NCBI RefSeq assembly: GCF_947623445.1
Contig: NC_135242.1
Coordinates: forward strand, 5,456,001-5,520,000
Direction: 5' to 3'
Length of the DNA stretch: 64,000 bases
Source of the DNA: Clavelina lepadiformis
Lineage: Eukaryota > Chordata > Ascidiacea > Aplousobranchia > Clavelinidae
Every line of letters starts with the position of its first letter. Position 1 is the first letter of the stretch. Of the stretch, positions 1-64,000 are shown one piece after another. Both the position numbers and the translations under genes were made by a program. A model generated the notes under the pieces. That model searched no databases. It was not told where the DNA came from and was given only the letters and a program-made list of their open reading frames with translations.

Positions 1-40
1 ACAGTACCACTGCAAATATTCATTGATGCAAATGATTTAC

Positions 41-376
41 CTGTAACTTTTATAGCTCGGAATACGAAGAGATATCTTTCCAATATAACCCCATGTGACT
101 TCAACGCCGGGTAGATCAAATTCCCTCAATGCATCTTTGCGTAAATGCAATCCTTCCAATTCCACAGCACCTGAAACATTTAAAAGCATTATTTTACAAA
201 TATTTAGTATTCTAATACAGTAAGAACGTATACTGCAGTATATACAAAGTTTCATATTACAGTAGTAGTATAAATACAGGTGAATAATGTTTTTAAGTCA
301 ATTAGTTTTTGGACTTGCATTTCACTTTAAGGAAGAAACTAAATTTTAATAGTGCCGAGTAATAAAATAATAGATC

Positions 377-407
<31 letters not shown>

Positions 408-577
408 CTTTTATTGCTTTTTATATTAACATTATTTTATATCACATATACCCAGTGGTATAAAATACATGGGTACACACCTTGCACAATTCCAATTGAT
501 AAATTTTCTGCATTAAAATTTTCAACATATTGGCCAATATAACGATTTAGAACTTGTGATGCAAATCGCTCCAACAT
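41..577 (-). CDS. VPS13D: VPS13D-like protein, first two coding exons (partial, runs off left edge)
   Basis: Exon 1 is 481-577 (start codon at 577) and exon 2 is 41-170; the donor at 39-40 leads off the window. Exon 1 ends in phase 1 and exon 2 completes a Gly codon. The product starts MLERFASQVLNRYIGQYVEN and continues with GAVELEGLHLRKDALREFDL, then GYIGKISLRIP. This is the chorein N-terminal domain of VPS13 bridge-like lipid-transfer proteins, which pass phospholipids between organelles. The KDAL and GAVELE pattern and the MLE start fit the VPS13D branch better than A/C (which start MVFES or MVLES) or B. VPS13D acts at mitochondria, ER and peroxisomes; that role is family knowledge. Only about 75 of an expected 4000 or more residues are visible. 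The gene is head-to-head with the esterase at 3838, with 3.2 kb between them. Confidence 0.88.
377..403. repeat. (AT)n microsatellite
   Basis: Uninterrupted AT dinucleotide run in the first intron of the VPS13D-like gene, flanked by AT-rich sequence. Confidence 0.9.
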
Positions 578-1261
578 GACTTCAATGAGATAAGTATATT
601 TTCTTGCTTATAATATTTGCATTAGACATAAAAAATTAACATAACTGAGCACATTTTTTAAGACAAAACAACCAAAACAAATATTTCTGTAAAATTGGTA
701 AAGATAAAGTTAAACTTGATTTAACTGCAAGTTAATCTGCATGCTTTTTAAAACCTGTTTCTTCACATTCTTAACATACCAATATACATCAAAATTATAA
801 AAACTATTTTGGCATCATAGCCAACAAAGCCAACCACTTTTTCATGAGGATAGCTTTTGGCAAGGAAAATATATCTTCTAGAGTCTACACACATGCCTTT
901 AGGCCTATATTGAAAAAGGTGCACAAATCATTCCAAGTATAATAGAGTTTTCAATCGTTCGAATATGAATCGAATCCTTATCTGCTAACTTTGCTTGTTT
1001 CCCTTTATCGAAATATTGTCGAACAGCATCATCATGATTAAAACTAAAACTTGTCGTTTTTATGACACTTGTACAAATAAACTAAAATTTCTTGCAACTA
1101 TTTATAACTTTAAATTTTTAAAGTCGATCATACAACCAAAAAATTTCAATGATTTTTTTGATGTGCTACATTTTGCAAAACAAAGGATTTCAAGAATTTC
1201 TCTAGAATTTCAAATCCTAAAAGATTCGAATGTTAATTTATTATGTTTATTATTATTATGC

Positions 1262-1545
1262 CCATAGTGGAAAGTGTGACAGCTGCATGCACAAGTTTCA
1301 TCAACATGCTCACCGAATATTTGCCTCATCACGTCGATTTATAATAAAAAAAATTAAGAAAAACTGGTTGCTTAAATGCTAATTTATAATGAAAAAAACA
1401 AACAATTGAGGCCTCAGTGCACGCCATCACGCCAAAATTTGCGTGTTTGCATGGACAACTTTTTATCAAAAACTGACGCACTTTCCGGTCTGGTGCATTG
1501 CAAGCAGTCGAACATAACAATATAGTGTATGTGAAACAATATTGT
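1262..1545. repeat. Dispersed inverted-repeat element, family A, copy 1
   Basis: It begins with ccatagtggaaagtgtgaca and contains gtttcatcaacatgct, aactggttgcttaaatgc and tcagtgcacgccat. The same order of motifs occurs at 43370-43776, and in reverse orientation at 21718-22052. It is a MITE-like relic between VPS13D and the first esterase; the DNA transposon superfamily is not determined. The rest of 578-3837 holds only the repeats listed here and no gene that I can support. Confidence 0.65.
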
Positions 1546-2283
1546 GCATGTGGTCTTGCACCTTGCACATGACTGGTTCCTCCGATTACGAAGTAGCAAT
1601 ATACACCGTGAAAACATGTAAGCTAAGTCGAATAAGCAGTCAGATGCCTAGAAGTTATGAATTTGTACTTAATATGGGAGCACTAAGTGCTCAGAAGTTA
1701 GAAAAATGATGTTAGAAAATTAGAAAAATGTTCAGACGAAATGGAAGTGTGCACTTAGCCTAGGTGCGCAATTACACGGTACTGTAAATAGTTTCACTTA
1801 TTTATTATTCAAACCAATTCATAATTCAAGGCACTGAAGTTCTGTCAAAGCTATTAAGCGCAAAATAACGCACAGTATGTGCGGCACTGAAGTTCATGAA
1901 AAGCAGTATTGAGGGTGCCTTAGTCACACTCTGCAGTCTGACTTGCCTTTGTAGGCTATACCTGTTATAAAACCTGCAATAAATGGTGCAAAAAGTGTAA
2001 AATTCATTTTAGTGCATAACTGTGCGCAACAATGCAACTGAAATGTGCCACTGACCTGACTGACTGACTATAGGGCTAGATTTAGCGGTATATCCTACGA
2101 TAACCCATTGAATCTCATGAAAAGTTGAAAAGAGCGCCTGAGCGTGCCATTGCCAACCAATCAATTAAATTTTTTTAATTATATTATGATACTCTTCAGT
2201 TTACTTTAAATGGTGAAAATAAACTCTCTCTCTGTCTTAGTACTTTCCAAAATCCTTCATACTAGCGTACGATACGTTAACAG

Positions 2284-2400
2284 CTATTAATTGAAGGGTC
2301 TAGAATACAAGTGCGCAACCACAGGACGTCTTTGTATGCTAAGTCCTACTCAAATTATGATGGCATCTGGTTGTGCACTTATAGCCTATAGTACCATACC
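2284..2400. repeat. Short repeat, family B, copy 1
   Basis: Contains tacaagtgcgcaaccacagg followed by tctttgtatgc, then tggttgtgcacttatagcct. The same motifs occur as inverted halves at about 22612-22728. It looks like a small palindromic MITE. Confidence 0.45.
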
Positions 2401-3036
2401 ATACCCATCTGATCATTCTGATGTAGCAACAGTAAGCCAGCAAGATAGTTGGCCTATTAACACAGAAGGCACTAACCATTACTGATCCGTACGGTCCAAA
2501 GTTTAAAAAAATTATAGCCTAACCTAAATAGCAAGAAATAGCTTTTGTATTAACTTTGTTCCAATCTGGAGCAAAAACAGATGATTTTGCCCAAAGTGTT
2601 GTTGCAATGACATCCATGCGCCACATGATGTCATGGTAGACCACCAACAGTATTTTAACCTAACCAACGTTCATAACACTTAGGCTATGTTACAACATGC
2701 AAGCAATTTACTTGAAATCGTAGAAAAAAATTGCTTAATACTGGTGATGCATGGATGCGTAAATGTAAATACTCTACTGTATTTTAGTCATTTAAACTTT
2801 GATATAATTTGGCTGACGCCACAAAAAGGTTTCCACAAACAGTAGCAAAATTATAGGGAGCGGGATCGTTTTATGACAAATCGTTGTATTTTTGTTTGTA
2901 ATTCAAATTCAAAATCTGTATTATAAACTAAGTTATTATTAAAAAACGCAAAAGTGATAATCAGGAGCAGAAGTTCGATCGTTCCATTTTTATGGCAATA
3001 AAGTTCTTCGTGGAAGCACACTACCGGTAAGCTAAC

Positions 3037-3405
3037 CACCCCATTCGTCTACTTTTCGCCCATTAAAATGGTCCAGAGTACGAGAAATTTTTCCCATTGT
3101 AATGGCAGGAAGTATGCCTTTCTTACCCTAGAGTAAGATATATGCCTTTGGAATGGGGAGAATTTTACTTTGACACAAATATGGTTTGTGAACCCCATTC
3201 GTCTATTTTTCCGCCCATTAAAATGGACCTGCTTTCAGCAATGGGGTTTCCCACAAACTATATTTCTGCCGAAGTAAACATCTCCCCATTCCAAATGCAT
3301 ATTTTTTACTCTAGGGTAAGAAAGGCATACTTCCTGCCATTCTAATGGGAAAATAATACCGCATTTCCACCCATTTCAATGGGCGGAAAGCAGACGAATC
3401 GGGTG
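3037..3405. mobile_element. Palindromic MITE with 7-bp target duplication
   Basis: The left end caccccattcgtctactttt pairs with a right end that reads cacccgattcgtctgctttc in reverse complement. Inside, a second inverted pair (aatggggagaattttacttt at about 3154, and aagtaaacatctccccattc at 3272) makes almost the whole 369 bp fold back. The 7 bp agctaac flanks both ends (3030-3036 and 3406-3412). No coding capacity. It lies about 430 bp upstream of the esterase start codon. Confidence 0.8.
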
Positions 3406-3837
3406 AGCTAACTGTTTACAATGCGTTTCCGTCATTAAACAAATAAAAGTTCCCATATAAAATATTTCATGCAACGTTTGCTCCGCATTTATGGTTCGGA
3501 CTCTACTATAAAATGGACAGAAGCATTTAGGTTTACAGTTAATTGATCCTTGCACTCGCAAATTATATCAAGTTGAGGCACTTTGTTGGTCGATCCATAC
3601 TTAATTGAAGACGCGCATTGGAAATCGGATTTTGTTAAGCACGTAGCCTAGGCCTACTCCTAAATATTTCGTTTGCTGTACTATGTAGGCTATTTCAATT
3701 TAACAGATAGGCCTAATAAGACTGAAAGCAATATTGTTCATAAAAGCTCATAACGCACCAACAATTTTAAGGCCATATCTAAATGAAAGTGTTTTATTTT
3801 AGGTTCAATTACCTTGGTGTAACCGGTTTATTTAGAC

Positions 3838-6800
3838 ATGAACATATTTCTTTTTCTGGTTCGGTTGTTCTTGTGTCATTGTGCTCTGGCGCAATCTGAT
3901 CCTATACTTGATGCGATCACATTTTTAGTTCAAGATAGTTATCCGGAATTTGTGATTGAAAGTGACAAAATTATCACAGAAGGTATAGGTGTTAGAAAAC
4001 AAGGACCAGTGAAACCCAGGTCCGGGGTATTGCCACACCAAGCGCCTGGAACACAGCATCCGCAAGTCCGTATCAAAACTGGTCTTGTTACTGGAGAGAC
4101 GGTGCCAGGTTCCCATGCGTTTTATAGCATTCCCTACGCTAAGCCACCACTTGGACCGCTAAGGTTTGTGTGTTGGAAATATTGTGTCATAAGCAAAGAC
4201 TTTCTGTGCCTGTTTTTCCAGGTTTAGCCTTCTTGTAGGATTTGCATAACATTTTGACAACTGTAAACTAGACCAGTGCTTTTTGCTTTTTTTTGTCCAA
4301 ATACGCTTTTTAAAGGTATCTAAATCTATTTTATCCTTTATCGGTTATTGTCGGTTTATGTTACTAACCAAGAAACTAACGTCACAAAACGAAACAAATG
4401 TTGTACGGCCATTTACTTATAGATAGCTTATAAGTTTTAACTGAGCATCACGAAAAATGGCCAAAATTGCTCGCAGCGACACAATTTACAATCCCTCCAT
4501 GAGCAGTTTCAATTTATTTATTTCTCTCTTTGATTTTAAATCTTTCATTTATTTTGAGGTGAAAAGTTCATCTGCGTAAAAAAACATTGAACTTGATCAT
4601 TGATAAATCGAAGCTTGCTGAAATGTGTTTAGAGGCCTTAATCAAAACAAGTTTCAACGTAAAAGACACTGATGAAAAGTTGAAATGAAGTGTCATTTGA
4701 ACTTTCAGATACATGCCTCCAGAACCCGCGGAAGACTTCAAGGAAACGTTTAATGCTTCACTTCCAAACTACAGAATGTGTTATCAGATAAAAGACGATT
4801 GCCCAGAACCGGATTCTTGCCAAGATACAGTTCGTTAGAAATTTTATTTTTTATTTTAGAATTTTTTTTCTGAAGCGTCCGTGGAAACCGTTAAATTTCA
4901 GATTTTATTGCACATCTTATAGTATTAGTTATTTGTTTGGCCGTTCATTTTTAAATTTGCTTTAGCTTAAACTGGCCGGGTAATGTGCCAGTACTTTGTT
5001 ATTATGTATGGCGCTTCTAATCACTCCATAATTGCAAAAGTTATATTCTTATAAGTAAGCTATTTAGCACTGAAAACGCAAAACGGTCTAATTGCTTTGT
5101 TGAAAGAGGGGTCCATCCAAACAAAAGGGCCGAAAACCCCATGCTGAAACAATTAGGTCTAATTTATAATCAATTTATAACAAATTAAACCGACCTAGGA
5201 TAATACGATTCTACAGAAACCTTAGTTTAACCCCTGTGGGAATAAAACCGCTGTTATTTACTTAACTTAAAAGCTTATCTAATATTAGTCCAAACAAACA
5301 CAGAGTGTGTTTATAAAAATGAGCATATTTGCAAAACTACAATAACTTAAATAACAAACGCTTCATGCTGGCGTATAGTTTTAGTATATCTTTGGGGAGA
5401 CCGGGGCTAGTTGGAAAACGGGGTTAGTTGAAAAATCGATGTTTTACTATTCTCCGAACATCTTTGTAAATCTTTACTGCCCTTTAGTGATTGACAACGC
5501 TGTTATCTATTTGCCATGTTAATTTTATTGGTCTAAGAGCAGAAGCATAAGAGTGGCACACGTTTTTCTGTTTTTTATACTTTGAACTAAAAATCGAGAT
5601 TGTTGGTAAATTTCGTGTAACATAGTGCTTTAGAGAGATAAGTGAAAGTTCATTAGTCTATATTGACCGTAGGTGCCATGGTACCAGAAAAGGCAGAGGC
5701 AATTAAATTACCTGGTTTAGTGGCTACATAAAAAGTAATTTTTCTCTCCCATGTGCATACGGGGTTAGTTGGAAAATTTTGAATGGGGTTAGTTGGAAAG
5801 TAAGACAATGCCAAAAAGCATGGCATTGTCTTACACTCATTTCCACCCCACTGCTCTCATAAGCTGCAGCCGCTAGATAGGGCTGTTTATGGGCCTTTCA
5901 AGCGTTATTACAACAGCGCTTGTGACTGCTGGATGAAAGAAAATCGAGGAACAACAATAACTATTTATGACATCCCTGATATGGTAGGGAGAAGTTTCCC
6001 CAGAGCATTCACACCAGTAAACATAAAAATTTGTAAATGCTTGATAAACGCTTCAAAGTCTGACTCTGACAAAGCACCGCCGCCACTCTTATCAGATGAA
6101 GAGGACTGCTCAGACGGGAGTACAACAGACGATGAAGAAATGACAGAGGTTAATCAACCAAATGACATTAAAGAAGGTGAATTTGCACTGGTCAAATTTT
6201 CTGCAAGAAAAAGTGTGCAGTACTACGTTGGAGATGTAAGTGATGTTTTTGAAGATGGGGACGTAACCTTCAAATTTTTGAAGCGCTCCAATCACTTTAA
6301 ATTAGCGAATGAGCGCCTCTAGTTTATTTTTCCTATGGACACTGACGAATCGGAATTCACTCAAAATTTAAAAGACATTGTATTCAAATTTCCTGTTCCT
6401 TTCAACAGAAGAGGAACGAAACGCTGTCAGCAGAACTTTATCTTCCCTTTTGACTTGTCGGGCTACAATCCACAATAGATTGATTGACATTCAAAGAACA
6501 GACACTTTTGAATACTGTATATAACAAATCGATGTATTTTCCAACTAACCCCGTGTGGTTTTCCAACAAGCCCCGGCGTCGGGGTTAGTTGGAAAACGTG
6601 ACTGATGTCTGAAAAATTAAAGTTTGTGCGTAAACCTGTAACAATTTCTGTTCAGTCTTTTGTAATAAGTTGTAGATCATCGTAGTCATTATGCCAGACT
6701 AGATAAAGATTTCGAAGATCATTCTGAATTTTCGTGGTTTAAATTTTCCTAAAAATTTTTCCAACTAACCCCGGTCTCCCCTGTATAAGATATGTCATAG

Positions 6801-9504
6801 GCCTATAACATGTTAATTTTGTTTCAAGAGATCTACTGTAAATTTTCTCGCGCTAGATGTCGGAAGACTGTCTGGTTGTGAACGTGAACGTACCTTCACG
6901 TTTAGACCTCACTGATCCCGATTCTCCACCTGCAGAGCGTCTTCCTGTTCTTGTCTGGTTTCATGGAGGATTCTTTTTCCGCGGCAGGGCAACTACCACC
7001 AAATATGACGGTCGATGGTTGAGTCCAGCTATTGACGCAGTGGTTGTCACCCTGAACTACAGAGTGGGTAAGTCATCCACGAACAAATCCAAAGTAACCG
7101 AAAATAATAAACAGGTAATGAGGCAACTAGCGCCAAGCGCAAACGTTACGCTAAGTATCCTCTTCACGGAATATTTTTAGGACCTCTGGGGTTTTTGTCT
7201 TTTGAAGAAGATGGAAATTTAGTTGTGGGGAATCAGGCAATTAAAGATCAGCAACTGGCTTTACAATGGGTTCAGGATAATATTCACGCCTTTGGCGGTG
7301 ACAACGAAAGGGTAGCCTTAACAAATTTGTGGTGTGGAGTGTCGATTATATTTCCTAAGCATAATCATGACAGCAGTTGTCAAATTCAAAAATTTTAACG
7401 ACCGTTATAACTTAATTGAACTAAATTTAACCTGATAAAATTTTATTACAATAAAATCTACACTAAAGGTGTTTTTATACAGTAGATTGTTCACAAATAA
7501 ATATTTGCCCGCAAAGTTACGTTTTATGTTGCCTATAGTTTTATGATGGGAAAAAATTGTTGAATCATAATTTACTTTTTACTATACTGTACAATTAAAC
7601 GATATCAATTATTGTCGATACCAAATAGGCAAACGCTTGATTAGGCGTGCGTCTGGTCGCGCAATTGAGCCGTTTTAATACCAGCATACATACGCCTTTA
7701 GGGTTACAAAAAAGAAGGTAATCACTCAATTAAGTCTGTTGTGGGGAGAGTGGATCATAATGATATGAAGATGATGACTTCATTGTTTTAAACTTTAAGT
7801 TTATTTCTTTTTTTCTCAATTTAGGTAACATTATTCGCTAACAGCGCTGGCGCTCAAGCAGCAGTCTTTCATCTTCTCTCGTCGACAAGCAAACCTTTCT
7901 ACGAACGTGCTATAACTGAGAGCAGTCCATCTGTTTTCAAGTACCAGACTCCGCTCGAATCCGCTTCCTCCATAACGGCTCATCTTCTGGATGCTATTGG
8001 TTGTCCGAATGACGTCTCCTGTTTAAGGTATAGGGATAAGCTGTAGGCAAGCATATGGATGTGTAGGTATGCAATAGTGACATCTTCTCAGAGATCAAGT
8101 TTAATATTTTTCTACAAACTTTTCCCCAGCTTAAGCATCGACACATTGTATCATTGTTAGATCCCAAGACGCTTGGACCATAACTCAAGCCCGAGATAAA
8201 GTGATGGCTGAAGCTCTGAAGAACAAGGACCTTTGGGGTGGAATTGAACCTTTTCGTCCAGTAATCGATGGCGTTGAATTCACAGACCAGCCGCTTAACC
8301 TTTTCCAAAATGGAAGATGGAATAGTGAAAAGGCAGTTTTGTTCGGAACCAACGAAGGGGAAATGGCGTATGTTAGCGCAGCGTTTGAATATATTCCAAA
8401 CTTGGCAATTTTGGGAGATGTGTTTGAGGTAAGACAACATAGCCTAACAATTAACGTATACTTGGCCTGTACAAATTCTATCTGCAAAAACACTTTGCCT
8501 GTAAATTGTATTATGCAAAACAAAACAAAGGCAATCAACAACGTTGTACTGGGAGAAGACGCCCAGACAATGATTGACGTATATACAAAAGGTCAAGGTC
8601 TGCGTCCTGATTATGGCGCAATCTTTTCTGATGAACTGACGGACATGTTCTTTGTTTGCCCGAACCGCGCCATGGCCAGGTTGGATATTTTACGTTATAT
8701 CGGTGATGATGTCACTCAAAAAGTTGATTCAAAGGCTATTTATAAAAGAAAAGCGTTAATTTACAAAAACGCAATAGGCACAGAAGTTGTCATCATGTTT
8801 TGATTTTCAGATTTGCTTCGCTTACTTCAACTCATCCTGAGAAAAGGGTTTATTTGTACAACAACGCTTATGGCCAGCAAAATTGCACCAGCAGCTTTAC
8901 ACCCGTTTGCGGAAATGCTTATCATTCCTCCGAACAAAATTTCGTCTGGAAGTCAGCTGAAGGCTACGAGTAATACCATATGCAATTAGCTCTTTTTATA
9001 TTATGAACCTTATCCTTGTTCTTAGGCTGAGTGTTTCAGAACAATTTTCACTGCCGAAGACGGGCAAAGGGCAACGTTAAGTTTTACTTAGACCTTTCAA
9101 TACCAGCAAAATAATGTTGAATTAAACATGTTGTAAGTGTAATGTTATCCAGAACAACTTTTACTGATGAGGATAGTTTGGTGTCCGACATATTCAGTAC
9201 ATATTGGGGAGGATTCGCTAATGATGGAAACCCATCTTCCGGTTTGACCACATCCCTGGGATATTTCACAACTTTCCCACTTTATGTAAGATGAACTTGT
9301 GTGTACTGGTTTGGTTGGTTGATACAGCTATAACATTTAATTAATTCACAGTCCTCTTTGTCGACCGAGCCTTGGCAAAATATACGAATCACGTACCCTC
9401 AAAGTGAGCTACAAACCCACTACAGGGAAACGTACTGCGATGCTTGGGACGCAATTGGATTTTATTTTGATACTTTTCCGGAAGTTATTACTCCAGCTCC
9501 GTAG
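3838..9504 (+). CDS. Secreted carboxylesterase/cholinesterase-family protein 1 (10 exons)
   Basis: Exons: 3838-4163, 4709-4829, 6857-7067, 7181-7311, 7825-8027, 8161-8428, 8531-8679, 8811-8969, 9153-9285, 9352-9504. The sum is 1854 nt, or 617 residues, with all phases consistent. A signal peptide (MNIFLFLVRLFLCHCALAQS) is followed by an alpha/beta-hydrolase of type-B carboxylesterase kind: SEDCLVVNVNVP, oxyanion-hole HGG at about 185-187, nucleophile Ser270, acid Glu398 in GTNEGE and His508 in AYHSSE. The nucleophile elbow is ANSAG instead of the usual GxSAG, so the first Gly of the elbow is Ala; activity may be reduced or altered. The second exon uses an unusual donor (ACA then gttcgt). Intron 2 contains a pogo-type transposon. 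Unlike its neighbour it ends soon after the hydrolase fold, with no hydrophobic tail, so it is probably soluble and secreted. Substrate unknown. The nearest families by memory are cAMP-regulated D2/crystal-protein-like esterases. Confidence 0.9.
5394..6781 (+). mobile_element. Pogo/Tigger-type DNA transposon, internally deleted, in esterase 1 intron 2
   Basis: Terminal inverted repeats: ggggagaccggggctagttg at 5394 and its reverse complement ending at 6781, with further copies of the ggggttagttggaaa motif nested inside at both ends. The plus-strand reading frame at 5933-6322 ends like a pogo-group DDE transposase: ITIYDIPDMVG and SFPRAFTPVNI match the end of the DDE_1 domain. An acidic linker follows, then EGEFALVKFSARKSVQYYVG and a tail with IVFKFPVPFNRRGTKR after a stop codon at 6320-6322. 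The DNA-binding domain and most of the catalytic core are missing, so it is non-autonomous. TSD not cleanly resolved; TA is expected for the group. Confidence 0.78.
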
Positions 9505-9677
9505 ACTTCGAGCCTACAAACAATTATATACTGTGATTGTAAAAGATAGTGTTAATTTATTTGTAATTGAATTTTCAAAATCTAACTCTGTAATCGAATG
9601 CAATTATTTAAGTAGTGTAATATTGTTGTTTCAGGAATTATTTTAATTAAAACGTTTCAAAATCGAAGGTTTTAATT

Positions 9678-9683
9678 AATAAA
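9678..9683 (+). terminator. Polyadenylation signal candidate, esterase 1
   Basis: AATAAA 174 nt after the esterase 1 stop codon. Confidence 0.5.
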
Positions 9684-11311
9684 ATGCAAGTATAACGACT
9701 TGCACGTGTTTTGGCATGTCCTTCAAGCATAACGAGGTCGAAGTCGGAAACTTTGTTACGCCTACAAGTTTTGTAAAGTGAAACAAAGTAAAAAGTTCGG
9801 ACGTACAACACTGATTGTAAATATCGAAAAGGAAACATAGGGTTGCTAAGATACTCAGATCCACGTCATTTTATTTGCCACTACAGTAGTTACTACTCAA
9901 AAAGAGTTGTTGTTGACTAAGATATTGTGAGATTAACAAACACGAAACTCTCTTTTCTTCGGTTCACTTTTCAGAACATCATTGGAAGTCGTCATCATGT
10001 TTAATGGAATGCCCACTCTTGCCGAAACTTAATTGCTTCTTGTCTGTCTGATGAAAAAGCCTGCCGGGGTGTGTTGAGATTTGTACTGGGCTTGAGTGGC
10101 CATGTATATAAAGACGAACTTTTTCTTCATTTTGAATTTTTTTCTTGACCCGGTTTCTTATTTATCTATACTTATTCAAAAGAGCCATCCAACTGTCTAC
10201 CAGTCATCAAAGTACAGTATAAAGTTGCGGCCGGGTGCTGCATCATGTTCAGATGTATCCTCGTTGCTTTTTAACAAATAGTAGTGACTAATTAATCAAC
10301 GAGGTAATTTAATGTTTAGCTGATGCGGTTGCGTTGTTTGGATGGACCTCGTGACCTATGACATGGCAAAAATTGATGAGTTACGACCATTCGCGTTAAA
10401 GGTTATGAGATGTTATACGTACCATACCATGTTGTGTGCGTTGTGGCTGTTCTATTTTAATTTTACACTGTTCTTGATAATGATGCTTTATAATTTTAAA
10501 ATGACGACAAACATTCCAGTAACTGCATCACGCGTTCTTTGTTTGTTCAATTCGATAAGTCATGTCAAAGAGTCATGTTATCGGTGCTCCTCGGATTAGT
10601 TAACAAATATTTAAGAGCTGCGACCCTGCCTGAGTAATCGCCGCAAATATCTGTTAACAATAACCTGCATGGAGTTTGATAAGACTTAGAAGGTACCGTT
10701 GAGTAAACTTGCACTACCCGTCATTATGAGTTGAATGTGTTACAGATGAAAAATGTTTTACAAGACAGCACAACTACATGAATTAATGTTCTACCAAAAT
10801 AACTATACAACAGATGATGAACACGATTGTGTATTTAAAGGCGGTTTATAAATAACTGCAGCAGTGCAGGAAGCCCATGCATAAGATCTTAGTAAAACTC
10901 CAGAAGGAAAACTGCTCCTGGACAGATCTGCAATATAACTGCTCTTCTAATGAAAGGAAGATTTTTTTTATTGTCTTCCAACGTTTCGGTAATTCTTACG
11001 GGTTTGTTTCAAGGGGGCTAAAGAAGCTATAATATGCAAGCGGGTTATTGAAGCGTTGGAAAACTTTATTCTAATACAGTGCATTCAACAGAAGAACATT
11101 TGTAAAGCTGTTGCTTCTCCAGGTTGCAACAGCAATATTTTTGCTTGATCAAATTTAATTTAAGGTTGAGTTGCAAATGTTCTGTGATTATTACGGAAAA
11201 AAGGCGAAATACCCTAATTCAAAAATATCGCAGTATAGCCTTTACGCTATAAGTTGCATGTTGTAAAGTGCGAGGTTTTATTTTTTCTGTTTAGATTGGA
11301 TTAAAAATTAA
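9684..11311. other. Intergenic stretch between the two esterases
   Basis: No coding signal that I can support on either strand. It should hold the promoter of the second esterase, but no convincing core element stands out. Confidence 0.5.
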
Positions 11312-15285
<3,974 letters not shown>

Positions 15286-15680
15286 GTAGCCTATAACGTA
15301 TACTGTGCAGTTTACACATTTCGATGTCTATTTAATAGCTCAAGCTTTTTTAAAGGCTGTAAGGAAGTGCTTTTAACAAAATTGTTTTCTTAACCTTTGT
15401 AGCTGCGATCGTTTTATCTAACAGCGTACATTTCACATTTGAATATTTAATTGAAACTTGTTCAGATGTTCTGATAATCAAGCCCCTAATTTTGACATAC
15501 CTTAAACTTTAACGAGCATACTCGAAGTAGCAAAAGCAGCCAACTTGGCGCCCTTATTTCAAATGACGTTCAATCTAGTAGAGAACCGAAAATTATGCGG
15601 TAAAAGCAACAGAAAACCGCTTGGATGGGCAAGCTTAATGTTTGTAATACTTTTTAAACGATGGAAATATATTTTAAAAG

Positions 15681-15686
15681 AATAAA
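15681..15686 (+). terminator. Polyadenylation signal candidate, esterase 2
   Basis: AATAAA about 400 nt after the stop codon and before the convergent lipase gene. Confidence 0.5.
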
Positions 15687-16149
15687 GCTGTATGCATTTT
15701 TTGCTTTGATTCAAAATCCATTCTGGGGAAGGTTCTGAGGCTTTAGTAGCGCTCCAACAAAAAGCCAAGATTTAACTTTTTTTACAAACGCACCTTGCGT
15801 ATCATTTGCGCTTATCATTTGCGATGTATATCTATTTTTTCCATTACTGAAATACATAGAAAGATTTCAGAAAGTAAAAGCAGCATGGTTATATATATTT
15901 AGCGAGTACGTATGACCGTATACAAAGACAAGAGGTAAGAGGGTACCAAAAGCAGGTCTACTTAACAGTTCGACAAAAATTACTGTCTAAAGTTTAATTT
16001 CAGTCTTATGTCCAGAAAACGGGAAATAAAATAATCTTGAATAACAGGAAACAGGAAGGAAAAAACAAACATTAACTTGAGGATTTAAGCAGATGCAACT
16101 TATAAAAACAAACACAGTTGTAATACTTTGACACAACTTTAACTAGTTA

Positions 16150-18459
16150 TCAGAGTTCGTCGTTTGCGCTTCGATTAAAATGTAGTTTCGATTCAAAATC
16201 ATTTATCATGTCCATTATGTCCTTGTAAATTGTTCCCACTGCTTTGGTACCCCACAAGAAGTCAAGGTGGTCCCAATCTTGTAGCTGTGTGAAAAAATTT
16301 TGGACAAATTTTAGTCTGCTTTCAACAACTAGTTGTAAAAGGTAGTTAGACGAAAAAAAAATTAACCGTTCAAAAGAAACTTCAACAACACTTGAAGAGT
16401 TGTTGTTTTCATATGCGCGGTGGGTCGACCGTCGACTTATGCGCGCATTATATATTGACAAAAAATGCGTGTGCATGGGAATCTACAGAGACTTGTGAAT
16501 AACAGTTTTGTGTACAAATTTAATTCATCTGCAACATTGCCTTCACAGAGATAAGCGAGTTATACTCACGATTTGAAAATGAACCATGCTTTTAAGTTTG
16601 CTGGATAATCTCTTGCAGTCCATCGGATCAGCAAGTTGGTCATCAGATCCAATGAACAGAGCAACAGGGGCTCGGATGCGAGAAACGTCATATTCGGGCG
16701 GAGTAGGTTGTCCATAAGCTTCCATGTTTTCCTTTTCTACGTAAAATCATAACCACTAATTCAAAATTAAAATAACGTTTCAAAATTTTCAGCTGTTATC
16801 TGTTCGCAGTTAGGCAAAGCCATCACCACAACACAAAGCAACCAGACTTCAGACCTCACAACTCTTCATACTTGCGGGTAAAAACTTGGGCGAGAAATTT
16901 CTCGAAAAATACGAAATAAGCGGACGCAGGTTCAAACTTTGAACATGATTTTTTCAAATAAAATGACGTATTGTAGCTTGACATGTGAGGCGGACTTTAA
17001 ACGTTTCTCAAGATAACATAATGCCTTGTGTACCTCATTAGTAATTACATATTCCCCATTTCAACGTTGTGATTGCGATGAAGCAGTTTTAAGTGAAATG
17101 GTCACCAATAAAAACAATGCAATTTTTGAACCTTGCGGCACTTAGTGCTCGTGGATTAAAAAGATTTAACTATATAACTTATTTCGAACTTGGAACTTTT
17201 CGGTAAGTTGTAACGACTCTTTAATTAAACAATTCGAATACCAACTATACGTCTTAGAATATGTTTATATTTATTCTTAGAATATTTTACAACAAAACGT
17301 TCTATTATAAAACCAAACATCAAAACCGAGACAATCAAATAGACGGGGTAGTGATGTACAAGCGATAGAACCGTGAGAAACAGAATCAATGGGATAGATA
17401 ACTTGATATTTTGAAAGACGGAGAATGAGCTCGAATGTTAGTAAACCAGTTACCTGACCAGTAATTAAACTTCTCCATTCTGCCAGAATCGACTAGCTGT
17501 GACATGTGGACTAGGTTTTGCAGGGAGGTACCGGCCGGACTGTGAGAGAAGTAAATCGGAAGACGATCCTGAAAATAATGATGAGTATTGATGCCAGTTA
17601 AAAACATCATCAAGTTGTTGCCGTGATAAATCAAAGAGGCTCCAGAAGAATTATGCAACCTGCAAAGAAAGTCACATTCGTTAGACCAAAAGCTATATCC
17701 CGTGTTTCTGTTCCTGATTCAGTTACAACGTCAAAACCCTGGTTTCCAGAGACATGAAAAACAAATAACCTGGCTTCTGTGGCGAAGTAAAACTTACTCA
17801 TGAAGTTTCGCTGATATCCACTTCGAAATAGGTTTCTTCGGCATAACTTCTAACCCTCCAAACAGTGATAAGCCAATATGCGCGGGCTTGCTTAACGGTA
17901 CCAACGAACGCACTGGACTGGTTATGTCAGCAAGGGTCGACACCGGGCCTAGTGCGAACATCATCTTAATTTTATTGTTGAAATGTGGGTCTTCTGACAA
18001 CCTTGCAAATGCTACCAAAGTGCCTTGAGAGTGTCCGATGTAGTAAAGACTTTTCTGCCCAGATTCGCGAAGAGCTCTGTCGATCATGGCAGGTAGGTCG
18101 GACTGTGCCATTTCCTGCCATGAAAAACGCCAGTATCTCTCATCAACGTCAGGATTAAGACTTCGGTGGTCTCTGGCGTAAGTGCTACCGCGTACGTTGC
18201 CTAGCCATACGTCGTAACCAGCGTCGGCTAACAGAAAAGGCAGGCTGCGGCCAGGACCGTTCGCCACCCAGCAAGATGAATCGGATAAAATGCCATGCTG
18301 AAAAAAGATAATAGGTCTTTTCCTGGAGTGGGGTTGTCTTTGTTTTTTAGCGCTGAAGTCCCGTCTAAAAGGTATCCTGTGCAGGTCAAGAATATATCCG
18401 TCATTGGTTTCAACTTTGTGAACTTCACATATGTACCCGGCATGTCTGATCATTTCCGG
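16150..18459 (-). CDS. Acid lipase (lysosomal acid/gastric lipase family), 5' exon not located
   Basis: Exons in transcript order: 17798-18459, 17454-17659, 16570-16736, 16150-16284. The sum is 1170 nt, 389 codons plus stop, phases consistent throughout. The first exon found opens with PEMIRHAGYICEVHKVETND, the usual start of the mature AB-hydrolase lipase region. Then come FFQHGILSDSSCWV, the nucleophile GHSQG, VRGSTYARDH, the acid Asp in IGSDDQLADP, and the catalytic His in DWDHLDFLWG. These enzymes hydrolyse triglycerides and cholesteryl esters at acid pH in lysosomes or the gut; that is family knowledge. The family normally has a signal-peptide exon upstream of PEMI. I looked between 18460 and about 19400 on the minus strand and found no convincing one, so the 5' end is open. 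The gene is convergent with esterase 2. Confidence 0.9.
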
Positions 18460-18483
18460 CTGCAAACAAAAGATGTTTGGTGA

Positions 18484-20158
18484 AAATAACGAACTGGTGA
18501 GGTTATGTAATTATCATATTAGTTTTCTAGAGTTGTTAACTTGTTTAATAAAAAGGTAGTATATAGTTAATAAGAAAGTTATTAGTTAGTGAAAAAGTTT
18601 TAAACTTGCTGCAAATGATTTTCAATGAGTCGATTAATTAAATTTGTTTGATCATTCAGCAGCAATATTTCCACAATGCAAATTGCATTTTGTAACCATA
18701 TCTCAAACCTATGTTTACGCACAAGAGGTCAAAAGGATGACAAATTTGTCTACGTACGAGCTGACACAAGTGGAGCAAAAACCTGGTAAAAACAAACAAA
18801 TCAATCAACTGCTGACGCCGGCCTCTTAATAAAATCCTAATTTCTTAAGCAAAGCAATATATGTCACGTCATCCGCAACCGGGTTATCCGAGGTCGGTGT
18901 TTAAATGCAGGCGGCTTTGCTTAAGATTAAGGGTCAACAACTTTCGCCACGATATCTTGATTGGTGACTGGAGGTGGTTTTTTCAAATAAATCATTAATT
19001 AGACCACAAATTGCGTCCGTTTGTATTAACTAAACAAACTCCAGACACAGAATTGAAAGGGGAGATAATAAATGGTTTGTGTGATATAGTGAGACTACCA
19101 CCAACTTAAGAACAAAACGCAATGTAGAAAACCGTTTCTGCTTTTTACATAAAATTATAAAACGTATTAAAATAGCTGACCTTGAGGAAAAATAGGATCG
19201 GGGTAGTTTTACCCAAGGTCCATGCAATACTGGTGCCTCTGAATAATTGGTATCAATTGATATCTGACAATGTTTTGAAAATGTTGGTAAATAACAATCA
19301 GATAACATTTGTTGGGAACCATCTTTACATCACAGTAAACGATTTATTAAATAGGTAGTAAACGAAATTTAATAAAGAAACCTCTAGCTAGACGTTGAGT
19401 ATATGATATGAGCAAAATTTCATGTGATTCATCACTTGCAAGACTCTGTGATGCAATCACAGTTCCATGAGTGTGCTACCTAAGAACCGTATCACGTTTA
19501 CCAGTAAGCTTGTTTTTGCAAGTCTGATAAACGATTTAATTAACAAGTTCTTTGGTGTGCTTTAGATAACCCACTTACTACAAAAAGAAACAATGAAAGC
19601 ATTCCAATGAAAGCATTCTTTACTGCTTAGTGGTCTTACTCGAACATGTATCTCAGTACCATACTAAAATCACACCATAGATATAAGGGCGCGTTATCCA
19701 AAGGCAAATTACTATATACAATAGAATGATAGATAATACCACCAAGTTTCAAGCATGAGTTATTTGATTTCGGGATAATGATAATGATCTAAACGTTGCA
19801 ACATCGAGCGAAATATGTATATTGTATACTGTACTGAATGAAAGCATAAAAAATGTTTTAGTTTTTCCAGAAGATTTTATAAATACAAGGTCCAAGAACC
19901 TTGTGACTCAAACACTTTGTGAACAAGATTTTTTAGAAAATATTTAAAAATAAATAACAAGTTGTCAAAAAGTTACTTTGGTAAGAAACTAAACGAGATA
20001 AGCATAGCAACTTTAACAAAGTGATAGCAAATTAAATGCCTGCAATTCATCCTATGTACTCATATTTTCATACAAAATAGGTTTAACAACTCTCTCTCTT
20101 TGTACAACCTTAAGATAACTTGCAAAATCAGAATGTATATATCGAACAAGCCCCATAC
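18484..20158. other. Non-coding or uncertain stretch between lipase and unknown membrane gene
   Basis: One possible exon lies on the minus strand at 19181-19263, with good acceptor and donor and phase 0 at its start. It could continue the gene at 20159-21350, but nothing confirms it. Nothing else is supported; the lipase signal-peptide exon may lie here undetected. Confidence 0.4.
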
Positions 20159-21350
20159 CGTTGACATTCCGCATTCGGGTGGCAAATCTGACCCAAAATT
20201 TTCTTCATTTGGTGGATCTGACAAAATAATATATCCGAATAAAATGCTAAAGCTTATAATTTGGCTACAATAACATAGTTCTGGGCACCAACTCATTGTG
20301 ATAACTTTGTTACTGTCTAATAACCATTTAATCTACAGGACTGGACAAAGCACCAAGCAACACAGCCTAATTTCTGCAGTACTGGCAGCACAATACCTAC
20401 TGCTACAAAAACCAACTCACCTACACTGCTGCTTTCCCCAGACACCATCTTGCTCTGCATGAACTGTAGAAAATTCTCCCATGTCCACTCACTTCCTTCT
20501 TCTGACGAACTTCCTGGACTCAGCTGGGATAAATTGGGTAAATTTTCCCACAATGTCCGCTGCAAGTAATACCATGCATCAAAGTAAATGATTGAACAGA
20601 CAATTGAACATCATTTGCATTTAATACAACCTTAGTGGCCTCAAGACCAGCTGAAAAACCTTCCTCATTTTGCATCAGTCCTGTAATAATATCACTCAGT
20701 TGCGCTTTCGCATTCTCCATGACATCTGGGAATGTCCATGTGTCACCTGCATCTGTGTTACAATGATAAAAACGTTCATTCTCAGCCAAAAAAAAAACAA
20801 AAATATAAGGAAGACAACACAGTTGGACATAAAAAGGCTGTTTATATGGTATCAGAATATTTATCCTGAGACTGAGGGAAGTTTTAGCCTGACTAAAACT
20901 TTAGAAATGTTCATCAGGGCCAATAAACAGGAGCAAGTGTCAATTTTGCTTTGCTAAAGAGCATCACACCGGTAGCACCACTCGGTATCGAACAAGGGAA
21001 GCGTTATCATAAGCTCAGACCACTCTCCCAACAAATCTTTATTGAGTTGTCAAATAGCAATGTAACCCTAAGGGATGACCAGAATATCGCTCACAGTAAA
21101 TACACAAAATTATCAGTAAATTAATTTGCTAATTACCACTTGCTTGTGTCACTTTTATTTTTTCTTTATCTGCTCCCCCAGACCGAACAGCAACTGATTC
21201 AATAACATTTCCAAGCATCCCAGCAGCGGAGATATACCATTTTGTGTCCAGAGAAGGTTTTGCCTCTACCACCCAAAATGGCTGACTAACAGCCAACCAA
21301 ATAGTAACAAATTTTACAGATCTCCTAACATACAATTGCCATGGTGCCAT
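20159..21350 (-). CDS. Unrecognised membrane protein, 3' end not determined
   Basis: Exons in order: 21137-21350, 20631-20752, 20421-20559, 20159-20280. The four exons total 597 nt (199 residues) with consistent phases, which supports a real gene. The N-terminus MAPWQLYVRRSVKFVTIWLA has basic residues and then a hydrophobic stretch, possibly a signal anchor. The middle is soluble (DTWTFPDVMENAKAQL) and Ser/Glu-rich (GSSSEEGSEW). The fourth exon has a clear membrane span (QIISFSILFGYIIL) followed by an acidic segment, DPPNEENFGSDLPPECG. I do not recognise the family. A further exon at 19181-19263 is possible. The donor after exon 2 (AAG then gttgta) is non-consensus. Confidence 0.5.
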
Positions 21351-21717
21351 GTCTTGTCCTATTAAATAAGTAACAAATCATTACAAAAGTCTTAGAAATA
21401 AGGATAAAGAAACGTCCAAGAAACGTCAACAAGCTATAAGCATGTTTCCTATATTGAGATGTGTCGCTGAATTTAAAATTTTATAAGTGCACCGCAAGTT
21501 GAAAAAGGTTGAGGGGAACTGAGGTAGGCTACACTAATGTCCAAAGTTAATGGTATAGTCAGTAAAATCCATAGGTATGAGTCTCGTGGAAATGAAGATA
21601 TAAACAAAATGCAATTTAATTGAGCATGCTCAAGTTTTGCCAAATTATTAGTGGTACACGAGATCAAAAAGTATAAAAAACTGAAAGACCAAAAGTAAAA
21701 AAATTAAAGAATTGTCC

Positions 21718-22052
21718 TGACTGGAATGCATGACAGTTTTCGACCAGATCGTATGTGCAAAGATGCCTATTTTGGCGTGCACTGAAGCCTCAATTCCTAG
21801 TTTAGCATGCTTATTAAAAATTGGTATTCAAACAACCAGCTTTCTGGTTTTTGTATTATAACTCGACATGAGGATAAAAAAAGTTTGCACATTGATAAAT
21901 CTTGTGATCGCAGGTAACCAGATTGGAGAGTTTTTGGGTAATAAATTCCCACGCAACAAAATGAAACAATAGCAATTATAAGCACAATCAATTGTAATCC
22001 CCGCATACTTAGCAAACTTTCCAATCTGGGCATGTGTCACACTTTTCACTAT
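21718..22052. repeat. Dispersed inverted-repeat element, family A, copy 2
   Basis: Contains ggcgtgcactgaagcctcaa and ttcaaacaaccagctttctg, and ends tgtcacacttttcactatgg. The end is the reverse complement of the start of the copy at 1262, so the element is in inverse orientation with its middle diverged. Confidence 0.6.
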
Positions 22053-22611
22053 GGATGCTCACTAGGTTATTAGTTGTGCTTGTTGCATTTAATTACGAGT
22101 TCGCTGTAGTTTACTTTCATCCTTCACCGCTTAAATTCGTATCTTGGACATTTAATAATTAATTAATCGGTCAATTTTACCAAGAACTGGTGAATAAACA
22201 TTTGCTCTTTATATTATGCCGGTAATCGCAGAAACTTTAATTATCAAAATTTATCAGTCCATTGCTTGGGTGATTTTTTAAAGTAAATAAAGCTAGGATA
22301 ATTTTTAGCTACCTCCCATAGATCCTGACCCCTAGAGACCAGGTTTTACCACGCACCAAAGTTGGTAGAAAAAAGAATGGGGATTTCTATGAGTCTCACC
22401 ACGAGGCGATAACATCTACGTATATAGGTATAAAGCCTTTTTATACTGCATGTATTCACCATTCAGAATTTATGAAAGAGCAAATGGTAATGCCTGAGTT
22501 ATTTTGAACCTATATGCCAAGCTTGATGGAGCCATTTCCTCACTATTTCGAAAAGTACCCCTTCTTTTATCCTGTATTCAGAATGGTGAATAAGACCAGC
22601 TTTAACTGTAA

Positions 22612-22728
22612 GTAAGCTATTTAGCGGGTATAGTTTACAAGTGCATAATCATATTGCAGTAGCTGGGGTATAGTATACAAAGGCATCCTGTGGTTGTGCA
22701 TTTGTATGCTATACACTATTTAGCTATA
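22612..22728. repeat. Short palindromic MITE-like repeat, family B, copy 2
   Basis: The left half, agctatttagcgggtatagt followed by ttacaagtgcataatca, pairs with a right half ending tggttgtgcatttgtatgct then atacactatttagct. Related to 2284-2400. Confidence 0.5.
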
Positions 22729-23763
22729 TTATGACAAAGAAATAATTCGCTTGTGCACTACTTGTGTGAAGTATTACACAAGGAACATATCTGTCATAAC
22801 GACCGCATATGCTGGCGGTAATTGTTAGAATATGAGCGAGGACGATAGATGGTTGATAACTTGTTTTACTTCTGCTTCGATGTTTGAGTTCTCATTTCTC
22901 AGACGGCGTGACTATGCTGTTAGTTGCTTAATTCTGTCTATACAAATTACTAAATGATAAAGTTCCCATTTTATTTATTATAACACAAAGGCTTTTGCCT
23001 TTGGGCAAATCTTGCTGAATGTTACATCGCGCTCAGTAACACGTGAAACGGTAAAAGGGAAAAGGGAAGATCGTAAACATTACAACAGTATATATATGTG
23101 GCACACTAGTTCAATCGAGGAAATTTATCTGACGTCATTAAGGAAAACTCAAGTCTGGTAAACACTGAATTACAAGTTCCCAAATTAAATTCCAAACAAC
23201 TCGTGACTCGTGACGTAATCGTCACAATATCTACAGTACGTCTAATCTAACGCCCTAGAAGTTTGTAGCCTATGCGGCGCAGAATTTCCGTTTTGCCCTA
23301 TATCCTATATTATAAGTATTACCTTGGCGTGGCGCAAATATGGGCATTCCAATTTTCGGCGCATTTATAGGGTACACTGAAAGCAAACTTTCCAGCAGGG
23401 TCATCTAATGTCTATCCATCTAGGATTTCGCAATGGGGAAGCCCCCAAAAACAACTAAAGAAAGATTAAACACTTTTGAAAACATCATATTTATTTAATA
23501 TTGACATGACTGAACAATGACTAAGGATGTGGTCAAGCCAGCTGCCAAAGAGCTGGGGTTGGAAAATCACCCAATGGCAATTTTAGTTTAGCAAAACTAA
23601 ACCAATCTTTCTGGAAAATTATGTTTTGGTAAAATTGGATCAATTTTTCTTTATCCGATGGCTCAGGGCCGGTGTAGTGTCAAAACCTGTCTCCCCAGTG
23701 TACCGTCATAAATTCAAATCAAATTATGGTTTTGACACAACCGAAAAGGAACAGTAACCTGAC

Positions 23764-23850
23764 TACCGGTTAGCGCAGTTGGCCGAGTTGGGATATCAAA
23801 GCCTTCGTCTTTCATTTATTCTGAGGACTGAGTTCTCGACAGTTCTTTCT
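23764..23850 (+). repeat. tRNA-like SINE head candidate
   Basis: ggttagcgcagttggc at 23767 resembles an RNA polymerase III A box in tRNA context. gagttctcgac about 60 nt downstream is a weak B-box match. It does not fold as a full cloverleaf by eye, so a decayed tRNA-derived SINE is more likely than a functional tRNA. Confidence 0.35.
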
Positions 23851-26800
23851 AACAAGAGTTGCGATGGGTATAAGTACGGTTGACTGCTGAGTACAAGAGC
23901 TGGAGTTGTTTATTGTTTTTTTTAATAGCTATTTGTTTGACTGCTGAGGGTAAACCTGACTGCTTACGCAACTATTATAAAGACGTTATCCAAACTTTCA
24001 ATTTTTTCTCAATTTGGCTCAACATTTCATATACTAGAGTTCAGTATTCAATGTTCTAACTGCGCTACCATTCATTTAACGCTGATTTAAAATCGCAAAC
24101 AAATTGAAATCTACTACGTCATAATTTAACAGGGACAAGGGACAAGGGACAGGTTTTAGCACTACCCCGGTTTTCAGCCGATTTCACTGATTTTATAAAA
24201 TTTCAACGATTGTACTCACTCAAGCATAAAAGAAAACAATCAGATGATAAGCGAGTAATACGTCGTTACAAAGTTGTTGTATACTTTATTTCATGATTGT
24301 AAGTCATTTTATTTTGGAAACTTTCTTGCCTAGCTAGTGTAAATAAAGCGAGCTGGTTTTAGTTTGATTACATTCATCCAATTGTTTGAAACGCGGTTAA
24401 GTAGGATCAGGATGTTTATGTTACTTTAAGAAACACTTGATTATATGACCTTTTAGCACGGACGGACGAGGACGTCATCATCGTAATTTAAAGAAGCGAT
24501 ATTATTCTACTTTTTTCAGATATATATAATGGCATAAAGAGTGAATAATGTAGCAGTTGAAAATGCCAAGTGCTAACACAAAAACACACCATACTGTGTA
24601 GTGTGTACCACCGCATAAATTACGATTTGGCAAAAAAGGAGATCTTTGAAATTTACCGTACGTTTAAGTATGAAAATTTATTTCGTGGCATTTAAATGCA
24701 GTTATTAAAAACGTAAATCACAAATCGTTAGACTCCACTCTTCAACGGGATTCAAATTCGGGTTTAAGGTTTAGCGAATCACATTTACATGAATAAGAAT
24801 AGAACAAAAGCCAATCTTCGTCTGTTCTAATGAAGCATAGCCTATAGTTAAGAGGCCCCTCTAGCAGTTACGAAATTGGGCATCTCATGATGTAGCGCCG
24901 GCCCTTCGTAGACTAACAGTCTTCTCTAGTTAGTCCCGTTTATGCACACAAAATTTTCAGTAAACTTATTTCAGTTTATTTTATTATAGTAAGTCAAAAA
25001 TTTATTAATGAGATTGCGATGGTCAAGAATTCAAAATACGCTACAAAATGCCTATGGCTGGAATATATGCCCTTTCACGCATTCATTCACCAGTTTTAGC
25101 AGAAAGTTTATAAAATATTTCAAACCAAAAACTATAAAATTATATACAACGGATTGATTCGGCATAACACATAATTTAAAAAAAAATCAAGTTGGTAATA
25201 GACTTAAACCCTGCTGATTTTTTTTGATTTTAAAAGTTTATCTGACCACTAAAATAAACCTGTATCAGTGACATAGCCTAATACCTACCAAACAAGTAGG
25301 CTATACCAACAAATTTAGAGCACACAAAACAACACGTTTAAAATTTAATTTGTGATAGCACATTAAACAAAACCTGAGTTGGCTTGAACATTTTGTGGAA
25401 CAACTATGAATAAATTATGATCGTATAAACTATAAACAAACCTTTAACTTTATAAATTTAAAAGTTAGCACTTCCATGAAAAAGAAGGCAATCTAGTCTA
25501 AGGGTTTTCCTTTGCTAATTTTTGCAAGTAGCCTATGCAAAAACTAATAGGTTAAGGCTAAAGCTAAGAGCGGACATCAATGTGGTTGTTTAACAAATAT
25601 TTCGTCCTTTTAAATAGCACTAGAAAAGATTTAGAGATAACCTATGGGTTAAAATTAACGGTAGCCTACATAAAAAATTGTTCTTAAATTTAAAGGCAAA
25701 TAGAATTCTGGTTTCACAGTTTTGATTGTCTCATAAAGTTTCATTTTAATAGTTTATGTTGAAAAGCTCATTCTACAAATATTTGAAATAAGTTTTAAGT
25801 AAAATTTAAATTGAAAACAGTCAAATAAGCGGCAGTTAAATTAAAATTGTTATTGACATCTCAAGTTTCAAACATTGTCATTTCAGATAATTCCATTTTT
25901 TTTATTATATTTTATTATAACAACATTAATGTTGTTACAATAAAACATTAGCTAACATTAATGTTGGCTACATTCCTTTAATTTCGGTTTTAATAGAAAT
26001 ATCTTACAAAATAAGACAGGAATATATGCTTTAAGCGAGGTTTTTGTAAGATAAATATTTCAATGAATCTTAATTTAGCCTTTTCTGAATTACATGTTTT
26101 AAATCAATATTTGTTATACTGTAAGTAAATTGAAGTTATGGCTTAATTTATGTATACTGCTGGAGTAAATTTGATTATTTTAGATAAGCCTGTAGTTCAC
26201 TATTCAAATGATAGATTATAAGCACTCGCTAAATTGAGTTTTTTTGCATAAGCTTATGGAAAATATAAAAAATTTATGGAAATTTTAGAAATATTTTTCT
26301 TTTTATTTGTTTTTAAATGTTAAACATTAATACACTGGCTGGGTCTGCCTCCTAAACCAAGGTTATAGGCATTTTTAGGAAGTCTTTCAATTTTGGTGTT
26401 TCTAGCTGCATAAACAAATTATGATACAAAAACAAAAAGAAACTTGTGTTTGGATTGGCAACTGTGTTTTGTCTGAGTAATAAGGTGCATGTCGTTTTTA
26501 GCCTACAATCAACAACTTGCTATATCCGTCTAGCACCTGAAACGTCACACCAAACAAGTAGTGCACTAAATTAAAAAGAAAAATGCAAAGCTTTTATGAC
26601 AATCTGCTATCAATTTTGTCTTGTTTAACCTAAGATATTTTACAATATTCTATCCAAGATAACATCGGTCGTCAGAAATTTATAAAGTGCAAAGAAAAAT
26701 CCACAGCTAAAGTTCGCTCGGCTATTATAACAATTTTCCAAGACACCTCCTTTTTGTGTATTTTTCGGTAGGTCACGGTAAATGGCAACAACGCAACATT

Positions 26801-27092
26801 AAATATTTATTTCTTCAAGGCAGTATGATTGGTAACTGTTTACGTTTTTGAGCTCGCTAAATTGCGTTATACGATTTTCTTAATTTATAAACATGATTTG
26901 TCTTATCACAGACCATACACACAACGCTCCGTGTAAAGCGCTTATATGTGAAAAGTGTTACTGTGGTTATTTGTCATACCCTGGGAACACTGAAAGATTT
27001 ATGAGAATTTTTCTATTTTGGACTCAATTGCTCATAAAAACTAACAGCAAAATAATGGAAAGCAGCTAAAAGCGCAACCGTTTCAAGTTACA

Positions 27093-27093
<1 letters not shown>

Positions 27094-27126
<33 letters not shown>
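27094..27126. repeat. (TA)n microsatellite
   Basis: Uninterrupted TA dinucleotide run. Confidence 0.9.
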
Positions 27127-27129
<3 letters not shown>

Positions 27130-27698
27130 TAATCAACCAACTCAACACATAGAGTTTTGGCTACAGTAACAAGGTGTCGGTTGAAAAGAATATTAATTAT
27201 TTAAAAGACGCCTTGTTGCTAAAGTTTAGGTATGTGAGAAACAATTGTACATTCCGCAATACATCTGCAAACGTAATTTCAGCAGAGCCTAAAAAGGCGG
27301 GCGGGGTTTATTCACCGTCTTAGATAGTTTCTATAGAGTTGGGAGTTGGGACACGCCATTTGCAATCCGGTTACTTTTTATGCACATTGCACAATCTAAC
27401 ATACAGTAGGACCGTGTTCTATATGCACATTGGAAAATCAATGCCATTGGGTAAAGTGAATAGCAGTGTGCGTTTTATAAAATCCACAAGCGTAGTTATT
27501 ATGTTACAGAAAGGAAATTGAAAGAAAAATATAAGGGCGAAAACAGAAGAAATTTTATCTTAAGAATATTTGGTAAAAAACTTGACAATACGTGAATTAG
27601 AAATAATTGACATTTTAGTTTCAGCGCTCTCAAGAGAGCATTGTAAATTATTGATAAACTTTGGGCAATTAATTGCGCTATGTTGATCCGCAGCAATG

Positions 27699-27737
27699 CC
27701 TGAAAAGGTTAACATATCTGATGTTAACCTTTTCAGG
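27699..27737. repeat. Perfect 17-bp stem, 5-nt loop inverted repeat
   Basis: cctgaaaaggttaacat (27699-27715), loop atctg, then atgttaaccttttcagg (27721-27737). No mismatches. Confidence 0.9.
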
Positions 27738-28415
27738 GCAAGAAATCCTAAATAAAAATTTAAAAATAGTTCCTATAGTGCATACTAGATTATAACAGGA
27801 ATATTTTCAAGCTGTGTTTTCCGCATGTTGGCAGGTCCTTGGAAGTTTTAATTTTGTTAAAACTTACAAATTATTGCGCAGAGGTTTAATTTCAGAAGAC
27901 AATTTGCAGTGGTTTATTCTGCGCAGTGGAAATTTAAACATCTAAGATGTTTATTGAAATGGTTGGTATAGGCTCAGACGCAATAGAAATTGGGTCAAGG
28001 TTGTACGAACATGCCTATGTTTTATATGTTATTATATTAATGAATTTATTTATACAATTACTTTTCTGTGTAGTATTTTGCGTATAGACATGCAAAGCAA
28101 AATGATTTTAGAAGTGATCAAATGGTGATAAAACCATAAAATGATTTTCGCAGTCATCTAAAAACTTTTTAATTATATAATTGTAACTAGTAAAAATGAA
28201 AAGTACCAGAACAAGTAAGTTGCTTTTGAAAACCAATATTGGGAAAACTGCCAGTTGTCAGCCAACTATAAGTAACTAAAAAATACCATCAATAAAATTG
28301 ACACAATTTTGAACTAAAATTATCTTATTTTGTTTTTTAAGAAAAGAAAGTCAAAAAGAAAAAGAAAATATAAGTCAAATAGACTCTAAATGTAATGTTT
28401 TTGTGCAAGATAAAA

Positions 28416-30441
28416 ATGCCGTCAATTGCTGTGGGCTCGATTTTCGCTGCCACCCTGTGCCTACTGGTAGTTGCAAGTCCTGAAACTAGTACAGCAACAT
28501 TAGATGATGCAACTACTGACTCACCGACAATTGATCCGTCGATAACACTGGAAGGAAAGTGTGTTGTCGTTTGTGACGCCACATCGCTGGCATCAATCCA
28601 AAGGAACAATGAGTATTCGTCTCGATCTGTCGGATTAACGAGGAAAATCGCCTTCTCCGCAGCGAGACGCACGAGCAACGTCGATTATTTTTCGCCCGAA
28701 TCGGCCGACCGTAGGGTGGTGAAATTCGACCAAGTTCTGGTAAACATCGGCAATGCTTTTGATATGCATGAAAGTACCTTCAAGCCAGTTGTTGGTGGAG
28801 TTTATTCGTTTTCCTTCACGATTGTTAAGGTGTATAATAAATACTCTTTAACGGTTGCGTTAACGGTAAGTTAAAACGTTAATGCTTAACTTGAAACATG
28901 TACAGTTTGTGATGAAAGTATGTCGTATAACGTAAGCTAATATGCTTCATTAAAACAATAAACAATTACTGTATATATACTGTTAGTATGTAGTAAAAAA
29001 GCAGAATTTTACATGGCACTCTGGAGTTAACTTTTGTTTTTAAATTCTCTATAGAAGCTTTCGCAAGCATTAGCTTGCTTCATCAGGTGTGCTGTAATAG
29101 GATATGATGAATGCACTGTAGCCTACTGTACTTAATTTTGTAACATTTACAACTAATATTTCATTAACGTCATTTATTGAAAGCATGAATTTTTTGCCTC
29201 AATAATGTTAGCCAATTTAGTTATATGAATGATAATTAATTTATAAGCATTTAGCAATTCTTGTGTTTAATTATTAGTTATTACATATAATTAGGCCAGG
29301 TTTAAACGCTTTTTTGCCAACTTCATTTATATGAAGCTTTATTACTTATTAGCAGGGTTGCCATACCGTCCTTATTTCTAAGATTTGTCCTTATTTTGAA
29401 GGTCCTTGTCTTAGAAAATGTTTTTTTCCTTTTTTCTAAGAAATGTCCTTATTTTCACTTGCGTCCTTATTTTCGTCTTATTTTTAGGGCAGAGGTTCGT
29501 ATTTTGGGCATTTTGACACCTTTAGTATACCATTTTGTACCAAAGAGATACAAAATTTAAAAACATGCAGATAGTGTCACGTTGTTTTTTTGTTTTTTTG
29601 TTAGGAACATTGGTTGCTTTCTCCTGTTGTGCATTTTTTAAAGTGATATTCGTCTTTCGTTTCCTAGTCGTGCTTATTTTTGAGTTGAGACCGATGGCAA
29701 CCCTGCTTATTAGTATAAAAATATAGCCTGTTACAATCACGTGTATTGTCTCTTTTGCTGTTTAGAACGTTTGTTCTTAAAACCTTTTTGGTCTATCGGT
29801 CTAAGCGTTGATATATCAATATTAAATTAATATTATTACCGGAATATGTTTAAGATGGTTCGAATAATTTCAACAAAAAAAAGTTACCGTATCTTTTTCA
29901 TACTTATATTGCCTTAGTCTTATCCCATTTCATGATGACGATGATGATCATCATTCCAAACGATTTGAAATTCGCTGCCGTGATGTTGATCCTATCCCTT
30001 TGATGAAATTACTAACTTATGAACACCTTGTTTAACATCCTATATTTGCTTTCATCAAAGTATACTGCATGAATACAAAATTAAGTGATCGCCTCATGTG
30101 GCACAATTATTTTTGTTTTCAACAAATGTCCAAAAAAGTGTTTGTGACAACACCACACGTTCAAAGAAAAAAGAATGCTATGTAATTCTGATTGCGTTTA
30201 GCAATTTACTAACAAAATAATCACGATATTATTTTCTTTATTTGTGTAGGTCAATGGCAATCCTGTGTTTGTCGCATATGCCGATGGCAATAAAGCCGAT
30301 CACGAATTGGCGCAAAACGGTGGTCTTTTTCGTTTAAATCCGGGAGATCAGGTGAAGATAGAAGTGTTGGAAGGAGATCTAAATACTGGATGGCAAGATT
30401 CCACCTTTTCCGGTTACTTACTTTACCAAGATGATTTTTAA
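28416..30441 (+). CDS. Cerebellin-like secreted C1q-domain protein (2 exons)
   Basis: Exons 28416-28865 and 30250-30441; 213 residues, junction phase 0. I chose the ATG at 28416 because it directly precedes a good signal peptide (PSIAVGSIFAATLCLLVVAS); an in-frame ATG at 28395 would add 7 residues. A short acidic/Thr-rich linker leads to LEGKCVVVCD with cysteines at 49 and 53, the same C-x3-C motif that in vertebrate cerebellins links subunits. The C1q domain covers about 76-213: KIAFSAAR, VKFDQVLVNIGNAFD, GVYSFSFTIVKVYNK and a terminal STFSGYLLYQDDF. Cerebellins are trimer/hexamer-forming secreted synaptic organisers binding neurexin and GluD; whether this protein does so is inference. The intron carries a hAT-type MITE and a hammerhead-like motif. 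Confidence 0.92.
29050..29092 (-). ncRNA. Hammerhead-ribozyme-like core
   Basis: On the minus strand: CTGATGA, then a self-complementary stem II (gcaagc, loop taat, gcttgc), then GAAA. This is the invariant hammerhead core in the right order. Stem III and the cleavage site downstream (gcttctatagag) are only partly convincing. It is probably a relic of a retroelement of the Penelope or retrozyme kind. A decayed version is at 60987-61020. Confidence 0.45.
29353..29705. mobile_element. hAT-superfamily MITE with perfect 8-bp TSD
   Basis: 353 bp bounded by cagggttgccataccgtcc and its near inverted complement ending ggcaaccctg. The 8-bp duplication cttattag is exact on both sides (29345-29352 and 29706-29713). 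CAGGG termini and 8-bp TSDs are typical of hAT. It sits in the intron of the cerebellin-like gene and has no transposase. Confidence 0.9.
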
Positions 30442-31797
30442 TAGTTCATAATATCTATAAATTTTGAATCTCGGTTATTTTGCTGATCTTTCTTAAACGG
30501 ATTGGTCGGATGAAATATCAGTGAACAACAATCAGAAATTGCACATTATACTACGAGATAAGGTTAAGGTTTTGCGCTTTTGTTTTTTTTTGTATTACAA
30601 TACGTGTATTACTGCAGTAATACCATTTTGTCGCAATTTTAAACGTGTTTAATGCAATATTTCTATTTCCTTATCGATAATAACAATCGCAACACAGCAA
30701 GGTGGATGAAGCATTATTTAAAATATGTGTGACTCTAATTTCTCCTTTGAAGAATTACGAGAGAACGAGACCCATGCTGTTCTTGTTTCGATTGTATATT
30801 TTACGCTTTTGCAATTTTCAATGATGAACCAAGCTGTTGCAATTAATACAACGAATGCAGATATCTGTATAATGTATTGAGAAAACTAACATATATGCTG
30901 TACCGAACTGTTACGATTAATACGTATACTCTAATGAATTAATTGTAATTAAAGTAATTCATGTAATGTATTAAACATAACTTTCAAAGAAGCTATCTTT
31001 AATTAATTAGGTTTGAAAGACCCATGAGGTTCGCACAAACCACAGTAACGTAAACCGGGTGAGTTTTGCTCTAAATGAACCGAGATAACCAACTACATTT
31101 GGGAATGAATTTAAAATAACTGTGGCATGAATAATGAATGCGTCATCACTGGTCAATAATGAGCGCTATACACAAACTGACACGATGATGTATGTGTTTA
31201 TCTAATCAAAATAAATAATTAAAACGGTTCAATTTATGTGCGCATGCGATGTACTTCTGTACTTTCCCAGGCCTAAATGGGAAAGTACAGAACAGATCGC
31301 AAATACAGATGACTTTTTTCGGTTATCTTATTTGCTGATTTGTTGGCCTTAAAACGTGCTTTATAACTTATTGTGTACGTGGGGTTTCTATATACTACTG
31401 TACCTATATTCCTTACGCTTGATGATATTGACTTTGACTTTCATATGTTTTGATGAAGACAAGTATTTGTTAAAGTCAAGAATTATGTGCTTCATACGTA
31501 TTTCTATAAACAACTTTTTCTTTGAAATTGAATAACGAATTACACCAGATCGGCAAAATGAACAAAACTATTTTATCCTAGTCCAATCAGTGATCCAGAA
31601 AATACAGAGTGTTACGTAATAGAACCTAATTATGAAACATAATAGCAATGTTTTTGCGGTGTTATTCACTTCTAATACTGTATAAATATGTGATATCTTT
31701 AGTTATAAAAGTAAGCCAAAATGTGAATTCAACGCAATTCTAAATTAAGTTAAACAATCAGCATAACTGCAATGAACCGATTCAATATTGCCTCACC
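30442..31797. other. Intergenic stretch with one hairpin
   Basis: No gene seen. Contains a perfect 15-bp stem at 31255-31292 (ttctgtactttccca, an 8-nt loop, then tgggaaagtacagaa). Confidence 0.6.
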
Positions 31798-34700
31798 ATG
31801 TACAATAAACTGGTTAGCCGCCTAAAAAGAGGTTGCAAGAATGCAAAGGACACGGCCCGTTTTATACGAACGCGTAATAACGGAGCAGAGGCAGTCCAGC
31901 AAGGTTTCTCGCACTCATCTGATCGGGGCTTATGTGACAAACAGGATCAACAACATCTTTCCGTCGACAAAAGCGTTCTTCGTAAGGATGAAGTAGAAAC
32001 CTCGCAAAGTGGATCTGTGGTTGACGTCGAACAGATATTACGAAACGGTAGGTGTCAAAAATTTCTTGAAGAAAGTTGTGTTTCTTCGAAGTCGCTCAAG
32101 TCCTCAATATACACTCATTTGTAACAGAAACTTTGATTTGGATTTTATAACTAGCTTAGCCTTTATTTTCTTATGTTTGGGCACAAAGTTTATAGTAGAA
32201 GTTTCTTATGGCCTCTTGATTTTAATTAACCATTAACTTGTTTCGAATTAAAGTTGACACAACATAGCACATGCCGAACTACCGCTCGTTTTCAGTGAAA
32301 ATAATAAAATTGAAATTTACTGCTACTTTATTTATACAAACTTATACATGTCCCATATAAACCAACGCAACACACAGCTGATTGTGCTAAAAACAAACGA
32401 AAAACTATTGGCTTTAATTTGGCCTTATGCCAAGGTTCCTGAGCTTTCCGAAAGGAGGGTTCCATAGAATTTCTTAAAAGTTGTTTTCACAAGAATTTAT
32501 TATATTACAGTATAGTTCACGCACTTTCTAAATACTGTACCAAAAGGTAATTTGTGTAACTATCACTGTAATGTACGGAATGTAACTTCTGTTAGCAATG
32601 TAACTTACAATGTAATTAACGTAGCTAATGCAACCACCGGCAGGCTATATTATTAGTTTTTGTAATGATTCGCTTTTTATAACGCTTTTATAGCATTTTG
32701 GTATAGATAAGAGGAAAATAAATGTACGTAATATAACGCATATCCGAAATGCAACGAATAACCTACAGGTAATCAGCTATATCAACAAAGAAATATACTG
32801 CAATACAGCTTAAATTAAATGTAACCTGTACTTATTGCTAATTGCTGAGGCAGCAGTTATATTGTACTTACTGCTTACATGTTTGCTAAACGGCAATAAA
32901 CTTTAAATAAAGTGGGTAAGTGACCATTTCACCGTAAGGTTAGGAGAATAGGTACATACAAAATGTTGATTTAAGCTTTTTGGGGTTAATTGAGATTAGA
33001 TTTAACTTCGAAAGAAGATTTAAATTATAAGGCTTAGGTTATTATGTTATATATATGCTACTTAATAAAGTTCGAAGATTTTTTGTAAAACGTTTGCAAC
33101 TTTGTATATAGACACTATAATATAATTGAAATAATGTTCGTTCATTTATTAAAATTACCTTTTTAAACTTTTATTGGTATTATTATTATTAGCTACAATT
33201 AGTTATATAATTACATAGTTTTTGTAATGCAACAGCCATAGCTTTTATTCGCTGCGTTCCGGATACTTGTTTTATTACGTGTTTTCGTTGCAGCTATACA
33301 GTTGTAGATAGGGGCTAAACGATGCGCATTTCCAACAATGAGGAATCGTTCAGGCTCTAGAGCAAGAACTTTCAACCGCTTTGGGCAGAAACTTGCAAAA
33401 CCAAAGTAACGAGAGTGTTAGGACCGAACCCGGAAAAATTGATATCAAATATGCTGATATAGGAACAGAAATTAGTGCGGCATGAGGATATACTGTGTGC
33501 CAATGAAAATGCGAAATTGTGTAATATAGCTAGTGTGTGATCTATCACAAAAAATAAAACCACAACAAAAGTTATAGCATGCAGATGCTGCTATTTTGCC
33601 AATTATTCCGGCCGTAGGATAATAATGTTAAACTCATCAACAACGCACTTTGAATAAATCCGTCTTGGGTGCCACGACCTGGAGAGCGTAAGACAACACT
33701 GAACAAAATCAAGCACCAATATAGAATTACTTAGTGTTTTAAAACAACGTTTGTTAAAATTGTTAATAACTTAAATAAGGTCTTGTAGGATAAAATTGCA
33801 CAACTTTTAAATTAGAATGAAATATTTTTCTGTGCGATTTAGTAATCTCGTGAAATGTTTTTCCTTAAAAACCATTCCATCTTCAGCTAATTCATCTTCA
33901 GAATCGTCATGGCTTAGCTTGATCAACAGCAATAATTACAAAAATTGGCTAAAGACTAGCCTCGCCCTTCGGTAAGTCATCGATGTAATAAGCTTAGGTG
34001 TAGAAAAAAACATTGGTGATATGCCTCTTTCATCTATTTCTAGATTTGCCTGTGATTTTGTTTCCCCGGTTTTAGAAGATATTGTACGAAAAATGCATTT
34101 TGACCTGTTACGTAAAAATGGATACCAAGCACTCAGCTCAATGACCTCTTTAAAACGGTATCAAGTTTGGATAAAGTATTCTATTCAATATTGCTAGTAC
34201 TTTAAGGGCAATTCACGTTTTAAAGACATGCACGCATTGATCTTGAAAAAGAATTCCAGGGTGCAGTATAAGTTGCAGCAGCAGCAGATAGCCAGTATAG
34301 TCTGGTTTCTGTTGCAAACGGTTATCTTTGCTTGTCAAAATGCTAATGTTGTTCAGAAAAAAAGTTTCCGAGAGCAGTTTATTACATAAATGGATGAGAA
34401 GTGTTCTGGATCTTCACAGGCATCCTCCATCTTTTGGTGAAGTCCTGCGAGTTAGTGATGTTACCAAGTGGCCGACGTATGAAGGAGCTTGGGAGATTGC
34501 AAAAGTGAGTGATTTGTTTTGGACATTCCTACTTTGCAGTCGCACTATGAATACACCAGACAATAGAACATCAAAGAATTTATTTCTAAGCAGATCCTGA
34601 TAACTGGATATACTGTACATAACAGTTATGTTTAATTAAGCCAACACAACATATTCGTTACACAAAAATTTGATCAAAGCAGGAAAAACAATAAGGGTCG

Positions 34701-37700
34701 TATTATGTTGTTGGTGTAACGGCAGGAATGATGTTCATGGCATAATCGTTTTGCTCCTTTTGCTTCCCATGGCAGTTTGTGACTTTATTACGTTAAACAA
34801 AGGCTTCATGAACAATGATATAGTTGGTATGGTCTCACTTTCATATTTACTTCATGTAGGTTTTTATGGCACGAGGTTACAGGAGTGGGGAAGCCGGAGC
34901 AACATCGCCAGGATCCTTCGATTCGTCGGCATTGTTGAATTTTATGTACAAGTGTCGTCAAGCGGATGGTTGTGTCAGTGATCTTCAGTTGGTCAAAAAT
35001 ATGATACAGGTTTGTATTTTTTCAGTAACAATCCTTTGAGTAAAATTTCGATATTCATGTTTTTTGAAGTTTTGCAAATACTATTCTCATTCTATCTGAA
35101 CTTTATTCTTGTTTAAAGCTTGCGAGAATAGACAATATATATATACTTGGATGTATTTATACTTTCTTCATTAGAAATGATCCGTTTCAGGTTAGGAATC
35201 GCACAATGCATTGCCCCAGACTGGAGTTTAATGATCACGAATTTGATGAAAACTTTGAAAGTATTTTTGCCTTACTGCAGGATGAGAAACTTCAAAGTCA
35301 TGCTATAAAATACCCCGAATCGCAAGGCATATTAGAAAGTCTTGTAAAAGTATGGAGCTTTAATGACGAGCACATAAAATAGGATGAAACTATAAAGGTA
35401 AGACAGCTATTCAAATAAAAATTTTGTGCAAACTGTTCGACAGATGAAAGAGTCCAACCTGAATATCAATTCATCTGCAAAACTAACACTGAACTTATTT
35501 CGAGAGGATTTATGGGAAAATGCCGAGTGTTCAAATCCAAACCCATCGGGCAGCACTTACTTGGTATATACACTGCAATAAAATCAAATGTTCTATTAAA
35601 TGTGTAGTATACTGTAAAAGAATCCAAAATTAACGCAATCTATTTATAGTCTTTGAAACAACTTGTCAACAATATACTTACCTTGCCTGAGGCAAATGTT
35701 TCTTTTTCTTCTCTTAATTATCAATTGGGTTCGTTGGAAGCGAAAATATGTGGAAGTCTACAGAACTCGCAGAACACGATACGAAAAGTGTCAAAACAGG
35801 TCAGTGTGTTTATAACAACCGATTAAAAAGCCTTCTCCATAAGAATGAGAATTTTTAACTTTTGAAACTTTTAGTTTCAAAGTTTAACTTCAAATTTTCT
35901 GTACTGCAGGTTACCCGAATGAATAGTGAGTTAAGCCAGCTTCGAAATGTGTTGAGCCAAACCCCATCACCAGAAGCGCTGCATGAACAAAGTCAAGATG
36001 TACAACAGAAGCGAGCGTTGGAAATAATGACACAAAAACCGAGACAGACAAATGTCAATGGCAATGGTCGTTCCAGTCACTTATCTTCATTGGTTGCCCA
36101 AAACGATATTTTCAAACACTACAAAGAATTCAATAGCGGTTATTCGTTTTTACCAAGCAACTGGAAATATGACCAAAGCACTGGCACTGCATTTGGTGAG
36201 AACTTGTCCTAATAACTAACGCCATAATATTTCCATTAACAGAAATCAAAGTAATAACCTGGTATGCTTTGAACGGTTAAAGGTATAGAGTTAGGTCAAG
36301 ATGTTTGTGACAAATCATGATTACTTAGGGTCACAAGTTTATTTAGCGCAAACAGTGTATAATCATAACCTAAAAATATAAATTTCAGGAAAAAACTCAT
36401 TCAACAAAAAGCTTTCTCCAAACGAAAGTTTTTCCTCTGGATCCTTGTTTAGCTCTTGGAAAAGCACTGCAGTTTTTAGAGGAAATCAAAATAAATTGCA
36501 CCTTTGTCAATCAGAACGTTTGCTGCATTGTCACACTGCAGCAACATTTGACAATCATGCAAAGGGTGCAAATAGTGCGCACAGGGAAACAAAACGTAAC
36601 AGCCGCACTTCACAACTACTTACCCTCAAACGCAGCGCTAGTTATGGAATAGAGACTTCAGACGCTAAGCGCGGTAGATTTGATGACGGAAACGACAAGG
36701 ACGACACAAAAAACAGGAAAATTAATTCGAAAATTCATCAACCTTCCTCGTTGGTAGTAACGCAGGTAGTTAGCTAAGTTTTGCTGAGTTTAATAAACGT
36801 TTGTAAATCCGCTTTTGAGCATTACCTTATTCCTTTACGAAGGATAAGAAACCTTTTAAGTCCGGAGGTGGAGGTGGAGGTGGAAGTGGGAGTAATATCA
36901 CCGGGATGCAAGAGAAATTGCAAAACTATCTTCGTTTACAGGTTTGTGCCTGTCATCAACTTGGGATGTCATATTTTTATTTTCCGTGTTTTACCGTGCA
37001 CTATAGGGTGAAGATCGCGAACTTTCGTTCATCGTGGAGAAAGATGCAAGTTTCAAGTATCACAGTACGGTAAAATTTATTTCAAACTACGCTTTAACGT
37101 CGTCTGTGTTGTGCGCAAGCAGTAAGGAAGCGGAACAACAAGCAGCTGTTGAAGTAAGTGATAGCTCTATTCATCGGGCGAAAATTTCTAAGTCTTCGGG
37201 TTTTACCGAGTGCCATATTTGGCAAGCATTAGCATAGATTAATATTAATCGATTAATCGCTTTCACCTAGGCCCTAAACTGGATCGGATGCCCCTACATT
37301 CACGATGTAAATAACGCCAAAGTCTCATTTGATAACTCCTGCCTAGCAATCATTGGAAGGGGTCCAACCTATACAACGTCCAGCGTGGGTAAACAGCTCC
37401 ACATTTCGTTGGTACAACTTTATAACAACAGTTACATCTCAACCATTGGCGCAGAAAGCATCTTGCCAGACAACAGACTATACTTAAAAGTAAACATACT
37501 GTTTTCTGTGGCATTAATTTTTTCTAAACTTTTTATCCCATACAAGACTGAGCAAAGTAATGTTTTAATATAATGTATTCAAGGAATGCTATAAAAGTTT
37601 CGATTGCAAAGTGGACACTGAAAGTTTGGTGGCTAAAGCAGCCCTCGAAAAACTGGATGTTAACACCGCCGACGTTGCTGACTACAAACGTATGACATTT

Positions 37701-38946
37701 CAATAACTTTTAACAGTGAACTGTACAAAATCGTACGTTTCTTTTTATTTGCCTATTTATTTTATTTTTATTAATTTGGTTCGCAAGTCAAGTGAGACTC
37801 TATCGACACTTAGCAGGCAAATAAATAAAAACGTATGATTTCGCGCGTAACTGAATAAAAAAATTGTGTAGCCTAATCATTACATTTATCCAAATGAAGA
37901 TACAAGTTTCAATAATAGTAAAAGGTGACTAATGAGTCATGACGTTCAAAGAATCCTTGATCATTTAAGTTAAATACGCTCTGCTCCCGGAGAAAAAACA
38001 ATAAAAAATTCTTCTATTGTTTTCGTGTATCGTTTATAGACGCTTTAGGCAGCATTTGCCTAGCAGCCGGGGCAACACTTCCTGTTTACGAAACAAACAC
38101 TGTCAGCGAAAGTGGAAAGCTGTGTCGCTCAAGCACTGTGCGAACGTACATTCGAGATTTTTTGTTATTTGACAAGAGCCGGGAAGGGGAAGGGGAAGGC
38201 CCCGAAGACCTGTCTCTGGAAAGTGACGCATTTTATTTTTGCCGTCCTGAGCCAGACATTATCGAAGCTTACTCCATACAAGTAAACTCTCTCCAACTAA
38301 AATAGAACGTCATGTAAAAGATTATTTTAGTAAAAAAGATATGCCTCAATGAATTAAGTTTGAAACATTTTTTATCGCCTATTAAAAAGACCTTACTTTT
38401 CTTTTACCCAAGCCTCATCGGACACAATTAGCAGCCGAGCAAGATGCGTCTTACACCATCTTGAAATTGTTGAACTGGAGCAGACCCAACTTGAATGCGT
38501 GTCGTGGAAGATATAAGCAGGATCTGAAAACTTACGCAGATAACTTGGATTTAACGTCAGTTTTTCACACGCTGCAGGTATTTTTGGATAGTGTTGTGTG
38601 AAAGTATATCTTACTCTTCTGTGAATATGCTATTTCCTGTACATCAATGATTAATAGCCAACTCATTTGGTTCGTTACTTTACCAATCTTAAACCCCTGT
38701 GTTGAATCTCACACACAATTTGCTGCCTATTATTTACGGGTAGCCGACTGCTTTTAGGTCAAATCCGACGTTGATCTTGTAGAAATGTACAAATGCGTTG
38801 TGTCAAGCAGCTGCCTGAAGGGAACTGAAGAGCCTTTATCGGTATCAAGTGACAGGAAGGGATTTGCAACACCACAAGAAGCGAAAGAATCAGCTGCTAG
38901 AAATGCTTTGATTATGTTAGGCCAAGATGTTGTTAACTCAAGCTAA
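31798..38946 (+). CDS. CXorf38/DUF4559-type HEPN-like domain fused to dsRNA-binding domains (17 exons)
   Basis: Exons: 31798-32047, 33887-33971, 34044-34157, 34357-34504, 34860-35009, 35191-35349, 35444-35563, 35650-35799, 35910-36195, 36389-36765, 36843-36941, 37007-37153, 37271-37489, 37584-37689, 38040-38281, 38413-38577, 38758-38946. The total is 3006 nt, 1001 residues, every phase consistent. About 90-300 matches the CXorf38 family (YKNWLKTSLALR, then AWEIAKVFMARGYRSGE) with R251-N-x3-H256 in VRNRTMHCP, a HEPN-RNase-like motif. About 300-470 is helical. 470-630 is low-complexity and basic, ending in a Gly7 run. dsRBD1, about 633-705: MQEKLQNYLRLQ to SSKEAEQQAAVEALNWI. dsRBD2-like, about 735-790: ends LVAKAALEKL. 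A third degenerate dsRBD ends TQLAAEQDASYTILKLLNW. dsRBD4, about 930-995: FATPQEAKESAARNALIMLG. Function unknown; dsRNA-guided RNA binding or cleavage is inference. Exon 1 is linked by phase only. Confidence 0.85.
36861..36893 (+). repeat. In-frame GGAGGT repeat encoding a Gly linker
   Basis: ggaggtggaggtggaggtgg gives seven consecutive glycines followed by Ser-Gly-Ser, immediately before the first dsRNA-binding domain in exon 11. It is a likely flexible, length-variable linker. Confidence 0.85.
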
Positions 38947-39230
38947 GAAACAAGCAGAATACACATCGAATGTAACTCTGGAATACTAAACTCAACTGTT
39001 CTATTTTTTAAATATCGTCTCATAAGATGTTTTCCTGAAGAGTAGCCTACATTAAAAGATACTTTAGCCTTATGTTGGGGTTCAAACTATTTTTCACAAA
39101 CCTCAGTGAGCTAACTTCAATGTAATATGGCTATGCAGAAAGAAGCTGAAATTCATTTCAATTGTCCAAACTCTGGTTCAATAGGTTCCTGTACGTTACA
39201 CAAGCACAAAACAACTATTGCACGGAGCAT

Positions 39231-39236
39231 AATAAA
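39231..39236 (+). terminator. Polyadenylation signal candidate for the HEPN-like/dsRBD gene
   Basis: AATAAA 285 nt after the stop codon at 38946. The remaining sequence to 40195 shows no gene. Confidence 0.5.
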
Positions 39237-40195
39237 ATCTACCATGCCTAACATCTAAAGATAAACATTTTCAGAAATGAGCAGTAGGTACCGGTACTTA
39301 AATTAAAACTTCCCCATTTTAATGGTAGGTTCAGCAGAAACAAATTCTGTTTCAAGTGGCAATAAACCCAACCGTACGCCCTTTGTATAACGTTGTGTTA
39401 TCGAAGTTCCAATATTTATTGCCACCAGTGCTAAACCACAGGTTCTACTGTAATAAATCGGTCAAAATATAATTCTGACATGACTGGATTGCAGCCAATA
39501 ACGTAATAATGATTGTTACAAAAGAAATTACCGTGAATTAAATAGACAAGAAATGATCTTTGACGTACGTATGTATTTATACGAGTGAATACGATTATAC
39601 TTTTTGCGAGCGAAACGTAACCAGACTACACGATCTTAGGTTCAATAAGAACTTGCAGTATGAATGCGATGAAGGTTTAATGGGAACTTAATTTCCTGCA
39701 GTCGGTCATCTTGGCCTATAATTACGGAAAAATTTTCAAAAGAATGCTTTTATGCAAGAAAAATAAATTCGCTTGTTGTATAAATTGACATATAAGACAT
39801 GTAGATTATTGTGTTCAAAGAAACGAGCTTCAACAACTTGATAGGCCTACACTAAATTCTCCGAAACATCTAACTGTTTAAAAAGAGTAATTGGATACTT
39901 TTCTTCTAAGTACCGGTATCGCATTGACGTAGTACCATGGTACTACCCACCTCCAAACAAATCATCATGCAGCTACATGACAGGTTTCTTTTATCGAGTG
40001 TGAGAAACATGTTAATAGTAGCAACCACATACATGATGAAGCAAAGTTTTCAGAAAAAAATCCAATTTGTAAAAGAAATTTAAGTGTGTCATGAATCACG
40101 ATGTAAGAAGTTTGCATACCACAGTCAAGAATAAAACAAAACAACAACGACATATACTTTAAGATTTTGACAATTACAAGACTTTTATAATTTAT

Positions 40196-43110
40196 CTAGT
40201 CGATTTTCATGCGCTGTGTTGTCATCCTGTAAATTATACTGTCTCGTCCTGGATCCATAAACCAGATAGCATATGAAGCCGCAAGTGTGGCTAACACAAA
40301 GACCACCATGAACCAGAAGATCATGTTGGCTATTACTGGATAATCTTTACTTTTCGGCATGACAAGACCTTTGATATCAGTATGAACATTGATACTTCTG
40401 GTATGACGGGAATGAATTTCATCAAATGAACGAGGGTTTGAATAGATATGAGCTTCAGCGAGCAGCATACCCTTGTAAAGATTGTTGAAGGAGGCAACAA
40501 CCTGAGATTTCAATAAAGCAGGGATGCGATTTTGGTATAAAATTTGAAGTTTGCTGTGCAATTGAATTACTTGACAGTTAACAAAAGAACCAGAACAGTC
40601 AAACAAAATCAGAGTATTAATTTTGAAGAAATTAAAAATGAAAATTTTTAACTGGGCAAAATCAAAATAAAAGCAATTGTAAATGACCTGTAAGTGTTAA
40701 CAAACTAAAACCTATATTTTGTTCTTGCACAGAAGTAAAATTCTCTGTGGCACAATGTTTTAGAAAAGGTTAGCACTTACATTTGGAAGAACTTTCTCCA
40801 ACACACGTATGGCAGTATCAACCTGACATGATTTAACACCATACACTTTTGCCAATTTATGTAGGCCAGTCAAAGAAAAATAAAAGAAGTCAGGCACAGA
40901 ATCAAATACTGCTTCAGGGTTTATTTCCAGCTATTTAGAGAAAAGGAAAGTACTGTTTACTCCAACTAACGAAACAAGTTATACACTAATCATGTTTCTG
41001 CACAAACTTACATAGTTTACTATATCCAGCATTGCCTGTAATTCACCAAAGAAAAACGCTTCTGTAGTTCTTTCAATATCAAGACAGTAAGCACTGGTCC
41101 AGTTTGATGCCACTGAATTGCTTTCCTGCAATCTTTGCCTCATTTGTGTAACTGTTTTGCTTTCATCTGTACCAGCTGTATTATCAGATACCAGTGTCCT
41201 TAACAGCTGCATATTTTAATATAAAATGACAATGATTTTTAAAACCATGTATGTATACATAATTTTAGGGTAAGTATGATGTGATATAGCTGAAGCCAGT
41301 CAAGATGCTGGATTGCTGAACGCTGCCTAAAAGTATAACACATCTTAAAAACATTTATACTTTTTACAATAGTTGCCAAGCTTATTTAGAATACTTTAAG
41401 AGCGATATTCCAAAATTTGTACCTCCCCATCTGAAAGTAGCCGAACAATGGTGGGTTTTTTCTTGTCATACTTCGATCCAATGTGAAAAATAATATTTTC
41501 AGAAAATATCTCAGAAATATCCATATTTTTTGTATTATACTTCACCACACACTGTATTTAAAAATTTTCACATATTAGATTCATAACTAGATTTATGCAA
41601 ATTCATTTCACACCTATTAATTAGTTGCAATATAGTCATTAACAAAATTTTTACCTCATCCAAACCGATATGCATGTCATCATCTGCGAGTAAATTAATA
41701 AATAAATTTGCCTGAGGTCGATTGAAAACATCCATCTTTTTGACTCCTAAAAACATTACATAATAAATTTCACAAAAAATACAAGAAGTATATATAACAA
41801 GGGCATGGAATGGAACGAAAAATTCAGTATGGAATTGTGAAAGTATAGAGTAGAGTGGAAGATTTCATTTATGGAATGGAACAAATCTTCCATACTTGTT
41901 CATATTGATGTTGTTTTCATATTAAGTGTGTGTTCACTCTCTTTCAAGAGCAGTTTTGAATTCACATCCACACAATTGAACTAAGTTTATGGATTTCCAA
42001 AACAGTATACGCACATTTATACAATAAAAATGCATTTATCAATTGAATTTTCTTGCATAATAGATCACTTACAGTATGCATAGTGCACAACACGCATAGT
42101 CCGTGAAGAAAATGTCTAATTAGACAAACAATATGCTTCTCTGGCTTGAAGGAAGAGAGTTCACTTTATGTAGATTTATTAATTTTCTGTTCCATAAAAC
42201 TTTTAAATTGGAAAGTATTGTTTCTTCCATTTCAAAGGTGTAAATATCGTACAAAGTATGGAATACGAAATGGAATACATTTAGGTATGGAATTAAGTGG
42301 AAGATATTGCAGGATATGGAATATTTCTATATCATTCCAGTCCATAGCATGCCCATAATATACAAATATATATACATACACCCATTTCAAGGGCTTGAAT
42401 CAAGAACCTTCACCAGCCACAAACTAGATGGAAATACATTCCTCATTAGTATAAAGTAATCTACAATTTACAAAAAGCTAAAACCTTTCCAATGTGAGTT
42501 GGTCTGGGTTGAGAAACCCATTAAATAATCCAGCACGCCAGTCACATCACTCAGTTGAATTTGATTTGAAGTCTGAAGAAGTTCAATATTGCTTGGAACT
42601 GATAAAAAGCATAGCTCTGCTAGACCTTTGCTGAATAATCCTAAATCAGTAGCAATGTAACAGTTAGAAAAACAGTTTTTGCAAAGACTTGCCGTGGTCA
42701 CGTTTACGACACATTAGGAATTTCACACACTAAGAAACTGTAGTGGAAGTTTGTCACTCGCACATAGCACATGAGACTTATCAATGTGCTCACAGAATTC
42801 TTTCAACTTCAATAGACAAACACGGCAAGAAAGTTGGTGGTTTGAATGCCAATTTAAAACTGAGAATAGTGTTGTGCTAAAATTTTTATCTTTGCTTGCA
42901 TGTTTTTTCATTGGAAACTGGCAGTTTTAGTCTTGCTTACAGGACCTTACATAAACACTGTTACTTTCTACATAATTGCATATTTAATGAAGACATTATA
43001 TCACATCAACAAGCGTAACACATTTACATAATAATGTCCAAGCAACCAGAATCAGGCATTTTTAACATACCTGCAATAAAAATGATGAACGAAACCTCTT
43101 TCATTATCAT
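40196..43110 (-). CDS. ATP6AP2: ATP6AP2 (renin receptor, V-ATPase accessory subunit)
   Basis: Exons in order: 43071-43110, 42485-42598, 41655-41746, 41423-41551, 41012-41206, 40781-40930, then the last exon to the stop at 40196 (5' edge near 40553-40569). Exon 1 encodes a signal peptide (MIMKEVSFIIFIA). The lumenal part has LSDVTGVLDYLMGFSTQTNS, NRPQANLFINLLADDD and LTGLHKLAKVYG. The last exon carries one membrane span (MIFWFMVVFVLATLAASYAI) and the highly conserved tail MDPGRDSIIYRM, ending QRMKID. An RHTR/S site before the membrane span lies where human ATP6AP2 has its furin-type site. The protein helps assemble V-ATPase and also serves as prorenin receptor in vertebrates. Phases agree from exon 1 to 6, but the exon 6/7 junction does not close: donor at 40780 is phase 0 while both good acceptors need another phase. 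A weaker donor 4 nt further in, joined to an acceptor at 40570, would keep the frame. Confidence 0.9.
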
Positions 43111-44851
43111 AATATATTTAGAAGTTACGACAAAAATGCTGAAATGTAATTTGATGTATTTAATGTACAGTATTACATTGATATGTATAATTGTACATAG
43201 AAAACAAAATGAAACCTTTTTGAAAGTAAACAATTTTACAAAATCATAAATTGGTACAAAATATGCACCTAATATAGTAGGAGGTATAGTTCAATCTGTC
43301 TATTACCTAATGTATTTATCATATACTTGCGACTGTACTATACCGCTTAATGCACTTAAGTGGAAAGGGTGATGACGTGCCATGATAAAAAGTGCGGCAC
43401 CTGCATGTACAAGGTTCATCAACGTGCATGCTAAACATTTTTATCTTCATGCCAATTTATAATGAATAAACAAAAAAATGGTTACTTAAACGCCAATTCA
43501 TAATAAACAAAGAAATGAGGCTTCCGTGCACACCATGACGTAAAATTTGCATCTTTGCAAGCATAAGTTCTCAACGAAAGCTTTCATACCTTCCAGTCAT
43601 AGTGGCGTGCACTGAACCCTTAATTTTTTGTTTATTAATTGGCGTTCAAGCAACCAGTTTTTCTTTGTTTATTTATTATAGGCCTAAATTAGCATGAAGA
43701 TAGAAATGTTCATGCGCATGTTGATGAACCTCGTGCGTGCAGGTGCCACGTTTTCCATTATGGATTATCACAAAAAGATGAAAATATCAGTTTGCTTCTG
43801 CAAAAAATTATGTCACTTTGTCTACTGGCCTAGTAACATATATAGCCCCTAAATGTATCGTATAGTTTATTTTTCGCTAATCACAGTGGTCCGTGGGAAG
43901 CTAAAGGAATGGTACTATCCTTGTTATAGGCTAGCAAAGTATAACATAAAGTATGCTCACCAGATCACAAACAAAAAGCAAGAAAATAATAGCAAAGATT
44001 GGAAGCTTAAAATGTACAAGGTGCTAACTAGGCCTATAGGCTATACAGTGGTGCTATAATAATGTCTTAATAGAAAGGTTAGCATAGCACCTAAAATGTT
44101 GTCCAAAGAAAGACCAGCGTTTTATCATTTTCAGCCATGAATTTCTTTACATAGGCGCCTAAGTAGGTAAGCCAGCAACTGATTTGACAATCTTTAGCGA
44201 GAAAAATTAAACAAGAAAAATTCATTAGCACCAAATACTGCAATTCGTAAACTATAAGTACATTGCTTTCCTTCAGCAACACTAGCCTAGGGTAGCAGTA
44301 TTTGCAGCTGACTAACGAACTAGGCCTATAGGTTTGCATAAAATGGAACAGAGAATAAGACTAAAAAAGAGAACTAGGCTATACACAATCAATTCCATAA
44401 TTCAAGATTAACTTTGCAACATACTTGGAAACTGAAGTAGAATAGGTTATCGAATTAAAAAAAAAATTGTACTATAAAAGCAATTACTGTACAAATATTA
44501 ATACAGTTTTTAAAACAACAACTTAAAAAAAAATCATATATTTAAAACCCCAATGCCAGTTATTTCTGAAATCGTGTTGTTTCTTGTAATAATATAATGC
44601 TGGGAATCATGTGATGCCAACTACATCATAAACATTGTTTCGTACCATAGACATCGAAAATATAAATACAGACCCCGTATCATCAAGTTGGTATCATGTT
44701 GAATTTAGCTGAAAACCTTTTTATTTGACGGTATTAATTCCTTTATACAAACTTTATAAAAAATTTTAGGAAATTTTTTAAAATATTTTTGCAAGTAGAC
44801 ACTAGTGTTTGTTAATTTTTTAAAACTAGCTTTGAAACAGATTACTTCAGT
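43111..44851. other. Region upstream of ATP6AP2 with a family A palindrome
   Basis: No gene supported. Apart from the repeat at 43370-43776, it is AT-rich sequence up to the P-type transposon. Confidence 0.5.
43370..43776. repeat. Dispersed inverted-repeat element, family A, copy 3 (full palindrome)
   Basis: The left arm (gcggcacctgcatgtacaag, then gttcatcaacgtgcatgc, then atcttcatgccaatttataa) pairs with a right arm whose reverse complement reads gtggcacctgcacgcacgag, gttcatcaacatgcgcatg and atcttcatgctaattta. Arms are about 170 bp. The copies at 1262 and 21718 are relatives. Confidence 0.75.
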
Positions 44852-45227
44852 CAAAGAGATTTAAACACATGAGTAGAAACTTCTCTTTTGCGCATGACGT
44901 CATGTTTGTTTCTTTTATTCTCTTGGAGCATATTCTACTTTCTCCACGGTCACGGTTCACTACATAACAATAAACATGCAGACGACGACAATGATTTTCA
45001 GATCTGTTTGCTGCTGGAACAGATTAGTCTTATTATTAGGGTGCAGTTGTTGGGATCCAATAGGTGTTAACTTTAATTGAAATTAATTAATGAAATCAGG
45101 TGAGAGTTTTAGGTTCAGCAATTAACTTATTTTCAGTTCCTTGAACTGATAATGCTGCTGTTTTGTATCAAGGCATGGCTTAGCCTACTTGAGTTGCGCG
45201 GGAAGATTTTTTCGTTCACCACATTTA
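44852..45227 (+). repeat. Left terminal inverted repeat of the P-type transposon
   Basis: Pairs with 49447-49820. The inner limit is at ttttttcgttcaccacattt in the left arm, matched by aaatgtggtgaacgaaaaaa on the right. Confidence 0.8.
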
Positions 45228-45408
45228 AGGTGAAAAATAAAATGAATGGATGAAAAATTTAGATAGACCGAGTCATATTGTATTGTTTCATCTGCGCATA
45301 AAATTTCGCTCCACGCGCAGAATAAAAACTTTACAGATTAAGACTCAATAGTACAGGTCTTATGTTGCAGGCTTTAAGTTATTGAAATAAGCTAAATAGT
45401 CTGAAATA

Positions 45409-47980
45409 ATGGCAAATTTGTGCTGTTTACCAATGTGCAACAACAGGTCACCTGCCGTGACTCTGTTTAAGATACCTTCGAGAAAACTTGTAAAAAAGGA
45501 GAAGGAAAGCTGGGCAGAAAGGTTGGAGTGTATCGTGCTGGCTTGCAGAAGCGACGAGCACATAAAAAATCTATTTGCTCGAGATGCTGTGAAAATATGT
45601 GAAGTGCATTTTGAAAGATCTGACATTGTTTTAAGTAAAATTTGTTCTACATAGACTTACATGCAGTGTAACTAGTGTATTGAGGAAAGATATTTAATGT
45701 AATGGCATATCTAGCGTTTGATGCAGTGTTTGTTTTCCATGAGATGGTTTGATGCAGAACTTCATTAAATTTACTAGCGAGTGAGCACAGCATAACACTG
45801 CATCTGTGACAAGCTATTAGTGCAAACCTTCACTGTGGTTTCAGATTAATATATGTACCATTACAAGTATCAAAATTGAAAATGTTCATGTATGCACAAA
45901 TAAGAGTTTTTTTGCAGAGGGTTCCCGTAAAGAATTACGTGAAGGAGCAGTACCCACTTTGTCTTTGCCTAAGCTGACTTTGGCGCAGGTACATTCAAGA
46001 AAGCCGCCGAAGAAGCGTATCTTTGAAACAAAATTACATTTCAAATCTGTTGCGTCCTTGAAATCTGCTCGCTTGCCGGAAGGTTGGCAGAGGTCATTTG
46101 AAAACAAAAATCTTGTTTTTTCTTTTTATGATGGCTGTGATCAACCTAAATACTCGATTGGAGTATTATATGACGTGTCATTAAGGATATGCTATTATGG
46201 CTGGAAAGCACCTCGCTCAAGTTGTATTTACTCCCTGGATATAACTACTCAAACACTACACGGCACCATAAAAGATATTGAATCGTTTTCAATATGTTCT
46301 GGATTGTATAGTTCTGGAAGTGGCCTGCCACACATGACCACCAAATCTATGACACCATTCAGTTCTGAAAATGCACCAACGGTTAGGAAACTTGCATACA
46401 GGTGAAACTAGTTTTTCAATTGTGCCTATTGCATTTGTTACATAAATGAAATTTATCATTATTTAACATTGAATGAATCATATAGAGTGGTGGGATTCAG
46501 CCGGTTCGTGCGAACCGGTTCTTGGAATTTTAATGACATCTGCGAACTGGTTGTTAACAAACATATGTATAAGCCTATGTGTATGTCGGTAACGGGTCAA
46601 TATGGCATGCTGCTAGTGACCATATACTTACTTATTTTTGGTAACACTGATAATGCATTGCACTTAAAGTGTACACAGTATCTTAATCATATTTTGTGAC
46701 TTTTCTTGTTAAATGAACCAAATTTCTTGTTGTTAGAAATGCAAGTTGTGAACTTTTTCTCAAGGAAAGTGGTCAGTGCAGGAGTTGTTGTAGTGTAGAT
46801 GAAAAGGAGGGACGGCTCAACCAGAAAAGGCTAAATTATTACCATATGGTTAAAGATCAACCTTTAAAACGATCAGCGCAGCCAACATTTAACCTACCAT
46901 CTCGAATTACCTCCACCTTTACTGCTAATGAAATTTGGTGATATTGCACTTCGTAATCCTATTAGTAATAGTCTCATTCGCAAGATTGTCTGTGTCAGTA
47001 GCTGTGCTTTTTACACTTAACTATATGTAGATTGAGCAATGCCAGAAGATAGAAATAAAACAGTATTATTTAAGATAGTCTTGTTGTTATGAAGTAATTC
47101 TTTATTAGCATTAGAGAATTAGAAGCTAAGGTTTCGACTCTGTTAGCTGATGATACGGTGCAAGTGGAGGTAGATAAAATTATGTCAGATGACATGACAG
47201 CCATTGTTAAAGCAGGTATCATACCGATTACAAAGCTGGTCATCCAGAATATGTTACTTATAACTATTCTAATGAAGCTACAAATGTAATGTGATGCACC
47301 TACACAATGCATATAACTCAGTCTTTTTGTGTCGTGTGTTTTTGTGAAGTTTACGTTAATATCATACATTTTTTTAGCTCAAGATGAGGATAAAATTGAT
47401 AACTTCTACTCAATCTTTTGGAAAGAGCAGCAAAAGCTAAATAGTATGAAAAGAAATGGGGAAAGATATCACCCTGAGTTAATAAAGTAGGTTTAGGTCT
47501 CCTTGAGTAATAAACTACTGAATAACTACTAAGTTCAGAACTGAACTACTACTGAGTAACTAAGTTCAGTTGACCTCAATTTTTGATTATTTCGTAAAAG
47601 CGTGCTAAAATCAACCCTTGCAATTTTCTTTATAGGTTCTGTTTGAGTCTAGCTGCTAAAAGTAAAAGCGCCTATGAAGAATTACGACAAAGTGGCATTT
47701 TACGACTACCAAGCTCACGCACCCTAAATGACTATCGGTAGCGTATGGGTTCTGTTCTCTGCAATTTGGCTACTACAATGACCCATTGGAGGCCTATTTC
47801 GGTCATATGAGACAAACTGGCCGTCGAAATGAAGTGCCTGATATTCACCAATATGCACAATTTGAAAATGTGATAATGTGCAAAAAGAATATCAAGTCAC
47901 TTAAGGGGTCAAATGTAAATCACGTTATTGACTGGAAACATGGTGATGTTTGCGATGATCCAATGCCGAAGCGAAAAAAT
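45409..47980 (+). pseudogene. THAP-domain P-element-type transposase fragments
   Basis: 45409-45654 encodes a THAP zinc finger: MANLCCLPMCNNRSPAVTLF at the start, then CEVHFERSDIV, giving C-x(3-4)-C...C-x2-H. 45959-46405 encodes a middle region (LPEGWQRSFENKNLVFSFYD). About 47640-47740 has LRLPSSRTLNDYR, and 47786-47983 has MEAYFGHMRQTGRRNEVPDI, which resembles the C-terminal part of P-element/THAP9 transposases. The frame is open only in pieces; some gaps may be introns, but several look like decay. Confidence 0.65.
46482..46565 (+). repeat. Short nested repeat with gaaccggttc palindrome
   Basis: gagtggtgggattcagccgg then ttcgtgcgaaccggttcttg resembles one end of a small DNA-transposon family seen in many animals. 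Only one end is recognisable here, inside the P-type transposon. Confidence 0.35.
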
Positions 47981-48090
47981 TAACTTGATTTGGAGTGTTT
48001 TGACAGTCTGCTTACAATACAGTAACACTTAATCCTTCTTGAGCTAAAACTGACGAAGTACATGTAAGAAGACAACTATGTAATGTACAT

Positions 48091-49060
48091 TCATTTTAAT
48101 GATTTTCTCAGACTTACATTTTGATCAGAGGTTACATGCAGTACTGAATTTAAATGATTGGCTTTTTGATAGCATCTAATCTTCACGTAAAATTTACATA
48201 TTTTCATGCACAATTTTTGCAAACATTCATCAAAAACAAGATTTTCAAATATATCTTTTATGTTACAAACACTCAAAGAAGACATGCAACTTTCCATGAT
48301 GTGCTCCTTTATGTCTTGTTTCCTAAAGACACTTTCTACATACATCAACAATTTCACTAGTGATTTCGCTGGAACTGTAAGATGTCCATAATTGTTATTA
48401 TTTAAAGCGGAAATCAAGGAACTATTAGTGGTTTCATTACTATAATCAGTTAAACAAGACAATAGATCTATTTCTCTCGGATTTATACAGCGCTTAGTGA
48501 GTTTCTGCAAAATATAACCACCTATGTACTGAATTATGAATTCTTCGTCTCGGGTTAACTTGTGTAATGTCAAGTGTTTCCCCTTTTTGTTGTGTGCAAC
48601 AGTGGTAACGTGTGATAAAAATACATCAAACAATTTTCGTGTTAAACATAGTGACAATTTTCTTGGCAAGAAAAATAGTGATGGGATGCACGTAATTCCA
48701 TTACAGGAGAATTTATGAAACAGTTCATCCGGTGAACTGTACGAAGAAAATAGCTTCATAAAATAGTTAACCGCATCTGCAGTTAGATCTGTTTTAACGC
48801 CACCCACTGTTTCCCACCATTCCATCAGCTTTTCTCTTGTAACATTATTGCAAGAAGATTCTGCAAGACAAGTGTAAAATTAAGTTTGTTTGATTTTTTT
48901 AATCGGAATCTGCCAATGATAGAGCTCAAAATGAAATAAGTTTCAAACAAAAAAACAAATATACCGTGAGCAGTTTTTTGATGAGCCAGCAAAGTTTCAT
49001 TACTTGTGCAGTTATGCAAACATTGTCCACATCTGCAAATAAATATTTTCATTATCAGAT
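48091..49060 (-). pseudogene. Second transposase-like gene on the minus strand of the P-type transposon
   Basis: Two pieces: about 48966-49045 encodes CRCGQCLHNCTSNETLLAHQ, zinc-finger-like (C-x2-C then H-x4-H). 48091-48825 is a 244-residue open frame with FIIQYIGGYILQKLTKRCIN and a C-terminal FYVKIRCYQKANHLN ending SLRKSLK, similar to the C-termini of P/THAP9-like transposon proteins. It faces the THAP gene tail to tail. It could be an independent accessory gene or a second transposon fragment trapped within the first. Confidence 0.55.
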
Positions 49061-49446
49061 TAAATGACATCAATATATCAGTACAGTATTACTTCAAATA
49101 CTCGTTACGACTTACATTAATTTGTTGTTTTGCTTGGCTGTTTATTATAAATTGGCGAGAACGTACACTCTGGGTGACCGCCATACAGGACAAGCTCAAC
49201 AGCAGTTGGCTAATTGATTAATAGGCATATCGTATCTTACATGAAGTTTGCTGCATCGTCTTCTGGGTCACAATCTATTTCAATAATTAACTTCAAGTTG
49301 ACATCCATTAGATCCCAACAACTGCACCACAATAACAAGATCTGAAATCAGACTTTCAGTAGCCTATTTTAATGACACAACACCTGCAACATAAGGCCTA
49401 TGCTAATGAGTAATGAGTTTAGTTGCTAATTGCCTGGTCGAAGATA

Positions 49447-49820
49447 AATGTGGTGAACGAAAAAATCTTCCCGCGCAACTCAAGTAGGCTAAGCCATGCC
49501 TTGATACAAAACAGCAGCATTATCAGTTCAAGGAACTGAAACTAAGTTAATTGCTGAACCTAAAACTCTCACCTGATTTCAATAATTAATTTCAATTAAA
49601 ATTAACACCCAATGGATCCCAATAACTGCACCCTAATAATAAGACTAATCTGTTCCAGCAGCAAACAGATCTGAAAATCATTGTCGTCGTCTGCATGTTT
49701 ATTGTTATGTAGTGAACCGTGACCGTGGAGAAAGTAGAATATGCTCCAAGAGAATAAAAGAAACAAACATGACGTCATGCGCAAAAGAGAAGTTTCTACT
49801 CATGTGTTTAAATCTCTTTG
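49447..49820 (-). repeat. Right terminal inverted repeat of the P-type transposon
   Basis: Mirror of 44852-45227, followed by the TSD copy cttcagt. From 49828 to 50623 I see no gene. Confidence 0.8.
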
Positions 49821-50623
49821 CTTCAGTAGACTACTTAAAAATGAACAACTTTAAGAACTCCCTGGTTTGGTCAAATATTCAGTAATACCTAAATACGCAT
49901 TGATTTAAACCACGGGCGAAAATGTAATTTACGGTGACTACAATGCTGCACCCATTGGCTTAACTTATTTGCGGTGATTCTTGTAAAACGGTTTGGTTTG
50001 TATTTTGTAATTATGTTTGATATTTATTATCTTTGAGCGTTAATCGTCACCAAAAAGTTTATTGTCGTTAACCATAGAATTAGCCACTGCAAACCCATTT
50101 CTAGCATTAGACAGATGTTGATTTTTGCAACATGTTTTATTTTTACATTGACAAACAAGTAGCAAAAAATGATTTCCGATTAATAGAAAAAAAACACTTA
50201 TTCTAAATGCGGAAATGACACAGGATGATTTAGCAAACATAATCTCATAATGCAACAAGAAATCTCTTATTAACAACTTTATGAACCTTAGCATGTAATA
50301 ACAGTAAACTATACATAAAACGAATATAAAATATTAAGACAATGAAATCTTGTAAAAATACTCAACAATAATGAACCGCGGTGCTTGTGTGCAAACATAA
50401 AAGCTTGGCCGAAATGACTGCATATTTCTAATTTAAAGCAATGGAAAAAACTAATTAAAGCAATTCTAAAATATGTTCCACAGACAACAAAAATTATAAC
50501 TAATAAGCAACAATGTTGGTGAAAAATTAGGTCTCACAATTCCTTTATCACTACAGAAAAATTTAAGCACATATAATCCTTTTTACAAAACCAAAGATAA
50601 AGGTGTGCAAGGCTGCCTTCTCT

Positions 50624-53600
50624 CTAAAAATATTCTGATCCAATAACAATACTAGTTTCAACACCCAAAATCTCTGTTTCATGATACCACTTGTTGGTAT
50701 TCAGAACAACTGTAAAACAAAAATTTAAACAAGAACATTTAAAATAGGCCTTGCCTGCATGGCTTAGCGTTTCAATACTAGATGATATTTATGAAATATG
50801 CAAAAGTCAACTGCCGATGCTAACACAGAAATGGAGCAATCGCTAAGCACTGCATCCTTTAAATCAGCACTTACTTATATCTCCCGGTTTAACAATGACC
50901 TCCATTTGTGTTGTACATATCCCATGACACTCAGGAGCAGTCTGCAAGGTCCATTTCTTCACGCCTTTTACTTGGGCTTGCCAGGAGTGCGTTTCCACAT
51001 TATCAATCTGGCCAAGATGAAAAAAGCATTGGCAATTTAAATGTGAAAGTTTAAAATAAAGTTCTCCATATGAATTAAAATACATTTATTGGAGTTATCA
51101 CGTATCAGCAAATGAAACAAATTGTAAGATATTGTACACGCCAAAACATCTAATTACATAGCACAATGATAAAGATTAATGGCAAATGCTTATAATGGAA
51201 TCTTGACCAGAGCAAAATAAAAATGACAATGCAAAAATTTTCCGTATAAAATATATACAGCTCGTTCCTGACATGATACCCTCAAGCGTCATGTTGTTTG
51301 TATATGCAAAAAAGTTGAGAAACACATTATGTGCAACAAAGAAAATGTTAAACACTCTGCATTTGGAGGAAACATTTCCTTGCACAAATACTTTGAATCC
51401 AAATTATTGATTTGGTGAACACATCAACAAATTGCGTCCATTAACTGCAAACACAACTTATATATAATAACCTACATTAAGTGCAATCTGACTTATGGTG
51501 GCATTATCCTAAGCTCATCTATAAAGCAGGAAGTACAGGAAGCGGTTCAATAATGAAACCCTTCCAGATGGAAAATAAACAACGTCACCAGACACCACAG
51601 TGTATTGTGCCATATTAAGCTAAAGCAATGCTTCGTTAGAGTTATTTTTAGTAAGAAAAATTACAGCCTTCAAACAAAAACAATCCAAAACCATGTTATT
51701 TTGACCGGTATAAATATTGTATTCATGAATCATGATGCAGTCCAGCTTAAAACAATTATATACGACCAATGTAATAATTTTCCGATCAATTCTTTTCTAA
51801 ATCTGGAAAATTGAGTGATTTACAAAGCATGAAATTTTAATGTTTGGGCAACTCCTTTTGGCTTTCCACTCACTCGCTTTATCAATTGGCGATTTATAAC
51901 TTCTTTTTCATTATCACAAAAAGAAAGAAAACATTTAACTATCCATTTACTGGTGTTAACACAGACATAGAGATCTTGTTAGTCCAAGTACTAGTAAATT
52001 ACATACACCATACATTACAGTGTTATCATGGGAATTGGCAATACCACTGCAGCAAAATCAGAATTTATCATTTTTTAAAATTTTTCAATAAAACTTTAAA
52101 AACCACAGGGAGTGAAAACAAAAAGCATCAACCAGTAGCAAGAAAGCTTACTTTTGGCATTTATAGCCTTTTATTACAGTGTAATTATAATTATATGTTT
52201 ATTCAATGTACCTGGGGTTCTGATTTCATACTTGCAAATATTAAAGCCTGATTAAAAAATTGGATATAATTATACAGGTATATACATACATAAAAATCTC
52301 CTTATGGGCCCGGCCCAACTTTTTGGGAGGTTGGACACCAAGCCCATGAAAAATACGCTAACAGATGTTCACTGATTAATTATCTGCTTTTTATATAAAA
52401 TGCCACTAGCTTCTAACAAGCTTTTCACTACAATTCCTTTAAAGCTTTTTCTGCAATGAACACGTACATACCTAATAAATAAGATTTTTTGAAATTAACG
52501 AATCATGCATTCTGTTCTTACATGCATTGCAGCACCATATCCAGGAAGACCCATGAAAACCCAGTCAGTTTTACTGTGATCCAATTCAAGTGGCAAAAAA
52601 TAAGGTATCTTATAATGTTTCCGTAGTTCATTTGCTGCCTTTCCATCACAATTACTCCTGGAATCAACAGAAAACAGCAATGTTTCTGCAAACCACATTT
52701 TCAAAATGAAAAAAATTAAGTAATCTCCTAAGATACAACTCACCATCCAACATACCAAGGCTCCTCTTTTCCCTCTACTCTGTTCTGTGACATGTTGAAA
52801 AACTCACCAAGGCTTACAAATTCAGTTTGGTATGGAAAGAACTGACAGTCCTTTTCTACTTTTCTCAATGCCTGAAAATTAAGCAACCTTTTATTATTGC
52901 TAGAGCAATTGTAAGTACTAACAACAATTTTATTAATATTTCATAAATATAACAGTGATATTTAATCTGCAGTAGAACTCACATAATTCTACAATCGCTT
53001 AAGCTACCCATGAACCACCGTAACGTTGTCATACCTCTGACCCATGAGCGTATATATTCCTGAAATATTCAAAACTGAATGCCTTTGTTGCAGTCCAGTT
53101 ATCCTGACCATCTTCAATGAGAATCGGTTGCATAGTAAAAGCATAATTGTCTATGAAGTCACCCTGCAAAGTAAAAGGCACCTAAATAAATTATTTTCTT
53201 GCAACACAACTGTATCGCAAGTTTAAAGAGTCAATACACCGTATCGCAATGCTGTTCAACCTGTGAGACTTAAGTGAGGATGAAAATTGAGTGTCATTTA
53301 ATCTCTCATTTTTATGTTATGTGTTTTCGTAACTTGGCTAAAAAATTTTTGTTAATTAAACAATTGTTTTCTGCAATCTTTAGGGTTTAATCAAAGGGTT
53401 TTGGTTTATTCAAACTTTTTCTTCAGCAACGCAGTTGTTTGGTGTGTGGATAAAAATTTTTTCAAACCCCGGAGTATCAACCACCTCCCGAAACATTAAA
53501 AAGCAACGACATACTGCATGGTAGGAATTTAGCTTCAAAAAACGCACCGGAGAAAGGTCTTTCACTCTTTTGATTTCAGTAATTCCAATACATTCACTGC

Positions 53601-54323
53601 AATCAACCGGAGGTCGAAAGGGGTCAGCAATTAGTTCCATGTTATTGAAAGCACATACTTCTTCTTCAACAGTAGTTTCAAGGCCAATAATATTGAAGTA
53701 GCTAACCAACAAAAAACTAGACATAATCTACGTGTAAAACTACTACAACTTACACTGACTACTGCAGTTCATAATTTATTGCAAAGAATGAAAATAATAA
53801 AATCTACATGTGTAGTACTTTAAATTTTTAACCTTTATTTTAAGGCATTTAAGAAGTGTCTCTAAATATTAGCTTTGAGTAACTAAAATTCTCTATGTTT
53901 CTTTTTCCCGAGTTTCTTTAAACAATTTTGGACACCAAGAAAACTTTAGTGAATATCCTAAGATAAAATCCAGATAAATACAGAGACCCACTGCCATATC
54001 AGCTTCTAGAGCAAAAGAATACTGACATAATTGGCAAGCAATAACCGTTATATGAAACAAGCATACCTTTTGAGAATGTCCTTGCCAAAATCTGTGCCTT
54101 TATCAACAGCAAAATAGCAAGAAATTGGAAATGCAATTATGATGAAATATAGTAAACTTATCCAAAATATTGGTTGTGGTGACCACTTATTCGTACCACA
54201 AGCAATGTATTTTATGCTCGGTAAATTTGCAAAATCTTCATCCTTGACCTCCAGCTCATTTCGAGCTCTTTCCATCAAGTTGTGGAAGTCAGCTTCAGTT
54301 ATTTGTAATGAATTTTCTGTCAT
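50624..54323 (-). CDS. Type II membrane-anchored JmjC (cupin-8) Fe(II)/2-oxoglutarate oxygenase
   Basis: Exons in order: 54067-54323, 53515-53701, 53035-53163, 52744-52871, 52522-52657, 50875-51007, 50624-50709. The sum is 1056 nt, 351 residues, all phases consistent. A cytosolic N-terminus of about 50 residues (MTENSLQITEADFHNLMERA) is followed by a single span (IFWISLLYFIIIAFPISCYF) and no cleavable signal, so the rest is predicted lumenal or extracellular. The catalytic part: SFEYFRNIYAHGS, DWVFMGLPGYGAAMH-IDNVE with H279-x-D281 as two iron ligands, SWQAQVKGVKKWTL with a Lys that may bind 2-oxoglutarate, KPGDI, and H333 in NKWYHET as the third ligand. Cupin-8/JmjC proteins hydroxylate protein or RNA side chains; the substrate here is unknown. 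The 1.5-kb intron 51008-52521 shows nothing further. Confidence 0.88.
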
Positions 54324-54388
54324 TTTAAAACTGCTATTGCAAGGGTTATCAAAAATAACTGCAAGAAAAAAAATTGAATTTATATGTA

Positions 54389-54861
54389 CAGTGAGGCCTT
54401 GTCAATTTGAACCCCGAACAACCGGAATCCCTGTTATCCGACACAAAACTGGCGGGAACAGATTTCTTCCTATGCATTTTACCCCTTTAATCCGGAAACC
54501 CCGCTGTCCAACTCCAACACAAAAGTTTTGGAACAAATGAGCTAAATACATAGCAATAAAATCCGATAAACCGGATTATTAAGAGTGAAGCAAAAATGAT
54601 TCACGACTGTCCTAGATACAGTAGTTAGTTGACGCAAAGAATAGCCGATTATAATTATCTATGCATAATAATGTTGCATTTTGTCTCTTTAAACTCCTAC
54701 GTATTCGCATACCTTGAATTGGAGTAAGGTGCGTACAGCTTTTTTAATACGGTGCTGCATTTGCAAGATTGATTGATTTTCGCTTTTCGATAATCCGGAT
54801 ACCCCGCTAAACTGACATTTTATGACGAAACAAAGTGGTCCGGATTAACGAGGACTGACTG
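54389..54861. mobile_element. Tc1/mariner (pogo/Tigger-like) MITE with TA duplication
   Basis: 473 bp with ends cagtgaggccttgtcaattt and, in reverse complement, cagtcagtcctcgttaatcc, flanked by TA on both sides (54387-54388 and 54862-54863). Inside are several ccgga/tccgg motifs typical of Tigger-like ends. No open transposase. Confidence 0.75.
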
Positions 54862-54863
54862 TA

Positions 54864-55510
54864 TACTACTGTCAACCAAAGGGATGATTAAGCCTCATAA
54901 CCCACTAGTGCATATAATGTCAGTGTTCATGGCACATTTTCATGTGAATTAACACTTGATGCTGGCATGCTCAGAGCCGTGATGCTGTCACTGTGTTTTT
55001 ACTGGCACTCAATGTGGGATCAAAAGAAAAAATGCAATGAAGCTTAATACTAAGTGACGTCATATTCAAGTACTTGGGGCTCAAACAAGTAATTATATTT
55101 TTGTCCCATCCCTAAAGCATATGTATTCATTTCACAATCTATTAATTAATTATTAAAGGGTATTTACACCACAATTACGACCCATTCTGGCTTTCAGTCT
55201 TTAATATGTTCTTGCACGTAAAACCTACTTCTCCAAAGCAATAAAATGTTGGCATCTGTAACCCACTTTTTGGGTGACCATCTGTCATGTATTTAAAGAT
55301 TTATATTTAAAATATACATCAAGTAGTCAATATATATACTGCCATTGACACAGTGTGATATTTCAAATGCATATTTTAGGACGTTCTAGAGTTCCAGCCA
55401 ATTTGTGCGAAATAATTTTGTGTTCTTATGATATCCTTTCTTTAAAATGTTTTTTCAACCTATAATGAGTGATGATATATGCTACGCTGGATAGGGCATT
55501 ACACACAGTG
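54864..55510. other. Non-coding stretch between MITE and large palindrome
   Basis: I see no gene or structured repeat here. Confidence 0.5.
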
Positions 55511-58500
55511 GAGTCATTCCATGTATAATCAACCAATTTTTTTAAAATTTGTAACCACTACTCTTGGATTTTGATAATTTCAATATATGTTATAGACCTT
55601 GGAAAAAGCCGAAGATTAAAAAAAAAATTTTGAAAATATCTCCAGGCGTTTTCGAGTTATTCAAGTTTGAAATTTTCGCCACACGATGGCTTTTGGCTAG
55701 TGAGCACTGGTCACGCTTTATGATTTTCTTTAATATCTTTATTTCTGAAGGTAGAATAATAAAACAAATGTTGAATTTACCATTTTTGGGGTCAAGGAAT
55801 TCATTTAAGCACATAAAAAACCTATATCACACCTCCTTCATGGAGTAATTTAAGTTTTTTCATTGATGTCAAAGTTCAAGTTTACGACGCAATTACAAAA
55901 ATAGCAATCGCATTGGAAACATAATTTTTGCACTTTTGTGTAGCATGGTTCATGTATTTTCATGTATCCAAAAATTGGAAACTTGTTTTTTGTCCTTTAG
56001 GAATAAAGTTGGTTTTAACAGCAAGCACTATTTTTAAGATTCTTATAAGATATAAAATGCAGATTTGAGCAATATCGTATAACTGGTCATGCATATATAA
56101 TTATATATGCAAGGTTGCAATTCCAAGGCACCAACTGCTAGTGTTTAAAGATTATTCACCAAAAACATTAATTACTGCCTGCTAAAGGTGCACTCTGAGA
56201 GAGGTTACAGTAAATTTGAGTTCCTTTTTTGAACTTCAATTTTGCCTACTCCTATTTTGATTCTTATTATTTTATTATTATTATTCTTAGTATTATTTTG
56301 ATTTCATTTGTGTATGAAAATGATGAATTTGCCCGCTTAATGCCTGGAATTAAAGATTATGTAAGTGTTTCCAAAAATTTTCATAAGCAAAAGAAGCTCA
56401 TTTTGTGCAATTTGAAGAAATTATATGCCACATTTTGTGAAAAATATCTCGAGCTGAAGATTGGATTCTCAAAGTTTTGTTCACTCCATCCCAAATGGTG
56501 TGTCCCCGTATCGTCCAAAGGCACTCATTCTGTCTGTGTGTATCCAACATCAAAATGCAATCCTTCTGGTTGCTGCTGCCAACAACAATGAAACATACAA
56601 AACATTGATTGACAAAATAGTGTGCAGCACGGAGAACAAAATGTGCATGTTGCATCGTTGTGAACAATGTCCTGGGTCTCAAGCACTAGAAGGCTTTTTA
56701 CTTGCACAGTATGATGAGAAACTTGATGATGAAGTCCAATGCCAATAATGGAAGTCTACAGACACGATGGATGTTATCACGGTGTTAACGATGAGATATG
56801 AACGGATTCAACAAATTGTAAGAGTTTTGGATGACCTTACGAAGCATTCATTCATAGCTAAATGCCAATCTAGATACTTAAACTCCAGAAAGAGTTCTTT
56901 AACAGATGATACTTGTGTGATTTTGCTGGATTTCGCTGAGAATTACACTTTTACAATCTAAGATGAAGTACAAAGCTATCACTGGAACCAGCAGCAATGT
57001 ACAATCCACTCCGCTGTTGTGTATTACATGCAAGATCACATCTGGTCAGATGTAGGTCTTTGTAAGCTAGCTGTCTTAACCAGTCGTTTAACAGTACGTC
57101 CAACACCATCACATGGAGATTTCCCGTGACTGGTTGCAAAAAAGGACCAACACGCTTCCAGGTTGAAATCACACTTGTGACGGCACAGATTCAGCATATT
57201 TTTATAATTTTTATACTGTCCAGCGCGACCGTCCGAGAAATATTCAACTTTAGTAATGGTGCTGGACAAGCTTGGAATCAATGCAGTGAGTTTGTACAAA
57301 AGCCCATGCACAAAAGCTGTCTCATGTGTTAAGTCATCTGAAACAATGCAAAATGACTGCTGGTATCATCTGTTAAAGAACTCTACTGGAGTTTAAGTAT
57401 CTAGATTGGCATTTAGCTATGAATGAATGCTTCGTAAGGTCATCCAAAACTCTTACAATTTGTTGAATCCGTTCATATCTCATCATTAACACCGTGATAA
57501 CATCCATCGTGTCTGTAGACTTCCATTATTGGCATTGGACTTCATCATCAAGTTTCTCATCATACTGTGCAAGCAAAAAGCCTTCTAGTGCTTGAGACCC
57601 AGGACATTGTTCACAACGATGCAACATGCACATTTTGTTCTCCGTGCTGCACACTATTTTGTCAATCAATGTTTTGTATGTTTCATTGTTGTTGGCAGCA
57701 GCAACCAGAAGGATTGCATTTTGATGTTGGATACACACAGACAGAATGAGTGCCTTTGGACGATACGGGGACACACCATTTGGGATGGAGTGAACAAAAC
57801 TTTGAGAATCCAATCTTCAGCTCGAGATATTTTTCACAAAATGTGGCATATAATTTCTTCAAATTGCACAAAATGAGCTTCTTTTGCTTATGAAAATTTT
57901 TGGAAACACTTACATAATCTTTAATTCCAGGCATTAAGCGGGCAAATTCATCATTTTCATACACAAATGAAATCAAAATAATACTAAGAATAATAATAAT
58001 AAAATAATAAGAATCAAAATAGGAGTAGGCAAAATTGAAGTTCAAAAAAGGAACTCAAATTTACTGTAACCTCTCTCAGAGTGCACCTTTAGCAGGCAGT
58101 AATTAATGTTTTTGGTGAATAATCTTTAAACACTAGCAGTTGGTGCCTTGGAATTGCAACCTTGCATATATAATTATATATGCATGACCAGTTATACGAT
58201 ATTGCTCAAATCTGCATTTTATATCTTATAAGAATCTTAAAAATAGTGCTTGCTGTTAAAACCAACTTTATTCCTAAAGGACAAAAAACAAGTTTCCAAT
58301 TTTTGGATACATGAAAATACATGAACCATGCTACACAAAAGTGCAAAAATTATGTTTCCAATGCGATTGCTATTTTTGTAATTGCGTCGTAAACTTGAAC
58401 TTTGACATCAATGAAAAAACTTAAATTACTCCATGAAGGAGGTGTGATATAGGTTTTTTATGTGCTTAAATGAATTCCTTGACCCCAAAAATGGTAAATT

Positions 58501-58754
58501 CAACATTTGTTTTATTATTCTACCTTCAGAAATAAAGATATTAAAGAAAATCATAAAGCGTGACCAGTGCTCACTAGCCAAAAGCCATCGTGTGGCGAAA
58601 ATTTCAAACTTGAATAACTCGAAAACGCCTGGAGATATTTTCAAAATTTTTTTTTTAATCTTCGGCTTTTTCCAAGGTCTATAACATATATTGAAATTAT
58701 CAAAATCCAAGAGTAGTGGTTACAGGGCCTGGTTGATTATACATGGAATGACTC
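55511..58754. mobile_element. Large transposon-derived palindrome (two inverted copies of one element)
   Basis: Arms about 55511-56922 and 57352-58754 are mirror images with near-total identity; the same conceptual proteins appear at 55564 plus and 58710 minus, 56461 plus and 57813 minus. The spacer is about 430 bp. Both outer ends read gagtcattccatgtataatc; agtg on both sides may be a 4-bp TSD. The encoded protein resembles a transposon-borne gene of many invertebrates (SVCIQHQNAILLVAAANN, LDFAENYTF, and in the spacer on the minus strand VEYFSDGRAGQYKNYKN and FFATSHGKSPCDGVG). I cannot assign a superfamily with confidence. The element looks broken. Confidence 0.8.
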
Positions 58755-60110
58755 AGTGTGTAAATTTACATAATATTGTATAAACAAACACTGACGGTGC
58801 CAAAAAAAGCTAAATAAAAAAGCAACCAAATATTAAAAGAAACAGCAGAGAGAAGAGTGGCGACGAGATCTCGTGGTGCAAAATCATGCGTCAGAATCAT
58901 TTTACAGTTTGGTAGCATAATGATCACCGATTTTAAGTCACGCAAAACCTTTCCTCAGCCTGAGGCTAAAGACTATTACCCACACGTTTGTACTAGTTTT
59001 CTGCTTCCCAAATTGTGATGTCTTTTCTTCCTTTGACCTTTGATTGTGTACTTATGCACTAGACCCGGAATTAAAGTACCGGTAGGCGGTAGTGACGGTA
59101 GTGTTCATGCGAGAAACCTTATTGCACAAGGATGAGGGTAAACGACGGAATCTGAACGGATTTTTATGGATTCTGCAAAATGTGAAAGTAAAATAAGGAT
59201 TCTAAGGAAAGGACAGACTTAAAAACTTCAAAGAATAGTGTTTTGAAAGGCAAGATTTTGTTTTGGTGTGCTCACAAAGAAAGACAGTATTGTAATTCAC
59301 TATTTGCAAATAAAAATTTTTTAACACCTCAATCCATCCGCAACCGGCCAAATTTTATGGTGATAAACAAGCATGGTTTTTTTTAGCTGTAGGCTGGTGT
59401 TCGTTATCATGATCGCTTACTTATTAGGGGCAAAACGCCGCCATTTGTGCAAAAATACGGTAAGGAGCAGAAGCGGACCTTTCTATTTTCTATACACCGC
59501 CGGGGGACGAGTCACAGACAGAATGATTTGACTCGAGCAAGGTTTTTGGAAAGACTTGACTGTGTTTTTGTGCTTAAAAGACTCTTGTTAACGTGGAAAT
59601 TTCGGTTGACTTGACTCGAATCAAAAAACAAAGGCAATTGCTATAGGTTTAGGCTATTTTAACGGTTTCCGGTACCGAATTTGGAAAAAGCTATTTCGGT
59701 AAACGGTTAGCCAGTTATGCAATTGGTATTTTTTACCAAAGTAGTTAAATACGAGTATGTCAATTAGGCTAGGCCTAGTCTGTAAATTGAAATGGATGCA
59801 AATTTTCGGCTTAAACGACGTAGGCCTATAGGCTACTAAATTTTCCAATGTGTAAATTTACCTAAAACTAATCCCCAAGCTCGCACTTGGGTTCCCCCAC
59901 TCGTAGCTTCGCACTCGACCCAAGCTCGCACTTCTCATGATTATATTACTAAGCTAGGCAAAGAAACACTAATTTTTAACTCAAAATGACATGAGCCTAC
60001 TTTTTTCCAAAGTCTAAACTGATTTAAAACTAATCCTCTTCGACCCAAACTCTTACCTCTCAAGACTAAATTACATCAAAGAAAATTGGACAGAAAAGAA
60101 GTCAAACAAA

Positions 60111-60172
60111 GCAAGATTCAAACCTGGGACTTCCAGCATATGAGCCCCATAGTTATCTACGATTCCACCACA
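60111..60172 (-). repeat. tRNA-derived SINE candidate
   Basis: On the minus strand, ggggctcatatgctggaagt is followed by cccaggtttgaatcttg. The B box ggtttgaatct (60114-60124) follows an anticodon-arm-like segment. The A-box side is weak, so it is not called as a functional tRNA. Confidence 0.45.
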
Positions 60173-60986
60173 TTGATTTCTTCTCCTCGTCCAAAACAAG
60201 AGTTATAAACGCATCAGCGAAAATCTGCCGGTCATCATATTGTAATTCTGCAATTTTGGTAAACAGACGCCGGTGAAATAGTCACTTTGCAAAACAAAAT
60301 ATTTCAAAACGTTGTAAATTCAATTTTTATATTTGTAAAAACATTTATTCAAAAATAACTATGCAACTACCCTTTCCGAGTTCATTTCGTCAGTAATCAC
60401 TTTCCGGCATTTTTTTGAGTGGCAGAATTTTTTCAACCGCCTTTACTTAACAATGGAAATTGTTGACCCACTGATTTTTTTAAAATTGCAAAAGTTCTGG
60501 GCATTGGATTGTAATGATTTCGCTCCTGCTGTATGCCTGCAATATTTTCCATGTTACAAAAATCATATTCCTATTTTAAGTCAGGCTATATTTTTTGTTA
60601 AATATTTATCATCAAAGCAGAATAATGTTTTGGTTTCCACAAACTTTGCAGGAAAATTTTCGAAAAAGCCATATGGTACTAAAATATCGTGATTATTGTT
60701 TTGAATACCATATGGCATTCCAGCATTAAAATTTTACTTTTTTTGCAGTGCGCAATAACTTTGAAAGATTGAGAAAGTTTCGTTGCCTAGTTAATTAAGT
60801 TTAAAAAATGTGAAAAGCACCCGTATAGAATTTTTTATGGAGCCAGTCATAGATATGCAACTGCGGTTTGAATGCTCCTTTTCTTTCTTAAATTCTCTTA
60901 TTCTCTAATGTTTCAGTGCTCACCGTGTTTGACATGACTTTTAAAACTTACTGCATAATGAGTTGTGCATTATAACACATGTATAT

Positions 60987-61020
60987 CTGATGAAGCAAGG
61001 TCAAACTTGCAAAAGCTTTG
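60987..61020 (+). ncRNA. Decayed hammerhead-like core
   Basis: CTGATGA, then the gcaag / cttgc stem and AAAA in place of GAAA. Same order as the better-preserved motif at 29050-29092 minus, so both probably come from the same repeat family. Self-cleavage is unlikely with this core. Confidence 0.35.
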
Positions 61021-61299
61021 TTTAGAAATAAAGGTTAATCATCATGGTGCTTTTGCATTTTATTCTTGCTTTTTTATTAATACCTTTTCTACCTTTTTTA
61101 TTAATATTTTTATTATGTTCCATCACCATCAATGTTTGTGTATACACAATTGAGGATTTTGTGAGTGGCTCAAAGTGATGGAATGATCGTGTTCCTGATA
61201 TGGTGCTTCTCAACAATAACCTGTATGCCATTTTAAGTTTATCACCGTTTGTGTAAATTATCTGAATGCAAGAATTCAATTGCAATTCCACTTATGTTA

Positions 61300-62226
61300 G
61301 AAGATCAGTTTCTAAAAAGTGATTGTGTATTTTTAATCTGATTAGATACAGGTCTTTGTAGACTTGCTGTTTTTGCCAAACGTTTGACGTTTGACCCAAT
61401 TCCGTCACAAGGAGACTTACCATGACTGGTTGCAAAAAATGACCAACTCGCTTCAAGATTAAAATAATAAGTTTTGTGACAATATTCTTGCAACAAAATC
61501 TCAAAGTTAAAACATTCCATTGTGATATGAAACAGGCCTAATGTTTAGCAGAATATCAATCGTAATATGTTAATCAAAATATCTATATAAACATAAGAAT
61601 ATTAATATAGGGATAAGTAAAATTAACTTCAAAAAATATCAATTGCATGTGCCGCCATTTGTTATTGTTGGATAATAGTGTCTGTTGATCCAAACTTGAC
61701 ATTTTAAAATGTGGTGCAGTTGTTCAAACTCATTTTTCTCTTTAAGCTCAAAAAACAAGTTCCCAATTTTTGGATATATGAAAATATTTGAACCATACAA
61801 AAAACTTTTGTTTAAAATTTTTGTTTCGGAGATCATTGCTATTTTTTTAATTGCATCATGAACTTACCCTTTGATCTTCACTCAAAAATCCTAATTTATT
61901 ATGTGAAGGAGATGTTTAAGAGACTTTTCAACTGCTGAAATGAATTCCCTGACCCCAGAAATTGTAAAAACAACATTTGTTTCATTATTCTACCTTCAGA
62001 AATAGAGATATTGAAGAAAATCACGAAGCGTAACCAGTGCTCGCCAACCTAATATCCCTCAAGTGGTGGAAATTTCAAATCGCATTAAATCAAAAATGGC
62101 TTGAGATATTAAAAAAAGTTTATTTTTAATTCTAAATTTTTTAAACCTCCACAACATATATCCAAACCATCAAAATCTATGACTAGTGGTTACAGGGCCT
62201 GGTTGATTATTATGCATGGAATGACT
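61300..62226 (-). mobile_element. Degraded relative of the large palindrome's element
   Basis: The right end, gcctggttgattattatgca then tggaatgact, matches the outer ends of 55511-58754. The minus-strand piece at about 61340-61470 has SFFATSHGKSPCDGIG followed by KTASLQRPVSNQI, as in the palindrome spacer. Internally deleted and more diverged, so older than the palindrome. Confidence 0.7.
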
Positions 62227-64000
62227 TGTATGTAAACTTATGCACCGTTTGTAATGCACTATCCCATGTGGGGTATTTTGTCACTCATTGTAGGTTAAAT
62301 AGAATTTCCTTCAAAGAAGGAAATAAGTCATATCCTGCCTGCAAGCCATTCTGTTTGACTAGATCAGATTGTTGCCAGCCTGTTTAGGTAACAGCCATTT
62401 TTGTGCTCTTCTTAAGTGCAGTGTTCGCATCAAACTATCTGGAATCAATTCAATAGTTTTACAAAGTACAATTTATATATATACACTATTTTTTGCAGCA
62501 AGTAATGATAAGGATGTTTGTATAATTGTACAACAGTTGTATTCAAAGTGTAACTTATTTCTAGGTATACTTTGTGACATAATGCAACGTAAGCTTTAAT
62601 GAAATTTTTAATTGAACTCTGTCAAGAAGATGAATCAACAACAATTTTGGTCAAAACCTTGTTTTAAAGATGAATATCCTTGGTACATACATCATTACTA
62701 AGAAACTGAGATTCCGGTGGTTGAAGTGGCTAAAAATGTAAATAATAAACAAAGTAACCAGAGTATATAACGGAACAATTGTTGTGTGAAATTGCCATGT
62801 ATAGCAACTGTCAAAGAAGTTTGGTGAAAAATGCTTAGTTTAAATGTTTATGAAATTTCTGCAGACTTAGACTAAATCTACCCTGTATCAATTTGGTTCA
62901 CAAGCCAAGACTCTGTTCGAATTTAGCAAATAACTATCACTAAATAAATCTAAGCATTTACGTAAGATGTAACATGCATTATGCAAGATACTAAAAACCA
63001 ATCAGAAAAATGTATGCACTTTTAGTGATGATTTTATAAGTGAATGTAAATATTTTCTCCATTTGCATGTTTTATTTGATGCTGTTTCCAGATGTTTTGT
63101 ATGTGTGTATCCAGATATTGTGTTTGTCATGCACATAATTTTTGCCATTCGAGATTATTACAGCTGTTATCTGTAAGATACCATCAGCATTGTAACAACA
63201 TGTATATAAAGAGCAGGTACTCCAGAGTTAATATCATTATGTTTTATTGTGTTCTATGTATGTACATATTAATAGTACTGCCATGTAAAGTCAGTTCACA
63301 ATGCAGTAGTTGTTTGTTACATGCAATATTCTGTAACGTGCAAACAATCTATATTATTATTTATATACGCCTTCAGCACATCATGTTGTTTTGTATAGTT
63401 TCTGCCATGAAAATTAATATTCCAGCAAAACACAAAAACTCTATCATTTTGCTTACATAAAATTGACCATTTATAATCATTGATGTTGAATAATTGCTAC
63501 TAAACCCATTAGCGTATTGCAGATGTTGGTATAGTTTTACACTTTTAGTTAGATTTTTATTTATCGTCAAGTTTGCCATTTCATGTATTGTATTTTGGTT
63601 TAACTTTTTGATAAATTTATTTGATTTGAACTGTGAATGACCCACACAATTCCCATTTTTTCATGTTATATCTTATTATCGTTATCTACAATTTCCATTA
63701 TAATCAGAGATAAAGAACAGTGACTGCTTGTGGTCATGTGATCAACGTCGTCGTTTGGGACTCAAGTGCAATATATCTCTGTACATATTGTGTATAGAAA
63801 AGAGGTTATGGGTGTCTGTCATGTTCTCGTGTGACACCCAGTGTTTGTGAATATTTGTATATTAAAAATTCGTCATAAGAAGCAGGAATATTGTTGATTT
63901 CATTTAACAGATTGTGTTTTACTGCGGTATATGTAAGATACAGATACGACAGGATTAGGGTTAGTTCGGATATCAATAATTTTTACTATCCGGATAACGG
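62227..64000. other. Right-edge stretch without recognisable gene
   Basis: AT-rich; several open frames under 125 codons on both strands have no splice context or family resemblance that I can support. It may be UTR or intron of a gene beyond the edge. Confidence 0.45.

Follow-up and report, generated by a model that had tools for sequence, protein, structure and literature searches.

The gene examined here lies on the forward strand of the ascidian Clavelina lepadiformis, at positions 31798..38946 of the 64,000-nt stretch of DNA that was analysed (hereafter the window, to which all coordinates refer), and consists of an open chain of exons encoding a member of the DUF4559 family with an HEPN motif (Table 1). 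We rebuilt 17 exons from the raw sequence and obtained an in-phase chain of 1001 residues followed by a stop codon, with GT-AG boundaries at all 16 introns, exactly reproducing the gene structure claimed in an earlier sequence-only reading of the locus. The coding character of the chain was assessed with a codon-usage score trained on 1190 codons in total, drawn from exons 2-6 and from open frames elsewhere in the window, not all of which have a Pfam match of their own. All 12 exons that did not contribute to the training set (exon 1 and exons 7-17) had positive scores, the proposed frame being the best of six in each case, and a positive best-frame value was obtained for just one of the 16 introns (0.8 bits). 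The signal is uneven along the gene: exon 8 scores weakly (1.9 bits), exon 7 is in a near tie with another frame (7.9 versus 7.0), and exon 2, itself part of the training set, is outscored by an antisense frame (4.0 versus 5.1). Given that the exons were picked for openness and that stop codons are penalized, both of which favour exons, the codon score amounts to support for the model rather than proof.

Table 1. Features of the gene at 31798..38946, with exon boundaries according to the rebuilt model.
Feature	Position	Strand	Basis and remarks
Exon 1	31798..32047	+	Residues 1-83; N-terminal region, no Pfam match; codon score 25.4 bits in frame
DUF4559/CXorf38 HEPN module, exons 2-6	33887..35349	+	Exons 2-6 by themselves match PF15112 with 131.3 bits
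Exons 2-6, individually	33887-33971, 34044-34157, 34357-34504, 34860-35009, 35191-35349	+	Rebuilt model
HEPN motif RNRTMH, residues 251-256	35194..35211	+	Lies within a weak match to HEPN_Swt1 (E 0.12), under the threshold
Doubtful intron 6	35350..35443	+	In-frame TAG at 35380; stronger donor at 35398; AATAAA at 35414; ATG at 35444 opens exon 7
Exons 7-10	35444..36765	+	Weak coiled-coil character (Sec3_CC matches, weak and under cut-off), followed by a linker rich in Ser and Asn (composition)
Exons 7-10, individually	35444-35563, 35650-35799, 35910-36195, 36389-36765	+	Rebuilt model
dsRBD-like unit 1, residues 626-702, exons 11-13	36879..37291	+	Pfam dsrm E 0.0044, below cut-off; beats 500/500 shuffles (run with residues 620-702)
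Degenerate dsRBD-like unit 2, residues 707-797, exons 13-14	37304..37670	+	Recognized by eye alone; no excess over shuffles
Degenerate dsRBD-like unit 3, residues 804-906, exons 15-16	38040..38478	+	Recognized by eye alone; no excess over shuffles
dsRBD-like unit 4, residues 915-996, exons 16-17	38503..38928	+	Beats 500/500 shuffles, last helix only (residues 915-1001 used); without a Pfam match

The N-terminal part of the protein had been taken for a CXorf38-like (DUF4559) module of the HEPN type, and the DUF4559 profile search that was proposed along with this assignment bears it out: in the whole protein, residues 97-314 match PF15112 with an E-value of 1.3e-37 and 130.3 bits, far above the curated cut-off of 27, the match ending at profile position 215 of 305. 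Members of the HEPN superfamily are characterized by an Rx4-6H motif in which the arginine is followed by a polar residue (PMC3710099). The putative active-site motif anticipated for the module is present as RNRTMH, which conforms to this rule and retains an intact R-N-x3-H form. Judging from the sequence, both the CXorf38 identity and the HEPN-type active-site motif are well supported, and the gene is likely to encode an RNA-cutting enzyme of the CXorf38 family. A zinc ribbon inserted in the HEPN domain is reported for this family (PMC3710099, Table 1), but it is not a criterion of the Pfam DUF4559 model. No such ribbon was found in residues 84-302, where the only cysteines (115, 231, 237 and 257) form no CxxC; a missed exon was sought by eye in intron 3. 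A search among solved structures returned no relative of the HEPN module, none of the 25 pattern matches to the exon 5-6 part in Bacteria and Archaea was confirmed, and a search of plasmid DNA yielded no match. A PADLOC match to DpdF (E 0.016), lone, weak and located away from the motif, was taken as chance. Sec3_CC (in exons 7-10), Ferritin_2, IFT46, HAUS1 and other Pfam families gave weak matches, all below cut-off, and no domain was called from them.

The C-terminal half had been described as carrying two clear and two degenerate dsRBDs. The search with Pfam dsrm (PF00035) gave an E-value of 0.09 for the whole protein and, for unit 1 alone, E-values of 0.0048 and 0.0044 (17.9 and 18.0 bits), under the cut-off of 23; units 2, 3 and 4 had no dsrm match. 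We also built a dsRBD profile of our own from 12 rows, representing five chains, of dsRBDs with solved structures. With this profile, unit 1 scored 8.5 bits and unit 4 scored 8.0 bits, each exceeding all of its 500 shuffled versions, and units 2 and 3 scored -1.1 and 0.6 bits, respectively, with no excess over shuffles. Similarly, in hhalign comparisons, units 1 and 4 surpassed 60 of 60 shuffles, though with probabilities of just 13% and 16%, and the scores of units 2 and 3 were reached by 2 and 27 of the 60 shuffles, respectively. The hhalign alignment of unit 1 spans 59 columns, and what remains of the dsRBD signal is the last helix. Only units 1 and 4 stand out from shuffles, mainly on account of their last helices, and the resemblance is weaker than had been claimed, the best dsrm match staying below cut-off; units 2 and 3 are possibly not dsRBDs. 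Structure prediction for single exons gave a poor fold for exon 17 (pLDDT 66.5) and three strands for exon 15, but at a pLDDT of just 38.2. The search among solved structures found no relative of unit 4 and, for the C-terminal part, only unrelated chains with E-values of 0.56 or worse; NCBIfam, searched with units 1 and 4 only, gave just weak unrelated matches.

The residues through which dsRBDs usually contact RNA were compared between the four units, with manual alignment of their helices, and the 12 reference rows, which lean towards canonical RNA binders because they were found with a consensus carrying GPDH and KK. The GxxH loop is present in 10 of the 12 references and in none of the units; among the three KKxxK columns, at least two are basic in 11 of the 12 references compared to none or one in every unit; and the net charge is negative in all four units, ranging from -1 to -7. 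Given the missing GxxH loop, the scarcity of basic residues at the KKxxK positions and the negative charge, direct dsRNA binding, by which the RNase was supposed to be steered to its target, is unsupported, though possible. Domains of the dsRBD fold that lack RNA contacts are often protein binders, dsRBD3 of TARBP2 being an example.

The nearest recognized neighbour upstream of the gene is an open frame with a C1q domain (28383-28871, forward strand), and, on the other side, a C-terminal exon of a Renin_r gene (ATP6AP2-like, renin-receptor; 40199-40696, reverse strand) lies in convergent orientation, about 1.25 kb past the stop codon. Ten open frames were scanned, and these neighbours show no sign of an immune gene cluster. 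The Renin_r, C1q and THAP domains in the vicinity accord with an animal source. Elsewhere in the window, the region 3823-15282 (forward strand) probably contains two tandem carboxylesterase-like genes, with COesterase matches at 6857-7177 and 12523-12861, each flanked on both sides by similar open frames, and a lipase-like gene with an Abhydro_lipase match is found at 17797-18510 (reverse strand). A DDE_1 transposase-like fragment (5804-6319, forward strand; 21.9 bits, just under the Pfam cut-off of 22) and a THAP domain (45400-45651, forward strand; above the Pfam cut-off) are possibly transposon remains. A perfect inverted repeat, with arms of 1339 nt (55550-56888 and 57386-58724; 100% identity) and a spacer of 497 nt, could stem from a recent duplication in palindromic form, from a fold-back element or from misassembly.

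Whether the two halves belong to one polypeptide, as had been claimed, hinges on the join between exons 6 and 7. The chain closes in phase across it. A single product is plausible but depends on a weak splice site: the donor modelled at 35350 scores 3.7, whereas the one at 35398 reaches 9.33, more than the best of the 16 modelled donors (8.52), and none of the 16 acceptors is weaker than that modelled for exon 7 (0.32). If the donor at 35398 is used, the in-frame TAG at 35380 is retained. The locus could then give rise to two products, with exons 1-6 ending at this TAG and encoding a CXorf38-type protein of ~312 residues, and exons 7-17 forming either an SL trans-spliced operon partner that starts from the ATG at 35444 or part of another isoform. 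The AATAAA at 35414 and the ATG at the very start of exon 7 fit such an arrangement, as does the precedent of Ciona, in which about 20% of genes reside in operons and abutting operon genes are often mispredicted as one fused gene (PMC2760879). Nor does DUF4559 homology prove the join, because adding exon 7 raised the score only from 131.3 to 134.1 bits (+2.8) and nine shuffled versions of this exon came near, at 130.8-133.7 bits; still, the real exon exceeded all nine, if barely. Reading exon 6 through to its stop (131.3 bits) or extending it past the stop, with X in its place (130.7 bits), brought no gain over exons 2-6 alone, and inserting five residues at the exon 6/7 junction (132.9 bits) brought none over the plain join. 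Against two products, the donor of exon 6 is no outlier: five of the 16 modelled donors are weaker, a stronger GT lies further down in six of the 16 introns (intron 6 included), and A(A/T)TAAA occurs in seven of the 16. The donor at 35398 combined with the same acceptor would leave an intron of 46 nt, below the model minimum of 65 nt, the phases of exons 6 and 7 are compatible, and fusion of CXorf38 to dsRBDs has been published for related or neighbouring deuterostome groups (PMC3710099). Taken together, we regard two separate products as rather unlikely.

The explanation that we place first, with about even confidence, is that of a single CXorf38-family protein comprising an HEPN RNase active as a pair and a worn dsRBD-like array that joins copies or partners. 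HEPN RNases work as pairs, and the N-terminal module would most likely cut RNA once two copies meet, as in other HEPN RNases. The C-terminal array, which comes after a segment of coiled-coil-like character and a flexible linker, would most likely hold the copies together or recruit partners, with weak RNA binding at most. Catalysis, pairing, the role of the array and the union of both halves in one protein are what we infer from the DUF4559 match (E 1.3e-37), the fit of RNRTMH to the Rx4-6H rule, the top scores of 12/12 untrained exons in the proposed frame, the excess of units 1 and 4 over 500/500 shuffles with our own profile and 60/60 with hhalign, the absence of GxxH and the scarcity of basic residues at the KKxxK positions in all four units, and the published description of the family as predicted active and, in related deuterostomes, fused to dsRBDs (PMC3710099). 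Set against this explanation are the weak exon 6/7 join, the unseen zinc ribbon, the doubtful nature of units 2 and 3, the poor single-exon folds (pLDDT 66.5 and 38.2) and the bias of the reference rows towards canonical RNA binders. In a further elaboration, possible but doubtful, the RNase would be switched, rather than by RNA, by dsRBD-like modules that have lost their RNA contacts and pair copies or recruit an RNA-binding partner, the whole representing a lineage-specific rewiring of the published HEPN-dsRBD plan in which the zinc ribbon was lost. It is unlikely that viral dsRNA is bound directly by the array, with the HEPN modules brought or paired there, in an RNase L-like response within one polypeptide; a proposal of this kind has been published at the level of the family (PMC3710099), the HEPN motif is intact and units 1 and 4 keep dsRBD-like last helices, but, in the hand-aligned helices, none of the four units has GxxH or more than one basic residue at the three KKxxK positions, their charges are -1 to -7, and units 2 and 3 fail to beat shuffles. 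Least probable by far, we believe, is a module that no longer cuts RNA or a locus that is a decaying copy, to which the unseen zinc ribbon and several weak splice sites might point; a 1001-codon open frame, an intact motif, a strong family score and coding-like exons all speak against this reading.

This divergent invertebrate member of the CXorf38 family, with its intact motif, offers a natural comparison for asking whether the family has RNA-cutting activity and how such activity would be switched. For the family, to which the human protein CXorf38 belongs, a limited look, by title, found no report of tests for RNase activity or for dsRNA binding. In the available portion of the main text of PMC12196990, the terms HEPN, DUF4559, RNase, domain and interferon do not appear. 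The locus is also an example of a splice junction at which gene modelling might create a false fusion.

The pairing of modules had been presented as unfamiliar. However, fusion of CXorf38-family proteins to dsRBDs, together with their proposed action on viral dsRNA, was published in 2013 by Anantharaman et al. (PMC3710099), whose table apparently includes Ciona among the carriers of the family. Because the same kind of fusion is described there, the pairing is not new, and the antiviral idea has likewise been anticipated; the Clavelina gene is real, a divergent representative of a family already known, and probably follows the published CXorf38-dsRBD fusion plan. Compared to the dsRBDs of PKR, ADAR1 and TARBP2, two of the units share the pattern of the last helix, but the units lack the GxxH loop, have few lysines at the KKxxK positions and are net negative. 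With RNase L and Ire1, HEPN RNases of the KEN type, the protein shares the R-polar-x3-H motif and a proposed role in defence; it has no Pfam kinase or ankyrin match, and the kinship is at the superfamily level only (PMC3710099). With respect to the CXorf38 family itself (PF15112; HEPN superfamily, the Swt1-like group of PMC3710099), the inserted zinc ribbon was not found here and the dsRBD-like units are very divergent, but the strong profile match, the Rx4-6H motif and the published fusions to dsRBDs (PMC3710099) are features in common.
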